Shown: positions 1 through 64,000 of the stretch, piece after piece
Layout of the letters: each line of letters begins with the position of its first letter
Numbering within the stretch: position 1 is the stretch's first letter
Source: Lampropedia cohaerens
GTDB lineage: Bacteria > Pseudomonadota > Gammaproteobacteria > Burkholderiales > Burkholderiaceae_C
Direction of reading: 5' to 3'
DNA: 64,000 nt
Assembly (NCBI RefSeq): GCF_001005215.1
Contig: NZ_LBNQ01000040.1
Span: 1 to 64,000, forward strand
Program-made: the position numbers and the translations under genes
The notes under the pieces: generated by a model
What the model was told of the DNA's origin: nothing
Databases searched by the model: none
The model's input: only the letters and a program-made list of their open reading frames with translations

Positions 1-347
1 AAGCCACCACGACTGGGGCGATAGGGTATGTTCACGGTCAGCGTTTTCTGGCGGCGGCAGACCGTGCTGTAGTCAGGCACGGGCCAATCCAGGCCCGCCA
101 GATGCATCAGGCTCTGCACGAAACCGATGACTTGGCGCAACGGCAGGCCGAACAGCCCCTTGATGGTCAGGCAGAACTGGATGGCGGCATCGCTGAACGT
201 CGGTGATCGACCACGACGACCGGTGGGCTGGCCGTGCCATTGCATGTCACGATCCAGCCAGACCGAGAGCGAGCCTCTGGCCTTGAGGGCTGCGTTGTAA
301 TCTTTCCAGTTGGTGGTGCGGTATTGGGCGGCAGCGGGCTTGGTCAT
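1..347 (-). CDS. IS5-family transposase, N-terminal part (cut by window edge)
   Basis: Reading leftwards from the ATG at 347, the frame begins MTKPAAAQYRTTNWKDYNAA and continues past residue 110 to the window edge with no stop. The opening (Y-R-T-T-N-W-x-x-Y-N-x-A-L), the segment around GRRGRSPTFSDAAIQFCLT and the following PLRQVIGFVQSL are typical of IS5-family (IS903-like) DDE transposases, which catalyse cut-and-paste transposition. The catalytic DDE residues would lie outside the window, so whether it is intact cannot be judged. The start codon sits 46 bases inside the visible terminal inverted repeat, as expected for a single-gene insertion sequence. Confidence 0.85.
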   Translation of the reverse strand, partial: MTKPAAAQYRTTNWKDYNAALKARGSLSVWLDRDMQWHGQPTGRRGRSPTFSDAAIQFCLTIKGLFGLPLRQVIGFVQSLMHLAGLDWPVPDYSTVCRRQKTLTVNIPYRPSRGG

Positions 348-393
348 GGGTGCGCTAGCCTACAGACTCGGGACGTTTGTGCAACAACGCCCC
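1..393 (-). mobile_element. IS5-family insertion sequence, one end visible
   Basis: Outside the transposase start, the bases at about 370-393, read on the minus strand, begin GGGGCGTTGTTGCACAAACG. This resembles the terminal inverted repeats of IS903-like IS5-family elements, so the outer end is placed near 393. The other end and any target duplication are beyond the window. The element lies within a few bases of the left copy of the 116-bp direct repeat, so it landed right at the edge of the integrated island. Confidence 0.7.
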
Positions 394-397
394 TTGT

Positions 398-513
398 TCC
401 CCTAAATTGCAAGGCATCGTCATGACGCCACATGATTCAATAAATGCCGTAACTCATTGAATTTCAAGTGATAAATGGCGGTTTATGAGTCATCATGATT
501 TTTATCAATGGCC
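398..513. repeat. Left direct repeat / distal attachment site of the island
   Basis: This 116-bp stretch matches 11885-12000 with only a few mismatches (for example ataaatggcgg versus agaaatggctg). It starts at tccccta and ends at atcaatggcc. Just after it, gccaggagg followed by a degenerate copy of the T-arm sequence resembles the tRNA-Arg 3' end, but three bases are missing and four are substituted, so it is no longer a functional tRNA end. This is what an unselected distal att site would look like. Confidence 0.85.
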
Positions 514-580
514 AGGAGGAGTTTGAACAAATCTATCAAACCCAATGCTGGCAAGGGTTTGCGCTGTTCGGTTTAAATTC

Positions 581-600
581 GTTCCCCTGGTCGTTCCCCT
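581..600. repeat. Left-end GTTCCCCT repeats (possible integrase arm sites)
   Basis: Two copies of GTTCCCCT lie at 581-588 and 593-600; a third overlaps the left direct repeat at 396-403. The same octamer recurs at the other end of the island (11823-11890). Repeated short motifs at both ends of an element carrying a tyrosine integrase with an N-terminal arm-binding domain are typical of arm-type binding sites. A small hairpin, TGCCTA-AAAAG-TAGGCA at 600-616, follows directly. The binding role is inferred. Confidence 0.5.
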
Positions 601-660
601 GCCTAAAAAGTAGGCAATTGGCGGGGTAAACTTTCTCACACTCCATCGATCAATCCAGAC

Positions 661-984
661 TCACACTAAAGCACGGCACATCAGCACCAGCTCGGCCCCC
701 TTGCTCTTGGGGTTGATGACGGCCTGAATATCGTACTCGCTGCCGTTGTGGTTGATCTTCATCTGCGGCGTGATGTCGGGCCGATAGCGCATGCGGATGC
801 GCGTTGTCACTTCCGATTGCTGGGCCGATGCGGCAAAGAACTCGCGGCCATTTAGGGGTTCCACCGCTGCCCAGACTGTCGCCACGTCTGACCACGTTTC
901 GATGATGCCGCCTGTATTCGGGTTGCGGCCTGTCGTGAGTTTACGGATCGTCACCCGTTGATCCAGGCGTCCTGCTTCAAGCAT
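661..984 (-). CDS. Phage head-tail adaptor (joining) protein
   Basis: About 107 residues beginning MLEAGRLDQRVTIRKLTTG. The R-L-x-x-R-V-T-I opening, the W-A-A-V-E-P-L-N-G-R-E segment and the later TTRIRMRYR are hallmarks of the HK97 gp10 / SPP1 gp16-like head-tail adaptor family, which closes the portal vertex and provides the docking face for a tail. The start at 984 is preferred over an upstream ATG at 1014 because family members start here and the ATG overlaps the end of the connector gene by eight bases (translational coupling). It is the last gene of the head operon; the following bases run into the island end with no tail gene, so the tail must come from elsewhere. Confidence 0.85.
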   Translation of the reverse strand: MLEAGRLDQRVTIRKLTTGRNPNTGGIIETWSDVATVWAAVEPLNGREFFAASAQQSEVTTRIRMRYRPDITPQMKINHNGSEYDIQAVINPKSKGAELVLMCRALV

Positions 985-1243
985 GGCGGCGGTACGGATA
1001 CAGCAGCCGGTCATAGGTGCTGTTGCGCGTCAGTGGGCCGGATGCTTGCCCTTCGCGGTTCAGGTATAGGTCGCCAGCGCCCAACAGCACGGCGGCGTCC
1101 ACCGGCGCAGCGTCGGGTAGCTCTGGCACGTCCAGATAGTCCAGCACGGCGGCCTTGCTGGCGTCCAGGTACTTTTGCAGCAGCGTGTCTTCGGCATCGT
1201 GGTCGATGCGCAGGTGTGATTTCAGGGCTTCAAGATCAATCAT
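977..1243 (-). CDS. Phage head-tail connector (gp6-like)
   Basis: An 88-residue protein beginning MIDLEALKSHLRIDHDAEDT, characteristic of the HK97 gp6 / phage_connect_1 head-tail connector family (L-x-x-x-K-x-H-L-R-I-D, acidic pair, then a helical body ending in a Y-D-R-L-L-x-P-Y-R motif). It forms a ring below the portal. It sits between TerL and the adaptor; a hairpin with arms 1265-1270 and 1292-1297 lies in the 135-base gap upstream. Length and order match cfPICI and HK97-like head modules. Confidence 0.85.
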   Translation of the reverse strand: MIDLEALKSHLRIDHDAEDTLLQKYLDASKAAVLDYLDVPELPDAAPVDAAVLLGAGDLYLNREGQASGPLTRNSTYDRLLYPYRRHA

Positions 1244-1378
1244 GGCTTCCTCTTGGGTGTAAGTGCCAGCCGCGCAGGAAAGGCGCCTGCCGCTGGCTGT
1301 CGGGGTTTTTCAATGCGTGGCACTCACCGACCAATCCACGTCCGGGCTGCGCCTTGCGGCTCCCTCCCGGCAAGGGCG

Positions 1379-2881
1379 TCAAACAAAGAACACACCAGCG
1401 TCTTGCGCGGCATGCTCCAGGCCTGAAACTGCAAAGGCATTGGCAAGTGCTGCCATGCCGTCAATCCGTCCTGTAGGGCGGCTCTTGTCGAACTTGCGAT
1501 TTCCCGCAGGGTCTTGCGTGGTCGTGGCGTTCGCTGCGCACCAGGTCAGCACCGGATGGTTGCCATGTACCAATTCCTGGTTCAACAATGCCGCCTCCAG
1601 CGCATCAATGGCGGGCGCTTGATCGCGGAATCCTTGGCCGATGGGCAGCAGCGGTAGATCCAGGCCCAGCCGCTCCAGCTCAGCCTTGAACACGTCGATG
1701 CGCCAGCGGTCAAAGCCAATGGCCTGAATGTCGAAGTCCGCGCAGATTTCGGCCACTTCCTGGGCCACCTGGTCATAGCGGATGGATGAACCAGGGCAGG
1801 TGCGCAGCAGCCCTTGCTGCACCCACACGTCATAGGGCGCTCGATCGCGTCTGGCGCGCTCGGCAAGCGTGTCCTTGGGCGTCCAAAAGTACGGATGCAC
1901 CTGCCACACACCGTCCACCTGGACGATCACCACAAAGGCCGTCAGGTCGGTGCGGGCGGATAAGTCCAGGCCAGCAAAGGCAGGCGAATCCCCGCAATCA
2001 CGGGTATTTGAAAGCCCACAACCGCAAGCCTTCCACACCTCAGCACTGACGAACGGGCTTTCTGTGGAAACACGCTGGTTCAGCAGCAGATTGCGCACGC
2101 TGTTGGCCATGCTGGGCATACGCTGGGCCTGCTTCATTTGCTCGGCCAGGTCATCCTTGGAGCGGAACAGTCCAAGCGCAGGATTGGCCGCTTGCCAAGC
2201 TGCTTCATCCAACAGGTCACAGTCCTTGGGGGCTTCGTACACGCGGCAAACAATGCGCGGATCGTTGCTGGTCTTGGCGTCATCAATCCACACACTCAGT
2301 AGGTCCGCGTCGCTGGCGGCTTGGGTGGATATGGCGATCAGCAGCGGCTCCGCATGCGCGCCTTGGCTGGTGGTAATGGCGTCCACGAAGTCGCTTTGTG
2401 GGCCTTGCACTTGGCCGATTTCGTCCAGGATCGCCAGCACCGGGCTAAGGCCGTGCGCAGTCTTTCCTTCGGCAGCCAAGGCACGATATTCCACGTTCAG
2501 AGGCAGGCCAATCAGCCGCTTACCCGACGGGATGATGCGCACCAGCGGGGCTAGCTTAGCGGACTGTTGCACCATCTTGCAGGCCAGATTGAACACAAGG
2601 GCGGCTTGGTCGCGGCTCATGGCGCCGCTGACAATCTGCGCGTTTTGCTTGGCTTCAGGCCCCACCAGGTGCGCCAGCAGCAGGCCAGCGATCAAACCGC
2701 TTTTGCCATTCTTGCGGGCAATGCTCAGAATCGCGCGGCGGGTGCCGTGCGGGTTGTCGTACACGTCGCGGATGAAGTCCTTTTGAAAGCCAGCCAGCAC
2801 CAAGGGCTTGCCCACGTCCGCACCTTCAGGCGTGACGCAGTAGCGCTCAATGAATTGGATGATGCGGTCGGCTCGGGTCAT
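1379..2881 (-). CDS. terL: Phage terminase large subunit
   Basis: A 500-residue packaging motor. The N-terminal ATPase has a Walker A-like SIARKNGKSG near residues 53-62 and a Walker B LAILDEIGQ near 149-157. The C-terminal RNase H-like nuclease starts at FAGLDLSARTDLTAF with its metal-binding aspartates. This is the Terminase_1 (HK97/P27-partner) family. It cuts DNA at cos or pac and threads it into the prohead. It starts six bases after the TerS stop. The gene is full length and has no visible lesion, which argues that the island packages its own DNA rather than being a decayed prophage. Confidence 0.93.
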   Translation of the reverse strand: MTRADRIIQFIERYCVTPEGADVGKPLVLAGFQKDFIRDVYDNPHGTRRAILSIARKNGKSGLIAGLLLAHLVGPEAKQNAQIVSGAMSRDQAALVFNLACKMVQQSAKLAPLVRIIPSGKRLIGLPLNVEYRALAAEGKTAHGLSPVLAILDEIGQVQGPQSDFVDAITTSQGAHAEPLLIAISTQAASDADLLSVWIDDAKTSNDPRIVCRVYEAPKDCDLLDEAAWQAANPALGLFRSKDDLAEQMKQAQRMPSMANSVRNLLLNQRVSTESPFVSAEVWKACGCGLSNTRDCGDSPAFAGLDLSARTDLTAFVVIVQVDGVWQVHPYFWTPKDTLAERARRDRAPYDVWVQQGLLRTCPGSSIRYDQVAQEVAEICADFDIQAIGFDRWRIDVFKAELERLGLDLPLLPIGQGFRDQAPAIDALEAALLNQELVHGNHPVLTWCAANATTTQDPAGNRKFDKSRPTGRIDGMAALANAFAVSGLEHAAQDAGVFFV

Positions 2882-2887
2882 GGCTAA

Positions 2888-3289
2888 TCAGTGCGCACGC
2901 GGGATCAGGTCATCGTCGGGGGCATTGCGCGCGTTGCGCTCCAAGGTGTTGGCGTCCACCTGGTCAGCAGCGCGGCCAGTGGTGGCGGTTGGGTGAACGG
3001 CCACCGAGCGCGCCAATGCCATTGCCAAGCGGGTCAGCTTCGCATGCGCATCGCTGCCAACCTGGGTTAGCTCTATGCCGTACTGGGTGCGCGCCAGGTT
3101 TGCGGCCATCAACAGATCCGCTTGCGTCCATAAGTCACGGCTGCGGCTGGTCACAATCGCGTCCCAGAACGGGCGACACTCAGCCGGAAGGTTGACGCAT
3201 TTGGGCGGCTCAATGGGCGCTTGCGCGGCGTTCTGGTGGGCGGCAACGGCTGCTTTGGCGCTGTCAGATCGTTGTCTCTTTGGCTTCAT
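2888..3289 (-). CDS. terS: Phage terminase small subunit (P27 family)
   Basis: A 133-residue protein with a basic, K/R-rich start (MKPKRQRSDSAKAA), a proline-rich linker, then LPAECRPFWDAIV and the LWTQADLLMAANLARTQY helix, the typical core of P27-family small terminases. It recognises the packaging site and loads TerL. An own TerS gives a satellite packaging specificity distinct from its helper. It is followed directly by TerL and preceded, after a 62-base gap, by the HNH gene, the arrangement seen in HK97-like cos modules. Confidence 0.88.
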   Translation of the reverse strand: MKPKRQRSDSAKAAVAAHQNAAQAPIEPPKCVNLPAECRPFWDAIVTSRSRDLWTQADLLMAANLARTQYGIELTQVGSDAHAKLTRLAMALARSVAVHPTATTGRAADQVDANTLERNARNAPDDDLIPRAH

Positions 3290-3351
3290 TCTGATTGCCT
3301 ATTATTTAAGCAGGTAGCGTTAAAAAAAGGGTGGGGGCGCGGTCTTCTGGC

Positions 3352-3717
3352 TCAGCTTTCCAGTGATTTCTGGTTGCGGGCCATCAATGGCTGCACCGTG
3401 CCTCGGTTCCACGGGTGGTTGCTGTCCAGCGGCAGGCCGTCGGCATCGCATCCTTGGCTGACTGCCTTGCCGTGGTCACTGGCTGTCTTGAGCGAGTGAC
3501 AGATATGGCACAGCGGTTGCAGGTTGTCCGGGCTGTTGTCCGATGGGTCGCCGCTCACATGGTCAACGTCGGTGGCAGGCGTTACCAGTCCACGCGCTTG
3601 GCAGTGGCGGCACAGTGGCTCACTGGCCAACACTGATTCACGCAGGCGGCGCCAGGCACTGCTATTCAGAGGGATGGTGCGCCGTGGGTCGGCGTTGCGT
3701 CCTGTTCTGCTGCTCAT
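3352..3717 (-). CDS. HNH endonuclease (head-module type)
   Basis: A 121-residue HNH nuclease. A zinc knuckle is formed by CRHCQARG and LCHICHSLK, and between them lies the HNH core DVDHVSGDPSDNSPDNLQPL. In HK97-like cos phages a small HNH protein encoded beside the terminase is needed for specific cos cleavage with TerL, and the gene is conserved in cfPICIs. Its ATG overlaps the portal stop as ATGA, so it is translationally coupled to the portal gene. Confidence 0.9.
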   Translation of the reverse strand: MSSRTGRNADPRRTIPLNSSAWRRLRESVLASEPLCRHCQARGLVTPATDVDHVSGDPSDNSPDNLQPLCHICHSLKTASDHGKAVSQGCDADGLPLDSNHPWNRGTVQPLMARNQKSLES

Positions 3718-4892
3718 GCGGGCACCTGCTTGCTTGGGTAGGGCTGTGGGGTGGCCACCTGCGTTTCAAGCGCAGGTGATTCGTCTATCCCCTCGATGGT
3801 CGGCAGGTTCTCCAGTGCGCGGGCTTCGCTCTTGAGCATCCAGCCACTGGCAATGCCGCTGGAGTAGAACGCTGCCCGGGTGGTGCTATCGCCCCTTAGC
3901 AGGCCTTCCACGCTGTGCTCCACGAAGTAGGTGCGGCGTGCGGCTTCGCTCAGGCACTTGGCGTTGATGGCCTGTTCCCACATCAATAGCCAGCGGCGCA
4001 ATGTCAGGGTCACGAACTGGCGGGCCATCTCGGTGCTGTTGGAGTAGTTGGCAGACTCTTGCGCGCCCACCAGCACCGGCGGCACCCGGAAGATGCGGCA
4101 TACCTCGATCACACTGAACTTGCGTGCCTCGATCCATTCGGCATCCTCCATCGTCTGGGTGATGGGGTTGTACTTCATGCCACCGTCCAGCACCGGCGTG
4201 GCGCCACTGCGATGGGCTGCCCATGCCTCCTTGATGGTCTGGCGTTGTTCGGCCTTCAAGGCACCAGGTGCTTCCAGCACACCGGCCAGCTTGGCACCGT
4301 TGCGGAAAGTCTCCACGCCCATTTGTTGTTCAGCCTGGGCCAGCTCGATCACGCCACGGGCAACAGCGATAGGGCTAAGGCCAAGCACGCCGTCAGGGCC
4401 GATTCGGTGGCGCAAGTGCAATACCTCATGGGCCAGTAGGCGCACCAGTTGGCCAGTTGTTGAATCCGTGTACTCATAGGCCAGGCTCCCATTCTTCAGG
4501 CGCAGCACCTGAACGTCCTTCAAAGGCCAAAGGGCCGTCACTTGGCCGTCGTGGCCGCGCTCGATGCGGGCAAATGCATTGCCGGTCAGCAGCACCTGTG
4601 CGGTCATCCATTCCCGGAACTCCAAGGCGGTCTGTTCTGGGTTTGCCTGGTCGTGCAAGACGCGATAGAGCGGGTGCTGGCGGGCCTTGTCTTCGCCCTT
4701 GAACACATGCAAGGGCAGACTGGCCACGGTTTCAGAGATAGCGGCCACGCAGGCAAAAACAGCGCTCACGCCTTGCGCGGTTGCCGGGTTCACCGGGCCG
4801 CTGCGCAGGGCTTGGAAGTCCTGCCAGTAGGAATCACCGCCAGGCGCATGGTTGGTGCTGCGGCGCTCGAATAGTTTGTTCAGCCAGTTCAT
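3714..4892 (-). CDS. Phage portal protein (HK97 family)
   Basis: A 392-residue portal. MNWLNKLFERRS at the start, then VSAVFACVAAISETVASLPL, LTGNAFARIERG, the HEVLHLRHRIGPDGVLGLSP stretch and the RIFRVPPVLVGAQESANYSN motif are diagnostic of HK97-type portals. It forms the dodecameric DNA entry ring. The start at 4892 is chosen because it makes an ATGA overlap with the protease stop and matches the family; an ATG at 4910 would add only six residues. Confidence 0.93.
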   Translation of the reverse strand: MNWLNKLFERRSTNHAPGGDSYWQDFQALRSGPVNPATAQGVSAVFACVAAISETVASLPLHVFKGEDKARQHPLYRVLHDQANPEQTALEFREWMTAQVLLTGNAFARIERGHDGQVTALWPLKDVQVLRLKNGSLAYEYTDSTTGQLVRLLAHEVLHLRHRIGPDGVLGLSPIAVARGVIELAQAEQQMGVETFRNGAKLAGVLEAPGALKAEQRQTIKEAWAAHRSGATPVLDGGMKYNPITQTMEDAEWIEARKFSVIEVCRIFRVPPVLVGAQESANYSNSTEMARQFVTLTLRRWLLMWEQAINAKCLSEAARRTYFVEHSVEGLLRGDSTTRAAFYSSGIASGWMLKSEARALENLPTIEGIDESPALETQVATPQPYPSKQVPA

Positions 4893-5416
4893 GCGCAGGT
4901 CTCCAACCAAAGCGCGTTCAGGTCACTTCGGCGCTTGGCCTGTGCGGCAGAACGCAGGGCCACTTCGGTGGCCTGATAGGCCGGGTTGCTGGTCAGTGTC
5001 ACTTCCAGCAGGTTGACGCTGCGCAGCTCGCGGATAGGCTTGTCGCCGTTGCGCCAGGCATCGCCACCAGCGGGCACGATGAAGCCAAAAGAACAACCGG
5101 ACACATCGCCACGCTTGACCAGCTCCAGCACGTCATTGCCGACGGTGGTGTTGGGAATGTCCATCGCAAAGGCCAAGCCCTTGGCGTCACTCCAAAGGCG
5201 CAGGGTCTGGCTTTTGGTGGTGCCGAGAATGGCAGGGCCTTGGTGGTCGTAGAGGGCGCGCACGTTGACCTTGCTGCGCAGGCTGGCATCGAAGGCACCG
5301 GGCTTGACCAGCTCCACGAAGTCGCCAAGGTCTGCCGGGCTGTCGTATACGGCGGCATAGCCAGTGACCGTGCGGCCTGTGGATTGCAGCCCATGGGCTG
5401 TGCGAATCTCGATCAT
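4889..5416 (-). CDS. Prohead maturation protease (HK97 family)
   Basis: A 175-residue protein starting MIEIRTAHGLQSTGRTVTGY. The GYAAVYDSPADLG segment, LYDHQ with the catalytic-type histidine, and SGCSFGFIVP with the serine are characteristic of HK97 gp4-like prohead serine proteases (family U35/S78). It trims the capsid delta domain during maturation. The ATG at 5416 follows GTGGAGG with a six-base spacer, better than the GTG at 5431 that abuts the capsid stop. Confidence 0.9.
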   Translation of the reverse strand: MIEIRTAHGLQSTGRTVTGYAAVYDSPADLGDFVELVKPGAFDASLRSKVNVRALYDHQGPAILGTTKSQTLRLWSDAKGLAFAMDIPNTTVGNDVLELVKRGDVSGCSFGFIVPAGGDAWRNGDKPIRELRSVNLLEVTLTSNPAYQATEVALRSAAQAKRRSDLNALWLETCA

Positions 5417-5431
5417 GGCGCGCGCCTCCAC

Positions 5432-6661
5432 TCAGATGGCGATGTCGTCGACCAGCACGAAGGCTTCAGGGCGGCGCACCGCAGCATCCAGCGTGGTCAT
5501 GATGCGAATCTGTACCGCACCACGGCTGTAGGGGCCGTCCGCATAGGGATTGGCGAGAATGTCGATGCCACCCCACTGGCCAATCACCAATTCCGAGAAG
5601 TCGCCCAGGATGGCGCGGCCTGTCACATCTTCGCCTGCGGTCTTGTTGTCCAGTTGCTGGGTCACTGCCACGGGCAGTCCGGCAAGCTGGCCGTTTTCCA
5701 TCAGGTAGGCGCTGCCAGCAGTCGACGCCTTCAGGGTGCTGCGCAGCTTGGTGGCCACCTGTGGCGTGGTCAGCCAGTAGTTGCCCGCGATGTTGGCCAG
5801 CGTCAGCTTCTCTTGCACTTGCAGCACATTGGCCCAGCCCAGCGTTGCCAGGCTGGCAGTCTGGATGCCGGTCGCGTTGACGATGCCAATCGGTTGCTTG
5901 GCGGCAGCCGTGCCGTGGAGCAATGCCTTGTCCACCGCCAAGCCAATGACTGCGGCCAGGTCATCGCGCACCAGCTTTTCAGCGTCAGGGCTGGACTGTT
6001 GCAGCAGTTGGCGGCTCAGCTCGGCCAGCGCACCCACATGCTTGGGCGACAAGGTGACGGTGTTAAAGCCCAGCGGCGCGCCCACGCTCAGCGCATCGCC
6101 TTCTGCCAGCCAGGTCGCGGCACTGGTGCTGGTCTGCTTGGGGATCACCACGTCACCACGCAGGCCCGTCAGGGTACGCACACCCAGGCTGCGCACGATG
6201 GTGGAATTGCGCAGCAGGCCAATGAATTGGTCGGCACGGAAGTCTTTGGGCACGATGCCGTCCGCCGTGGTCGTGGTGTTGCTGCGGGTCTCGAATGCGG
6301 AAGCTGGCACCAGCACCCCCTTGGCGGTCTGGCCGTTGCGCTTGGCCTCTTGCTGGTATTCCGCAAGGGCACCCGTGACGGCGCGTTGCTCCACCTGGGC
6401 ATTGATGGCGTCCAGCAGGCTGATGCGGCTTTCCAGCTCGGTGCGCTGCTTGTCCACCGGCGCACCAGCGGAACGGCGCTCGGCTTCTTCCAGGAACACG
6501 GCGCGCTGTTCGGCAGCTTCCAGGCCTTGAATCTCAGCCTTCAGGCCGTCGAACTTGGTTTGCGCTTCGGCGCTCAGGTTCTGGCCATTGGCAGCTTCGA
6601 TCAGGTTGCGCGCTTCGGCCACCTTGGCGGCGCGGGCTTCACGGATTTCATGCAATTTCAC
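5432..6661 (-). CDS. Major capsid protein (HK97 fold)
   Basis: A 409-residue phage major capsid protein. Residues 1 to about 100 are a charged, coiled-coil scaffolding (delta) region (KLHEIREARAAKVAEARNLI) that the upstream-encoded family protease would remove. The HK97 fold follows, with recognisable motifs VRSLGVRTLTGLRGDVVIP, ATWLAEGDA, LSPKHVGALAELSRQLLQQS and a C-terminal AVRRPEAFVLVDD strand. It is the first gene of the head operon, immediately downstream of the 6662-7527 control region. Confidence 0.95.
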   Translation of the reverse strand: MKLHEIREARAAKVAEARNLIEAANGQNLSAEAQTKFDGLKAEIQGLEAAEQRAVFLEEAERRSAGAPVDKQRTELESRISLLDAINAQVEQRAVTGALAEYQQEAKRNGQTAKGVLVPASAFETRSNTTTTADGIVPKDFRADQFIGLLRNSTIVRSLGVRTLTGLRGDVVIPKQTSTSAATWLAEGDALSVGAPLGFNTVTLSPKHVGALAELSRQLLQQSSPDAEKLVRDDLAAVIGLAVDKALLHGTAAAKQPIGIVNATGIQTASLATLGWANVLQVQEKLTLANIAGNYWLTTPQVATKLRSTLKASTAGSAYLMENGQLAGLPVAVTQQLDNKTAGEDVTGRAILGDFSELVIGQWGGIDILANPYADGPYSRGAVQIRIMTTLDAAVRRPEAFVLVDDIAI

Positions 6662-6837
6662 GGGGCTCCCCTCTCTCTATCTTCGAAGATGAATCAATAG
6701 AAAATAACTATCGTGATTGATTGTACTATTGATATTGACTATTGCAAAGGGTTTGTGATAGGTGAAGCCTATGTCTGCAAAGGGGTCGCGTTTCAAACGC
6801 CACGCGTGATGCCGCGCGTGCGTGGGGGCGCTGGATT

Positions 6838-6856
6838 CGTCCTCAATTTGAGGACG
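6838..6856. promoter_or_regulatory. Perfect 19-bp palindrome upstream of the head operon
   Basis: CGTCCTCAA-T-TTGAGGACG is a perfect 9-1-9 inverted repeat 177 bases upstream of the capsid start. Its symmetry fits an operator for a dimeric regulator, such as AlpA, the winged-helix protein encoded in the island, or a helper-phage activator. There is no T-run, so it is not a terminator. Confidence 0.5.
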
Positions 6857-7007
6857 GGCGATAACCGTGATGCCGCGCGCGCAGGGTATTCCTTCATCCC
6901 GCAATGGGGAGTGGACGCATGACATCCGTGACGCCTCGCACGTAAAGGCACGCTCCGGTGGTGATAATCGCCACCCCATGTCTCCGGACACTCCGGTGGC
7001 CAAGGTG

Positions 7008-7022
7008 TTCTCACTGTGAGAA
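7008..7022. promoter_or_regulatory. Perfect 15-bp palindrome
   Basis: TTCTCAC-T-GTGAGAA is a perfect 7-1-7 inverted repeat in the same control region. Its sequence is unrelated to the 19-bp palindrome, suggesting a second regulator or a structural role at an origin. Confidence 0.45.
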
Positions 7023-7203
7023 TGGCGGGCAGCACTGCCGCAACGCATGCGCGGGGACACTCCCGAATTGCGTTTTCGTCGTTCGGGAAATGCACCAGAC
7101 AAGTACGGTGCGTTCACGGTTCGTGTACGGTGAATTCACGGTGTTTGTGCGGGGTGCTGGTGCTTCCATCATGGAAATCCTCGCTGTGCGGTCGTTGAGC
7201 GTC

Positions 7204-7393
7204 CGTTCAGCGTTCGCTGTGCGTTCGTTCAGCAGCGCACGCCATCAGTGAGAAACCGACTGGGTTTTTTCTGGAAACCGACTGGGTTTCTGCGGGGTTT
7301 CTATTGGGTTTCTGCGACAGGCCTGCAACGTTTCAGCCGCGTTTCAGGTGTCCGGCTGCAACGTTTCAGGTGCCGTTGCAGGTGTGTTTCAGG
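7204..7393. repeat. 22-bp iterons and 11/22-bp phased repeats (putative replication origin)
   Basis: Three tandem 22-bp units run from 7252 to 7317: two begin GAAACCGACTGGGTTT (7252, 7274), and the last two share GGGTTTCTGCG (7284 and 7306). CGTTCAGC occurs at 7204 and 7226, again 22 bases apart. Downstream, CTGCAACGTTTCAG occurs at 7323 and 7356, and GTTTCAG cores begin at 7330, 7341, 7363 and 7386, spaced 11, 22 and 23. Helically phased repeats next to a rep gene are the usual architecture of an iteron origin. They lie just downstream of the rep gene on the minus strand. Confidence 0.7.
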
Positions 7394-7527
7394 TCGCAGG
7401 CCGACCGCGAGCGCTTTCACCCCTTTCTTGCCTGTTTCTGGTCTCTGGATGGCGGGTGGCGAGTGAGGGGGACAATGGACGATGCCAGGCAGATTATCTT
7501 GATATGGCTTCCGGACACCTCTGCAGT

Positions 7528-8454
7528 TTATTGCCTTGTCAGCCAGTCATGGACGGTTGACCGGCTAACACTAAGTACCTCTGCAATCTCTCGCACACTG
7601 TTGCCCATCGTGTGAAGCCAGATTGCGCGCTCCAGCAGTTCCTTGCGCTTGGCAGCACCCTTGCGAGCACCACGGCTGGCCTGCGCTTGGCGAAAGCCTT
7701 CAGGGGTGAATCTCTGCCACGTCCAGCGTGCTACAGATCGGGCAATGGCGCGCACTTCGGCTTCGGTCAAGGGGATGGCCAGCGTTGCATTCATGGCGGC
7801 TGCAATGGCCTGAACGTCTGCCAGAAAGGCTTCATTGCCACCGGGGCGCCAGTGTTTGCGCACGGCCTGATAGCTGGCCTTGCGCAGGTGTTCGAACAGG
7901 TAGCAATTGCGCCCCAGCCCAGCATAGTCTTCGCGTACGGCGCAGCGCATCATTTCCTTGGCCGTCGGCAGCTTGACCCATTCGGCCAGTTCGCCCAGGT
8001 CATAGGGTTGCGTACGGGGGCATTCGGTCAGCCAGTGCGGATGCAGCGGGTTTTGCGTCACCACGCCGCGATAGCCAAAGTCGCCACCCCATGCGGTATT
8101 GAGGCCGTGCTGAACGGCGGCCAGGTACTGGATGGGGTGGGCGTGTGCAATGTCGGTGGTTGGCACCGGCGCTGCAAGCTGATAGGCCACATGCGCATGG
8201 CCTGTGCGTGGATTGGTGGTGGTGAAACTCGGTGCCGGGCAATTGGCAGCTTGCCAATAGCGAGCGGCTCCGGGTGTGTCCACGTCCAGTACAATCCACC
8301 GCACCAGATTGGATGCGTTCGGCTGGATGTGCGGGTGCTTCAATGCCTCATCGCGCAGGCTGCGGGATATTCCTTGGCGGGGGTCGTCCGTACAGAATGC
8401 GCGATGGGGAACACTGCCAGCAAACGCCTCAAGGGGCGCTGGCAATGCTGACAT
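7528..8454 (-). CDS. Replication protein (RepA/replicase-like with PriCT domain and C-terminal HTH)
   Basis: A 308-residue protein. Residues about 45-135 (RWIVLDVDTPGAARYW, then PSFTTTNPRTGHAHVAYQL) match the catalytic core of ColE2-type plasmid replicases / primase-polymerases. Around 165-245 (GRNCYLFEHLRKASYQAV and LTEAEVRAIARSVARWTW) is a PriCT-1-like domain. The last 50 residues (GNSVREIAEVLSVSRSTVHD) form a resolvase-like helix-turn-helix. It would initiate island replication, and the iterons directly downstream are its likely target. Its ATG is next to the stop of the preceding HTH gene, so the two are coupled. Similar Rep/primase genes sit between alpA and the capsid genes in cfPICIs. 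Confidence 0.82.
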   Translation of the reverse strand: MSALPAPLEAFAGSVPHRAFCTDDPRQGISRSLRDEALKHPHIQPNASNLVRWIVLDVDTPGAARYWQAANCPAPSFTTTNPRTGHAHVAYQLAAPVPTTDIAHAHPIQYLAAVQHGLNTAWGGDFGYRGVVTQNPLHPHWLTECPRTQPYDLGELAEWVKLPTAKEMMRCAVREDYAGLGRNCYLFEHLRKASYQAVRKHWRPGGNEAFLADVQAIAAAMNATLAIPLTEAEVRAIARSVARWTWQRFTPEGFRQAQASRGARKGAAKRKELLERAIWLHTMGNSVREIAEVLSVSRSTVHDWLTRQ

Positions 8455-8679
8455 TTAGCGTTGCGTTCCAGCGATCAGCCAATAGCGCTTGACTTTGGTG
8501 GTCCGGCCAAACCGGGTCGGCACGGTCTCCCAATCGTCGTGAATGCGGTGGCCATCCTTGCGCAGTTCGGAGATGGTGGAGTGCAAGCAATGGTCGCCGT
8601 AGAACTCCGCATCAAAGCGGTTCAGAGAGCGCGTGTGTAGCGCCTCCAAGATTACGGTTTTCTTGTGGGGGTGTTGCAT
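8455..8679 (-). CDS. Small winged-helix-like DNA-binding protein
   Basis: A 74-residue basic protein starting MQHPHKKTVILEALHTRSLN. The pattern AEFYGDHCLHSTISELRKDGHRI, followed by a strand pair ending RYWLI, looks like a winged helix in which HSTISELRKDG is the recognition helix. Proteins of this type often sit between alpA and rep in phages and satellites. The start at 8679 is preceded by GAGGGGGCGAAG, a good ribosome site; a start at 8727 would overlap alpA. Its function is probably regulatory or accessory to replication, but this is not demonstrated. Confidence 0.6.
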   Translation of the reverse strand: MQHPHKKTVILEALHTRSLNRFDAEFYGDHCLHSTISELRKDGHRIHDDWETVPTRFGRTTKVKRYWLIAGTQR

Positions 8680-8689
8680 CTTCGCCCCC

Positions 8690-8935
8690 TCATTGCGCTT
8701 GCTTGCGCAGCCATTCGCGCACTTCACCGGCTACCCAACGGGTGCAGCGAATGCCGAATTTGCGCGGGGCGGGGAAATCACCAGCGGCCACGCGGCGGCG
8801 GATGGTGGCTTCACTGAAGCCCGTCATTTGACGGACGGTTTCTATCTTGAGTAGCGCTTCCTGAATCTGCGCGGCATAAATGCTCTGCGGTTGGCTGCGT
8901 TGCTTGTACTTACTGAGACTTACTTGTTGCGTCAT
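8690..8935 (-). CDS. alpA: AlpA-family transcriptional regulator
   Basis: An 81-residue protein whose core (ALLKIETVRQMTGFSEATIR, then RRVAAGDFPAPRKFGIRCTRW and EVREWLRKQ) is the AlpA/excisionase-like winged helix (phage_AlpA). Family members activate satellite excision and expression genes, as in P4-like elements and Gram-negative PICIs. It lies 10 bases upstream of the winged-helix gene and heads the replication cluster; a terminator (8994-9024) separates it from the cargo gene upstream. Its own promoter should lie between 8936 and 8994, but no consensus boxes are obvious. Confidence 0.88.
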   Translation of the reverse strand: MTQQVSLSKYKQRSQPQSIYAAQIQEALLKIETVRQMTGFSEATIRRRVAAGDFPAPRKFGIRCTRWVAGEVREWLRKQAQ

Positions 8936-8993
8936 TTTGCACCTCGTTGTTTCGATGGGTGCAATGCTTCAGTCTCAGGGTTGCATCAGGGCA

Positions 8994-9024
8994 AGAAAAA
9001 ATTGCCTGACAGCAGGCTCAGGCC
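8994..9024 (-). terminator. Rho-independent terminator after the cargo gene
   Basis: On the minus strand GCCTGA (9023-9018) pairs with TCAGGC (9009-9004) around an eight-base loop, followed by AATTTTTTC. It lies 11 bases beyond the stop of the 9035-9898 gene and blocks read-through into alpA. Confidence 0.75.
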
Positions 9025-9034
9025 AATCTGAAGG

Positions 9035-9898
9035 TTATTTTCTTAGATGATCCGGCCTTGTGATTAAGTCAATCGCTTCAGCCTCTCTGTTTGATAGTTT
9101 GAACTCCTCTTTGAGCCAGTGTGTGACTTGTTTTTGAAGCGGCCAAGTGTCTTCTGATGCATACTTTTGGTTTACTTTTTCTGCAATACTCGCCAGCCTG
9201 GTGTTCCCTCTCTCTAGATATGGTGATATTTCTGATGAGGGCTTGTTATCAAATCTCTCCCTCAGGGTGGTTGCGATTATTTGAAGTTGATCCTCTCGAA
9301 GTTCATCGGCAGAAAAGAATAGCTCATATTCCTCCAATTCATTTCTATTGATGTATATTTTTTTGCCCCACTCGGGAAACTCATTTCCCTTGGTGGCGTA
9401 TCGGTATTTCCCGAAAATCTCAATAAATGACAACATTGGGCTATTAATGACTCTCGCATACCTGCCAAGCTCGCGTGCTTCATATATTGGTAGTGCGCGG
9501 TAAACCTTGTGACATAAATATCCTGCGTAACTATGCAGAGCATCCATGATCGGATCTAGAGCGTAGCTTAACACTTGATGCATTGGTTGGTCTGCTTTTA
9601 TTTGATTTATATGCCATCCACCATCAAAAAGAGAGTCTTCCGAATAAATCACTTCCTTTAAGCACCATTGTTCAAATGTAATCCATAGATCGTCATTTAT
9701 TATTTTTCCTCCAGAATGAGCGTTTAAAATATGGTGTGAAACGTAGCCAAAAATCCTTCGCTCAGGCATATCTTTGGGAATTCTTGAAACATATTTGGCG
9801 TACTCGACAATTAAATTTAAATCATCTCTTCTCTCTAATAAATCTTTATTAAAAATTTCCCATTCTCTAAGTAGTTGTTGGCGCTCTATACTATCCAT
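9035..9898 (-). CDS. Orphan AT-rich cargo protein of unknown function
   Basis: A 287-residue soluble-looking protein beginning MDSIERQQLLREWEIFNKDL. I recognise no family. It is rich in aromatic and acidic residues, has no signal peptide or membrane segment, is mostly helical by appearance, and ends in a basic helix-rich tail (LKEEFKLSNREAEAIDLITR). Its codons are far more A/T-rich than those of the flanking genes, indicating separate acquisition. A GGAGG-type ribosome site precedes the ATG. Terminators lie on both sides (8994-9024 and 9921-9955), the signature of a moron: an independently transcribed cargo gene. In PICIs, genes in this position often encode phage interference or defence functions; that role is inference here. 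Confidence 0.7.
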   Translation of the reverse strand: MDSIERQQLLREWEIFNKDLLERRDDLNLIVEYAKYVSRIPKDMPERRIFGYVSHHILNAHSGGKIINDDLWITFEQWCLKEVIYSEDSLFDGGWHINQIKADQPMHQVLSYALDPIMDALHSYAGYLCHKVYRALPIYEARELGRYARVINSPMLSFIEIFGKYRYATKGNEFPEWGKKIYINRNELEEYELFFSADELREDQLQIIATTLRERFDNKPSSEISPYLERGNTRLASIAEKVNQKYASEDTWPLQKQVTHWLKEEFKLSNREAEAIDLITRPDHLRK

Positions 9899-9920
9899 TT
9901 CATCCCTCCAGTTTCTCTGA

Positions 9921-9955
9921 TAAAAAACAGCCCCACCCGTCAGGGAAACGGGCTT
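9921..9955 (-). terminator. Rho-independent terminator upstream of the cargo gene
   Basis: On the minus strand AGCCCGT pairs with the downstream ACGGG/GGGCT side (arms about 9948-9954 and 9929-9940), followed by GTTTTTTA (9928-9921). It ends transcription of the 9988-10488 gene just before the cargo gene. Confidence 0.6.
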
Positions 9956-9987
9956 TCGGGGATCAGCCTAAGGCTGGTGGAAAGTGC

Positions 9988-10488
9988 TCAAGCGTCATGC
10001 TTGGGCTTCTTTGCCTCGATGTGGGGCAAGTCGTTAATCAGACTGCTTGCTTCCTCTGCGGCATGGATGTCACTCTTCAGCCGCCTGCGTATGTACTTGG
10101 CTTCTTGTGGGGCCGCGTAGCGCGTTGCACGCAGCAGCTCAGCAACATGCAGCAGCCCATACGCAAGATCGTCTGGCTTTTGACTGCTGGCTTTCAGTCG
10201 CTCCAACTCTGCGATGGCCACGCGAATAACGTAGTCTCCGCACACTGATCGAGTGCAACATTCCGGCCATACGTGGTCAGCGGGCATCGGCTCGCCTGAA
10301 CCGCCTTCGATCATGGCGGCTTCAGTGGCGCGCACTGAGAACAGCAGGCGGTCGATCAGGTGGCCAGCGATGACGGCAGCGTGCGCCTTTGTGGTCGGGG
10401 TGGTGGGCTTGAGATTCATGTCGCCCCCCCTAGCAAGTCGCGCATCTTGGTGCGCACGGCTTGTCTCTGTTAAAGTTTGCGTGTCCAT
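9988..10488 (-). CDS. Hypothetical island protein
   Basis: A 166-residue protein beginning MDTQTLTETSRAHQDARLAR. No family is recognised. The centre is helical (HLIDRLLFSVRATEAAMIEG, then YVIRVAIAELERLKAS) and the C-terminus is charged (AKYIRRRLKSDIHAAEEASS). Two cysteines in CCTRSVC could bind metal but are too few to claim. The start at 10488 follows AAAGGA with six bases spacing; an internal ATG at 10419, behind a G-rich stretch, is an alternative. It lies downstream of int, in the same direction, and ends at a terminator. Confidence 0.6.
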   Translation of the reverse strand: MDTQTLTETSRAHQDARLARGGDMNLKPTTPTTKAHAAVIAGHLIDRLLFSVRATEAAMIEGGSGEPMPADHVWPECCTRSVCGDYVIRVAIAELERLKASSQKPDDLAYGLLHVAELLRATRYAAPQEAKYIRRRLKSDIHAAEEASSLINDLPHIEAKKPKHDA

Positions 10489-10583
10489 TTTTCATCCTTT
10501 GATGATGGTCAGGCGGGCGGGTTGTTCTCAGGCTTCCCGTTCGCCATCTTCGCCCCTGAAAAACCGCGCAGGGGCACCGCGGG

Positions 10584-11822
10584 TTAAGCCTTGCGAAACT
10601 CGATTACTTGCGCACCCTGGCGCAGTTCGTCCAGATAGTCCGCCCACTGCTGCATCAGCTTGCGGCGTTGCGTCAGGAATTGGGCGCGGTCATAAGCAGC
10701 ACCCAGCGGGCCTGACTTGTTGTGGGCAAGCTGGGCCTCGATCACGTCGGGGTTGGCGTCCAGTTGCTCCACTAGCATCGTGCGTGCCATGGCGCGGAAA
10801 CCGTGTGCGGTCATTTCCTCGTTGCTGAAGCTCATGCGGCGCAGCGCCAGCCTCACCGTGTTTTCGCTCATCGGTCGCGCCTTGGTGGTGAGGGCTGGGA
10901 AGACGTACTTTCCACCGCCGGTTAGCGGGTAAATCTCCTGCAGCAGCTTGACGGCCTGCTTGGCCAGTGGCACCAGGTGGGGCCTGCCGTTGAGCTTTTC
11001 CTGCTTGGTGCGCTTCATCTTGACGCTGGGGATCGTCCACATGGCGTCCTGAAGGTCTACTTCCTCCCACTCCATCATGCGCACGTTGCCGGGCCGCTGG
11101 AAGGTGAGGGCGCTCAGCAGCATGGCCACGCGGGTGACGGGTTGGCCGGTGTAGCCATCCATCGCTCGCAGCAATTCACCGGCGCGGGCAGGTTCAAGCA
11201 CTGCGGCCATGTTCTTGGTCGTCACGGGCTTGAGGGCACCGTGTAGGTCCGGCGAAGGGTTGCGTTCGCAGCGTCCGGTGGCGATGGCGTAGCGGAACAC
11301 CTGGCCTGTGGTCTGGCGCAGCGTGTGGGCGGTTTCAATTGCGCCGCGTCGTTCAATACGTCGCAGAACCTGTAGCAGTATCGGTGCGGTTATCTTGTCG
11401 ACCGGCATTGCACCGATCCAAGGGAATACGTCCTTTTCCAGACGCTCCAGCCAGCGGGTGGCGTATTTCTCACTCCAGCCGTCGCGCTTGATTTCATGTA
11501 GCTCACGCGCTACGGCTTCGAAGGTGTTACTGGACTGGTGGCGGTTGAACAGCTTTTCTTCCTGCCGTTTCATCGCCGGGTCGATGCCCTTGGCGTGGAG
11601 TAGGCGGGCTTCATCGCGCGCCAGCCGGGCCTGTTTGAGCGAGATGGTCGGATAGCGTCCCAGCGCCAGACGCTTTTCCTTGCCGCCGAAGTAGTACTTC
11701 CAGAACCAGCGCAGCGATCCGGAAGGGCCAGCTTCCAGATACAGCCCCCCGCTGTCGCTCAGCCTGACACGCTTTTTGTCAGGCGGGCAGCGCAGGTTTT
11801 TGCATTCGATTTCTGTGAGCAT
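10584..11822 (-). CDS. int: Tyrosine-recombinase integrase (DUF4102 / P4 type)
   Basis: A 412-residue phage integrase. Residues 1-90 form the DUF4102 arm-binding domain (LRCPPDKKRVRLSDSGGLYL, GSLRWFWKYYFGGKEKRLAL). A core-binding SAM-like domain follows (YATRWLERLEKDVFPWIGAM). The catalytic domain carries Arg in LTFQRPGNVRMMEW, the H-x-x-R box in TAHGFRAMARTML, a later His in AQLAHNKSG, and the nucleophilic Tyr in GAAYDRAQF. It would integrate and excise the island at tRNA-Arg. It is the gene nearest the tRNA, as is usual for this class, and a GTTCCCCT motif in inverted orientation lies at 11823-11830 right at its start. Confidence 0.95.
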   Translation of the reverse strand: MLTEIECKNLRCPPDKKRVRLSDSGGLYLEAGPSGSLRWFWKYYFGGKEKRLALGRYPTISLKQARLARDEARLLHAKGIDPAMKRQEEKLFNRHQSSNTFEAVARELHEIKRDGWSEKYATRWLERLEKDVFPWIGAMPVDKITAPILLQVLRRIERRGAIETAHTLRQTTGQVFRYAIATGRCERNPSPDLHGALKPVTTKNMAAVLEPARAGELLRAMDGYTGQPVTRVAMLLSALTFQRPGNVRMMEWEEVDLQDAMWTIPSVKMKRTKQEKLNGRPHLVPLAKQAVKLLQEIYPLTGGGKYVFPALTTKARPMSENTVRLALRRMSFSNEEMTAHGFRAMARTMLVEQLDANPDVIEAQLAHNKSGPLGAAYDRAQFLTQRRKLMQQWADYLDELRQGAQVIEFRKA

Positions 11823-11890
11823 AGGGGAACAAATCCGGAGGAGAACGCGAAAAGTCGCTTCGTTCCCCTAATTGTTCCCCTCGCTCCCCT
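11823..11890. repeat. Right-end GTTCCCCT repeats (possible integrase arm sites)
   Basis: GTTCCCCT occurs at 11862-11869 and 11874-11881, a one-base variant GCTCCCCT at 11883-11890, and an inverted copy at 11823-11830. With the copies at the left end (396-403, 581-588, 593-600), this gives clusters at both ends of the element, as expected for arm-type sites of a lambda/P4-like integrase. They also overlap the int upstream region and could mediate autoregulation. Confidence 0.5.
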
Positions 11891-12000
11891 AAATTGCAAG
11901 GCATCGTCATGACGCCACATGATTCAATAAATGCCGTAACTCATTGAATTTCAAGTGAGAAATGGCTGTTTATGAGTCATCATGATTTTAATCAATGGCC
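11885..12000. repeat. Right direct repeat / tRNA-proximal attachment site
   Basis: This is the second copy of the 116-bp direct repeat (compare 398-513, offset 11487). Its last five bases encode the discriminator base, CCA tail and final acceptor base of tRNA-Arg, so the tRNA is restored at this junction. Confidence 0.85.
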
Positions 12001-12072
12001 TGCCAGGAGGGACTCGAACCCCCGACCTGCTGCTTAGAAGGCAGCTGCTCTATCCAGTTGAGCTACTGGCAG
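11996..12072 (-). tRNA. tRNA-Arg (anticodon TCT)
   Basis: A 77-base cloverleaf. The acceptor arms CTGCCAG and CTGGCAG pair perfectly, the D-arm starts GCTC, the anticodon stem-loop CTGC-CTTCTAA-GCAG carries TCT, the T-arm contains GTTCGAGTC, and a genomically encoded CCA ends at 11996. It is the integration target of the neighbouring island. Confidence 0.97.
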
Positions 12073-12169
12073 TTGGTCCGCATGGCCTTGCGCCGTGGCC
12101 GCTGCTGGGACGGGGCGCATCATACCAGCAGCGTCGTCGGCGAAAAGCAGCAAGGACTGCGGCAAGTGC

Positions 12170-13399
12170 CTATCCGCGTCTGAACGGGCTGTGCTGGGCC
12201 AGCAAGCTTGTGTAGTCTGCCTGTGCCTGGCTTTCCTGCGCCAGATGTTCCTTGAGCGCGGCGGCAAAGTGCGCGTCGGCAATCCAGTGTGCGGAATGTG
12301 TGGGCGCAGGCAGCAGCGCGCGGGCCAGCTTGTGCTCGCCCTGCGCGCCGCCTTCGAAGCGCTGCACGCGATGCGCGATGCACCACGCGATTGTCTGGTA
12401 GTAGCACAGGTCAAAGTGCAGCAAGTCCACGCGCTGCAGTGCGCCCCAGTAGCGACCATAGACTGTCTGTATGCCATCGTCACGCTCGTGCATGCCCAGC
12501 AGGCTGCAGGCGATTGGCTGTCCGGCACGCATGGCGACGATGAGCAGCCAGGCATCGGGCATGGTGGTGCGCATGGCCTCCCAGAATGCAGCAGTCAGGT
12601 AGGGGGCGTTGCCATGTTCGAGATAGGTGGTTTCGTAGCACGCGCGAAAGAACGCCCAGTCTGCCGCCGTGATGGCTGCGCCGCGCAGGACGCGGTAGGT
12701 TACGCCCGCCTCGGCAACGCGGCGCATCTCCTGGCGGATCTTGCGGCGCTTGTCGCGCTGCAGGCTGGAGAGAAAATCGTCGAAATCGGTAAAGGGCTGC
12801 AACGTGGCAGGGTGGCGGTTGTGCCAGTGGAACTGCACGCCCTGGCGCTGCAGCCAGCCTGCGTCGCGCAAGGCCTGCGTCTGTTGCTCGTCAAGAAACA
12901 GGACGTGGGCGGTCTCGACCTCCAGCTTGCGCCAGATGGCCGGCAGTGCCGTTATGAGCTGCGCGCGATCGGCTGCATTGCGGGCCAGCAGGCGCGGACC
13001 GGGCACAGGGGTGAAGGGCACGGCAATCAAGGCCTTGGGGTAATAGGCCCGTCCATGGGCCGCATATGCGCGCGCCCAGGCGAAGTCAAACACGTACTCG
13101 CCCCATGAGTGACTCTTGAGGTACATGGGCGCTGCCGCAATGACTGCGTCTTCGCCTTCCCGATGGAGGGTGACGTGGCAGGGCGTCCACCCCGTCTCCG
13201 GGCAGGCGCTGGCACTGCTTTCCAGCGCCTGCAGGTAGGCATGGCGAAGAAACGGATTGGCCTGTGGCTGGTCGGCTAACAGCGCATCCCATTGCGCGGC
13301 GTCGATGTCGGCCATGCGGGGGTGCAGGCGCGCGATAATGCCAGCGCTTTGTGCCCTTGTTGGCCTGCCGCGCGCGGGCGATGGTGTTTCCTCATGCAT
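12170..13399 (-). CDS. FemAB/GNAT-like acyltransferase (peptidogalycan biosynthesis/recognition family)
   Basis: A 409-residue protein of the DUF482 / PF04339 family of GNAT-fold acyltransferases. Diagnostic stretches are NPFLRHAYLQALESS, MYLKSHSWGEYVFDFAWA, RDKRRKIRQEMRR and the C-terminal FEGGAQGEHKLARALLP. The substrate is unknown; by family name a cell-wall or peptide-related acylation is assumed. The annotated ATG at 13399 overlaps the ATG of the divergent nadE gene within one ATGCAT palindrome (13394-13399), so one of the two starts may be further downstream; an internal ATG (M-A-D-I-D-A) about 28 codons in is the obvious alternative here. Confidence 0.8.
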   Translation of the reverse strand: MHEETPSPARGRPTRAQSAGIIARLHPRMADIDAAQWDALLADQPQANPFLRHAYLQALESSASACPETGWTPCHVTLHREGEDAVIAAAPMYLKSHSWGEYVFDFAWARAYAAHGRAYYPKALIAVPFTPVPGPRLLARNAADRAQLITALPAIWRKLEVETAHVLFLDEQQTQALRDAGWLQRQGVQFHWHNRHPATLQPFTDFDDFLSSLQRDKRRKIRQEMRRVAEAGVTYRVLRGAAITAADWAFFRACYETTYLEHGNAPYLTAAFWEAMRTTMPDAWLLIVAMRAGQPIACSLLGMHERDDGIQTVYGRYWGALQRVDLLHFDLCYYQTIAWCIAHRVQRFEGGAQGEHKLARALLPAPTHSAHWIADAHFAAALKEHLAQESQAQADYTSLLAQHSPFRRG

Positions 13400-15139
13400 A
13401 GCTCTCTTTCGATTTGCGTCGCCCAGCTTAACCCCGTCGTCGGGGATGTGCAGGGCAACCTTGCCATGGCCTTACAGGCTGCCGAACAGGCGCAGCGCCA
13501 GGGTGCGGACCTGCTGGTGTTTCCGGAGCTGTTTCTGTGCGGCTATGCGGCCGAGGACCTGTTTTACCGCCCGGCCTTCCTGCAGGCCTGCGAGCAGGCG
13601 CTGCAGCAGTTGCGGGAGGCCAGCGCGCGCTGGCCGGCGCTGTGCATCGTCATGGGGCATCCCGAGCCGGTCGACGCCAGCCATCCTTGGCCGCAGGACA
13701 GTGATTTCCTCGCGCCAGCCTGGAATGCGGTCAGCGTCGTGCAGGCCGGGCAGGTGCGGGCGCGCTATCGCAAGCAGGCCTTGCCTAATTACGGCGTGTT
13801 CGATGAAAAGCGTTACTTTGCCAGCAGCGCGGTGATCGGTCACGGCCTGCCGGATGCGCAGGTGCAGCAGCAGCTGTCGACGGTGGTGGAGGTGCGTGGT
13901 GTGCGCATCGGGCTGCTGGTTTGCGAGGATGCGTGGATTGCCGAGCCCGCAGCCCGCGCACGGGAGGCGGGCGCGCAGGCGCTGGTAGTGGTCAATGCCT
14001 CGCCATTTGCGTTGGGCAAGCCGCAGCGGCGCCTTGCCGTGTTGCAGGCGCGTTGCCGGGAGGTGGCGTTGCCGATGGTGTATGCGCACATGGTCGGTGG
14101 ACAGGACGAGTTGGTGTTCGACGGCCATTCGTTCGCTGTCGATGCCGATGGCAGGCTTGCTGCGCAGGCGCCAGGCTTTCAGTCGTGCCTGTGGCCGCTG
14201 AAACTGGTGAATGACGCCGGTGGCGCACTGCGCTGGCAGGCAGTAAAGCAGACTTGCGCTGCGCCACCGCAGGCTGATGACGCGATGGCACAGATCTGGC
14301 CCGCGCTGGTGCTGGCTACGCGCGACTATGTGCGCAAGAACGGTTTCTCGCACGTGCTGCTGGGCCTCTCGGGCGGGCTGGACTCGGCACTGGTGCTGGC
14401 CATTGCGGTGGACGCGCTGGGCGCAGACAAAGTGCGTGCGGTGATGATGCCTTCGCCCTATACGGCCTCCATCAGTGTGGAAGACGCGCGCGAAATGGTG
14501 CGCCGACTGCAGGTGCGCTATGACGAAATCGGCATTCGCGACACATTCGAGGCGTTTCAGCGCAGTCTGGCGTCGCAGTTTGCCGGTACGCAGCCGGACA
14601 CGACCGAGGAGAACCTGCAGGCGCGCATCCGTGGCGTGATGCTGATGGCGCTGTCCAACAAGTTTGGCGCCTTGCTGCTGACGACGAGCAATAAGAGCGA
14701 GGCGGCGATGGGCTACGCCACGCTGTACGGCGACATGTGCGGAGGATTCGCGCCGCTCAAGGATGTCTACAAGTCCGATGCGTTCGAGCTCGCGCGCTGG
14801 CGCAATGCCCATGCGTTCGAAGGCGGAATTGCCAATCCGATTCCCCAGCGTATCATCAGCCGCCCCCCAAGCGCCGAGCTGCGCGAGAACCAGACTGACC
14901 AGGACAGTCTGCCGCCGTATGACATGCTCGATGCCATCCTGCGCCTGCGCATGGAGCAGGATCTGGCTGCCGAGGACATCATGGCGCAGGGCTATCCGCC
15001 AGAGCGGGTGGCGCAGGTGCTGCGCCTGCTGCGCATCAACGAGTACAAGCGCCGCCAGAGTGCGCCGGGCCCCAAGATCAGTCCGCGTGCATTCGGCAAA
15101 GACTGGCGCTACCCCATCACCAACCGTTTCGCAGGGTGA
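13394..15139 (+). CDS. nadE: NAD+ synthase (glutamine-hydrolysing)
   Basis: A 581-residue enzyme making NAD+ from deamido-NAD+, ATP and glutamine in the cytosol. The N-terminal nitrilase-type glutaminase shows the Glu-Lys-Cys triad in LLVFPELFLCG, YRKQALPNYGVFDEKRYF and GLLVCEDAW. The C-terminal synthase has the P-loop LLGLSGGLDSALVLA, followed by TTSNKSEAAMGYATLYGDMC. The start MHSSLSICVAQLNPVVGD at 13394 fits the family and is divergent from the acyltransferase, with both ATGs in one palindrome. No clear ribosome site is visible. Confidence 0.96.
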   Translation: MHSSLSICVAQLNPVVGDVQGNLAMALQAAEQAQRQGADLLVFPELFLCGYAAEDLFYRPAFLQACEQALQQLREASARWPALCIVMGHPEPVDASHPWPQDSDFLAPAWNAVSVVQAGQVRARYRKQALPNYGVFDEKRYFASSAVIGHGLPDAQVQQQLSTVVEVRGVRIGLLVCEDAWIAEPAARAREAGAQALVVVNASPFALGKPQRRLAVLQARCREVALPMVYAHMVGGQDELVFDGHSFAVDADGRLAAQAPGFQSCLWPLKLVNDAGGALRWQAVKQTCAAPPQADDAMAQIWPALVLATRDYVRKNGFSHVLLGLSGGLDSALVLAIAVDALGADKVRAVMMPSPYTASISVEDAREMVRRLQVRYDEIGIRDTFEAFQRSLASQFAGTQPDTTEENLQARIRGVMLMALSNKFGALLLTTSNKSEAAMGYATLYGDMCGGFAPLKDVYKSDAFELARWRNAHAFEGGIANPIPQRIISRPPSAELRENQTDQDSLPPYDMLDAILRLRMEQDLAAEDIMAQGYPPERVAQVLRLLRINEYKRRQSAPGPKISPRAFGKDWRYPITNRFAG

Positions 15140-15222
15140 TCCGTGGCGCACCGCGCCCGTGTGCCAGCGGGTGCTTTGCCGACATGCCCGCGCAAGGCAA
15201 ATCGCTTAACATCCCCGCATAG

Positions 15223-15657
<435 letters not shown>

Positions 15658-15764
15658 CGGGATATCAAGCTGGCGCAGTTCATGCCGTTGATCGGCAGCA
15701 CGTGGCCATGCGGACACGGTAGCCTTGCGCGTTGGTTTCAACCATTCCTACAAGTAGTTTCCCC

Positions 15765-16670
15765 ATGGCATTGCCCAGCAAGGTTCGCATCATCGACGTC
15801 GGTCCGCGCGATGGTCTGCAGAATGAAAAACAGATTGTTCCCCCGGAGGTCAAGATTGGCCTGATCGAGCGCCTGGAGCGCGCGGGCCTGCGGGAGATCG
15901 AGGTCACCAGCTTTGTCTCGCCCAAGTGGGTGCCGCAGATGGCGGACAACGCGCAGGTCATGGCCGGGCTGGTGCGCAAACCAGGCGTGCGATATTCCGT
16001 ACTGGTGCCCAACATGAAGGGCTTCGAGGCCGCGCTGGCGGCGCAACCCGACGAGATCGTGGTCTTTGCCTCGGCCAGCGAGGCATTCAGCCAGAAGAAC
16101 ATCAACTGCTCGATCGCCGAGAGCATTGAGCGGTTTGCGCCGGTCGTCGAAGCTGCGCGCGCAGAGGGTATCGCCGTGCGGGGGGCAATGTCCTGCACGG
16201 TGGGCTGCCCCTATGAGGGGGAGGTGGCACCTGCGCAGGTGGCCCATCTGGCCGGGCTGCTCAAGCAGGTGGGGGTGCAGCGCGTTGATGTGGCCGACAC
16301 GATTGGGGTCGGTACGCCGCTGCGGGTGCAAAGGGCGATCGAAGCGGCGCTGAAGCATTTCGATGTGGACGATGTGTCGGGGCACTTTCACGACACCTAT
16401 GGCCAAGGCGTCTCGAATACCTACGCGGCCCTGCAGCTGGGGGTGTGGAACTTCCAGTCCTCCGTGGCGGGGCTGGGCGGCTGCCCCTATGCGAAGGGCG
16501 CAACGGGCAATGTGGCCACCGAGGATGTGGTGTACCTGCTGCATGGGCTGGGCATCGAAACCGGCATCGACCTCGAGCGGCTGGTGGATGCCGCCGAATA
16601 CATCAGTGGTTTTTTGCAGCGCCCGTCCAATTCGCGCACTGGCACCGCAATCGCCAGGCAACGTGGCTGA
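15765..16670 (+). CDS. Hydroxymethylglutaryl-CoA lyase
   Basis: A 301-residue HMGL-like TIM-barrel enzyme cleaving HMG-CoA to acetyl-CoA and acetoacetate, the last step of leucine degradation. Motifs are VGPRDGLQNEKQIVP, VTSFVSPKWVPQMAD, the metal-binding GHFHDTYGQG and the catalytic-Cys loop GLGGCPYAKGATGN. It faces the bkd operon (convergent, 84 bases apart), so leucine catabolic genes flank each other here. Related to 2-isopropylmalate synthases, but the cysteine loop supports HMG-CoA lyase. Confidence 0.93.
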   Translation: MALPSKVRIIDVGPRDGLQNEKQIVPPEVKIGLIERLERAGLREIEVTSFVSPKWVPQMADNAQVMAGLVRKPGVRYSVLVPNMKGFEAALAAQPDEIVVFASASEAFSQKNINCSIAESIERFAPVVEAARAEGIAVRGAMSCTVGCPYEGEVAPAQVAHLAGLLKQVGVQRVDVADTIGVGTPLRVQRAIEAALKHFDVDDVSGHFHDTYGQGVSNTYAALQLGVWNFQSSVAGLGGCPYAKGATGNVATEDVVYLLHGLGIETGIDLERLVDAAEYISGFLQRPSNSRTGTAIARQRG

Positions 16671-16754
16671 CGTCCACGGCGTTGGCGCAGCGCGTCATCT
16701 GCGCTTCTTGGCGCAATGCATGGCGCGGCATGCATTGCGCCCACTGCGTGCACC

Positions 16755-18188
16755 CTAGATATGCAGCGCCTGTCCCAACGCGCGCTGCGCCGCTTCCTGA
16801 ACGGCCTCGCCAAGCGTTGGATGCGCATGGATGGTGTGGGCGACGTCTTCCAGATAGGCACCCATTTCCAGTGACTGCGAGAAGGCCGTGGCCAACTCCG
16901 CGACCTGCCGGCCGACGGCCTGCCAGCCGAGGATGCGGTGGTCGTTGCGGCGTGCAACCACGCGCACAAAACCTTGCGAGTCCTGCAGCGTCATGGCGCG
17001 GCCATTGGCAGCAAATGGGAACTGCGCCGTCAGTGTCGCGTGTCCGGCGGCACTGGCCGCCGCAGGAGACAAGCCGACGCTGACGATTTCTGGATCGGTA
17101 AAACACACCGCAGGAATCTGCGCCGGCGCAAAGCGTCGGTTTTTTCCGCTGATGATCTCGGCCACCATCTCCCCCTGGGCCATGGCGCGGTGCGCGAGCA
17201 TGGGGTCGCCGGTGATGTCGCCAATGGCCCAGACATTTCGCATGCTGGTGCGGCATTGCGTATCGACCTGCACGGCCTGGCCTTGCATAGTCAGGTGCAG
17301 GCTTTCCAGGCGCATGCCGTCAGTACGGGGCCGCCTGCCAGCGGCAACGAGTACCTGATCGGCCTCAAGCGTCATCGTTTCGGCTTGCGCATGGCCTGCT
17401 TGGCGCAAATGCACACGCAGGTGGGCCTGGTCGTCACCGGCGTTCTCCGCAGCGATGGCCTGGTAGCCCAAGTGCAAGACCACGCCAAGGCGCGCGAGCT
17501 GCGTCTGTACGGGGCCGGTTAGCTCCCCATCGTAGCCGGGCAGAATGCGGTCGGCGGCTTCGACGATGTGCACCTGTGCCCCCAGTTTGCGATAGACGGT
17601 GCCCAGTTCCAGTCCGATGTAGCCGCCGCCAAGCACCACCAGCCGCTTGGGCACTTCACGGGGAGACAGCGCTTCGGTTGATGACACGATGCGCTTGCCA
17701 TCGAAAGGCAGTGCCGGGATTTCCACAGGCACGGAGCCGGTAGCCAGCAGCAGGTGATCGCAGTGGATGCGGTGGGTGACTTGGCCGTGGCCGTCCTGCA
17801 CGTCGACGGTTTTGCCATCGACGATCTGGCCCCAACCCTGGATGACCTCAACCTGCTGCCGCTTCAGCAGTGCGGCCACGCCGCCTGTCAGCTGCTGGAC
17901 GATGCCGTCTTTCCACGCGATGGTCTGCGCCAGATCCAGTGATGCCTGGGCAATGCGCAAGCCCAGATGTGAACCGCCTGCTGAAGCCAGCGCCTTCGCG
18001 TGCGCATATTCGTTGGCGGCATGAATCAGCGCCTTGGACGGAATACAGCCGATATTGAGACAGGTGCCACCCAGCGCCTGGGCTTCGATCAGCGTAGTGC
18101 GGATGCCGAGCTGGCCTGCGCGGATGGCTGCCACGTAGCCGCCAGGGCCGCCACCGAGCACCAGCAATTGTGTGTGCGTGGTTTGCAT
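16755..18188 (-). CDS. lpdV: Dihydrolipoyl dehydrogenase (E3 of branched-chain keto-acid dehydrogenase)
   Basis: A 477-residue FAD flavoenzyme that reoxidises the lipoyl arm with NAD+. It has the FAD fingerprint [20 protein letters not shown], the redox disulfide [15 protein letters not shown], the NAD-binding [20 protein letters not shown], and the C-terminal active-site His-Glu in [15 protein letters not shown]. The ATG at 18188 lies four bases after the E2 stop, placing it last in the four-gene operon, so it probably serves this complex specifically. Confidence 0.95.
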
Positions 18189-18192
18189 GGTT

Positions 18193-19515
18193 TTAATCGA
18201 TCCAAAGTGTTGCAGGCGTCTCGAGCAGGGTACGCATGGCCTGAATGAAGCGCGCCGCGTCCATTCCGTCGACCACACGATGATCGAACGAGGATGACAG
18301 GTTCATGGTCTTGCGCACGACGATCTGACCGCCCAGTACCACTGGTTTTTCAACCACGCGGTTGACTCCGACGATGGCCACTTCCGGATGGTTGATGACC
18401 GGCGTACTGACAATACCGCCCAGTGCACCGAGGCTGGTGAGTGTGATGGTCGAGCCGCTGAGCTCTTCCCGGCGCGCCTTGCCGGCACGGGCAGCCTCGG
18501 CAAGGCGAAGGATCTCCGCAGCGTTGCCCCACAGGTCACGCGACTCGGCGTGGCGCAGCACCGGCACCACAAGGCCGCTGTCCGTCTGCGTGGCCACTCC
18601 CAGGTGCACGCCTTCATAACGTGTGACGACGCCTGCATCGTCGTCAAAGCGCGCATTGATCTGGGGAAATTCGCGCAACGCCATGACCATGGCGCGGATG
18701 ATGAAGGGCAGCATTGTCAGCTTGCCGCGCGTTGCCGCGTGGCGGACGTTGAGCGTGTGCCGCGTGGCTTCCAGCTCCGTGACGTCGACCTCCTCCACAT
18801 AGGTGAAGTGGGGAATGCGGCGCTTGGCCTGCTGCATTTTTTCGGCGATCTTGCGCCGCAGTCCGATTACCGGCACCTCCGTCTGGCCCATGCGGGGGGC
18901 GTACTGTGTCAGGCAGGCGTTCAAGGCCGAGCCCTGCTGCTGCGCCTGCAGATAGGCGTCCAGGTCCTCATGCAGGATGCGGCCGTGCGGGCCACTGCCT
19001 GGCACAAACTGCAAGGCAATGCCCAGATCCCAGGCTCGGCGGCGCACCGCAGGAGAGGCAAGTGGCGTTTCACCTGGTGTCCGCTGCGTTGTGGAGGGGG
19101 CGGCAGCAGGTGCTGCTCGCGGGGGAGATACCGCTGTCGCCGCCGATGCGGCAGGCACTGGGGTGGCCGCTGGTGTCACTACCGCAGGCGTTGACCGCGG
19201 TTCTTGCGCGCCAGCCTTCTCAGGCGGCGCATCGCCTGTTGCTGCGGTATTGGCATCGACATTGCCGGGGCCGTCTACTTCCAGGCGTATCAGTTCCGCG
19301 CCGACAGCAATCATTTCCCCCAACTGGCCGCCCAGTGCCAGGACTCTTCCAGCGACAGGGGAGGGAATCTCGACCGCCGCCTTGTCTGTCATGACCTCGG
19401 CCAGGTTCTGGTCTTCCTGGACGACATCCCCGACCTGAACATGCCATGCTACAAGCTCGACTTCTGCAATGCCTTCACCAATGTCCGGCATCTTGATGCT
19501 GTGAATGCCCATCAT
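18193..19515 (-). CDS. bkdB: Branched-chain keto-acid dehydrogenase E2 (dihydrolipoyl acyltransferase)
   Basis: A 440-residue E2 core. The lipoyl domain (residues about 5-80) carries the lipoylated lysine in [15 protein letters not shown] long Ala/Pro-rich linker is followed by the peripheral-subunit binding domain ([20 protein letters not shown]), and the acyltransferase domain ends with [20 protein letters not shown] bearing the catalytic His and Asp. It transfers branched acyl groups to CoA. Its ATG overlaps the E1-beta stop as ATGA; a second ATG three bases on is an alternative start. Confidence 0.95.
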
Positions 19516-20525
19516 GCCTCCATCACTTCTCTGAGTGCCTCGCCAACCCGAGTGGGGCCGGGAAAGTACGACCATTCCTGTGCATGCGGGTAGGGGATAT
19601 CCCAGCCCGTTACCCGCACAATGGGCGCTTCAAGGTGGTAGAAGCAGTGCTCCTGCACGAGCGCCAGCAGTTCGGCACCGAAGCCGCTGGTACGCGTTGC
19701 CTCATGAACGATGACGCAGCGGCGGGTTTTCTGCACCGATTGCACCACCGTGGGCAAATCCATCGGCCAGAGGCTGCGCAGGTCGATGATCTCAGCATCC
19801 ACGCCGGTTTCGGCCGCGGCCGTTTCTGCCACGAACACCATCGTGCCGTAGGCAATGACCGTGACGTCCTGACCCGGACGCGCGATTCGGGCCGACTCCA
19901 GCGGCACGGTGTAATGCCCCTCCGGCACCTCGCCCAGGGCGTGCTTGGACCAGGGCACGACGGGCTTTTCGTGGTGACCGTCGAACGGTCCGTTGTAGAG
20001 CCGCTTGGGTTCGAGAAAGACTACCGGATCGTTGTTCTCGATGGCGGCGATCAGCAGACCCTTGGCGTCATAGGGATTGCTGGGCATGACCGTGCGGATG
20101 CCACAGGTGTGGGTAAACAGCGCCTCGGGGCTTTGGCTGTGCGTTTGCCCGCCGTAAATGCCGCCGCCGCAGGGCATGCGGATCACCATCGGTGCCGTGA
20201 AGTCGCCCGCCGAGCGGTAGCGCAGCCGGGCCGCCTCGGACATGATCTGGTCCAGTGCCGGGTACACGTAGTCGGCAAACTGCACTTCCACGACCGGCCG
20301 CAGGCCGTAGGCAGCCATGCCAACGCCGGCACCGACGATGCCGCTTTCCGTGATGGGCGCATCGAAGACGCGGCTTGCGCCGTACTTGGCCTGCAGTCCG
20401 TCGGTGCAGCGAAATACCCCGCCGAAATAGCCCACATCCTCTCCGAAGACCACGACGTCGGGATCGCGCTCAAGCATCACATCCATGGCCGAGCGCAAGG
20501 CCTGAATCATTGTCATCTTGGTCAT
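19512..20525 (-). CDS. bkdA2: 2-oxoisovalerate dehydrogenase E1 beta subunit
   Basis: A 337-residue transketolase-like E1 beta subunit: MTKMTMIQALRSAMDVMLER, VVFGEDVGYFGGVFRCTDGL, DAPITESGIVGAGVGMAAYG and the C-terminal AAETGVDAEIIDLRSLWPMD. It pairs with E1 alpha to decarboxylate the 2-keto acids of Leu, Ile and Val. It starts two bases after the E1-alpha stop and ends overlapping E2, i.e. tightly coupled in the bkd operon. Confidence 0.95.
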   Translation of the reverse strand: MTKMTMIQALRSAMDVMLERDPDVVVFGEDVGYFGGVFRCTDGLQAKYGASRVFDAPITESGIVGAGVGMAAYGLRPVVEVQFADYVYPALDQIMSEAARLRYRSAGDFTAPMVIRMPCGGGIYGGQTHSQSPEALFTHTCGIRTVMPSNPYDAKGLLIAAIENNDPVVFLEPKRLYNGPFDGHHEKPVVPWSKHALGEVPEGHYTVPLESARIARPGQDVTVIAYGTMVFVAETAAAETGVDAEIIDLRSLWPMDLPTVVQSVQKTRRCVIVHEATRTSGFGAELLALVQEHCFYHLEAPIVRVTGWDIPYPHAQEWSYFPGPTRVGEALREVMEA

Positions 20526-20527
20526 GC

Positions 20528-22173
<1,646 letters not shown>

Positions 22174-23172
22174 TCAGGCGCCTCGAAGCCCTTGCCGTGC
22201 CGTGAATAGACCGAGGCTGGTGCGTGCCTGCTCGCTGATCTCGCCGGGCAACGTCGACCATGGCAGGCTGCCGAGAATCCGCAGCTTGCCCCTGGATGTC
22301 AGGTGCAGGACAGGGATGGGATAGGGCTTGCCATCAGCATCCAGCACCGCAGCTACCAGCGGATGGTTGATATCGGCCGTGCGTCGCAGCACCAGCGCCA
22401 CCTCCTGCGTTTCAAGCTTGACCAGCGTGCCAGGCGGGTACAGGCCGACGGTGCTGGCAAGCACCTTGCCGATTTCATCCTGCGGATCGAACCGCTGGCC
22501 CATGATGGCGCGCAGCGAGTCGGCCACTGTGCGTCCCGGGCGGGACTTGCGTGGGCTGATCATGGCCGCATAGCGGTCGATGGAGGCGAGCACCCGGGTC
22601 AATTGTCCGGATAGGGGCAGCGCCGCCAATGCCTCTTCGTCGGGCGGCGGCGTATGGTGGTTGCGCACGACATCGAGCCACAGTGCGTCGTTGACGCCCA
22701 GTTCGGCCAGCAAGGTGGCCCCGCGCGCAGCATGGGTGCGAATCTGTTCGTCCTGCGAAGCGCTGGGGCGTTCTGTTTGCAGTGCGAGCGTGTCCTGCAG
22801 CTCAGTCATCGCGATGTTCATCGTCAACGCTGCATGGGTCAGTGTCTTGCGCGCTGCCAGCGATAGCGGCAGGTTGGCCGAGGCAATCAGGCACAACACA
22901 CCACACACCAGTGCGTGCGAGCCGCTATAACCGACCGTGGAAGTGGCGGCAAGCTGAAACATCATGAAAAGGGCGGTGTCGCTGTCGTGCGAGACCACTC
23001 GCTCCAGATTGGTGCGAAAGGCGTCGATAGTGTGTGGGAAATCGGCCACTGTGTGCGGCGTGCGCAGTAGCCGGTGCAGCGCCTGTTCCGCCTGGCTCCA
23101 CTGCCGCACCAGCATGATGTAGTCGTCCTTTGAGAGCAGCCCGGGAGTGCCCGGAGGTGGCGCATTGGTCAT
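22174..23172 (-). CDS. Degenerate HD-GYP-domain protein
   Basis: A 332-residue protein whose middle (residues about 90-235) follows the HD-GYP layout: LTHAALTMNIAMTELQD where active enzymes have HD-x-G-K, THAARGATLLAELGV for the H-x-x-x-G helix, VVRNHHTPP for the HHE motif, and SIDRYAAMISPRKSRPGR for the R-I-x-x-x-A-D-x-Y-D-A-M region. The HD aspartate, the GYP triplet and several metal ligands are missing, so cyclic-di-GMP hydrolysis is unlikely; a binding or scaffold role is possible. It starts 17 bases downstream of the aspartic protease gene and is probably co-transcribed with it. Confidence 0.7.
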   Translation of the reverse strand: MTNAPPPGTPGLLSKDDYIMLVRQWSQAEQALHRLLRTPHTVADFPHTIDAFRTNLERVVSHDSDTALFMMFQLAATSTVGYSGSHALVCGVLCLIASANLPLSLAARKTLTHAALTMNIAMTELQDTLALQTERPSASQDEQIRTHAARGATLLAELGVNDALWLDVVRNHHTPPPDEEALAALPLSGQLTRVLASIDRYAAMISPRKSRPGRTVADSLRAIMGQRFDPQDEIGKVLASTVGLYPPGTLVKLETQEVALVLRRTADINHPLVAAVLDADGKPYPIPVLHLTSRGKLRILGSLPWSTLPGEISEQARTSLGLFTARQGLRGA

Positions 23173-23189
23173 GGCAGAGGGAGCAGTGT

Positions 23190-23834
23190 TCAGGGCGATG
23201 TCAGCACCATGGTGTTGGCATCGCGCGTGAGGCGGTAGTGATTGAGAAATGAATTGCCCAGCAGCACGAAGGGCATGGCCTGCTGGATGACGGCAGCGCG
23301 CACATTGGACTGGCGCAACGCGCCCACGCGCACTTCGGCCAACGTGACCAACCAGCCGGTGGTTTGCCCGTTGGCAGTGCGGATTCTGGTCGGCTCTCCG
23401 TCCGTATAGGCAATCTTCAGCCGCGAAGCCGTCTGCTGGTCCAGCGCAATCGTGGAGGCGCCGGTGTCGACGAGAAAGTGCACGGGTTGGCCGTTGATCT
23501 GGCCATCGGCGAAATAATGGCCGCCATCGGCGGCCTGCAGGCGCACGCTGTGGGCGGGTGCGTCCAGCCGCGTTGGCGTTGCACCCACGCGCATCTGTAC
23601 GGGCTGACCGTGGATGCGCACCGTGGCCAGATCACCCTGCACCTGCAGCAGTTGCACGCCCGCCAGGCTCTCGCCCTTGCGCAGCGTGCGTGGCGCGCTG
23701 CCGTCGACCATGATGATGGCGCGGTCGTTGCCGATGGTGCCCACCACACGCACGTCCTGTGCGCCGGCACTGCCAGTGCACAGCGCCAGGGCCAGGCAGC
23801 ACAGGCGCATGCGATTGCAGGACATCGGTCGCAC
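23190..23834 (-). CDS. Periplasmic retroviral-type aspartic protease (clan AA)
   Basis: About 214 residues. The start has a signal peptide (MRLCCLALALCTGSAGAQ within the first 30 residues). The protease domain has FLVDTGASTIALDQQTASRL with the catalytic D-T-G, and a C-terminal FVLLGNSFLNHYRL flap partner, as in the TIGR02281 family. The GTG at 23834 is chosen because AAGGAGG precedes it by five bases; an ATG at 23849 is upstream of that ribosome site, and ATGs at 23825 and 23810 are downstream. The physiological substrate is unknown. Confidence 0.85.
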   Translation of the reverse strand: MRPMSCNRMRLCCLALALCTGSAGAQDVRVVGTIGNDRAIIMVDGSAPRTLRKGESLAGVQLLQVQGDLATVRIHGQPVQMRVGATPTRLDAPAHSVRLQAADGGHYFADGQINGQPVHFLVDTGASTIALDQQTASRLKIAYTDGEPTRIRTANGQTTGWLVTLAEVRVGALRQSNVRAAVIQQAMPFVLLGNSFLNHYRLTRDANTMVLTSP

Positions 23835-23845
23835 GCCTGCCTCCT

Positions 23846-24331
23846 TCAATCGCGGAAATTGTTGAACGACAGTGGCACGTCGGCCACTTCCTTGCGGATC
23901 AACGCCATGGCCGCTTGCAGATCATCGCGTTTGGCACCGGAGATGCGCACGGCATCGCCCTGAATGGCCGCCTGCACCTTCATCTTGCTGTCCTTGATCA
24001 GTTTCTGGATCTTCTTGGCCAGCGTGCTGTCGATGCCGTTCTTGACCTTGACCTGCTGCTTGAGCCTGTCGCCGCCGATCTTCTGGGGCTTTTCGATGTC
24101 GAGAAAGCGCACGTCCACATTGCGTTTGGTGAGCTTGTTGCGCAGGATGTCCTCGACCTGCTGCAACTGGAACGCGGAGTCGCCAAAGAGCGTGATCTCC
24201 TTGTCCTTGAGTTCGATGCCGGCAGAGGTGCCCTTGAAATCAAAGCGGGTGGCAATTTCCTTGGCGGCATTGTCGACGGCGTTGCGCACCTCGACGAAAT
24301 CGGCTTCCAGTACGGTGTCAAAAGAAGGCAT
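23846..24331 (-). CDS. yajQ: YajQ-family nucleotide/cyclic-di-GMP-binding protein
   Basis: A 161-residue YajQ protein: [59 protein letters not shown] and the ending [11 protein letters not shown] are near-invariant in the family. Members have two ferredoxin-like folds, bind RNA/nucleotides and in some species act as cyclic-di-GMP effectors. It diverges from murB with 121 bases between the starts. Confidence 0.96.
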
Positions 24332-24452
24332 GGCAAATGGCGTCTCTGGCGCATGCAGTCAACGATTGCCGCGCGCTGTAAAAAAGCGTAATGCAATTTG
24401 GATGATACCTACTGCCGCGCAGCGGCACCACCACGGTGGGACAATTGCAGCC

Positions 24453-25631
24453 ATGTTAGTGGAAAAAAACGTACCGCTGCGGCCGTACAACACGTTTGGC
24501 ATTGCTGCCAAGGCATTGGCGCTTGTGCGGGTGCGCAGTTTGGAGGATTTGCAGTCCTTCTCGCGACTGTGGCGCCAGCAGCGTGCTGCTGCCACGGCGC
24601 CTGCCCGGCGTATCGCACCGCAATGGGAGCCGCTGGTGCTCGGCGGCGGCAGCAACATTGTGCTGACTGGCGACGTGCGCCGTCCAGTACTGAAAATGGA
24701 GATGTCGGGTCGGCGCGTGTTGCGCGAGGATGCCCAGGGCTGGCTGATCGAAGCCGGCGCGGGCGAACGTTGGCACGAACTGGTGCGCTGGACGGTCGAA
24801 CAGGGCATGCCGGGGCTGGAGAACATGGCCCTCATTCCCGGCACCGTGGGGGCAGCGCCGGTGCAGAACATCGGCGCCTATGGCGTCGAACTCAAGGATC
24901 GCCTGCACAGTCTTGACGCATTCGACCTCTGGACTGGCAGGACGTTCACGCTGACAGCCGCGCAATGCGGATTCAGCTATAGGGATTCCGTATTCAAGCA
25001 CCCGGCGCGCCCGGCGGCAGGCCGCACCACACCAGTGGCCGATGCCGGACTGGTCCGTGCCACCGAGCAGGACGTCGCGCCGCCGCCGGAGGAGGAACTG
25101 GTGCCTTCCATGGGCCTGGGGGGGCGCGCGGTAATTACGCACGTGCGGCTTTGGTTGCCCAAGGCCTGGCAGCCGGTGCTCGGCTACCACGATCTGGAGC
25201 GCTACCGCGCCATGACCGGTGTGGCGGCGCCGACGTCGCGCCAGATCTTCGAGTGGGTGGTGGCAATCCGTCGCGACAAGTTGCCCGATCCTGCGGTCAT
25301 CGGCAATGTCGGCAGTTTTTTCAAGAATCCGACGGTGACGCAGGACCAGTGCCGCGACATCATCGCCCGTGAACCCAAGATCGTGCACTATCCGCTGCCC
25401 GACGGCAGTGTGAAGCTGGCGGCGGGCTGGCTCATCGATGCCTGCGGCTGGAAGGGTAAGTCCGTGGGCAATGCCGGCGTCTATGCGCGTCAGGCACTGG
25501 TGCTCGTCAATCTCGGGCACGGCGAGTCCAGCGCCACGGGCGGTGAGGTCATGACGCTGGCCAAGGCCATTCAGACCAGCGTTTACGAGCGCTACGGCAT
25601 CCGGCTGGAGCCGGAACCCATCGTGGTGTGA
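24453..25631 (+). CDS. murB: UDP-N-acetylenolpyruvoylglucosamine reductase
   Basis: A 392-residue FAD enzyme completing UDP-MurNAc synthesis in the cytosol. It has RPYNTFGIAAKALA, LVLGGGSNIVLTGDVRRPVL, LIPGTVGAAPVQNIGAYGVE with the catalytic-type segment, CGFSYRDSVFK, and GNVGSFFKNP with the proton-donating serine. It is longer than E. coli MurB (about 342 residues) because of an Ala/Pro/Glu-rich insertion after the SYRDSVFK motif (residues about 190-220). The start at 24453 gives MLVEKNVPLRPYNTF, as in the family. Confidence 0.95.
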   Translation: MLVEKNVPLRPYNTFGIAAKALALVRVRSLEDLQSFSRLWRQQRAAATAPARRIAPQWEPLVLGGGSNIVLTGDVRRPVLKMEMSGRRVLREDAQGWLIEAGAGERWHELVRWTVEQGMPGLENMALIPGTVGAAPVQNIGAYGVELKDRLHSLDAFDLWTGRTFTLTAAQCGFSYRDSVFKHPARPAAGRTTPVADAGLVRATEQDVAPPPEEELVPSMGLGGRAVITHVRLWLPKAWQPVLGYHDLERYRAMTGVAAPTSRQIFEWVVAIRRDKLPDPAVIGNVGSFFKNPTVTQDQCRDIIAREPKIVHYPLPDGSVKLAAGWLIDACGWKGKSVGNAGVYARQALVLVNLGHGESSATGGEVMTLAKAIQTSVYERYGIRLEPEPIVV

Positions 25632-25657
25632 GCTTTTCGATATCTGCGATTTCAGCC

Positions 25658-26041
25658 ATGCAATCTTCCCATTCCATCGCCGTGACGCTGTACGGCATTC
25701 CCAACTGTGACACTGTCAAGAAGAGCCGTGCCTGGTTTGCCGATCGCGGCGTCGAGGTGGCGTTTCACGACTTCAAGAAAGCCGGCCTTGATGACGCCGT
25801 GCTGCGGGAGTGGCTGCGCACGCTGGGTGCGCAGCAGCTGCTGAACCGGCGCGGCACCACGTGGCGCAAGCTGACGCCGCAGCAGCAGGCCAGTGCCGCG
25901 CATGACGCGGGTGTGGCCGCGTTGCTGCTGGCGCAGACCAGCTTGATCAAGCGCCCGGTCGTGCGTCTGGAGGTGGACGGCAAGACGCATTACACCGTCG
26001 GGCACGTGCCCGAGGTGTGGCAGACGTTGCTGCAGGACTGA
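25658..26041 (+). CDS. ArsC/Spx-like (YffB) thioredoxin-fold protein
   Basis: A 127-residue ArsC-family protein: VTLYGIPNCDTVKKSRAWF with a single conserved cysteine, then LNRRGTTWRKL and the ending LIKRPVVRLEVDGKTHYTVG. Proteins of this YffB/Spx-like subgroup are annotated as arsenate-reductase related but usually lack evidence for arsenate reduction; a glutathione-dependent reductase role is plausible. It lies 26 bases after murB, likely in the same transcript. Confidence 0.88.
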   Translation: MQSSHSIAVTLYGIPNCDTVKKSRAWFADRGVEVAFHDFKKAGLDDAVLREWLRTLGAQQLLNRRGTTWRKLTPQQQASAAHDAGVAALLLAQTSLIKRPVVRLEVDGKTHYTVGHVPEVWQTLLQD

Positions 26042-26190
26042 ACACTTGCGTTTGCACCTATGGGAGCGAACCTGTTCACGATCATCTTCCTCGCCGCATT
26101 CCCGCGCCAGGGAATGCGATGCAGGCAGCACGCCGACCGCAAGCCACGCTATCCTACGGCCTGATTGCCATTGCGAGCGTAAACAGGTGC

Positions 26191-27600
26191 TTAGCGAGCC
26201 TGGTCCGATGCGGCGCGGTCAGGCCCGTTCTGTTGCTCCATGGCCAGCAGATCGCTGACGGGTGGCATGGGCGCCACCACGCGCGCGTGGCGGCGGTAGG
26301 TCCAGTAGGCGCTGGCCCAGTCCATCAGCACCACCAGGCGGTTGCGAAAGCCGATCAGGAAGTACACATGTGCAAACAGCCAGAACTGCCAGGCCAGCAG
26401 GCCGGAAAAGCGCAGGTGCTTGCCAAACGGCATGGGCAGATCGACCACGGCAGCATTGCGACCGATCGTCGCCAGGTTGCCGTAGTTGCGGTAGCGAAAT
26501 GAGGCCATTGGGGTGCCTTCGATCTGATGCCGGATGTTCGCTGCGGCCAGTTGCCCCATCTGCTTGGCAGCGGGCGAGACGCCCGGCACCGGAGTGGGCT
26601 CCTTGCCGGGCTCATGGCTGAGTGCTGCAGCCAGATCACCGATGACGAAGATGCGTTGCGCCGCGTCGACCGTCAGCTGCGGCGTGACCTTGACGCGCCC
26701 GGCGCGATCCAGTGCAGCACCGGTGGCGGCCGCTACGGTCTTGCCAAGGGGCGAGGCCGCGACGCCGGCGGCCCAGATGATGCAGCGACTCGCCAGCGTT
26801 CCGGCGTGGGGGGCGCTGGAGCGCTCTGGCCCATTACCAGCGTGCATCTGCTCGTAGCGCAGGCCTGTTCCGTCAATGTGCGTGACACGAGTGTCTAGCA
26901 TCACCGTCACGCCCAGGCGCTCAAGCTGCTGCTTGGCCCGCTCGCTCAGGCGCGGCGGCATGCTCTGCAGGACACGTGGACCGCCTTCGATGAGGAAGAC
27001 GCGCGCCTGCGCCGGATCGATGTTGCGGAACTCGTCCTTGAGGGTGTGGCGGGCGATTTCGGCCAGCGTACCGGCCATTTCAACGCCGGTCGGGCCTGCG
27101 CCAATGACGGCAAAAGTTAGCAGCGCCTGGCGCGTCTGTGGGTCTGGCTCCAGCTCTGCACGCTCGAAGGCCTCGACCACGCGGCTGCGAATAGTGAAGG
27201 CATCGCGCAGCGTCTTGAGACCAGGGGCATGATGGCGCCACTGGTCGTTGCCGAAGTAGCTGTGCGTGGCACCGGCTGCGACGATGAGCCAGTCATAGTC
27301 CAGTTGCATGCCATTGGCGAGCGTGACGGTATTTGCCGACGCGTCAATGGCGGTGACCTCGGCCTGCAGCGTGCAGACCTGCTTGAAGCGATGCATGACT
27401 GTGCGCACCGGAGCAGCGATGGAAGGGGCGGCCAGCCCGGCTGTGGCGACCTGGTAGAGCAGCGGCTGGAACAGGTGGTGATTGGTCTTGTCGATCAGTG
27501 TGACACGCATACCGGGAATCTTGACCAGTGCGCGCGTGGCCTCCAGCCCGCCGAAACCGGCGCCGATGACGATGACGTGATGCTTGTAGGCGGTAGACAT
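26191..27600 (-). CDS. ndh: Type II NADH:quinone oxidoreductase
   Basis: A 469-residue pyridine-nucleotide-disulfide family protein. The N-terminal FAD motif VIVIGAGFGGLEATRALVKI is followed by NHHLFQPLLYQVATAGL, typical of NDH-2. The NADH site FAVIGAGPTGVEMAGTLAEI and the FAD-closing VFVIGDLAAAL follow in order. The C-terminal third has hydrophobic, membrane-associating stretches (FSGLLAWQFWLFAHVYFLIG). It feeds electrons from NADH to quinone without proton pumping. It is a single gene; the start at 27600 gives MSTAYKHHVIVIG. Confidence 0.93.
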   Translation of the reverse strand: MSTAYKHHVIVIGAGFGGLEATRALVKIPGMRVTLIDKTNHHLFQPLLYQVATAGLAAPSIAAPVRTVMHRFKQVCTLQAEVTAIDASANTVTLANGMQLDYDWLIVAAGATHSYFGNDQWRHHAPGLKTLRDAFTIRSRVVEAFERAELEPDPQTRQALLTFAVIGAGPTGVEMAGTLAEIARHTLKDEFRNIDPAQARVFLIEGGPRVLQSMPPRLSERAKQQLERLGVTVMLDTRVTHIDGTGLRYEQMHAGNGPERSSAPHAGTLASRCIIWAAGVAASPLGKTVAAATGAALDRAGRVKVTPQLTVDAAQRIFVIGDLAAALSHEPGKEPTPVPGVSPAAKQMGQLAAANIRHQIEGTPMASFRYRNYGNLATIGRNAAVVDLPMPFGKHLRFSGLLAWQFWLFAHVYFLIGFRNRLVVLMDWASAYWTYRRHARVVAPMPPVSDLLAMEQQNGPDRAASDQAR

Positions 27601-27885
27601 GAATGGAAAGTAATGGCGATGGTGCCGCAGGGATTCTGCCGCTGCAGACACCCTGACAGGCGCGTTCGCAGACAAGGCAAGCCTAGGGGTTTACCCTAGA
27701 TACGGGCGGCGGCAGAGCATAGCGCGCTCTCGCATTGCGCGTGCGCGCGCAGGCAATTTCCACATTGGCCACGCCGCCATCGCCGCCGGCCTGTGAACTT
27801 GTGTCAAAGCCGTGATCGGTCGCATGGAACTGCCGGGCGGGCCGTGTAGCATTTGTGCCTCGTTATCAGTGAGATGGAGCAAACC

Positions 27886-28641
27886 ATGAACTTCCCAACC
27901 AAGTTGTGCGCGATGGCAGCTGCCATCGTATTGGCCGCATGTGGCGGCGGTGGTGATGGGGACGCGGGCGCGGGCGACAACGCAGCTGGTCCTGGCAACC
28001 ACCTCTACCATTCGCTGGACTACGCGCCGGCAGGAGACTTCTTGCGTGCGCAGCGAGTGGTTTTCCCGCATGAGGAAGATGCGGCGCAGGTACGTCTGGG
28101 CAACGCCACCATCGCCTTCGAAAAGGATGCGCAAGGCGTATGGGCCGCCGAGGGTTATCACCAGCTTGTTGTGGGAGATGCTTTCAGTGCTGAGCAGGGT
28201 GCATTGTTGCTTTGCAAGGGGAACGGGAGTGGTGCGGGGTCAATGCCTGGAGATGGCTCCCCCATCTGGCATGCCGTGCTGCCTGCCGGCGCACAGCCTG
28301 TTGCGGCTAACGCGGCAGTTGGCAGACTTGTAGAGGGCAAGCGCTACACCATTTACGCGGAATGTCAGAAGACCAACGAGGTTTTCGTCGCGACGCCAGA
28401 CGGTGGTCTGGACCTCGAAATCAATGGTGTGCCGGATCCTGATAGTGGCGAAACGCCTGCAGCGATCCGCGCGATGCTGTCCGACCGCGGGCTGCAGTAT
28501 TCCGAGGGTGGCTGGGATGAGCGCGCCTGGTTGCGGGTGTATGAGGTCAACCGGCGGCTGCTGGCGGTTGCCATCACACAGTCCACGCCTCCTGGCGAAA
28601 GCCCTGCGTTTGAGATCATTGTGCTGGCGCAGCAGGATTGA
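27886..28641 (+). CDS. Orphan lipoprotein
   Basis: A 251-residue protein with a clear lipoprotein signal (MNFPTKLCAMAAAIVLAACG; lipobox L-A-A-C) followed by a Gly/Asp-rich tether. GGAG lies six bases before the ATG at 27886. The mature part has two cysteines (LLLCKGNG and IYAECQKT) that might pair. I recognise no domain; it is probably anchored in the outer membrane facing the periplasm. It is isolated between ndh (divergent) and rimO. Confidence 0.7.
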   Translation: MNFPTKLCAMAAAIVLAACGGGGDGDAGAGDNAAGPGNHLYHSLDYAPAGDFLRAQRVVFPHEEDAAQVRLGNATIAFEKDAQGVWAAEGYHQLVVGDAFSAEQGALLLCKGNGSGAGSMPGDGSPIWHAVLPAGAQPVAANAAVGRLVEGKRYTIYAECQKTNEVFVATPDGGLDLEINGVPDPDSGETPAAIRAMLSDRGLQYSEGGWDERAWLRVYEVNRRLLAVAITQSTPPGESPAFEIIVLAQQD

Positions 28642-29099
28642 GCGACCACAGCGCGGCATGAGCACCTGTGCCGCGCGCATTGGCAGCGTGTGGTGACAGG
28701 AAACTAAGCGGGTTGCCATCGCAAGCGCTGCCAGCCGTTGCATGGTGCGCCCGCCGATCGGCTGCTTGCTGGGCCAAGGCCTGACCCTGCCGTCATTCCT
28801 GCGCATGAAAAGCCGCCGAATGGGCCTTCAGGCATGGCAGGTTGGCTTCGGCTATGGTATAAGGCGCAGCCCTGCTGTTGAAGGCAGGGCTGCATCGTGC
28901 CGACGCCAGCAGCCAGTGCGAATGGGCAAGCCGTCTGAATTTCTGAGATCGTGCGCAGCTTCTGATGGATGCGGAAGTCGGCACAATGCATAGCGATGCC
29001 GGCTTGCAGGCAGGCCACGCTGCGTGGCTGCTCGCCTGCACGGAATTTCGTCGGATTCTCAGAAAAACCAATCGACAGTAACGCGCTGCGCGTGTCCCC
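28642..29099. other. Intergenic region with a 10-bp stem hairpin
   Basis: In these 458 bases the clearest structure is GCAGCCCTGC (28866-28875) pairing perfectly with GCAGGGCTGC (28884-28893) around an eight-base loop. No T-run follows on either strand, so it is not a canonical terminator; a structured RNA element or a factor-dependent end for the lipoprotein transcript is possible. The rimO promoter must lie downstream of it. No coding frame is convincing. Confidence 0.45.
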
Positions 29100-30503
29100 A
29101 TGACCACCACCTGTGACAAACCCGCCACACCCGTCCGCGCCCCGAAGGTGGGCTTCGTCTCGCTCGGCTGCCCGAAGGCACTGACCGACAGCGAGCTGAT
29201 TCTTACCCAGCTGAGTGCCGAGGGTTACCAGACCGCCAAGAGTTTCGATGGCGCCGATCTGGTGATCGTCAACACCTGTGGCTTCATCGACGATGCCGTC
29301 AAGGAGAGCCTGGACACCATCGGCGAGGCGCTGGCCGAAAACGGCAAGGTCATCGTGACTGGCTGCCTGGGCGCGCGCAGTGGCGAGCAAGGAGGCAATC
29401 TGGTCGAGCAGGTGCATCCCAGTGTGCTGGCGGTCACCGGGCCGCATGCCACGCAGGAGGTCATGGATGCGGTCCATCGGCACTTGCCCAAGCCGCATGA
29501 CCCTTTCCTGGATCTGGTGCCAGGCGGGTTTGGCGAGGCGGGCCTGAAGCTCACGCCCAAACACTACGCCTACCTGAAGATCAGCGAGGGCTGCAACCAC
29601 CGCTGCACCTTCTGCATCATCCCGTCGATGCGCGGTGATCTGGTATCGCGCCCGGTGGGCGATGTGCTCAAGGAGGCGTGCGCATTGTTCGAGGGGGGCG
29701 TCAAGGAGCTGCTCGTTATCAGCCAGGACACGTCCGCCTACGGTGTGGACATCAAGTACCGCACTGGTTTCTGGGACGGGCGACCGATCAAGTCGCGTCT
29801 GTATGAGCTGGTGCAGGCGCTGGGTGAGCTGGCAGCGGCCCACGGTGCGTGGGTGCGTCTGCACTACGTGTATCCGTATCCAAGTGTGGATCAGGTGGTC
29901 GAGCTGATGGCGCAAGGACTGGCACTGCCGTATTTGGATGTGCCGTTTCAGCACAGCCACCCGGATGTGCTGCGGCGCATGAAGCGCCCGGCCAGCGGCG
30001 AGAAGAATCTTGAGCGCATCCAGCGCTGGCGCGAGGTCTGCCCGGAGCTGGTCATCCGCAGCACCTTCATTGCCGGATTTCCGGGCGAGACGGAGGAGGA
30101 ATTCCAGCACCTGCTGGATTTCATCGAGGAGGCGCAGATCGATCGTGCCGGCTGTTTTGCCTACAGCGACGTGGACGGCGCCGCCGCCAACGCCTTACCA
30201 GGCATGCTGCCTTTGCAGGAACGTCAGCAACGTCAGGCGCGCTTCATGGAGGTGGCCGAGCGTGTCTCCGTGCAAAAACTCCAGCGCCGTATTGGCGCCA
30301 CGATGCAGGTGTTGGTCGACCACGCGCCAGCGCTGGGCCGTCGCGGTGGGCGCGGGCGCAGCTATGCCGATGCGCCAGAGATCGATGGCGTGGTGCACCT
30401 GCTGCCGCCGCAGAAGGCCAGCAAGACCCTGAAGGTGGGAGAGTTCACCCGCGCGCAGATCGTGCAGGCACAAGGCCATGATTTGATTGCCCAGCCTATC
30501 TGA
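29100..30503 (+). CDS. rimO: Ribosomal protein uS12 methylthiotransferase RimO
   Basis: A 467-residue radical-SAM enzyme that methylthiolates Asp88 of ribosomal protein S12. The UPF0004 domain shows [25 protein letters not shown] and VTGCLGAR with three cluster cysteines. The radical-SAM motif is [18 protein letters not shown] (C-x3-C-x2-C), followed by RGD. The C-terminal TRAM region ends near [14 protein letters not shown]. The sequence around [14 protein letters not shown] marks RimO rather than MiaB. Confidence 0.96.
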
Positions 30504-30532
30504 GGGCTGTTTCGTACGCAGTACCGCCGCGA

Positions 30533-30547
30533 TGTGGCCATGCCACA
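30533..30547. promoter_or_regulatory. Perfect 15-bp palindrome at the fur-like gene start
   Basis: TGTGGC-CAT-GCCACA is a perfect 6-3-6 inverted repeat ending nine bases before the proposed ATG (30556). Its right half plus flank (GCCATGCCACA) recurs 16 bases downstream, over the start codon. The position suits an operator for autoregulation. It does not match the classical E. coli Fur box. Confidence 0.5.
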
Positions 30548-30555
30548 ATCTTGCC

Positions 30556-31044
30556 ATGCCACAGCCCACTTCCTCCTCCCATGCGGGATGCGCGCACGCG
30601 CATCCGGTACATGCCCGTGCCACACCCGCACAGGCGGGTGAGCGCAATACCCGCCAGCGCACGGCCATCCGCGCGGCCATGGCCGCCGAAGGGCGGCCGC
30701 TTTCCCCCCCCGAGGTGTTGCAGGCCGCGCAGAAGCTGGTTCCACGCATCGGCATTGCTACCGTCTATCGCAATATCAAGGCCATGGTGGAAGCCGGTGA
30801 ACTCGTGGCGGTGCCGCTGCCGGGCGACCGGGTCTACTATGAGCTGGCGGACAAGGCCGTGCACCACCATCACCACTTTCGCTGCAACCAGTGCGAGAAG
30901 GTCTTTGACATCCACGGCTGCGACGATACCTTCGCGACCCTGCTGCCACCGGGATTCGTGCTGACAACGCACGATGTAACCCTTTACGGATTGTGCGCCG
31001 CGTGCAGTGCCGCAGCGCGTGTGCGGCCAGGCAAAAAGCGCTAG
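30556..31044 (+). CDS. Fur-family metalloregulator
   Basis: A 162-residue Fur-superfamily repressor. The winged helix spans about residues 25-95 (NTRQRTAIRAAMAAEGRPLS, GIATVYRNIKAMVEAGEL). The metal and dimerisation part has VHHHHHFRCNQCEKVFDIHG and LYGLCAACSAAARV, giving paired C-x2-C motifs for structural zinc. It could be Zur-, PerR- or Fur-like; motifs visible here do not settle the metal. The start is uncertain: no ribosome site precedes 30556, and in-frame ATGs occur at 30532 and 30487. Confidence 0.85.
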   Translation: MPQPTSSSHAGCAHAHPVHARATPAQAGERNTRQRTAIRAAMAAEGRPLSPPEVLQAAQKLVPRIGIATVYRNIKAMVEAGELVAVPLPGDRVYYELADKAVHHHHHFRCNQCEKVFDIHGCDDTFATLLPPGFVLTTHDVTLYGLCAACSAAARVRPGKKR

Positions 31045-31108
31045 GCGAGGGCGGTCTCGCCCAGCGCGTGACAATGTGCCCGGGCTGGCCTGCCCATGCA
31101 GGAAAGCG

Positions 31109-31600
31109 CTAGTACTTTCCTTGGCTGCCCGACCTGTGCGATTCGCTTCGGGCGCGCTGCTCCAGCCATTGGCACATGTGCAGCAACTGCCGCATCTCGG
31201 TGCGTTCCTTGTCATCACGCGCTTCCTCTGCCTGCGCAGGCTCGGACAGCGCATCCTGCGCCAGTCGCTGTGCCTGCAGACAGGCATCAATGGCCTGCGA
31301 CCATTGGCCATTGGAGAAGTGTTCCAATGCATCCACCAGCGCGCGGTGCGCCGCGATTTCCTGGCGCTGATGGCGCCACGCCCTGGCTTCGGCAGGCATA
31401 CGCCATACGGACGTCAGCGCCCAAACCAGCAACGCCAGTGTGCCGTTGACTGTCAGCAGCAACAGCAGCAGCAGGTTCAGCGACATGTCGACCCGGTAGG
31501 GGTGCCAAAACAGCGTGACCGTGGCTTGGTTGCTGCTCAGAAACAGGGCGGCAGCAACCGCGGTGGCGCACAGCAGCAGGATCCAGAGCACGCCCCGCAT
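31109..31600 (-). CDS. hemY: HemY-like protein, truncated to the N-terminal domain
   Basis: A 163-residue protein with two N-terminal membrane helices (LWILLLCATAVAAALFL and LNLLLLLLLTVNGTLALLVW) enclosing SSNQATVTLFWHPYRVDMSL, the HemY_N signature. HemY proteins are normally near 400 residues with C-terminal TPR repeats; here the frame stops soon after DALEHFSNGQWSQAIDACLQ, and only 65 bases separate it from the convergent fur-like gene, so the TPR part is absent, not frameshifted. It starts directly after hemX. Confidence 0.8.
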   Translation of the reverse strand: MRGVLWILLLCATAVAAALFLSSNQATVTLFWHPYRVDMSLNLLLLLLLTVNGTLALLVWALTSVWRMPAEARAWRHQRQEIAAHRALVDALEHFSNGQWSQAIDACLQAQRLAQDALSEPAQAEEARDDKERTEMRQLLHMCQWLEQRARSESHRSGSQGKY

Positions 31601-31601
31601 G

Positions 31602-32960
31602 TCAGTCGACCTCCTGTGCTGCAGCGCTCGTGCCCTGGCCGTCGGCCTGGTCGGCCTGCGTTGGCGAGCCTGTCACAGGATCGAGCGGCATGACCGCGGC
31701 CTGCGCTTCGCGGGCGCGTTGTGCGGCAGCAATGGCCGCCAGCGTTTCCGTGATGGCGGGTGCCTGCACGGAGAGAATGTGGTCCTGCAGCTGCTGCAGG
31801 GTGCGCAGCGCGTGCCGCGTGCGTGGCGAATCCAGGTCATAGTAGCGCAGCACCAAGGCCTGTACGGCGGCAAGATCCGCGCGCGCCGATGCAGTCTGGC
31901 GCGCCAGCAGGCCGATACGGGCATTCATCAGCTGGAGACGGATGTTTTCGCGCAGAAAGAATGCCTGCTCCTGCGACAGCAACGCCGCTTCCGGGTGGTC
32001 GATGCGCTGAACGCGAATCAGCCCCTCGAACGTTGCTCGCACGCCTGCCCATAGCCGCTGAAAGGTATCGCCCTTGCCTGATTGCGAGGATGCCGTGGCA
32101 CTGCCCGCATCCGTCGGCATGCCGCCTGCCGTTGAGTGTGCGTCGCCTTGTGCGGCAGGCGCTGCTGCCAGGCTCGTGTCCTGTGCGTCCATGTGTCCGG
32201 CATTTTGTGCGGCGCTGTTCGGCGCCAGCGGGGCCTGTGCCAGCGTATCGGCAGAGGCTGAAGTGGATGGCGCTGCGCCCAGTACAGGCGGCTCGGCAGA
32301 CGACTGGTGGGCCAAGCCCACACCGTTGGCCAGTGGCAGGTATTCGAGCTGCAGCAGCAAGGTGTCGATACGACCGAGCAGCCCCGCTGTATCGGTTACA
32401 GCGCTGCTGGTCAGCTGTGCCAGATCTCGGTCAATGGCGGACAGGATTGTGCTGTAGCGCGCTGGATCGGTGCGTTCCACGCGCTGGCGCGCATTGCGCA
32501 ATGCTGCGATCAGCGGATCGGCCAGGCCAGTCAGCTGTGCCTGCTGCTGGGCCAGTCGCAGCGATGCCTCCATGTCGATGAGCATGGTGTCTTCCCGCGT
32601 GCGCGACAGTTCGAATGCCAGCTGCTCAAGGTGCGAACGCTGCAGCGTGTACTCGTTGATACGCGCTTCGCTCAGGCTGGCGCGTGTGGCGGCCTGCTGG
32701 GCGAGCGCCTGCGCCTGCTGCGACAGCGTCCGCGCCTCAATTGCCTGAGCCTTTGCTGCCGCAAGTTGCACTGCCACATGCTCCTGTACCTTCTGCAGGC
32801 GCTGCCACTGACCGTAGGCCATCACCAGCGCAATGGCTGCCGTGCCGTTGAGCAACCAAGCTCCCCAGCGCGGCCATTGCACCGGCTGGCGCAGTAGTAC
32901 CAGCAGCTGCAGCCAGGGGGGGCTTGGCGGTGGGGAAGAAGAAGGGGGCGGCGTTACCAC
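31602..32960 (-). CDS. hemX: HemX-like membrane protein
   Basis: A 452-residue HemX family protein. A proline-rich cytoplasmic tail leads to one membrane helix (GAWLLNGTAAIALVMAYG, residues about 32-50). A long coiled coil (QLAAAKAQAIEARTLSQQAQ onward) and the HemX core (EDTMLIDMEASLRLAQQQAQ, RIDTLLLQLEYLPLANG) follow. Often labelled uroporphyrinogen-III C-methyltransferase, but it lacks methyltransferase motifs; the role is accessory and unclear. It carries an unusually long Ala/Gln/Ser-rich insertion (residues about 225-305). It lies between hemD and hemY. Confidence 0.88.
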   Translation of the reverse strand: MVTPPPSSSPPPSPPWLQLLVLLRQPVQWPRWGAWLLNGTAAIALVMAYGQWQRLQKVQEHVAVQLAAAKAQAIEARTLSQQAQALAQQAATRASLSEARINEYTLQRSHLEQLAFELSRTREDTMLIDMEASLRLAQQQAQLTGLADPLIAALRNARQRVERTDPARYSTILSAIDRDLAQLTSSAVTDTAGLLGRIDTLLLQLEYLPLANGVGLAHQSSAEPPVLGAAPSTSASADTLAQAPLAPNSAAQNAGHMDAQDTSLAAAPAAQGDAHSTAGGMPTDAGSATASSQSGKGDTFQRLWAGVRATFEGLIRVQRIDHPEAALLSQEQAFFLRENIRLQLMNARIGLLARQTASARADLAAVQALVLRYYDLDSPRTRHALRTLQQLQDHILSVQAPAITETLAAIAAAQRAREAQAAVMPLDPVTGSPTQADQADGQGTSAAAQEVD

Positions 32961-33059
32961 GGGACAAGGAATGGATGTTGAGAACCTGCTTGAAGTCTTT
33001 TAGAACCTGCGGGTTCTGACGTGCCGCACTGTCGATCAGCACAGTGAGGCATTAAGACC

Positions 33060-33905
33060 CTATGCAGGCGCTTGGCCCAGCCATTGTAGGGTCTTGGCGA
33101 TGGCGCGGGCGTGTGGCGCGCTGTCGGCCACGGTGCCAAATCCCAGCGTGCGTGCCGCGGCGCCAATGCGCGGGTGGGTGGCGATGGCACGCTGCGCAGA
33201 CCATGATGTGTCTGGCATGAGCGCTGCCAGGTTGCGGACAGCCTCCGAACTGCTGAAGAGCATCACATCCCGCTGTGCCAGCCACGTAAGCAGTTCCTGC
33301 CGCTGCGCCGCGGTCCATCGCGGTAGCAGGCGGTCGTACACGGCAAGAAACACCGCGCGCGCGCCTGCGTCCTGGATGTGCGTGGCAAGCCAGTCACGCC
33401 CTGCACCCTGGCGTGCGGGGGAACTGGTCGTTGCGCCATGCTGGCTGCCACCACGGAGAACGAGAACTTGCGCGCCGGTTGCGACCTGCCGGGCAACGAC
33501 CTGCCACAGCGATTCCGAGTCCGCCGCACCATCGGCTGGGGGCTGGTCGATCGCTTCCGGCGTAAAGCCTGCAGCCTGCAAGGCCTCGGCCGTGCCTGCG
33601 CCCGGGGCCCACAGACGCGGTGCGTATGGGCCGAGCGCGCGCCAGGCGTCGACGGCCTCGGGATGCCAGAACCCACGCACGGCATTCGGGCTGACATGCA
33701 TGATGGCCGAGAAGTGTTGCAGCTGGCTGACTGCCGCCTGCTTGTGCCGCAGGGTATCGGCATCCTGGCGGATACGGATATCAATCAACGGCAGCTGCCG
33801 GGTGCGTATGCCGTACGCTGCCAGGTCCCGCGCCCAGTCGGCGCATTGGTCGGAAGGCCGGGTAAGAATCAGCCAGGGTAAGGAGGAGGGTGTGTGCGCC
33901 GCCAT
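33060..33905 (-). CDS. hemD: Uroporphyrinogen-III synthase
   Basis: A 281-residue HemD that cyclises hydroxymethylbilane to uroporphyrinogen III. Recognisable parts are WLILTRPSDQCADWARDLAA, LIDIRI, the MHVSPNAVRGFW strand, and the C-terminal MLFSSSEAVRNLAALMP and AIATHPRIGAAARTLGFG. The start MAAHTPSSLPWLILTRP at 33905 is chosen over an upstream ATG lying towards the SRP RNA. hemC, the usual upstream partner, is not adjacent. Confidence 0.9.
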   Translation of the reverse strand: MAAHTPSSLPWLILTRPSDQCADWARDLAAYGIRTRQLPLIDIRIRQDADTLRHKQAAVSQLQHFSAIMHVSPNAVRGFWHPEAVDAWRALGPYAPRLWAPGAGTAEALQAAGFTPEAIDQPPADGAADSESLWQVVARQVATGAQVLVLRGGSQHGATTSSPARQGAGRDWLATHIQDAGARAVFLAVYDRLLPRWTAAQRQELLTWLAQRDVMLFSSSEAVRNLAALMPDTSWSAQRAIATHPRIGAAARTLGFGTVADSAPHARAIAKTLQWLGQAPA

Positions 33906-33962
33906 GTCTAAGCGGACGGACAGCGCAGGCAGGCGCCATACCCGTCCTGGCAAAAGGAGGTG

Positions 33963-34053
33963 ACGAGCCTGACCCCGGCACTGGCTACGCGGTTAGGGCT
34001 GCTTGGTTCCCCACCTGACCCGGTTGGCCACTTCACCATGCGGGAAGGCCCGT
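33963..34053 (-). ncRNA. ffs: 4.5S RNA, bacterial signal recognition particle RNA
   Basis: On the minus strand the conserved SRP Alu-less hairpin tip is visible: GGTCAGGTGGGGAACCAAGC followed by AGCC, matching the universal GGTCAGG...GGAA...AAGCAGCC Ffh-binding symmetric/asymmetric loops. The E. coli apical CC-GGAA-GG is here GG-GGAA-CC, a compensated change that keeps the tetraloop stem. The ends (GGGCC near 34051 and GGCTC near 33965) pair. With Ffh it targets membrane proteins to SecYEG. Exact ends are estimated. Confidence 0.88.
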
Positions 34054-34093
34054 CGCCTGCCATTGTAATGCAAGCTGGCTTGCGGGACGGCAA

Positions 34094-34888
34094 CTATCCC
34101 AGCAGCAGCGCGTCGTCAGCAAGTTTTTCGCCGCGCGTGCGCTCGAACATTGCCAGCAGGTCGGGCACGTCCATGGCGGCGCGCTCGGGACCGCTGACGT
34201 CAAGCACGACCTTGCCCTGGTGCAGCATGACCGTGCGCGAGCCAAAGTCGAGCGCTTGGCGCATGCTGTGCGTCACCATCATGGTGGTCAGTTTGTTTTC
34301 CTCAACGATGCGGGCCGTGAGATCCAGCACGAATGCAGCGGTCTTGGGGTCGAGTGCTGCGGTATGTTCATCGAGCAGCAGGATACGCGAGGGCTGTAGT
34401 GATGCCATCAACAGGCTGACGGCCTGGCGTTGGCCGCCCGAGAGCAGGCCAATGCGATCGGTCAGGCGGTTTTCCAGCCCCAGATTGAGAATGGCCAGCT
34501 TCTCGCGAAACAGCTCCCGATTTTGCCGGTTCAGCGCGAAGGAATAGCGCCGCTTGCGCCCCCGCGCCATGGCCAAGGCCATGTTCTCCTCAATGGTCAG
34601 GGCCTCGCAGGTGCCGGACATCGGATCCTGAAAGACGCGCGCAACCAGGTTGGCGCGTTGCCACGCCTGCTTGTGGGTGACGTCGATGCTGTCGATCTCG
34701 ATGCTGCCGGAATCGACCATCAAGTCACCCGCAATGGCATTGAGAAAGGTGGACTTGCCGGCACCGTTGGAGCCGATGACGGAGACGAACTGTCCGGCAG
34801 GAATTTCCAGCGAGGCACCACGCAGGGCCGGATTCTCGATGGGGGTGCCAGGGTTGAAGGTGATGTGAAGGTTGTGGGCTTTGAGCAT
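34094..34888 (-). CDS. ABC transporter ATP-binding protein
   Basis: A 264-residue ATPase: Walker A IGSNGAGKSTFLNAIAG, Q-loop VFQDPMSGTCEALTIEENMA, signature LLSGGQRQAVSLLMA, Walker B ILLLDEHTAALDP and switch His in MMVTHSMRQAL. It belongs with the permease and substrate-binding protein upstream in one operon (same strand, 27 bases after the permease). The EH variant of the Walker B DE pair is normal for this subgroup. Substrate unknown; TrpXYZ-type amino-acid uptake is one possibility. Confidence 0.93.
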   Translation of the reverse strand: MLKAHNLHITFNPGTPIENPALRGASLEIPAGQFVSVIGSNGAGKSTFLNAIAGDLMVDSGSIEIDSIDVTHKQAWQRANLVARVFQDPMSGTCEALTIEENMALAMARGRKRRYSFALNRQNRELFREKLAILNLGLENRLTDRIGLLSGGQRQAVSLLMASLQPSRILLLDEHTAALDPKTAAFVLDLTARIVEENKLTTMMVTHSMRQALDFGSRTVMLHQGKVVLDVSGPERAAMDVPDLLAMFERTRGEKLADDALLLG

Positions 34889-34915
34889 GGCGCGCCTGTC
34901 TTTCTCGAAATCCAC

Positions 34916-35806
34916 TTACTGTTTGACCAGCGCCTTGAGGCGGCGCTTGACCATGGGCAGCACCAGGACGATGACGACCAGCACCGAAGCAATCAGGTTC
35001 AGATCCTGCGATTGCAAGCCGATCCAGTTGCTGTTGAGCGCCAGCGCAATGAAGAAGCGGTACAGCAGCGCGCCAATGATGACCGCCAGCGTCGCCCACA
35101 GGATGCGGCGCGACGGCAGCACACTCTCGCCGATGATGACGGCGGCCAGGCCAATCACGATGGTGCCAATTCCCATGGAGATATCGGCTCCGCCCTGGCT
35201 TTGCGCAAAAAGTGCCCCGCCGAGCGCGACCAGTGCATTGGAGATGGCCAGTCCGACCAGCTTGGCCCAGCCCGTGGCGACGCCTTGCGCATTGGCCATG
35301 CGAGGATTGGCGCCGGTGGCCCGCATCGCCAGTCCGCGCTCGGAGGAGAAATACAGATCCAGCACTACCTTGGCGATCAGCACGAAACACAACAGCACCA
35401 GCGGTTTCTCGATGTATTCCGGCCATGCACCCGGCATCAGGGCCGAGAACACCGTTGGCTCGAAGATCAACGGCACGTTGGGCCGGCCCATGATGCGCAG
35501 GTTGATGGAGTAGAGCGCCGTCATCATCAAGATGCCAGCGAGCAGGTCCATGATCTTCAGCCGCACATTGAGCCAGCCGGTGGCAAAGCCAGCCAGGGCG
35601 CCAGCGGCGGTTGCCGCTATGGTAGCCACGAAAGGATTGCTGCCTGAGGCGATCATTGTTGCCGCCACGGCTCCGCCAAGCGGAAAGGAGCCATCGACGG
35701 TGAGGTCGGGAAAGTTCAGGATTCGAAAGGAGATCAGCACGCCCAAGGCGACCAGGCCGAAAATCAGGCCGATCTCCATGGCGCCCATGAAGGCGTAGAA
35801 AGTCAT
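34916..35806 (-). CDS. ABC transporter permease
   Basis: A 296-residue inner-membrane protein with about eight to nine hydrophobic helices, starting AMEIGLIFGLVALGVLISFR followed by ILNFPDLTVDGSFPLGGAV. This is the BPD_transp_2 type (related to LivH/RbsC) that partners with ABC_sub_bind (PF04392) binding proteins. It provides the channel for the transporter whose ATPase follows. Confidence 0.92.
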   Translation of the reverse strand: MTFYAFMGAMEIGLIFGLVALGVLISFRILNFPDLTVDGSFPLGGAVAATMIASGSNPFVATIAATAAGALAGFATGWLNVRLKIMDLLAGILMMTALYSINLRIMGRPNVPLIFEPTVFSALMPGAWPEYIEKPLVLLCFVLIAKVVLDLYFSSERGLAMRATGANPRMANAQGVATGWAKLVGLAISNALVALGGALFAQSQGGADISMGIGTIVIGLAAVIIGESVLPSRRILWATLAVIIGALLYRFFIALALNSNWIGLQSQDLNLIASVLVVIVLVLPMVKRRLKALVKQ

Positions 35807-35943
35807 CGCGGTGGTCGGTGGAAGAACAGGCCCGGTTTACCAAACCTCCATGGCAGGCCCGGGCAGCCAAGGAAGCGAAAAAGGAGAGGCGCCCGCGTGG
35901 GCATCACTCTCCAGTCCAGAGGGCAGGCAAGAAAAGGTGCCGC

Positions 35944-36939
35944 TTATTCGATCACTTCCTTGGCGGAGGCAATGAGCTCCTGGCTCAGCGTGACGCCCTG
36001 GGCCTGTGCAGCCTTGGGGTTGACATACAGTGCCGTCTTGGTCGAGCGTTCGATGGCCATGCTGCCTGGTGCCTCGCCGTTGAGGATGCGCGCGACCATC
36101 TGGCCGGTCTGGCGACCCAGGTCACGGTAATCGATGCCGAGCGCGGCGATGGCGCCGCGCTTGACGCTGTCCGTGTCGGAGGCGACCAGGGGCAGCTTGG
36201 CTTCGACGGCGACCTTGACCAGCGACTCATAGGCCGACACGACGTTGTTGTCGGTATTGGTGTAGATCACATCCACCTTGCCAACCAGATTGCGGGCGGC
36301 AGCAGTGATGTCGACGGTGCGCGGCGCGGTGGACTCGACCAGTTCGATGCCCTGCGCCGGCAGGATCCGCTTGAGCTCCTCGACGACCACGACGGAGTTG
36401 GCCTCGCCGGGGTTGTAGACCATGCCGATGCGTTTGACGCCTGGGATGATTTGTTTGATCAGGTCCACCTGATCCTGCAGCGAAAGCGCGTCGGAGACGC
36501 CAGTGACGTTGGTGCCGCTGGGTTCCCAGCTCTTGACCAGTTGCGCGGCGATTGGATCCGTGACGGCGGAGAAGACGACGGGAATATCCTTGGTGGCCGA
36601 GACCACGGCCTGTGCCGACGGCGTGGCGATCGCCACGATGACATCGGGACGCTGGCCAATGTAATTGCGCGCGATCTGCGCCGCCGTGCCCGGATTGCCC
36701 TGGGCGCTCTGATATTGCCACTTGAGCTTGTCGCCGGTAAAGCCCGCTTCTTCCAGTGCCTCGCGCACGCCGTCGCGCACCGAATCAAGGGCAGGGTGTT
36801 CCACGATGGCCGTCACGGCGACCGACTTGCTTTGCGCCTGCGCATGGCTGGCACCAAAAATGACGGAGCTTGCCAGCACTGCGGCTGCAGCAATCTGCAG
36901 CAGGTGGCGACGTTGCGTGCGACAGGAAGAGGACGACAT
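35944..36939 (-). CDS. ABC transporter substrate-binding protein (PF04392 family)
   Basis: A 331-residue periplasmic binding protein. The signal peptide (RRHLLQIAAAAVLASSVIFG, ending SHAQAQ) precedes SVAVTAIVEHPALDSVRDG, then GQRPDVIVAIATPSAQAVVS, DIPVVFSAVTDPIAAQLV and YTNTDNNVVSAYESLVKV, all typical of the ABC_sub_bind family. Members with known ligands bind aromatic amino acids or related compounds; the ligand here is not determinable. It is the first gene of the transporter operon; the start at 36939 is preceded by GGGAG. Confidence 0.93.
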   Translation of the reverse strand: MSSSSCRTQRRHLLQIAAAAVLASSVIFGASHAQAQSKSVAVTAIVEHPALDSVRDGVREALEEAGFTGDKLKWQYQSAQGNPGTAAQIARNYIGQRPDVIVAIATPSAQAVVSATKDIPVVFSAVTDPIAAQLVKSWEPSGTNVTGVSDALSLQDQVDLIKQIIPGVKRIGMVYNPGEANSVVVVEELKRILPAQGIELVESTAPRTVDITAAARNLVGKVDVIYTNTDNNVVSAYESLVKVAVEAKLPLVASDTDSVKRGAIAALGIDYRDLGRQTGQMVARILNGEAPGSMAIERSTKTALYVNPKAAQAQGVTLSQELIASAKEVIE

Positions 36940-37430
36940 GGATACTCCCGGAAAAATCAATGCGATGGTTATGCGCGCCTGCCGGGCGAAGCCCTGGCAG
37001 GCACGGCATTTTGTAGCGCTGCCGGGCATCGTGCGACGCAGAGGCCCGCCCGCAATCGTAACGGATTCGTGACACGCTGGAAGGCAATGTTGACTGCTTA
37101 CTTTGCATCCCAAGCATCAGACCGTTGCGATATGCAGCGGCAGTTCTAGAACATCCTTACGATCTTTTCATGCGTCGCACCGATCCGCCTGGTGAGGCGA
37201 TGCAAGGCGCCATCCGCAAGTTGGGCTGGGTGCCCAGCGAGGATTTGCCATGCTGCAGTGCGCCGCGGGCGGTACACCCTCCAGGGCAGCCAGGCAAGAA
37301 CGCACCGTGCGGCGTTGCCCGCTGCACTTTGGCCCGACAGCGCACAGCATGAGAAGATCGCAAACAGGCGCTGAGCAAAATACGTGCCAGTTGCCACTGC
37401 GGGACTGTTTGCCACGTGGCACGCGCTGAA
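36940..37430. other. Intergenic region, no gene seen
   Basis: These 491 bases lie between the transporter operon start and the thiolase stop. Short overlapping open frames exist on both strands but none resembles a protein or has a good start. The transporter promoter must lie near its left end. I see no clear repeat or RNA structure. Confidence 0.4.
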
Positions 37431-38615
37431 TCAGACGCGCTCGAAAATGGCGGCGATGCCTTGGCCGCCGCCAATGCACATGGTCACTAGCGCATAGCGG
37501 CCCTGGATGCGATGCAGCTCATGGATGGCTTTGACGGTAATGACAGCGCCCGTGGCGCCGATGGGGTGGCCCAGCGAGATGCCCGAGCCATTGGGATTGA
37601 CCTTTGCCGGATCCAGTCCGAGATCGCGCGCGACGGCGCAGGCTTGCGCGGCAAAGGCCTCATTGGCTTCGATGACATCCAGATCGTCGACGGTCAGCCC
37701 CGCCTTCTGCAGCGCCAAGCGGCTTGCCGGTACGGGACCGATACCCATGTAAATCGGTTCGACTCCGGCATGGGCATACGCCACCAGCCGCGCCAGCGGC
37801 TTGAGTCCTTTCTGTGCGGCTATGTGGGCGTCGGCAAGCACGACGGCCGCTGCGGCATCGTTGAGACCGGACGCGTTGCCCGCTGTGACCGTACCGCCAT
37901 CCTTGATGAAGACTGGCCTGAGTTTCGCAAAATCCTCCAGCCTGGCGTTGGTGCGAAAGTGCTCGTCGGTGTCAAAGACGACTTCTCCTTTGCGCGAAGT
38001 GCTCACGACCGGGACGATCTGCTCCTTGAAATAGCCGCCAAGCACCGCACGCTCGGCCCGCTGATGGCTCTCATGTGCGAGTTGGTCCTGGGTTTCGCGG
38101 CTGATGCCCCATCGCTTAGCGATGTTCTCGGCCGTCACGCCCATGTGGATGTTCTTGAACGGATCGTGCAGGGCGCCGACCATCATGTCCACCAGCGTAG
38201 TGTCGCCCATACGGGCCCCCCAGCGGGTGTTGAGGCTGGCATAGGGGGCCCGGCTCATGCTCTCGGCGCCGCCGCCAACCGCAATGTCGGCATCGCCCAG
38301 CAAGATGGCCTGGCTGGCAGAGACGATGGCCTGCAGGCCCGAGCCGCACAGGCGGTTGACGTTGAAGGCGGGCGTCTCGACCGGGCAGCCTCCCTCAATG
38401 GCGGCCACGCGCGAGAGGTACATGTCGCGTGGCTCGGTATTGACCACGTGCCCGAACACCACATGACCGACGCTGGCGCCGTCCAGCTGGGCCCGCACCA
38501 GCGATTCCTTCACGACCAGGGCCCCGAGTGTGGTGGGCGCCACATCTTTCAGACTGCCGCCAAAGGTTCCAATGGCCGTACGCACGGCACTGACGACAAC
38601 GACTTCGCGTTTCAT
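37431..38615 (-). CDS. Acetyl-CoA acetyltransferase / beta-ketothiolase
   Basis: A 394-residue thiolase: [20 protein letters not shown], the nucleophilic cysteine in [35 protein letters not shown] with the catalytic His, and [17 protein letters not shown] with the second Cys. It condenses two acetyl-CoA or cleaves beta-ketoacyl-CoA. A phasin gene next door suggests a polyhydroxyalkanoate (PhaA/BktB-like) or ketolysis role, but no phaC or phaB is adjacent. AAGGAGA precedes the ATG at 38615. Confidence 0.93.
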
Positions 38616-38863
38616 GGTGTCTCCTTGAAGATGGGAATAGACGGGGCTGTCGCCTTTGTCACCAGATGCGCAAGCCCTGAACGCCAGCCGCGCTGTCATC
38701 AAGCAGGCGGCTGCCGCATTCGATCGAGGACAAGGCAAAAGGCCTACCATCATGGCATTGTTTCTGCCCGCCGCAACTGCGGCGGCGACAGAAGTGCAAA
38801 ACTGGTGACAGCGCCTGCATGGCTCAGGCCATCTACTCCAAGGTTGGGTGGAACGACGTCAAG

Positions 38864-38896
38864 CCAAAAAAAGAGGCCCGGAGAGATCCGGGCCTA
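38864..38896 (-). terminator. Strong rho-independent terminator of the phasin gene
   Basis: On the minus strand a perfect 9-bp stem AGGCCCGGA/TCCGGGCCT (38895-38887 and 38882-38874) with a four-base loop is followed by CTTTTTTTGG. It lies about 105 bases beyond the phasin stop and separates it from the thiolase gene downstream. Confidence 0.93.
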
Positions 38897-38999
38897 AAGG
38901 ATCCATGAAGTGACTTCGAAAGGATCCAAGGAGACAACTTTTACGCATGCATGTGCATGAGTTCACCGCATCGCAGCGCAACACGGCGCGTGCGCGGCA

Positions 39000-39554
39000 T
39001 CATGGTGTGCGGCGTCGTGTGGTGCTGGACTTGGCGACATTGGCGGCACTTTCGGTGACCGCGTTGAAATTTGCTTGCGCCACGTCCGAGGCCTGCTTGA
39101 CGGACTTCTGCACGGATTCGAAGGCATTGTTGGCGGCAGAAAGTGCGCTGCGCACGACGGCCACCGATGCCTCCGTGCCCGCAGGCGCATTTTTGGCAGC
39201 GCTTTCCACCAGATTGTTGATGGCCTGCTGCGTCTCTGCGGTGCGCTCCTCAATGACCTTGCTCAATTCCTGACCGTTCTCGGCAGCAATCTCGTAGAGC
39301 TGGCGGCTGTAATTGGCGACCTTCTCGACCAACGGCTGCAGCGCGCTGGACTGCAGCGCTGCCAGTTCCTGCGCGTCCTTGACGGACAGGATCGCCTGGC
39401 TGTGCTTTTGCACGTCGGACAGCGCCTCGCGCGCGACCTTCACGTTCAGCGCGATCAGCTTTTCGACGCTCTCGAACGTCTTGTTGGTCAGGCCGAACAG
39501 CTGTTCGACATTGGCCTTGTGCGCAGCCAGGATTTGCTCAGGGGTCAGTGCCAT
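39000..39554 (-). CDS. Phasin family protein
   Basis: A 184-residue phasin (Phasin_2): [40 protein letters not shown], and long amphipathic helices ([20 protein letters not shown]-like region) ending in a basic Ser/Thr-Arg tail. Phasins coat polyhydroxybutyrate granules and control their number and size. It is expected to be highly expressed; a strong terminator follows. Start at 39554 behind GGAGAGAG. Confidence 0.94.
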
Positions 39555-39717
39555 GGTCTCTCTCCGGTTCAAAAGGTGGAAGGCTGCTGGCATTCCGAAC
39601 GGTATGGTGCGGTGCAGCATGGAGCTGATTATGCGCACCTTCCGAACATGGTGCAAGCATCTTTGTGCACTGCAACAAATTGAACTGAAACAAATCGTAA
39701 ATGCGCGTGAAGGCGGA

Positions 39718-40221
39718 TTACTCCGCTGTCAACATGGCACGCATGCCTTGCAGTGCATGGAGGACCGTCGCCTGGCGCACCTGCTGGCGGTCGCCAGGAA
39801 ACACGTGGGAGGCGCATCGGTAGCCGTCAGGCCCCGCCCAGCAGAACCAGACCAGGCCTACCGGTTTCGATGGGGTGCCGCCGCCGGGTCCGGCGATGCC
39901 GGTAACAGCGACGGCGTAGCTGGCGGCACTGCGTGCCAGTGCGCCGCAGGCCATGGCCTGCGCGACTTCCTCGCTGACCGCGCCGTGCGTAGCAATGCTG
40001 GCGGCGTCGACACCGAGCATCTGCTGCTTGGCCCTATTGGAGTAGGTCACCATGCCTCGGTCAAACCAGCCGCTGGAGCCAGGCACGTCCGTACACGCTG
40101 CGGCGATGAGTCCGCCCGTGCAGCTTTCGGCGGTGCACAGCATGGCTTGGCGCTGCAGCAGCAGCTCGGCGATATCTGCAACGAGTGCAATGGCAGAGGT
40201 GGTGGCGTTGGCGGTATTCAT
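39718..40221 (-). CDS. pncC: CinA-family nicotinamide-nucleotide amidohydrolase
   Basis: A 167-residue stand-alone CinA C-terminal domain: [58 protein letters not shown] and [10 protein letters not shown]. PncC deamidates NMN to NaMN, salvaging by-products of NAD-dependent DNA ligase. It starts 15 bases after pgpA in the same direction, a common pairing. Confidence 0.93.
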
Positions 40222-40236
40222 GGCGCAGAAGCCTGT

Positions 40237-40755
40237 TCAGGCAAGGAGATGGACGCCGGCGGCGATGACCAGCAAAGTACAGAACGCGGCGACCAGATCG
40301 TCCCACAGAATGCCCCAGGCGCCACGCCAGCCCGGGCCCTTGAACTTCCGATCGGCCCAGCGCACGGGCTGCGGCTTGACCGCATCAAAAAAGCGAAACA
40401 GGCCAAAAGCCAGCACCTGCAACCACCATGCCGCCGGGTCAATCAGCCAAAGTATCAGCCAGAACGCGACGATTTCATCCCACACGACGGCGCCCGGGTC
40501 ATCCACGTCCAGTGTGCGTGCGGTGACTTGACACGCCCACCAACCGACCAGCAATGCGCCGATGAGAAGCAGCGCCAGCCAGGCATCGCTTAGACGCGCC
40601 AACAGCAGGTTGTAGCTTACCCATGCGAACAGCGTACCGACCGTGCCGGGGGCAATGGGGCTTTTGCCACTGCCAAACCCCAGCGCGATGGCATAGGCCG
40701 GGCGCGTCAGTGGCAGTGTGTGTGGCGAGAAGGATGGGGGCGGGGAAACCTGCAT
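40237..40755 (-). CDS. pgpA: Phosphatidylglycerophosphatase A
   Basis: A 172-residue inner-membrane enzyme dephosphorylating phosphatidylglycerophosphate. Motifs are LGFGSGKSPIAPGTVGTLFA, DPGAVVWDEIVAFWL with the metal-binding acidic pair, and FRFFDAVKPQPVRWADRKF. Three to four membrane helices are visible. The start at 40755 (MQVSPPPSFSPHTLPLTRPA) removes a long unlikely N-terminal extension. Confidence 0.94.
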   Translation of the reverse strand: MQVSPPPSFSPHTLPLTRPAYAIALGFGSGKSPIAPGTVGTLFAWVSYNLLLARLSDAWLALLLIGALLVGWWACQVTARTLDVDDPGAVVWDEIVAFWLILWLIDPAAWWLQVLAFGLFRFFDAVKPQPVRWADRKFKGPGWRGAWGILWDDLVAAFCTLLVIAAGVHLLA

Positions 40756-40936
40756 ATAGAAAATAGCACGGTCGTGCGAAACTTGGTCATCAGAGCGGCG
40801 CTGGCGCGCCGAGCGGGCATGTCCGAGGGAGACGAACGCGCGTCGGGCCGGTGGCGTGTGCCGTTGCCGCAGCGTGGGTGGACTACCAGCGTCCCGGCCA
40901 AGTATATGCACTGACAACAACGAAGGAGACAACCTT

Positions 40937-42610
40937 ATGACTGACCGTCCCTGGCTTGCAGCCTATCCGCGGGGCGTTCCCGCCGATGTCGATCCCGACC
41001 AGTACGCTTCGCTCGTGCAGCTTTTGGAGGAAGCTTTTCGTGCGCACGCACAGAAAATCGCTTACAGCTACATGGGGCAGGATTTCACCTTCGCGCAGGT
41101 CGACGCGCAAAGCAGAGCTTTCGCAGCGTACCTGCAGGGGCTCGGCCTGCAGCCAGGTGATCGCGTCGCGGTGATGATGCCCAACGTCGTGCAGTATCCT
41201 GTCACAGTCGCGGCAATTCTCAGGGCGGGACTGGTGCTGGTGAATGTCAACCCGCTCTACACGGCACGCGAGCTGGAGCATCAACTCAATGATTCCGGCG
41301 CACGCGCCATCGTCATCGTCGAGAACTTCGCCCAGACACTGCAGCAGTGCCGCGCCAGAACGGCAGTGCGCCACGTTGTGCTGGCCAGCATGGGCGATCA
41401 GCTCGGCCTGTTCAAGGGGGCGTTGGTCAACTATGTGGTGCGCAACGTCAAGAAGATGGTGCCTGCATTTGACATCGCGGATGCGGTGCGTTTCAACGAC
41501 GCCTTGCGCCAGGGCGCGGGGCAGTCGTTAAAGCCGGTGCAGATCAGCGGCGCAGATATGGCGCTGCTGCAGTACACCGGCGGCACCACGGGGGTGAGCA
41601 AGGGGGCGGTGCTGAGCCACCGCAACCTTGTGGCCAATGTATTGCAGACCGATGTCTGGAACAAGCCGGCCATGGATGCCATTCCCGCCGGCGAGCAGCC
41701 TACGCTGGTGTGCGCCTTGCCGCTCTACCATATCTTTGCCTTCACGGTGAACATGATGCTAGGCATGCGCATGGGCGCCCGCAATATTTTGATTCCTAAC
41801 GCGCGCGATCTCTCGGCCGTGCTCAAGGAGCTGTCGCGACACACTTTTCACCTGTTCCCGGCGGTCAACACACTGTTCAACGGGCTGCTGCACCATCCGG
41901 ATTTCGAGACCGTGAACTGGCGCAATCTGAAGATCTCGATCGGCGGAGGGATGGCGGTGCAGAGCGCAGTGGCCAAACTGTGGCTGGAAAAAACCGGCTG
42001 TCCGATCTGCGAGGGCTATGGCCTGTCCGAGACCAGTCCCTGTGTCACCTGCAACCCGGTCATGGCACGGGAGTTTTCCGGAACTATCGGTGTTCCGCTA
42101 CCCAGCACGGACGTGCGGTGTATTGATGACGAGGGCAGGCCGGTACCACATGGCGAGCCTGGCGAAGTGGCCATCAAGGGGCCGCAGGTGATGCAGGGAT
42201 ACTGGCAACGGCCCGACGAGACCGCCAAGGTCATGACCGACGACGGCTATTTTCGCTCCGGCGACATCGGCATCATGGACGATGCGGGATTTGTACGTAT
42301 CGTTGACCGCAAGAAGGACATGGTGCTCGTCAGCGGTTTCAACGTTTTCCCCAATGAGATCGAGGATGTGATCGTTGCCATGCCTGGCGTGCTTGAGTGC
42401 GCGGCAGTGGGCGTGCCCGACGAAAAGACCGGCGAGGCCATCAAGCTGGTCATCGTCAAGGCTGATCCCGATCTGACCGAGGAGGCGGTGCGCCAGTATG
42501 CGGCAACCAACCTGACCAACTACAAGCGTCCGAAGTACATCGAGTTTCGCGATGCGCTGCCCAAGACGCCGGTTGGCAAGATCCTGCGGCGCGAATTGCG
42601 GGGCGCTTGA
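40937..42610 (+). CDS. fadD: Long-chain fatty acid-CoA ligase
   Basis: A 557-residue acyl-CoA synthetase. AMP-binding motif I is YTGGTTGVSKGAVLSHRN, followed by CEGYGLSETSP, the YFRSGDIGIMDDAGFVRIVD core and the C-terminal catalytic lysine in LPKTPVGKILRREL. The start MTDRPWLAAYPRGVPADVD is FadD-like, preceded by GAAGGAGA. It activates fatty acids for beta-oxidation. Confidence 0.94.
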   Translation: MTDRPWLAAYPRGVPADVDPDQYASLVQLLEEAFRAHAQKIAYSYMGQDFTFAQVDAQSRAFAAYLQGLGLQPGDRVAVMMPNVVQYPVTVAAILRAGLVLVNVNPLYTARELEHQLNDSGARAIVIVENFAQTLQQCRARTAVRHVVLASMGDQLGLFKGALVNYVVRNVKKMVPAFDIADAVRFNDALRQGAGQSLKPVQISGADMALLQYTGGTTGVSKGAVLSHRNLVANVLQTDVWNKPAMDAIPAGEQPTLVCALPLYHIFAFTVNMMLGMRMGARNILIPNARDLSAVLKELSRHTFHLFPAVNTLFNGLLHHPDFETVNWRNLKISIGGGMAVQSAVAKLWLEKTGCPICEGYGLSETSPCVTCNPVMAREFSGTIGVPLPSTDVRCIDDEGRPVPHGEPGEVAIKGPQVMQGYWQRPDETAKVMTDDGYFRSGDIGIMDDAGFVRIVDRKKDMVLVSGFNVFPNEIEDVIVAMPGVLECAAVGVPDEKTGEAIKLVIVKADPDLTEEAVRQYAATNLTNYKRPKYIEFRDALPKTPVGKILRRELRGA

Positions 42611-42686
42611 GCTGCAGCCGCGCCGACACCGTGGGGCGGGCCGCGGCCAGCGGCCCTTGCGCACGCGAAGGCCGCGCGCAAAGGGC

Positions 42687-43880
42687 TCAGGCCGTGGCGC
42701 GGCGTTGCAGCACCTCGAAGGCCGGCAGTTGTTTGCCCTCGAGCACTTCGAGAAACGCGCCCCCGCCCGTGGAGATGTAGCCGATTTGCTGCTCCAGACC
42801 GTATTTAGCGATCGCCGCCAGCGTGTCGCCGCCGCCTGCAATGCTGAATGCCGGCGATTCGGCGATCGCCTTGGCAATAGTCTGCGTGCCGTGTGAAAAG
42901 GGCTCCATTTCGAACACGCCCACCGGACCGTTCCAGACGATGGTGCCGGCGTCGGTCAGCCTGTGGGCCAGCTGCGTGGCCGTCTGCGGGCCGATGTCGA
43001 GGATCATCTCGTCGGGCAGCACTTCCGTGGCAGCCTTGACGGTGGCCTTGGCGCTGGCAGAAAACTCGTGGGCCACCACCACATCCTGGGGAATCGGCAC
43101 CTCCGATCCGCGCGCCTTCATCATGGCAATGATGGCCTTGGCCTCATCGACAAGGTCCGGTTCGGCCAGGCTCTTGCCGATTGGCAGGCCGGCCGCGAGC
43201 ATGAAGGTGTTGGCAATGCCGCCACCGACGATCAATGTGTCGACCTTGCCCGCCAGGCTGCGCAGGATCGTCAGCTTGGTCGAGACCTTGGAGCCGCCAA
43301 CGATGGCGACGACCGGCGGCTTGGGTTCGCGCAAGGCCTTGGTCAGTGCATCGATTTCCGCTGCCAGCAACGGGCCGGCACTGGCCACCGGTGCGTATTC
43401 CGCAACGCCATAGGTGGATGCCTCCGCGCGGTGTGCGGTGCCAAAGGCGTCGTGCACGAAAATATCGCACAGGGCCGCCATCTTCTTTGCCAAGGCGGGG
43501 TCGTTCTTTTTCTCGCCGGAATTGCCGCGGCAGTTTTCGAGCAATACGACTTGCCCTGGCGTGACCTGCACGCCATCGACCCAATCCTTGACCAGTGGCA
43601 CCTCGCGCCCCAACAGCTGCCCCAGCCGCTTCGCAACCGGTGCCAGCGAATCCGCGGGCGTCAGCGCGCCCTCGGCAGGGCGGCCCAGGTGGCTGGTCAC
43701 CATGACGGCTGCGCCTGCATCAAGCGCCGCCTGGATTGCCGGTACGGAGGCGCGAATGCGCGTGTCGTCGCCGATGCTGCCATCATCGGCGATAGGGACA
43801 TTCAAGTCGGCGCGGATCAGCACCCGCTTATTGGCCACGCGGCCCTGGGTGCACAAGTCGGTGAATCGGATGAATTGCAT
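42687..43880 (-). CDS. pgk: Phosphoglycerate kinase
   Basis: A 397-residue glycolytic enzyme: [68 protein letters not shown], and the nucleotide-binding [17 protein letters not shown] and [11 protein letters not shown]. It interconverts 1,3-bisphosphoglycerate and 3-phosphoglycerate. Full length, single gene, divergent from nothing closely linked. Confidence 0.97.
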
Positions 43881-43985
43881 GCAGTCTCCTGATGAAGGGC
43901 GTTATGAACAGGTTCTGCCCGGGGTCCGTATTGTCGGCCAACTGGCAGCGAAGGGGCGCTTCGTGGCGCGTGTGGGCGCAGGGCA

Positions 43986-44345
43986 CTACCACCCGAGCAG
44001 CAGCCGCAGGGGCAGATACACCAGCATACCGGCCACGATCGTGCCCATGATGCCGCGCCGCCAGTAATAGTAGCCACAGGCTGCAGGCGCAGCCCAGAGG
44101 CGGGCGTCCTGCCATGACAACGCCAGCGTGCCAGTCTCGGTGGCCATCAGCTCCGGCACGATGACGGCGGCCAGTGCCGCGAGGGGCGCATAGCGAAGCC
44201 CCCGACGCAGCCACTGCGGCATGGGAAGTTCGCGGCGCGGAATCATGAAAAATGCCCGCGTGAGAATGGTCACGACAGTTAGCCCGGCAATGGCCAGCCA
44301 CAACCGGGCCTGCTCGCTGTCCAGGATATGGGGCAGGATGTTCAT
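43986..44345 (-). CDS. azlD: AzlD family branched-chain amino acid exporter subunit (pair 1)
   Basis: A 119-residue membrane protein with four hydrophobic segments (LWLAIAGLTVVTILTRAFFM, PLAALAAVIVPELMA among them), the AzlD pattern. Its ATG overlaps the azlC stop as ATGA, so the two subunits are translated together. A second, divergent-sequence pair exists at 60077-61134. Confidence 0.88.
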   Translation of the reverse strand: MNILPHILDSEQARLWLAIAGLTVVTILTRAFFMIPRRELPMPQWLRRGLRYAPLAALAAVIVPELMATETGTLALSWQDARLWAAPAACGYYYWRRGIMGTIVAGMLVYLPLRLLLGW

Positions 44346-45112
44346 GGCTGGCGCTGGCGCTGGCGCTGGCGGTGGTCCCGCACGACCTGCTCGGCGGACT
44401 CGAACAGTAACCCGATGGCGATGGCTGCGCCAATTGCCACGAGAATGTTCAGTTTGAGGGGCAGGCCATAGGCCATTACGGCCACACTGCCAGCGACGAT
44501 GACTGCCAACCAGGAGTAACGGTCCTGCAGCAACGACAGTGTTACCGCCAGCAGAGCCAGAATGCCGGCGAAACCCAGTCCCCAGTGCATGGGGATGAAG
44601 TGGGCCAGGAAGATGCCCAGCAGCGAGGTCGCCTGCCACACCAGCCAAGTTGTTGCTGCACCGCCCCAGAAGTAGGGCTCCTGTTCCGGTGCAGGGGAAG
44701 GATCCTTGAAGCGCCGGAAAAACAGCACAAACAACATGTCCGAACAGGCATACATCATGGCCAGGCGCTTGGCCAGAGGCAGGTGCCCAAAAGGCTGGCG
44801 CCACAGGCTGCTGAAGATCACAAACCGCAGGTTCACGCAGGCAGCCGTCAGCCAGATCACCCACAGCGGCGAGTGCGCCGCCAGCAACGGCAGTATCGCC
44901 AGCTGTGCGCTGCCTGCATAGACCAGCAGGGACATGGCGACGGCCATCGAGACGGACAGGCCGCTCTTGACCATGGCCACGCCAGTGACCAGGCCCCAGG
45001 CCCCTACGCCCAGCGCGACTTGCAGTTGTCCCTGCACACCTTCGCGGAAAGCCGGTTGGCGGGCCATCGCGGCGCGTCGCTGCCATGGGACCATCGGGCA
45101 CCGTGTGGACAT
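44342..45112 (-). CDS. azlC: AzlC family amino acid exporter large subunit (pair 1)
   Basis: A 256-residue protein with seven to eight membrane helices: ALGVGAWGLVTGVAMVKSGL, LLVYAGSAQLAILPLLAA, WLTAACVNLRFVIFSSLW are classical AzlC features. With AzlD it exports branched-chain amino acids or analogues. The C-terminus is an unusual Arg-Gln repeat (RQRQRQRQ). The start may be at the first ATG (45112) or an internal ATG (M-A-R-Q-P-A-F) 15 residues later. Confidence 0.9.
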   Translation of the reverse strand: MSTRCPMVPWQRRAAMARQPAFREGVQGQLQVALGVGAWGLVTGVAMVKSGLSVSMAVAMSLLVYAGSAQLAILPLLAAHSPLWVIWLTAACVNLRFVIFSSLWRQPFGHLPLAKRLAMMYACSDMLFVLFFRRFKDPSPAPEQEPYFWGGAATTWLVWQATSLLGIFLAHFIPMHWGLGFAGILALLAVTLSLLQDRYSWLAVIVAGSVAVMAYGLPLKLNILVAIGAAIAIGLLFESAEQVVRDHRQRQRQRQP

Positions 45113-45126
45113 GGTGGCCTGGCGTC

Positions 45127-46176
45127 TCAGGGATGGTCCGGTGGCGTTGCAGCGTCCGCCATTGGCAACGCAAAGCGATCACCTGGCGCGATGGCAAAAC
45201 CGTTCAGCAGCTGCCCTGCATCCAAACGCTTGCCTCCCGGTCGCTGCAGCTGCAGCAGGCGCAGCGCACTGCCATCGGCGCACGCCACCACGATGCCGGC
45301 CTGGCGATCTGCGGCAATCACGGTGCCCGGCGCGGCAGCGCCAGGCGCAGCACTGGCAATGGCCTGCGCGTGCCAGACTTTCAGCGTCTCAGCCTGCTGC
45401 GCCGCATCCTCGCGCAGCAGCGTCAGCTGCGCTCCCGGATATGGATTGAAGGCACGAATGCGCAGGGCAAGCCGATGGGCGGGTTGGCGCAAGTCAAGCC
45501 GGCTCTCGGCACGCGAAATCTTTTCCGCATAGGTGACACCGTCCTCTGGCTGCGCAGTACTGGGCAGGGGGCCGTGCTGCAACGCCTTCAGTGCGTCGAC
45601 GATGGCGTTTGCGCCCAGGTGTGCAAGGCGGTCATGCAATGTTGCAGTCGTGTCGTCGTCGGCGATGTCAAGCGGGTGGCGCGCAACGATGGCGCCCGTA
45701 TCCAGCCCTTCATCCATCTGCATGATGGTGATGCCGGTTTGCCGGTCCCCGGCCTCTATGGCGCGGTGAATCGGCGCTGCGCCGCGCCAGCGTGGCAACA
45801 GGCTGGCGTGGATGTTCAGGCAGCCGTAGCGTGGCAGCTCCAACAGCCAGGCCGGCAAAATGAGCCCATAAGCCGCAACGACGAGTACGTCGGGCGCCAG
45901 GCGCTTCAGTGCATCTCGCGTGGCTTGCGCCTGCAGCGCGTGGCGTCCGTCCAGACGCAGCCCTTCGGGCTGCAATACGGCGATGCCGTGGCTGATTGCG
46001 CGCTGCTTGACGGGCGAAGGCTGTGGCTTCAAGCCGCGCCCGGCAGGACGGTCCGGCTGCGTGAGCACCAGTTGCGGCGCAAAGCCCTGCGCGATCATCT
46101 CGGCCAGCGCTGCCTCGGCAAACGCCGGCGTGCCAGCGAAGGCAATGCGCGGCGTGTTATCAGCGAATGTTGGCAT
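45127..46176 (-). CDS. fmt: Methionyl-tRNA formyltransferase
   Basis: A 349-residue enzyme formylating initiator tRNA. It has RIAFAGTPAFAEAALAEMI, LVLTQPDRPAGRGLKPQPSP, the catalytic AYGLILPAWLLELPRYGCLN followed by IHASLLPRWRGAAPIHRAIE, and MDEGLDTGAIV. An in-frame ATG at 46182 adds two residues and may be the true start. It overlaps the end of the lipoprotein gene, which separates it from def. Confidence 0.95.
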   Translation of the reverse strand: MPTFADNTPRIAFAGTPAFAEAALAEMIAQGFAPQLVLTQPDRPAGRGLKPQPSPVKQRAISHGIAVLQPEGLRLDGRHALQAQATRDALKRLAPDVLVVAAYGLILPAWLLELPRYGCLNIHASLLPRWRGAAPIHRAIEAGDRQTGITIMQMDEGLDTGAIVARHPLDIADDDTTATLHDRLAHLGANAIVDALKALQHGPLPSTAQPEDGVTYAEKISRAESRLDLRQPAHRLALRIRAFNPYPGAQLTLLREDAAQQAETLKVWHAQAIASAAPGAAAPGTVIAADRQAGIVVACADGSALRLLQLQRPGGKRLDAGQLLNGFAIAPGDRFALPMADAATPPDHP

Positions 46177-46732
46177 CTTCATCTTCGCGGATGTCGACGG
46201 CCGAGACCAGCCCTTGCTGCTCGATCGTGATGGCCACGACGTAGTAACGGTTGAACTCTCGAAAGCCATAGATCCATTCCACGGCCTTGCTGTCCTCAGT
46301 AGCCTGTTGCGTGCTGCGCGCATCCTGTGCGGTCAATGTGCCAAGAATGGATGCGCGTGGTGTGCGCTGGCGCACCGGTGGGCCGAAGTGCTGCAGCACC
46401 TCGGTAGCGTGCCAGACACCCGGTTCGACCGCAGAAAATGCTTCACGCGTCCAGGCAGGCCCTTGCGCGATGACCTGGCCCTGCGCATCGAAATGCACCC
46501 GCTCGCGCTGCAGAATGCGCTCGCCAGTGTCGTAGAACCACACCGTCGCGCCATCGTCAAGCGCGTATTCGGCAAATGGCATGCCCAGCGCAGCCTGCAC
46601 GGCAGCTTGCGAATGCCCAAGCAGTTCGCTGTGACGTGCTGATGGGCTCTGGCAAGCGGCCAGCGCGATCCCGAGCGCGACAACGGCAAGGTGCAGGCGG
46701 GCGCGGCGTGGTAGAGAGTGAGTCAGATGCAT
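46160..46732 (-). CDS. Small lipoprotein between def and fmt
   Basis: A 190-residue protein with a lipoprotein signal (LHLAVVALGIALAACQSPSA; lipobox L-A-A-C). The mature part resembles SmpA/BamE-like proteins in layout (GHSQAAVQAALGMPFAEYAL, then DDGATVWFYDTGERILQRER, and a later VLQHFGPPVRQR), suggesting an envelope function; this family link is tentative. Its 3' end overlaps the fmt start, so it is in the def-fmt transcription unit. Confidence 0.7.
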   Translation of the reverse strand: MHLTHSLPRRARLHLAVVALGIALAACQSPSARHSELLGHSQAAVQAALGMPFAEYALDDGATVWFYDTGERILQRERVHFDAQGQVIAQGPAWTREAFSAVEPGVWHATEVLQHFGPPVRQRTPRASILGTLTAQDARSTQQATEDSKAVEWIYGFREFNRYYVVAITIEQQGLVSAVDIREDEDANIR

Positions 46733-46850
46733 GCGTGTGCTCGTTCGAAGGCGCGGGTGGCGAGGCGGTCGTGCAGCCTGCCCGCAGATCGGAAGAATCG
46801 CCATCAACGCCCTGATCCGTCAGGGGACGGCGCGTAAGGCTGGCAGGCGT

Positions 46851-47354
46851 TCAGGCTGCGCGTGCGCGCTTGCTCATCTTGGCCTTGATGCGATTGCGCT
46901 TGAGGGCCGAGAGGTAGTCGATGAACAGTTTGCCATCAAGATGGTCGATCTCGTGCTGCAGACACACGGCCTGCAGGCCGTGTGCGTCAATGGTAAGGGC
47001 TTGCCCCTTCGCATCCACGGCTTCGACCTTGACGGCTGCGTGGCGCTCCACGCTGTCATAGATTCCGGGAATGGACAGGCAGCCTTCCTCCCCAACGGCC
47101 TTCTCCTCGCTGCGCCAGACAATCTGCGGATTGACAACGATGATGGGCTGATCGCGGCCCTCCGATGTGTCCATGACGAGGATGCGCTGGTGCACATCCA
47201 CCTGGGTGGCTGCCAGACCGACACCGTTGGAGTCGTACATCGTCTCCAACATGTCGGCGGCAAGCTGTTCAAGTGCCGCATCGAACTGCGTCACAGGCTG
47301 GGCAACGGTCCTGAGCTTAGGGTCGGGATATTGAAGAATAGGCAGGAGAGACAT
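46851..47354 (-). CDS. def: Peptide deformylase
   Basis: A 167-residue metalloenzyme removing the N-formyl group from nascent proteins. All three motifs are present: GVGLAATQ, EGCLSIPG (metal Cys) and QHEIDHLDG (two metal His and catalytic Glu). It is divergent from the LysM protein gene, as in many Burkholderiales. Confidence 0.97.
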   Translation of the reverse strand: MSLLPILQYPDPKLRTVAQPVTQFDAALEQLAADMLETMYDSNGVGLAATQVDVHQRILVMDTSEGRDQPIIVVNPQIVWRSEEKAVGEEGCLSIPGIYDSVERHAAVKVEAVDAKGQALTIDAHGLQAVCLQHEIDHLDGKLFIDYLSALKRNRIKAKMSKRARAA

Positions 47355-47599
47355 GGTGCAATTGTTGGTTTCTGGCGCTATTTTCGCCAGTTTTGCGAAT
47401 GGTCACAGTTGGTGCGCAAATAAACATTGCGTTTAAAGCCCCGTAGAATCAGAATCTGAAATGTTTGTCACAATTTGGGACGATTGTTAGTTTTTTGAAA
47501 CCTAACGGCTCGGCTCGCCTCTGGTCGCGGTGCGCAGCGCCCCATTCATTGTTGGGGGAGCTGAGGGTTTCAGTGATTGCGCGCGAGGCACTACTGCTT

Positions 47600-48832
47600 A
47601 TGACCCATTATCTCGATCTGCCGGTTCGTTCACTTTCCGGGCGCGTTCTTGCAGGCTGCCGGCTGACCGCCTTGACGCTGGCGGCGTCGTGCAGCCTGTC
47701 GGTGCCGGCCCTGGCTCAGTCGCATGTCGTGACGGCGCAGCAGCGCGCACAGGCCCAGCAGGTTGCCGCGCGTGGCGTGCCGGTAGCGCAGCTCAGTGCC
47801 AATGCGCCGGCCCGTTACACCGTCCAGCGTGGCGATACGCTGTGGGCCATCTCGGGCATGTACCTGCGCCAGCCTTGGCGTTGGCCGCAGCTGTGGGGCA
47901 TGAACATGGATACCGTGCGCAATCCCCATCTGATCTATCCAGGCCAGGTGCTGCAGCTCTATGTTGCGGACGGCTACGCCACGCTGGGTGTGGCGCAGGG
48001 CCAGGTCGGCACCATCCGGCTGTCGCCATCGGTGCGTAGCGAGCCGTTGGCGGCTGCCGCGTTGCCTACCGTGCGGCGGGATCTGATTGCGCCGTTTCTG
48101 GTGCGTCCGGTGATCAAGGATATGGATGCGTTGGACAATCTGCCCGATGTCGTCGCATCCGTCGATGATCGCCTCATTCTGGGCAATGGTGATCTGGTGT
48201 ATGGCCGGGGTACCGATGTGGTGCCGCTGGCGGCGCGCGACGGTGCGCCGCGCGATCTGGCGATTTTCCGCAAGCCCAAACCCCTCAAGGATCCTGCCAC
48301 TGATGAGGTGCTGGGTTATGAGGGTGAATACGTGGGCAAGGCGCGCATCGTGCGCGACGAATTCTTCGAGGAAGTGCCAGGACACGGCGGTGCGGTTACC
48401 GAGGAGTACCGTCCTGCCACGCTGGAAATTCTTGACGTGGCTTCCGAGGTGCGGTTGGGCGACCGGCTTGATCTGCTCACCGAAGATACCGACTACACGA
48501 ACTTCGTGCCGCGCCTGCCGCCGCCTGACACCAGGGGGACGGTCATTTCCATTTATGCGGATCAGTCCGTCAACAATGCCGCTTCCGGACAGGTGGTGGC
48601 GATCAACCTCGGCAAGGTGGACGGTCTGGAGTCGGGCCATGTGCTGCAAATCCTGCGTGCCGGCCGTCTCGTGCGCGACCGCGAGGGCGGCCCGAACGCA
48701 CGCATCCGGCTGCCCGATGAACCCAATGGCGTGTTGCTGGTCTTTCGGGTATTCGACCGCGTATCCTATGGCCTGATCATGGACAGCCATGACCCGGTTT
48801 CCGTGGGCGACAAGCTGGCAACACCACTGTAG
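47600..48832 (+). CDS. LysM peptidoglycan-binding protein
   Basis: A 410-residue exported protein. A signal sequence (LTALTLAASCSLSVPALAQS) is followed by one LysM domain (residues about 73-120: YTVQRGDTLWAISGMYLRQP, then the L-x-W-G-M-N and HLIYPGQVLQLY ends). The rest, about 290 residues, is of unknown fold with repeated GDLVYGRGTDVV and VSVGDKLATPL-like strands. It lies upstream of dprA, the conserved def/LysM/dprA order of beta-proteobacteria. It probably binds cell-wall glycan in the periplasm. Confidence 0.9.
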   Translation: MTHYLDLPVRSLSGRVLAGCRLTALTLAASCSLSVPALAQSHVVTAQQRAQAQQVAARGVPVAQLSANAPARYTVQRGDTLWAISGMYLRQPWRWPQLWGMNMDTVRNPHLIYPGQVLQLYVADGYATLGVAQGQVGTIRLSPSVRSEPLAAAALPTVRRDLIAPFLVRPVIKDMDALDNLPDVVASVDDRLILGNGDLVYGRGTDVVPLAARDGAPRDLAIFRKPKPLKDPATDEVLGYEGEYVGKARIVRDEFFEEVPGHGGAVTEEYRPATLEILDVASEVRLGDRLDLLTEDTDYTNFVPRLPPPDTRGTVISIYADQSVNNAASGQVVAINLGKVDGLESGHVLQILRAGRLVRDREGGPNARIRLPDEPNGVLLVFRVFDRVSYGLIMDSHDPVSVGDKLATPL

Positions 48833-49118
48833 GCCATGGCTGGGACGCTTCGACAGGGCCATCAGGGCGCCTGGCTGCGTCGTTGCATGCGTTGCGCAGC
48901 CAGGGCAAGGTGCGGGGCGCCGTCTGGTTGGCTAACGCTGGTGTAGTTGCGCCAGCGGCGCCTGGGCGTTTATTCTTGCGTGCCTCCACTTGCGGATGCG
49001 CCTCGCATTGCTGTCGCGGGACGAGGCCGTGCGACGCGTGAAGGGATCGTGAACGGGTCCAGAGCCATTCTGCCGGCCCTCGCGCCTTGCCGCGGCGGGG
49101 CACTTTGCCGTCGACCAC

Positions 49119-50450
49119 ATGGGAGTGCACACGGATACCCAATCAGGAGAAAGCGCATTGACGTTGCCGGATTGCATGCTTGCTTTGCGGCCTTGGCTGC
49201 GCCTGGCCATGACACCGGGGATTGGCAGCATCAGGGCCATGCAGTTGCTGCACGCGCTGGGTTCGCCGGAGCAAATTTTTTCGGCGCCTGCGTCCACATT
49301 GGCACAGGTGCTCGGTTCGTCCACGCTGGCTGCGGCCGTACAGGCCATACCCGCCGGGTGGGATGTGTATTGCGCCCAGGTGCAACGGTGGCTGACGGCC
49401 ACACCCGCCGATGCAGGCGCGCCCATGCGGGCCGTGTTCAGCCTGGTCGATCCGCGCTATCCGGCCCCGTTGCGGGAACTGCCTGATCCACCGCTGTTGC
49501 TTTACGCGGTGGGGGCGCCGCGCTGGCTGCAGCCTGTCCATGAGCAACCGTGGTGGCAAATGCCGCGCGCCATGCTGGCGGTGGTAGGCAGCCGCCAGCC
49601 TACCGCCCAAGGCGCGGTCACTGCGCGGGCATTCAGCGCGGCCATCGCAGCCCAAGGTGTTTGCGTGGTGTCTGGACTAGCGCGTGGCATCGATGCCGCG
49701 GCACATCTCGGCGCCCTGGAGGCAGACAACGCGTCGCTGCATTGGCCAGCGACGGTGGCCGTGATGGGCACAGGTGCCGACCGCGTGTATCCCTCCTGCC
49801 ACCGCGACTTGGCGCACCGGATAGCGCGCCACGGCCTGCTGCTGACGGAACAGCCGCTGGGCGCAGCGCCACTTGCGACGCATTTCCCCAAGCGCAACCG
49901 CATCATCACCGGGCTTTGCCGTGCGACGCTGGTGGTGGAGGCGACGGAAAAATCCGGCTCGCTGGTCTCTGCCCGACTTGCAGCAGAGCAGGGCCGAGAT
50001 GTGCTGGCGGTGCCAGGCTCGATTCTTTCGCCGCAGTCCAGAGGCTGCCACTGGCTGATCAAACAGGGCGCGCGCCTGGCCGACACGCCGGAGGACGTAC
50101 TCGACGAACTGGGGCTGGCTCCCGCGATGCCGCAGCCAGCGGGCACCGCGGCTGCTCCGGTGCGGGAGGACGCATCGCCGAAGGATTCGGCGATGCGCAG
50201 GCAGTCGTACGTGGCCAATCCCTTAGCAGTGCCTCCTCACGCTTCGGCGCAGGCTGCCGAACGGCAGGGGGCGGACAGACATCAGGCGCTGTTGCAGGCC
50301 ATGGGGTTTGATCCGGTGCCCATCGAGGTCTTGAGTGCCCGCACGGGGCTGGCAACAGCGGTGCTGCAGGCACAGTTGCTGGAGCTGGAACTGCTTGGCG
50401 CGGTCGCGCGCCTGCCGGGAGGGAGCTTCCAGCGTATTGCTGCGGCTTGA
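49119..50450 (+). CDS. dprA: DNA-processing protein DprA (Smf)
   Basis: A 443-residue single-strand DNA-binding protein that loads RecA during transformation. The Rossmann core shows LAVVGSRQPTAQGAVTARAF, VVSGLARGIDAAAHLGALE, VAVMGTGADRVYPSCHRDLA and HFPKRNRIITGLCRATLVVE. A winged-helix-like C-terminus (VPIEVLSARTGLATAVLQAQ) follows a variable linker. The start is uncertain: AGGAGA precedes a TTG at 49158, and ATG 49119 lacks a good ribosome site. Confidence 0.92.
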   Translation: MGVHTDTQSGESALTLPDCMLALRPWLRLAMTPGIGSIRAMQLLHALGSPEQIFSAPASTLAQVLGSSTLAAAVQAIPAGWDVYCAQVQRWLTATPADAGAPMRAVFSLVDPRYPAPLRELPDPPLLLYAVGAPRWLQPVHEQPWWQMPRAMLAVVGSRQPTAQGAVTARAFSAAIAAQGVCVVSGLARGIDAAAHLGALEADNASLHWPATVAVMGTGADRVYPSCHRDLAHRIARHGLLLTEQPLGAAPLATHFPKRNRIITGLCRATLVVEATEKSGSLVSARLAAEQGRDVLAVPGSILSPQSRGCHWLIKQGARLADTPEDVLDELGLAPAMPQPAGTAAAPVREDASPKDSAMRRQSYVANPLAVPPHASAQAAERQGADRHQALLQAMGFDPVPIEVLSARTGLATAVLQAQLLELELLGAVARLPGGSFQRIAAA

Positions 50451-50627
50451 CGGGTGGCTGAATGCAAGCGCGAAGGGCATTTGAATAGCGGAATGCCCGA
50501 TAGCCCATATGGGAGAAGGCACAGACGGGACGCATCGGCCAGTCGCGTGTTGCGCATCAAGAAGCCCCGCCGCCCCCGCATGTGGTATTCGGTACAGCGT
50601 CGGGGTGCGGCATGGCGGCTGCCTGCC

Positions 50628-50656
50628 TTCCCACTCAGCGCCTTTGTCACTATAAT
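50628..50656 (+). promoter_or_regulatory. Sigma-70 promoter of rpsU
   Basis: A perfect TATAAT (-10) lies at 50651-50656 and TTCCCA (-35, four of six consensus bases) at 50628-50633, with an ideal 17-base spacer. The start of transcription would be near 50663, leaving a leader of about 125 bases before rpsU. The rest of the 337-base gap upstream of rpsU shows no gene. Confidence 0.75.
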
Positions 50657-50787
50657 GCTTGCCTTTGCTGGCACTTGCCCCGTTGGCCATACTAGTTAAC
50701 CGAAATGAACGGGGCGAAACCGCTGAGGTTGCGGCAAGGTTTGATCTCCCTTGTCAGAACAAGCTTGGCACCATCTAGATGAACTGA

Positions 50788-51000
50788 ATGACTACCATCC
50801 GCGTCAAAGAGAACGAACCGTACGAAATTGCACTGCGCCGCTTCAAGCGCACGATCGAAAAGCTGGGCCTGCTCAATGAGCTGCGTGCCCGCGAGTTCTA
50901 CGAAAAGCCAACGACCGAGCGCAAGCGCAAGAAGGCTGCTGCCGTCAAGCGTCATCACAAGCGCGTACGCAGCCAGCAGTTGCCCAAGAAGATGTACTGA
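50788..51000 (+). CDS. rpsU: 30S ribosomal protein bS21
   Basis: A 70-residue, highly basic protein ([20 protein letters not shown], ending [13 protein letters not shown]), identical in length to usual bS21. It binds near the anti-Shine-Dalgarno end of 16S rRNA. The ATG has no clear Shine-Dalgarno; instead a two-codon frame ATG-AAC-TGA (50779-50787) abuts it in frame. A hairpin terminator follows at 51056-51086. yqeY follows, the common rpsU-yqeY pairing. Confidence 0.97.
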
Positions 51001-51055
51001 TTCGTTGCGGCAGGCGCCATTGTTGGCTGTCTGCCTGAGACGTACACGGAGCGAG

Positions 51056-51086
51056 AAAGCCGCGTGGGGACGCCCGACGCGGCTTT
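51056..51086 (+). terminator. Hairpin terminator after rpsU
   Basis: AAAGCCGCG (51056-51064) pairs perfectly with CGCGGCTTT (51078-51086), followed by CCTGTTTCTG. The T-run is weak, so read-through into yqeY may occur. Confidence 0.65.
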
Positions 51087-51160
51087 CCTGTTTCTGTGCG
51101 GCTCTTGGGTGTGCGCACGCCCACGGGATGGCGGGTTGATCTGGTTACAGGAGTGAAATC

Positions 51161-51607
51161 ATGGCATTGAAAGAACGTATCACCGAAGACATGAAGAGCG
51201 CCATGCGCAGCAAGGATGTCCAGCGCCTGGGCACGATTCGCATGCTGCTGGCAGCGATCAAACAACGCGAGGTGGACGAGCGCATCACCCTTGATGACGC
51301 TGCGGTGGTGGCGATCGTGGACAAGCTGGTCAAGCAGCGCAAGGACTCCATCGCCGCGTTCGCGCAGGCGCAGCGCGATGATCTGGTGGCGCAGGAGCAG
51401 GCAGAAATCGACGTGCTCGCTACCTATCTGCCGGAGCGGCTGTCCGAGGAGGAGGTGGCCGCTGCCGTCCAGCGCATCGTTGCTGCAGTGGGCGCCAGTG
51501 GGCCGGCGGATATGGGCAAGGTGATGGGCAAGGCCAAGCAGGAACTGGCTGGCAAGGCCGACATGGCGCTGGTGTCTGCGCAGGTCAAGAAAGCCCTGGC
51601 AGGCTGA
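51161..51607 (+). CDS. yqeY: GatB/YqeY domain protein
   Basis: A 148-residue YqeY protein: LKERITEDMKSAMRSKDVQR, LGTIRMLLAAIKQREVDERI, and ADMGKVMGKAKQELAGKADM. It resembles the tRNA-binding tail of GatB, but its function is not established. ACAGGAGTG precedes the ATG. It follows rpsU. Confidence 0.95.
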   Translation: MALKERITEDMKSAMRSKDVQRLGTIRMLLAAIKQREVDERITLDDAAVVAIVDKLVKQRKDSIAAFAQAQRDDLVAQEQAEIDVLATYLPERLSEEEVAAAVQRIVAAVGASGPADMGKVMGKAKQELAGKADMALVSAQVKKALAG

Positions 51608-51902
51608 ACGTCCGCAGCGCCCGGAACTCCGTCCCGCAAGGCTGGTGTGCTGCGGTGAAGGCGGGTGGCGCCCTTCATTGCGTTCAGCAACATGCGGGTG
51701 TGGATGTCACGGCACGCTGGCTGAACAGATGTCTTGGGCATCCGCAAGGGTTTGTCCTGCAGTGCGCAGCAGCGGCGCTGGGTCAGAATGCGAAAGGGCC
51801 AACTGGCGTGATGCTTGCTTGGCACATCGGGGGTGTTGCAGCCGTCTCACAGTTTTTTGTGTGCGGTGACAGCCTGATCATTGACCAACCGCTGGACTGC
51901 CC

Positions 51903-53900
51903 ATGAGCCGCATTGCTGCCTTCAATTTCCACCTGTCGCAACGCATGCAGCTATGTGTATCGACGGTTGTGGCTGCCGCAACATTGGCTGCCTGTGGCAG
52001 CAGCGACCTTCTTTTGCCCGGTACGCCGGCGCGTGCGTGCGCGATCACGACGTCGGACGGGGCGGTGATCATCGGCTCTGGCCTGCCGGGCGACCCGGCA
52101 GCGCCGGAGCCAGCATCTGGGTATCGGGTCGGCATGGAGGCGATGCACGCGCGCGATTTCATGGTGGTGACCGCCAATCCGCTGGCCAGCCGCGCAGGCT
52201 GTGAAGTCCTGCGAGATGGTGGCAACGCGATGGATGCGGCAGTGGCCGTGCAGATGGTACTTGGGCTGGTGGAGCCGCAGTCCAGTGGCATTGGCGGCGG
52301 CGCCTTCATGCTGTACTACGACGCGGCCAGCGGCAAGGTCCAGGCATTTGATGGCCGCGAGACCGCGCCTGCGGCCGCTACGGACAACTATCTGCGTTGG
52401 GTCAATCCGCACGATGACGCGGCGGGCACGCCGCAGCCCAGCACGCGCGCCAGTGGGCGATCGATCGGCACACCCGGCGTAGTGCGGATGCTGGAGTTGG
52501 CCCATGAGGAGTACGGCAGCACCCCCTGGGAGCGCCTGTTCGCGCCTGCAATCGAGCTGGCGCAGGAGGGGTTTGCCGTGTCGGGGCGAATGGCCGATGC
52601 ACTGGCGGCCGCCCGAGAGCACCTGCGGCGCGATCCGGACGCAGCAGCGCTGTATCTGGAAGAAAATGGTCAGGCGCTGGCACTGGGCGCACGATTCACC
52701 AATCCGGAATACGCGCGCACGCTCGTGCTGCTGGCGCAGCAGGGCGCCGATGCGTTCTACACTGGGCCCGTGGCGCAGGCCATCGTCGACAAGATTCGCA
52801 TGGCCACCAGTGCGGCAGATGGTGCACCGATCACGCCGGGCCTGACGACGCTGGAGGATTTGCGCAACTACGAGGCGAAGAAGCGCGAGGCGGTGTGCAC
52901 CAGTTACCGGCAGCGCTATCTCATCTGCGGCATGCCGCCTCCGTCTTCTGGCGGAATCGCCGTGGCATCCATCATGGGGATTCTGGAGCACTTCAACCTT
53001 GCAGAGATGGCACCGTTTGCGCCGGATGGCGAAGGTGGGTGGCCCGATGCGGATGCCGTGCATCTGGTGGCGGAGGCTGGTCGGCTGGCCTACGCAGACC
53101 GGGATGCCTATGTCGCTGATACCGACTTCGTGCCGCTGCCAGGGGGCAGCTGGCACGCGATGCTGGATAAAACTTATCTGCGTGCCCGAGCCAGGCTGAT
53201 CGACCCCCGAGCCAGCATGGGCCGCGCAGGGCCCGGTGATTTCATGACGACGCCGGGCGCGGTGGTGCCGGTGCCTGAGGCCGGCACCAGCCATGTCAGC
53301 ATCGTGGATGCAGCGGGCAACGCGGTGTCGATGACCACGACGGTGGAGTCGAGCATGGGCTCTTACCATGTCACGCGCGGGTTCGTGCTCAACAACCAGT
53401 TGACGGACTTTGCCGCGGTGCCGGCCGGCGCCGATGGCACACCGGTGGCCAACCGGGTGCAGGCCAACAAGCGTCCGCGCAGTTCAATGGCCCCCACGCT
53501 GGTGTTCGATCTGCGGGCAGATGGTTCGCCAGGTGCCTTGCGCATGGCAACGGGCTCCCCCGGCGGCTCAACCATTATCCAGTACGTAACAAAGGTGTTG
53601 GTAGGGGTGCTGGACTGGCAGCTTGATGCACAGCAGGCCACCAACCTGGTCAACTTTGGTGCCGCCAATGCACCTACCACCAACTATGGTGGCGAGCATC
53701 CCAACGTTGCAAGTGCCAATCAGGGTGCCGACGATCCCGTGGTCCGGGCTCTGCAGAGCCGAGGCCATCGCGTCAACCTCAACGCCCAGACCAGCGGAAT
53801 CGCGACCATCCTGCGCGTCCAGCGTGGTGCTGCGACCGGCTGGCAAGGCGGTGCCGATCCGCGCCGTGAAGGCATTGCGCTGGGCGACAACGCGTGGTGA
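51903..53900 (+). CDS. ggt: Gamma-glutamyltransferase
   Basis: A 665-residue Ntn hydrolase precursor. A lipoprotein-like signal (LCVSTVVAAATLAACGSSDL) suggests membrane anchoring, unusual beside the soluble periplasmic E. coli enzyme. The large subunit has GGNAMDAAVAVQMVLGLVEP, SSGIGGGAFMLYYD and FDGRETAPAAA. Autocleavage should occur before the Thr of GTSHVSIVDAAGNAVSMTTT, followed by TGSPGGSTIIQYV with the glycine-rich oxyanion loop. It hydrolyses or transpeptidates glutathione and gamma-glutamyl compounds. Confidence 0.93.
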   Translation: MSRIAAFNFHLSQRMQLCVSTVVAAATLAACGSSDLLLPGTPARACAITTSDGAVIIGSGLPGDPAAPEPASGYRVGMEAMHARDFMVVTANPLASRAGCEVLRDGGNAMDAAVAVQMVLGLVEPQSSGIGGGAFMLYYDAASGKVQAFDGRETAPAAATDNYLRWVNPHDDAAGTPQPSTRASGRSIGTPGVVRMLELAHEEYGSTPWERLFAPAIELAQEGFAVSGRMADALAAAREHLRRDPDAAALYLEENGQALALGARFTNPEYARTLVLLAQQGADAFYTGPVAQAIVDKIRMATSAADGAPITPGLTTLEDLRNYEAKKREAVCTSYRQRYLICGMPPPSSGGIAVASIMGILEHFNLAEMAPFAPDGEGGWPDADAVHLVAEAGRLAYADRDAYVADTDFVPLPGGSWHAMLDKTYLRARARLIDPRASMGRAGPGDFMTTPGAVVPVPEAGTSHVSIVDAAGNAVSMTTTVESSMGSYHVTRGFVLNNQLTDFAAVPAGADGTPVANRVQANKRPRSSMAPTLVFDLRADGSPGALRMATGSPGGSTIIQYVTKVLVGVLDWQLDAQQATNLVNFGAANAPTTNYGGEHPNVASANQGADDPVVRALQSRGHRVNLNAQTSGIATILRVQRGAATGWQGGADPRREGIALGDNAW

Positions 53901-54194
53901 CAGGCTGTTCACGATCGTGCCCTGCGTTTCGCGCAGCCAGAAACGGGCGGCAAGGCGCGGCGATTGCTTGACGCTGCCAGCGCCTGGCCCGCCAGCGGCG
54001 TGCTGCTTCGTTGCCCATCTGTGCCGGGCATGTGCGTCGACGTCTGCGGCCTTGCATGCCGTTGTGCGCCATGGCGACCCGCCTGTGTCAGCCGTTGGTG
54101 CGGCAGCCGGCAAGTTGCTGTGCGCGCCATTCGGCCTCAATACAGGGTGCGTGCGGGTTTCGCGGCGGCCATCAATTGTGGTACATTGCCAGGC

Positions 54195-54248
54195 ATGCAG
54201 AAATTCCTCCTAGCGCTACTAGCCACGTCCAACGGGCGGGAGTTGTAG
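54195..54248 (+). CDS. leuL: leuA leader peptide
   Basis: A 17-residue frame reads [17 protein letters not shown]. Four of its first nine residues are leucine, coded CTC, CTA, CTA, CTA, with CTA a rare codon in this GC-rich genome. It ends 28 bases before a terminator hairpin and 121 bases before leuA. When leucyl-tRNA is scarce the ribosome would stall at these codons and let leuA be transcribed. Confidence 0.88.
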
Positions 54249-54276
54249 TGCGCGTGTAGTTTTCGCATTTGCTCAA

Positions 54277-54315
54277 ACGGCCCGTAAGCTTGTCAGCGAC
54301 GGGCCGTTTTGCTTT
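54277..54315 (+). terminator. Attenuator terminator in the leuA leader
   Basis: ACGGCCCGT (54277-54285) pairs perfectly with ACGGGCCGT (54299-54307), followed by TTTGCTTTTT. Its place between the leucine-rich leader peptide and leuA marks it as the attenuator. Confidence 0.88.
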
Positions 54316-54369
54316 TTCGCCTTTCACGCGCTGGCAGTACCTCTCAAACGTTCTCTAGGAAGTCTGACC

Positions 54370-56067
54370 ATGATGTTGAGCAATCCCGCCCAGAAGTACC
54401 GTGCCTTCGCCCCCGTCAAGCTCACGGATCGCACGTGGCCCGATGCGCAGATCACGCGCCCGCCGGTGTGGTGCAGTGTGGATCTGCGCGATGGCAACCA
54501 GGCGCTGATCGAGCCGATGAATGTCGAGCGCAAGCTGCGCATGTTCAAGACGCTGGTCGACATCGGCTTCAAGGAGATCGAGATCGGCTTCCCGTCTGCT
54601 TCGCAGATCGAGTTCGACTTTGCCCGCAAGCTGATCGAGGACAACCTGATCCCTGACGATGTCACGGTGCAGGTGTTGACGCAGGCGCGCGAACATCTGG
54701 TGCGGCGCACCTTCGAGGCGCTCAAGGGTGCTCGTCGGGCCATCGTGCATTTGTACAACGCGACCGCGCCGGTCATGCGCAAGGTGGTGCTGGGCATGAG
54801 TGAGGACGAGATCGTCGAGCTGGCCGCGTCGAACGCACGCCTGTTCCAGCAGATTGCTGCCGAGCATCCGGAAACCGAGTGGGTATTCGAGTATTCGCCC
54901 GAGATGTACTCCGACACCGAGCTGGCATTCAGCAAGCGTGTGGTTGATGCCGTCACGGACGTGTGGCAGCCAACCCCCGAGAAGAAGTGCATCATCAACC
55001 TGCCGACCACGGTGGAGCATTGCACCCCCAATATCTTTGCCGACATGATCGAGTGGTCGCACCGCCATCTCAAGCGACGCGATTCCATCATCCTGTCGGT
55101 GCATCCGCACAATGACCGCGGCACCGGCACTGCGACGGCCGAGCTGGCGCTGATGGCCGGCGCTGACCGTCTGGAGGGCTGCCTGTTCGGCAATGGCGAG
55201 CGCACGGGCAATCTGGACATCGTCAACGTCGCGCTGAACATGTACAGCCAGGGCGTGCATCCGCAGCTGGACTTTTCCAACATCGACGAGATCAAGCGCA
55301 CGGTGGAGTACTGCAACCAGCTGCCGGTGCATCCGCGCCATCCCTATGTGGGGGAGCTGGTCTACACCTCGTTTTCCGGCTCGCACCAGGATGCCATCAA
55401 GAAGGCCTTTGCTGCCTACAGGGAAGGCGATATCTGGGACATGCCCTATCTGCCCATCGATCCCAAGGACGTGGGGCGCAGCTACGAGGCCGTCATTCGC
55501 GTCAACAGCCAGTCGGGCAAGGGCGGCATCTCCTACCTGCTCGAAAGTGAGTACAAGGTGACGCTGCCGCGCAAGCTGCAGATCGAGTTCAGCCAGGTTG
55601 TGCAAAGGCACATGGACAGCGAGGGGGCCGAATTTACCGCCAAGGACATCTGGGAGATCTTCCACAACGAGTACCGGCTGGGCGAGTCCGCTCCGGTCTA
55701 CCAGCTGGGTGGGGATGGTGCGGCAACCACCATCGAAGCGAAGATTGCGCGCCACGGTCAGGTAGCGGTTGTTGCAGGCAAAGGTTCGGGGCCCATCGAT
55801 GCCTTCATCAGCGCCCTGAGTGTTGCCACCGGCAAGGACGTGCGGGTGCTGGACTACGCCGAGCATGCCATCGGAGCCGGTGCGGACGCCTCGGCGATGG
55901 CCTATGTGGAGGTGGAGGTCGATGGCCAGCGCGCCTGGGGGGCGGGCGAGAACCCGAACATCGTCAGTGCGTCGATTGCGGCGATACTCAGCGGCCTTGA
56001 GCGTGCTGGCGTAGACTTTGGTGCGCTGGCCGGCCGCCGCGATGCGGCCGCCACCGCTGCCGTTTGA
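54370..56067 (+). CDS. leuA: 2-isopropylmalate synthase
   Basis: A 565-residue LeuA of the longer (type 2, plant/actinobacterial-like) form that opens with [20 protein letters not shown]. The TIM barrel has the metal/substrate motif [15 protein letters not shown] and the [20 protein letters not shown] motif with two metal His. The C-terminal regulatory domain binds leucine for feedback inhibition ([20 protein letters not shown]). It condenses acetyl-CoA with 2-oxoisovalerate, the first committed step to leucine. Transcription is attenuated by the upstream leader. Confidence 0.96.
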
Positions 56068-56092
56068 AGCACATTGCCCGGTGCATTGTGGC

Positions 56093-56128
56093 AAGCCGCC
56101 TGTCGCGCGACGAGACTGGCGGCTTTTA
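56093..56128 (+). terminator. Rho-independent terminator of leuA
   Basis: AAGCCGCC (56093-56100) pairs with GGCGGCTT (56118-56125), which runs into TTTTAC. The loop contains a second small palindrome, TCGCGCGA. It lies 25 bases after the leuA stop. Confidence 0.8.
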
Positions 56129-56300
56129 CATACCTGCACTATGCGCCGGCTGCCAGCGCCTGAAGTGAGCGCCTATGGCCCCCTGCCAGCTGCGGCAGTG
56201 GAATTTCGCGCGTTTCGCAGTGGCTCCGGCGCGCCCCGTGCATGGTAGTGCCTGCATGTATTGATCAACCATTTTTTGCGACTCCGTTTCACCAGAACGT

Positions 56301-58601
<2,301 letters not shown>

Positions 58602-58661
58602 GCTGCGGCAGCGCTGTCTCCTGGAACCTGGCAACAGGTTCTGCCCACCTGGAGGGATCCA

Positions 58662-59990
58662 ATGTACGCCTACGTCTGGAAGCTCAAACGCGCCATACGC
58701 GGTTTGTGGTTTCGCACCATCATGTTCTCGCTGCTGGGCGTTGGCACCGCGCTGCTGGCCGCAGGCTTCAAGCAGTACATTCCGCTGGAATGGACCAACC
58801 GGCTGGGTGAAGACTCCGTGGGCACATTGCTCAACATCATGGCCAGCAGCATGCTGGCGGTGACGACGTTCTCGCTGAACATTCTGGTGGGCGCCTATGC
58901 GTCTGCAGCCAGTGGCGTCACGCCGCGAGCGTTTGAGCTGCTGCGCAATGACGCTACGGCGAACAACGCGTTGTCCACCTTTCTTGGTGCCTTCCTGTTC
59001 AGCATCGTCGGCATCATTGCGCTGCAGACCGGTGTCTACGAGGCGCAGGGGCGGACGCTGCTTTTCTGCGTCACCATCGTCGTCATTGCGGTCATCGTGT
59101 TCACGCTGATACGCTGGATCAACCATCTTTCGGGCCTTGGGCGACTAGGCGTGACGATTGCGCTGGTGGAGAAGTGCGCCGTCAAGGAAATCCAGGCGTA
59201 TCTGGCCAACCCTTATCAAGGTGCGCAGCCGTGGGACCGACAGGCCCATCCTTTGCCACAGGATGCCGTCTGCATCTTTGCAAAGCGCTCAGGTTATGTG
59301 CATCTGGTGGATGTCCCCAAGCTCGCCGCAGCGCTGGATGAGTGTGGATTGCCGGAGGCACGACTGTACGTGATGGCGTTGCCTGGGCAGTTCGTCTCAC
59401 CGGGCTCCGCGCCTTTGCTAGCGTTGCGGGGCGTGTCCGCAGCGCAACTGGATGCACTCGCGCCAACGTTGCGAGCCGCCTTCACCATTGACGTGAATCG
59501 CACGTTCGACAACGACCCCAGGTTCGGCATCGTCGTAATGGCTGAGATTGCCTCGCGGGCGCTATCGCCGGCCACCAATGATTCCGGTACGGCCATCGAC
59601 ATCATCAACCGCTCCATCCGCTTGCTGCGTCACTGGATTCCAGACCAGGCATCGGGGATGAACGGGAACGCGAATACAGGCGAACAGATACAGTATCCAC
59701 GTATCTGGATGCCGCGCATTGCGCTGGCCGACGTTTTCGACGACCTCTTTCCGCTCATCGCGCGCGATGGCGCACACCTGCGGGAGGTGGCAATCCGCCT
59801 GCAGAAGGCCTTGGTTGCGCTGAGCACTAACACCAGCCACGAGATTGCTGAGCTGGCCAGGCAGCATGCTGCGCAGGCACTTGCGCGAAACCGGCATGGC
59901 ATGGAATTCGCCCCCGATTTCGAGGCCGTCGCGGCGGTGCATGCTGACCGTTGGCCGCAGGAAGATGCGAGGGCAGCCCCTGCGGCCTGA
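58662..59990 (+). CDS. DUF2254 membrane protein
   Basis: A 442-residue predicted membrane protein of the DUF2254 family. Four membrane helices are visible in the first 155 residues (TIMFSLLGVGTALLAAGF; LLNIMASSMLAVTTFSLNIL; FLGAFLFSIVGIIALQTGVY; LLFCVTIVVIAVIVFTLIRW), with RNDATANNALSTFLGAFLFS typical of the family. The soluble C-terminal half contains DNDPRFGIVVMAEIASRALS and PATNDSGTAIDIINRSIRLL, the most conserved family stretches. Function unknown. GGAGGGATCC precedes the ATG. Confidence 0.9.
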   Translation: MYAYVWKLKRAIRGLWFRTIMFSLLGVGTALLAAGFKQYIPLEWTNRLGEDSVGTLLNIMASSMLAVTTFSLNILVGAYASAASGVTPRAFELLRNDATANNALSTFLGAFLFSIVGIIALQTGVYEAQGRTLLFCVTIVVIAVIVFTLIRWINHLSGLGRLGVTIALVEKCAVKEIQAYLANPYQGAQPWDRQAHPLPQDAVCIFAKRSGYVHLVDVPKLAAALDECGLPEARLYVMALPGQFVSPGSAPLLALRGVSAAQLDALAPTLRAAFTIDVNRTFDNDPRFGIVVMAEIASRALSPATNDSGTAIDIINRSIRLLRHWIPDQASGMNGNANTGEQIQYPRIWMPRIALADVFDDLFPLIARDGAHLREVAIRLQKALVALSTNTSHEIAELARQHAAQALARNRHGMEFAPDFEAVAAVHADRWPQEDARAAPAA

Positions 59991-60076
59991 GCCGCCTATT
60001 CGCGTCGCTGGCCCCGGTGCGCGCGGCATATCCGGCGTCAAGCGCAGCCTTGTTAGCAAGGTTCTGCAGCCAGTGG

Positions 60077-60433
60077 CTACGCTAGCCAGTGGGTCAGCGC
60101 ACCGTAGACGAGTGCGCCCACCAAGGTCGGAATGGCTATTGTCCTGAGCCAGCGGTGCAACAGCGCGACCACCGCCAGTGCCAGCACGCAGGCGATGATC
60201 CGCTCGGCGTGCCAGGCTGGCAGTGCCGTGACACCCCAGAGCGACACAACCAGCAGTGCACCGATCGCTGCCGCTCCGACGCCCGCCAGCAAGGCCTGCA
60301 GCAGCCGAGCGGGGGCGCTTTGGCGGCCGGAGGGCGCTGCCCGGGAGGCACGCAGCGCCTGGCGAAGTGGCAGCCAGCGCAGCAAAAACGTGCCGGCGCC
60401 GCTGAGCAGGACGATCCACCACGCGTGGTTCAT
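60077..60433 (-). CDS. azlD: AzlD family exporter subunit (pair 2)
   Basis: A 118-residue membrane protein (MNHAWWIVLLSGAGTFLLRW, VGALVYGALTHWLA) with four hydrophobic segments. It overlaps the azlC stop as ATGA. It is clearly different in sequence from the pair at 43986-45112, so this is not a recent duplication. Confidence 0.88.
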   Translation of the reverse strand: MNHAWWIVLLSGAGTFLLRWLPLRQALRASRAAPSGRQSAPARLLQALLAGVGAAAIGALLVVSLWGVTALPAWHAERIIACVLALAVVALLHRWLRTIAIPTLVGALVYGALTHWLA

Positions 60434-61134
60434 GGTGCATCTCCGGCGCGCCGGGGCAGATGCCATGCGGCATGCGCTGTTGCGCCTGCGACAATGCCCG
60501 CGAGTAACGCATGGTGTGCCGCCAGCCAGGGCAGGGTCGCTACGGTACCGACTGCGGCGCCTGCCAGCGCAGCGCTCCAGCGGCGCAGGCCTGCTTCCAG
60601 CAGCAGGGCAAAGAACAGAGCCGGCAGTACGAACTGCATCGCTTCGCGCAGCCAGGAGGGCCAGCTGTCAGCCTCGCCGACCAGCAGCACGCCGCACGCC
60701 GTGCCGGCCAGCCACGCAGCATAGGCGCCGCAGGACAGGCCAAACAGCCATCCGGCCCGGCATTCCTGTGGCGTGCGGTCGATGCGGGCCATGGCCGTGG
60801 CGAAGACCTCGTCGGTGAGCCCGAACGCCAGCAGTGGGCTGGCCACAGGGGAGGGCGGTGGCGCGAGATGCCGCGCAACGGCCGGACCGTAGAAGATGTG
60901 GCGGGCATTCATCAGCAGCACCGTAGGCACACTGGCGGCAAAGCCCGCGCCACTGGCCAGCAGGCTGGCCATCAGGAACTGGCTGGCGCCAGCGTAGACG
61001 GCCACGGAAATGAGCATGACCAGCGCTGGTGACAGCCCCGCCTCAATGGCTGTCACGCCAAACGACAGCGCAACCGGAAAGTAGCCTGCAGCGATCGACA
61101 GGCTCGCTGCCAGTCCCCGAGCAAAACCTCGCAT
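60430..61134 (-). CDS. azlC: AzlC family exporter large subunit (pair 2)
   Basis: A 234-residue protein with AzlC signatures: AAGYFPVALSFGVTAIEAGL, VAVYAGASQFLMASLLASGA, VLLMNARHIFYGPAVARHL and AFGLTDEVFATAM. This is closer to the typical YgaZ/AzlC consensus than pair 1. With AzlD it should export branched-chain amino acids. It is divergent from the pirin gene. Confidence 0.92.
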   Translation of the reverse strand: MRGFARGLAASLSIAAGYFPVALSFGVTAIEAGLSPALVMLISVAVYAGASQFLMASLLASGAGFAASVPTVLLMNARHIFYGPAVARHLAPPPSPVASPLLAFGLTDEVFATAMARIDRTPQECRAGWLFGLSCGAYAAWLAGTACGVLLVGEADSWPSWLREAMQFVLPALFFALLLEAGLRRWSAALAGAAVGTVATLPWLAAHHALLAGIVAGATAHAAWHLPRRAGDAP

Positions 61135-61284
61135 GGTTTCAGTAGTGAGTATGCAAGCGCGCCATTATGGCGGAAGCCACTTCGACGGGAAACGGCGGCC
61201 GATGCCAGCCTCCGTATCGTCTCATGGACGCGCTGCAGCGTTGCAGCTGTGGGGACTAGCGAAGCAGTGCGCAATCCTCACAAT

Positions 61285-61300
61285 GGAAGCAATCGCTTCC
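61285..61300. promoter_or_regulatory. Inverted repeat in front of the pirin ribosome site
   Basis: GGAAGC-AATC-GCTTCC is a perfect 6-bp inverted repeat directly before the AAGGAGG ribosome site (61301-61307). It could be an operator or an mRNA hairpin controlling pirin expression. No regulator gene is adjacent. Confidence 0.4.
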
Positions 61301-61315
61301 AAGGAGGTAATCCCG

Positions 61316-62017
61316 ATGATCACTATTCGCCCCTCGATGAAACGTGGCTTTGCCGACCACGGCTGGCTCAAGTCCTTCCACAGTTTTTCATTCGCTGAGT
61401 ATCACGATCCCGCCCACATGGGCTGGGGCAATCTGCGCGTCATCAACGAGGACTGCGTCGCGCCCGGCGTTGGCTTCGGCATGCACGGTCATCGTGACAT
61501 GGAGATCATCAGCTACGTGCTCTCCGGTGCGCTGGCGCACAAGGACAGCATGGGCAACACCAAGACCGTCTCGGCCGGCGAGGTGCAATGCATGAGCGCA
61601 GGCACGGGCGTCATGCACAGCGAGTTCAATCCGGATGCACGTGAACCGGTACATTTCCTGCAGATCTGGATTCTTCCCGATCGCCTGGGCATTGCGCCAG
61701 GCTATGCGCAAAAGCGTTTCGAGGATGTGGAAAAACGCGGGCGCCTGCGCCGGATTGCAGCGCCAGACGATGCGGATGGCGCACTGGTTATTCACGCCGA
61801 CGCCCATGTCTATGCAGGGCTGTTCGATGGTGGCGAGCAGGCGCGTCTGCCACTGCAGCCCGGGCGCAAGGGATATGTGTTCGTTGTGCGCGGCAGCGTG
61901 GCCGTGAACGGCCAGCCGTTGTCGGCTGGCGATGCGGCGCTGCTGGCAGAGGAGCCGCAGGTGCTGCTGACCGATGGTATGGATGCAGAGGTGCTGGTCT
62001 TCGACCTGCAGGCCTGA
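61316..62017 (+). CDS. Pirin family protein (quercetinase-like)
   Basis: A 233-residue bicupin: MKRGFADHGWLKSFHSFSFA, then VGFGMHGHRDMEIISYVLSG with two metal His, and GTGVMHSEFNPDAREPVHFL with the third His and Glu, a complete Fe-binding set. Such pirins include quercetin 2,3-dioxygenases; the real substrate is unknown. The start at 61316 has an ideal AAGGAGG ribosome site. Confidence 0.93.
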   Translation: MITIRPSMKRGFADHGWLKSFHSFSFAEYHDPAHMGWGNLRVINEDCVAPGVGFGMHGHRDMEIISYVLSGALAHKDSMGNTKTVSAGEVQCMSAGTGVMHSEFNPDAREPVHFLQIWILPDRLGIAPGYAQKRFEDVEKRGRLRRIAAPDDADGALVIHADAHVYAGLFDGGEQARLPLQPGRKGYVFVVRGSVAVNGQPLSAGDAALLAEEPQVLLTDGMDAEVLVFDLQA

Positions 62018-62027
62018 AGAACTGCGC

Positions 62028-62060
62028 AAAAAAACACGCACCCGAGAGGGCGCGTGTTTT
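62028..62060. terminator. Bidirectional terminator between pirin and the SYLF gene
   Basis: AAAACACGC (62031-62039) pairs with GCGTGTTTT (62052-62060). The A-run on the left and T-run on the right make it usable in both directions, serving the convergent pirin and SYLF genes. Confidence 0.8.
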
Positions 62061-62134
62061 CAGAGGCAGCTTACCTAAGCGCTCGGCCTCTTCCGGCGGG
62101 CAATCCACTGCTGCCCGCCGTGTCCAGGTTTCGC

Positions 62135-62716
62135 TTATGGCTTCTCAATGCGCGTGATGCGCGAGCCCTCCAGCGACACGCCCGCTTCCAGGCCCACGTT
62201 GGTCAGCACGAAGCTGGAAACCGGAGCGGTGGCGGTCGTGGTATCAATACTGCCGCTGGCACCAACGCGGCCTGCAGCAACGCTGGCATCCGCGCCGACC
62301 GCGAAGCCATCGCTTGCCAGGAATTTGTCGAGTGCTTCCTGCGTGTTGAAGACATAGATGATGGCCTTGGACTGGCCGCCTGCCTGCCAGCCGATGGAAG
62401 CGGCAGTGGTCGAGTAGTACCCGCGATTCTGGCCCTTGACCAGCAATACGCCGCGGCCGTGTTCTGCGCCGATCACGAAGCTTCCGCCCACCACGGTCGG
62501 GAAGACCAGCACACCGGCTGAGCGCTGCACCAGCTCGCGCGAGCCGGGCACCGCCTGGTACAGGCGCTGCAGGGTGGCCTCGGCACGATGTTCGATAGTG
62601 GTGTTGTCGGCCGCCGGAGCATGCGAGATGCCATCAGGTGTGACATTGCAGGCGACCAGCGCGAGGCTGCCTGCGGAGATGGCTGCGGCGAGGGCGAGAC
62701 GTTTCAAAGCGAACAT
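62135..62716 (-). CDS. SYLF/YSC84-domain lipoprotein
   Basis: A 193-residue lipoprotein (signal LALAAAISAGSLALVACNVT, lipobox L-V-A-C) with the SYLF (Ysc84) domain: AGVLVFPTVVGGSFVIGAEH, GRGVLLVKGQNRGYYSTTAA and SIGWQAGGQSKAIIYVFNTQ. SYLF domains bind phosphoinositide-like or other lipids; bacterial members are envelope proteins of unclear role. AAAAGGAG precedes the ATG at 62716. Confidence 0.93.
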   Translation of the reverse strand: MFALKRLALAAAISAGSLALVACNVTPDGISHAPAADNTTIEHRAEATLQRLYQAVPGSRELVQRSAGVLVFPTVVGGSFVIGAEHGRGVLLVKGQNRGYYSTTAASIGWQAGGQSKAIIYVFNTQEALDKFLASDGFAVGADASVAAGRVGASGSIDTTTATAPVSSFVLTNVGLEAGVSLEGSRITRIEKP

Positions 62717-62998
62717 GGTGAACTCCTTTTGTTGTACCTCGCCAGCGTAATCGTGCCACGACGCGATGCGCGTCAGCCAAAGGCTGACATTGCCGCCATC
62801 CAAATGCGTTCAGCAGCGGTCAGGATCCGCAGGGCACCGGAGCTTTCTGTTTTCTCGTTTATGCACGAGCGTGCCACTGGGTTAACGCACAGTTTGCAAA
62901 CATTTGTCCTATGCTGGCACTGCAAGGTCTGCCGTGTGCGGCAGCGCCGCGTAACCATCCATGCATGCCGCAGGCATGCAATCTGAGGGGAGGCAAAC

Positions 62999-63763
62999 AT
63001 GGGACGAGTAGAGAGCAAGGTGGCGCTGGTCACTGGTGGCGCGCTGGGCATTGGCAAGGCCACGGCCATGCTGCTGGCGCGCGAGGGCGCCAAGGTCGTC
63101 GTGACCGACCTCAAGCAGTCAGAAGGTGAGGCTGTCGTGCACGCCATTCGGGAGGCAGGTGGCCAAGCCATCTTCGTGCAGCACGATGTTGCCAAGGAGC
63201 AGGACTGGCAACAGGCCATGGCCGCCACTCTGGAAGCCTTTGGCCGACTCGACATCGCGGTCAACAATGCGGGCATTGGCTTCAGTGCCAATGTTGAACA
63301 GACCACCTTGGCCGATTGGCACCGCGTGCTGCAGATCAATCTGGATGGCGTGTTCCTGGGCACGCGCTTTGCCATCGAAGCGATGCGGCAAAGCGGAGGT
63401 GGCTCGATCATCAACCTCTCATCCATTGAGGGCCTGGTCGGCGATGCCGATCTGGCGGCCTACAACGCCAGCAAGGGTGGTGTGCGCATTTTCACGAAGT
63501 CTGCGGCCTTGCACTGCGCCAGGGCGGGCTACGGCATTCGTGTGAATTCCGTGCATCCGGGCTACATCTGGACGCCCATGGTGCAGCAGGCGGCCACGGA
63601 TACCAACAGTGCGGCCTACCAGCGGCTGGTCAGCCTCCATCCGATCGGGCATCTGGGCGAGGCCGATGACATTGCCTACGGAATCTTGTATCTCGCATCC
63701 AATGAGTCGAAGTTCGTCACCGGCAGTGAGCTTGTGATCGATGGCGGCTATACCGCGCAGTAG
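62999..63763 (+). CDS. SDR-family oxidoreductase
   Basis: A 254-residue classical short-chain dehydrogenase: the cofactor motif LVTGGALGIGKATAMLL, D-V-A after the second strand, LDIAVNNAGIGF, catalytic Ser in IINLSSIEGLVGD and YNASKGG (Y-x-x-x-K). The acidic residue after strand 2 (VVVTDLKQ) favours NAD over NADP. The substrate is not determinable; cyclohexanol-, glucose- or hydroxyacyl-type dehydrogenases are similar. Confidence 0.9.
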   Translation: MGRVESKVALVTGGALGIGKATAMLLAREGAKVVVTDLKQSEGEAVVHAIREAGGQAIFVQHDVAKEQDWQQAMAATLEAFGRLDIAVNNAGIGFSANVEQTTLADWHRVLQINLDGVFLGTRFAIEAMRQSGGGSIINLSSIEGLVGDADLAAYNASKGGVRIFTKSAALHCARAGYGIRVNSVHPGYIWTPMVQQAATDTNSAAYQRLVSLHPIGHLGEADDIAYGILYLASNESKFVTGSELVIDGGYTAQ

Positions 63764-64000
63764 CCGCGTGTAGTGGCGCGCGTCGGCCGGAGCGGGCAGG
63801 GCAGCGCCGACGGCACTGGTCTGGCCATGTGCGCCAAGGACCGGCATACGCGTCTTGCGCAGTGGCGCTGAGCAGATAACGAGGCAGGAGGAGATGGATG
63901 CGTGGAGTTTGGGCGCGCAGGAAGAAGGCGCAACGTGCACACGGGGATGGCCTGCAGGGGCGGGCCCCGGTGCCAGACTGGCATGCGTTGCCAGCGCAGG
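63764..64000. other. Right-end sequence without identified gene
   Basis: These 237 bases contain no open frame with family resemblance and no clear repeat. A gene could start beyond the window. Confidence 0.35.

What the first reader, a model, noticed from the sequence alone, without database searches (positions are those of the whole stretch)
398..12000. A complete capsid-forming phage satellite (cfPICI-like) in a beta-proteobacterium
The element carries integrase, AlpA, Rep, its own capsid, protease, portal, HNH, TerS, TerL and two connectors, but no tail or lysis genes, in 11.5 kb bounded by att repeats at a tRNA-Arg. All head genes are full length and translationally coupled. This matches cfPICIs, satellites best known from gamma-proteobacteria and Firmicutes, so a beta-proteobacterial member with a distinct Rep and cargo is worth describing. 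It implies a tail-donating helper phage in the same hosts.
Basis: partly seen in the sequence, partly recalled or inferred. Interest (0 to 1): 0.9.

Follow-up and report, generated by a model that had tools for sequence, protein, structure and literature searches.

The report
Tail-less phage satellite building own capsid
This 11.5-kb stretch looks like a phage satellite that encodes a complete virus head but no tail, so it would have to borrow tails from a helper phage; close relatives are common in related bacteria, and it carries a conserved structured RNA of unknown function beside its DNA-packaging genes.

Summary
The gene list is right: integrase, AlpA, Rep, capsid, protease, portal, HNH, TerS, TerL, connector and head closure, beside tRNA-Arg(TCT). 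The reading as a capsid-forming satellite is well supported. Of 44 named loci with enough flank, 35 (19 beta-, 15 gammaproteobacterial, 1 unplaced) have an upstream integrase and the order capsid-protease-portal-HNH-TerL; in HK97 terminase precedes capsid. In 7 of 11 relatives a candidate attachment repeat lies within 400 bp of the last head gene. A beta-proteobacterial member is therefore ordinary.

Three corrections or additions. (1) The 116-bp 'att repeats' are not the crossover core but the satellite's integrase-side end; the left copy is probably the end of a second, tandem element cut by the IS. (2) Window 1295-1376(-), between TerL and connector, is the orphan Rfam RNA Proteo-phage-1 (RF03044). 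It covaries strongly, including a pseudoknot absent from Rfam's structure line, and tracks these satellites: 10 of 11 family genomes with this capsid, 7 of 388 without. (3) Five circular metagenomic relatives carry ParA and no integrase, so the head module also occurs on plasmid-like circles.

Particles, induction, helper and the left junction are untested.

The parts
1..390 (-). 5' end of a multi-copy insertion sequence (DDE_Tnp_1_5 transposase start at 347); contig edge at 1
   Evidence: Pfam PF13737 1.7e-37; 11 long copies in the genome including this one; IS border read from 10 junctions
391..513 (.). left copy of the integrase-side end, with one arm-like GTTCCCCT at 396-403 near the IS edge; probably the end of a second, tandem element
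   Evidence: 97% to 11885-12000; alignment with right copy and L117; tandem origin inferred
511..528 (.). degenerate copy of the tRNA-Arg 3' end (likely old crossover core)
   Evidence: sequence alignment; role inferred
581..600 (.). two GTTCCCCT repeats, likely integrase arm sites at the distal end
   Evidence: read in sequence; same word at 11862-11881; function inferred
661..1014 (-). head closure protein (Phage_HCP, Hc1)
   Evidence: PF05521 4.9e-33; phrog_25
977..1243 (-). head-tail connector / adaptor (gp6-like)
   Evidence: PF05135 3.6e-12; PDB 3jvo Gp6 E=0.0023
1295..1376 (-). Proteo-phage-1 structured RNA (RF03044)
   Evidence: 80.4 bits, gathering 42; covariation
1379..2881 (-). terminase large subunit, HK97-type
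   Evidence: PF20441, PF03354; 62% to HK97/HK022/HK106/HK446
2888..3289 (-). terminase small subunit
   Evidence: phrog_5601 1.5e-31
3352..3717 (-). HNH endonuclease
   Evidence: PF01844 4.4e-6, over cut-off
3714..4910 (-). portal
   Evidence: PF04860 7.8e-104
4889..5431 (-). prohead protease
   Evidence: PF04586 1.1e-43
5432..6661 (-). major capsid protein
   Evidence: PF05065 6e-41; 48-63% to 11 aligned family relatives; all 144 phage records matched are under 60%, 27.7-35.6% in the 25 listed
7528..8454 (-). Rep / primase-type replication initiator
   Evidence: PF03090 7.5e-30, PF08708, HTH
8455..8727 (-). small winged-HTH protein
   Evidence: PF14090
8690..8935 (-). AlpA-type regulator/excisionase
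   Evidence: PF05930 3.8e-11; phrog_66
9035..9898 (-). cargo ORF, 287 aa, GC 0.39
   Evidence: no family in Pfam, PHROGs or PADLOC; none in plasmids or viral contigs; GC
9988..10488 (-). ORF of unknown function, 166 aa
   Evidence: no family
10584..11822 (-). tyrosine integrase
   Evidence: PF22022, PF13356, PF00589; the genome's two other matches are 35% and 33% identical
11862..11890 (.). GTTCCCCT twice and GCTCCCCT once, likely integrase arm sites
   Evidence: read in sequence; function inferred
11885..12000 (.). right copy of the integrase-side end, abutting the tRNA
11996..12072 (-). tRNA-Arg(TCT), intact

Best explanation
An integrated phage satellite of the capsid-forming type. A tyrosine integrase inserted it at the 3' end of tRNA-Arg(TCT). 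AlpA is likely the switch and excisionase partner, and Rep starts replication of the excised form. The late operon then makes a complete head (capsid, protease, portal) and a cos-type packaging motor (TerS, TerL, HNH) that loads the satellite's own DNA; connector and Hc1 close the head. No tail gene is visible, so finished particles need tails and lysis from a helper phage, probably one with HK97-like neck geometry. A structured RNA (Proteo-phage-1) lies in the late operon; my best guess is that it acts in packaging or against the helper. Shown by sequence: gene content, order, relatives, boundaries in relatives, RNA family and covariation. Inferred: AlpA and Rep roles, packaging type, helper tails, that the RNA is made, and its role.
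For: Gene identities. The 13 places of this capsid in 10 other genomes of the family all show capsid-protease-portal-HNH-TerS in order; 8 of 13 run on to Hc1, 2 are cut by contig ends, 3 lack TerL or connectors. In 11 with a readable far end, a repeat of a tRNA 3' end lies 101-378 bp after the last head gene in 6 (L047, L048, L051, L052, L053, L056; in L051, L052 and L056 the tRNA gene itself is there), a 15-bp repeat without a tRNA at 320 bp in L057; L045 has one at 2.4 kb, and L046, L049, L050 none of 13 bp or more. Named loci: 35 of 44 with enough flank have integrase upstream and capsid-protease-portal-HNH-TerL order (21 of 65 dropped for short flank). HK97 has TerS-TerL-portal-protease-capsid-Ad1-Hc1-tail. 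Of six downstream ORFs scanned, four (L045, L051, L052, L057) match metabolic or transport families, L046 an HTH/M78 regulator, L048 nothing over cut-off. Phage records: TerL 62% in the 25 listed and none over 80%; capsid under 60% in all 144.
Against: The left junction is hidden by the IS and contig edge. No particle, excision or helper data. No reference cfPICI sequence was held, so kinship with the proven E. coli elements was not tested (not held; no DNA match). The tail screen (12 HK97 and Mano proteins, 0 hits in 158 loci, 11 hits on their own records) is weak: it also found nothing in L276, a contig with phage-like gene order. One lambda-type tail family (PF13550) is absent from this genome, so no resident helper was identified.
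Confidence: 0.86

Rival explanations
1. Remnant of a full prophage: the tail half was lost or lies beyond the IS.
For: Contig ends inside the IS at position 1; TerL is 62% identical to HK97-type phages.
Against: In relatives the head module ends with the same genes, with candidate att repeats within 400 bp in 7 of 11. Terminase and capsid stand in reverse order to HK97. The int-side repeat lies about 150 bp past Hc1, before the IS.
Confidence: 0.06
2. The left repeat marks a tandem array: a second related satellite sat to the left and was cut by the IS or deleted. This adds to, and does not replace, the main reading.
For: The left copy carries integrase-side sequence up to the IS edge, then a degenerate tRNA 3' end. 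Six relatives repeat exactly only 13-17 bp of tRNA. L164 has a second integrase in the same direction just after Hc1.
Against: The only other integrase matches in this genome are 35% and 33%. The same pattern could come from a deletion or an uncommon long attP identity.
Confidence: 0.6
3. A gene transfer agent or domesticated head that packages host DNA instead of itself.
For: The capsid profile matches chains 6tba and 6tb9 (Rcc01687, a gene transfer agent capsid by recall) at 1e-7, after 8gta at 4e-41.
Against: Integrase, AlpA, Rep and patchy distribution (11 of 399 genomes); none of the 5 same-genus genomes in that sample has the capsid at 1e-60.
Confidence: 0.04

Closest known systems
Capsid-forming PICIs (cf-PICIs; Alqurainy 2023 recalled, not held)
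   Same: Own capsid, protease, portal, connectors, TerS, TerL and HNH; AlpA and primase-type Rep (gene sets as listed in passages of PMC10690885 and PMC10448857).
   Different: No demonstrated helper; kinship with the E. coli or other proven elements not tested; carries RF03044 RNA, which those passages do not mention.
HK97-type phages (HK97, HK022, HK106, HK446)
   Same: TerL 62% identical; in HK97 an adaptor and Hc1 also follow the head genes and an HNH gene is present. HK106 and HK446 mobilise a cf-PICI (passage of PMC11389934).
   Different: Reverse order of terminase and capsid; no close phage capsid found; phages have tails.
Proteo-phage-1 RNA (RF03044)
   Same: 80.4 bits over the full 82 positions.
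   Different: The Rfam output gives the type 'Gene; sRNA' and no function; its structure line has two stems, one enclosing a hairpin; a further pseudoknot is supported here; its frequent home is identified here as satellites.
MulchRoom/MiniFlayer Streptomyces satellites
   Same: Satellites with their own capsid genes (passages of PMC10690885).
   Different: That paper reports no significant homology to cf-PICIs; virulent helpers. Not compared here.

Membership tests
cf-PICI | Own major capsid protein, protease, portal and head-tail connectors | tested here: met
   definition from passage of PMC10690885
cf-PICI | Own TerS, TerL and HNH endonuclease | tested here: met
cf-PICI | AlpA homolog and Pri-Rep type initiator | tested here: met
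   AlpA; Replicase+PriCT_1; listed as signature genes in passage of PMC10448857. That this Rep equals their 'Pri-Rep' is inferred from domains
cf-PICI | No tail or lysis genes | tested here: inconclusive
   none among the genes scanned in the visible element; left of 391 not visible; 7 of 11 relatives bounded closely
cf-PICI | Integrase and integration at a specific site | tested here: met
   tRNA-Arg sites without this island in 8 of 9 other same-genus genomes; one of these, L112, holds other DNA with a second tRNA-end piece
cf-PICI | Same lineage as a proven cf-PICI | tested here: inconclusive
   no reference sequence held; no E. coli DNA match to one gamma relative's capsid
cf-PICI | Induced by a helper and packaged with helper tails | not testable with these tools
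   needs experiment
Proteo-phage-1 RNA RF03044 | Score over gathering cut-off | tested here: met
   80.4 vs 42 bits
Proteo-phage-1 RNA RF03044 | Conserved base pairing | tested here: met
   18 pairs, 94.3% of cells paired, 14 pairs with two-sided change, 0 of 500 shuffles

The most novel reading that the evidence does not exclude
Proteo-phage-1 is a satellite RNA: a pseudoknotted RNA that satellites keep beside their packaging genes even when the head genes are swapped for unrelated ones, and that works in packaging the satellite or in taking over the helper. The same satellites also exist as ParA-bearing plasmid-like circles that dispensed with integration several times.
Probability: 0.4. Interest if true: 0.82.

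Novelty: new member of a known kind. Interest (0 to 1): 0.6.

Why it matters
The island itself extends a known kind. Its value lies in what it exposes: a defined family of capsid-making satellites common in beta- and gammaproteobacteria, a concrete home for an orphan structured RNA, which makes its function testable by deleting 82 bp from an inducible satellite, and an apparently plasmid-like version of the same satellite.

Tried and rejected
Tail-tip family PF13550 in the own genome: none, so no helper named. PurL, the tRNA neighbour in a same-genus genome, to find the left flank: it lies inside another contig. E. coli genomes with the capsid DNA of a Pseudomonas relative: no match. PDB for a cf-PICI chain: none recognised by name among the matches. 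HK97 cos region against the TerL-connector element: for the window 19 against a shuffled 95% level of 22; for the consensus 23 against 22 with a shuffled maximum of 27, so no clear similarity. Cargo 287-aa ORF: no family, no relatives in plasmids or viral contigs, single-sequence fold useless (pLDDT 40.8). Rep relatives elsewhere in the family: near L058-L064 no head gene was found (two of these seven loci are only 4 kb), so Rep is also carried by other elements. Rep in viral contigs with the single protein: none; it turned up later in loci found by capsid. One search was meant to look for the RNA in phages but its query lay beyond the RNA; repeat it with the right stretches. ParA is not confined to this head module: L279, found by the ParA query, has none of the seven profiles tried. 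Literature on the RNA by name: 0 papers in the held library. On plasmid-borne capsid-forming satellites: of 113 and 13 papers matching were listed; no title or abstract start reports such elements; texts not read for this.
Full report
What is in the window. The window is on contig 40 of a 41-contig, 3.16-Mb genome. On the minus strand, reading away from tRNA-Arg(TCT), lie integrase, a 166-aa ORF, a 287-aa ORF, AlpA, a small winged-HTH protein, Rep, then capsid, protease, portal, HNH, TerS, TerL, connector and head closure. No tail or lysis family was found among the proteins scanned.

Relatives. The capsid was sought in 399 genomes of the family: 11 genomes had it at E<=1e-60, the window's own included. 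I fetched the 13 places outside the window. All show capsid-protease-portal-HNH-TerS in order. Eight run on through TerL and connector to Hc1; L054 and L055 are cut by contig ends; L047 lacks TerL; L048 and L051 have no connector or Hc1 match. The window's integrase finds a relative upstream by tblastn in 9 of 13 and a profile built from these and other loci finds one in 13 of 13. In the named collection 65 loci were returned; some are the same genomes, for example L123 and L049. Of 44 with at least 5.5 kb upstream and 6 kb downstream (21 dropped), 35 have an integrase upstream on the same strand and capsid-protease-portal-HNH-TerL in order: 19 beta, 15 gamma, 1 unplaced; of these 35, 18 have AlpA, 25 a connector or Hc1 hit and 23 the RNA. 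The 9 that fail are 4 alphaproteobacterial loci, 3 Nitrosospira loci, Salinisphaera and a Myxococcia MAG.

Boundaries. For 11 relatives the far end was compared with the integrase end. In 6 the repeat is the 3' end of a tRNA gene and lies 101-378 bp beyond the last head gene; in L057 it is 15 bp without a tRNA at 320 bp; in L045 a 19-bp tRNA-end repeat lies 2.4 kb further; in L046, L049 and L050 none of 13 bp or more was seen. Six ORFs beyond the head genes were scanned: four match metabolic or transport families (cytochrome bd oxidase, periplasmic binding protein, GDPD, saccharopine dehydrogenase), one an HTH/M78 regulator, one nothing over cut-off. Twelve tail-region proteins of HK97 and Mano gave no hit in 158 loci and 11 hits on their own records, but also none in L276, whose gene order looks like a phage's; so this screen says little about other tail families.

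Order and lineage. HK97 runs TerS-TerL-portal-protease-capsid-Ad1-Hc1-tail. The satellite runs capsid-protease-portal-HNH-TerS-TerL-connector-Hc1. TerL is 62% identical to HK97-type phages in the 25 records listed; no record of 1,624 exceeds 80%. The capsid is under 60% to all 144 phage records matched and 27.7-35.6% in the 25 rows shown, but 48-63% to the 11 family relatives aligned and 69-70% to L120.

The repeats. Of 9 other same-genus genomes, 8 have tRNA-Arg(TCT) sequence where similarity begins at the tRNA 3' end, without the 116-bp repeat and without a match to the window's integrase nearby. The ninth, G402, has at this tRNA a satellite-like element with a related integrase (66%) and AlpA (65%) but distant capsid and TerL (about 30%; L117); its integrase-side end is homologous to the repeat (77% over 191 positions). 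So the repeat is the satellite's integrase-side end. Its left copy, 391-513, reaches the IS edge, includes one arm-like word and is followed by a degenerate tRNA end. A second satellite end is the simplest source. L164 shows two integrases in the same direction on either side of a head module. The genome's other integrase matches are only 35% and 33%, so the neighbour, if any, is gone or truncated.

The RNA. The 135-nt gap between TerL and connector stood out as conserved across 43 aligned loci. Rfam identifies it as Proteo-phage-1, RF03044, 80.4 bits against a gathering score of 42. On 31 sequences a structure of 18 pairs, with the Rfam stems plus a pseudoknot of 5 pairs, has 94.3% of cells paired and 14 pairs with two-sided changes; 0 of 500 shuffles reach this, and slid versions give 32-41% paired. 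The pseudoknot stem alone is 98.0% paired, 3 of its 5 pairs with two-sided change. It is not in the structure line printed by Rfam. RNAalifold on its own predicted only 8 pairs, including the second Rfam stem. I chose the pseudoknot by eye from the same sequences, which favours it somewhat.

Where the RNA occurs. In 399 genomes of the family, to all appearance the same sample as, RF03044 hits 17 (15 over the cut-off); 10 of the 11 capsid genomes have it and 7 of the other 388 do. Of 18 places, 11 are this head module and one (L303) a decayed form with integrase and AlpA; three (L304-L306) are integrase+AlpA elements with other or distant head genes, one (L308) has an integrase, two (L307, L309) gave none of these hits. 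In 369 genomes drawn from the class only one besides the window's own has it, below the cut-off; 14 control genomes have none. A model built from the 31 sequences hits 28 of 65 named loci (12 of the 28 were in the model) and 52 of 95 viral contigs (18 in the model), and not the HK97 or Mano stretches. Of the 35 full loci, 16 of 19 beta and 7 of 15 gamma have it. In beta members it lies shortly after TerL; in gamma L147, L150, L152, L160 and L167 it lies just after Hc1, and in L140 and L148 after TerL. An exact pattern search of viral contigs gave 39 contigs, 36 of them at most 14.6 kb and 3 of 31-42 kb; two of the three long ones score weakly with the model (23 and 33 bits) and one well (73 bits). 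No control for the length make-up of that collection was made. Beside some hits stand unrelated terminases or head proteins. By blastn neither the window's RNA nor that of L189 has a match in 50,697 phage records; in plasmids there is one partial match, half the query at 82%, on a Paracoccus versutus replicon with no annotated feature. Blastn misses distant RNAs, so absence from true phages is likely but not shown.

Plasmid-like relatives. Five of 155 contigs examined have identical ends (55 or 127 bp), that is, they close into circles of 10.36-10.81 kb. All five have a ParA-type ATPase, this head module and no integrase hit. Three more contigs have ParA: L249 and L278 are partial and carry head genes, L279 (8.3 kb) has none of the seven profiles tried. 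None of the 8 has integrase; 111 contigs have integrase and none of these ParA; 36 have neither, most of them short. L277, L278 and L279 were found by a ParA query, so they are not independent of the trait. On a quick capsid tree of 130 rows the five ParA rows found by capsid (L126, L218, L227, L228, L249) need 4 changes, which suggests repeated switches; the tree is a short search. An Acinetobacter plasmid also carries the head module, next to RepM.

How it probably works. See Best explanation. In HK97 the HNH protein promotes cos cleavage with TerL (passages of PMC9410871), which supports cos-type packaging here by analogy. Connector and Hc1 are the parts that would meet a helper tail. In several gamma members and in L304 and L308 the RNA comes after the last gene taken for a head gene, which argues against a general role in controlling the next gene and leaves packaging or a trans role as the leading ideas; none is tested.

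Known or new. cf-PICIs are described as widely distributed in bacteria (passage of PMC10690885). This island meets their gene-content features. Descent from the same lineage as the proven ones was not testable here. I therefore file it as a new member of a known kind, with the RNA link and the ParA circles as the parts worth following.

Noticed in passing
L126, L218, L227, L228, L277 (circular contigs); L249, L278 (partial): Capsid-forming satellites with ParA and no integrase, the first five closing into 10.36-10.81 kb circles; L277 also has a resolvase-like ORF by eye.
   Followed up: partly
window 1295-1376 (-): Orphan Rfam RNA Proteo-phage-1 in the TerL-connector gap, with a covarying pseudoknot.
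   Followed up: yes
L117 1-10400: An element with distant head genes but related integrase and AlpA at the same tRNA-Arg in a same-genus genome.
   Followed up: partly
L172, L173, L174, L180: Alphaproteobacterial loci with related capsids and the order HNH-TerL-capsid-protease-portal-integrase, possibly another satellite type.
   Followed up: no
L319, L320, L323, L324, L330, L338: Proteo-phage-1 RNA beside unrelated terminase or head genes; proteins of L319, L324, L330 and L338 were scanned, the others judged by eye.
   Followed up: partly
L268 8917-14797: Complete head and packaging module on an Acinetobacter schindleri plasmid beside RepM.
   Followed up: no
window 9035-9898 (-): AT-rich (GC 0.39) 287-aa ORF of unknown family inside the satellite, probable recent cargo.
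   Followed up: partly
L164 near 15091-16400: Second integrase in the same direction after the head module, a likely tandem satellite in Acinetobacter.
   Followed up: no
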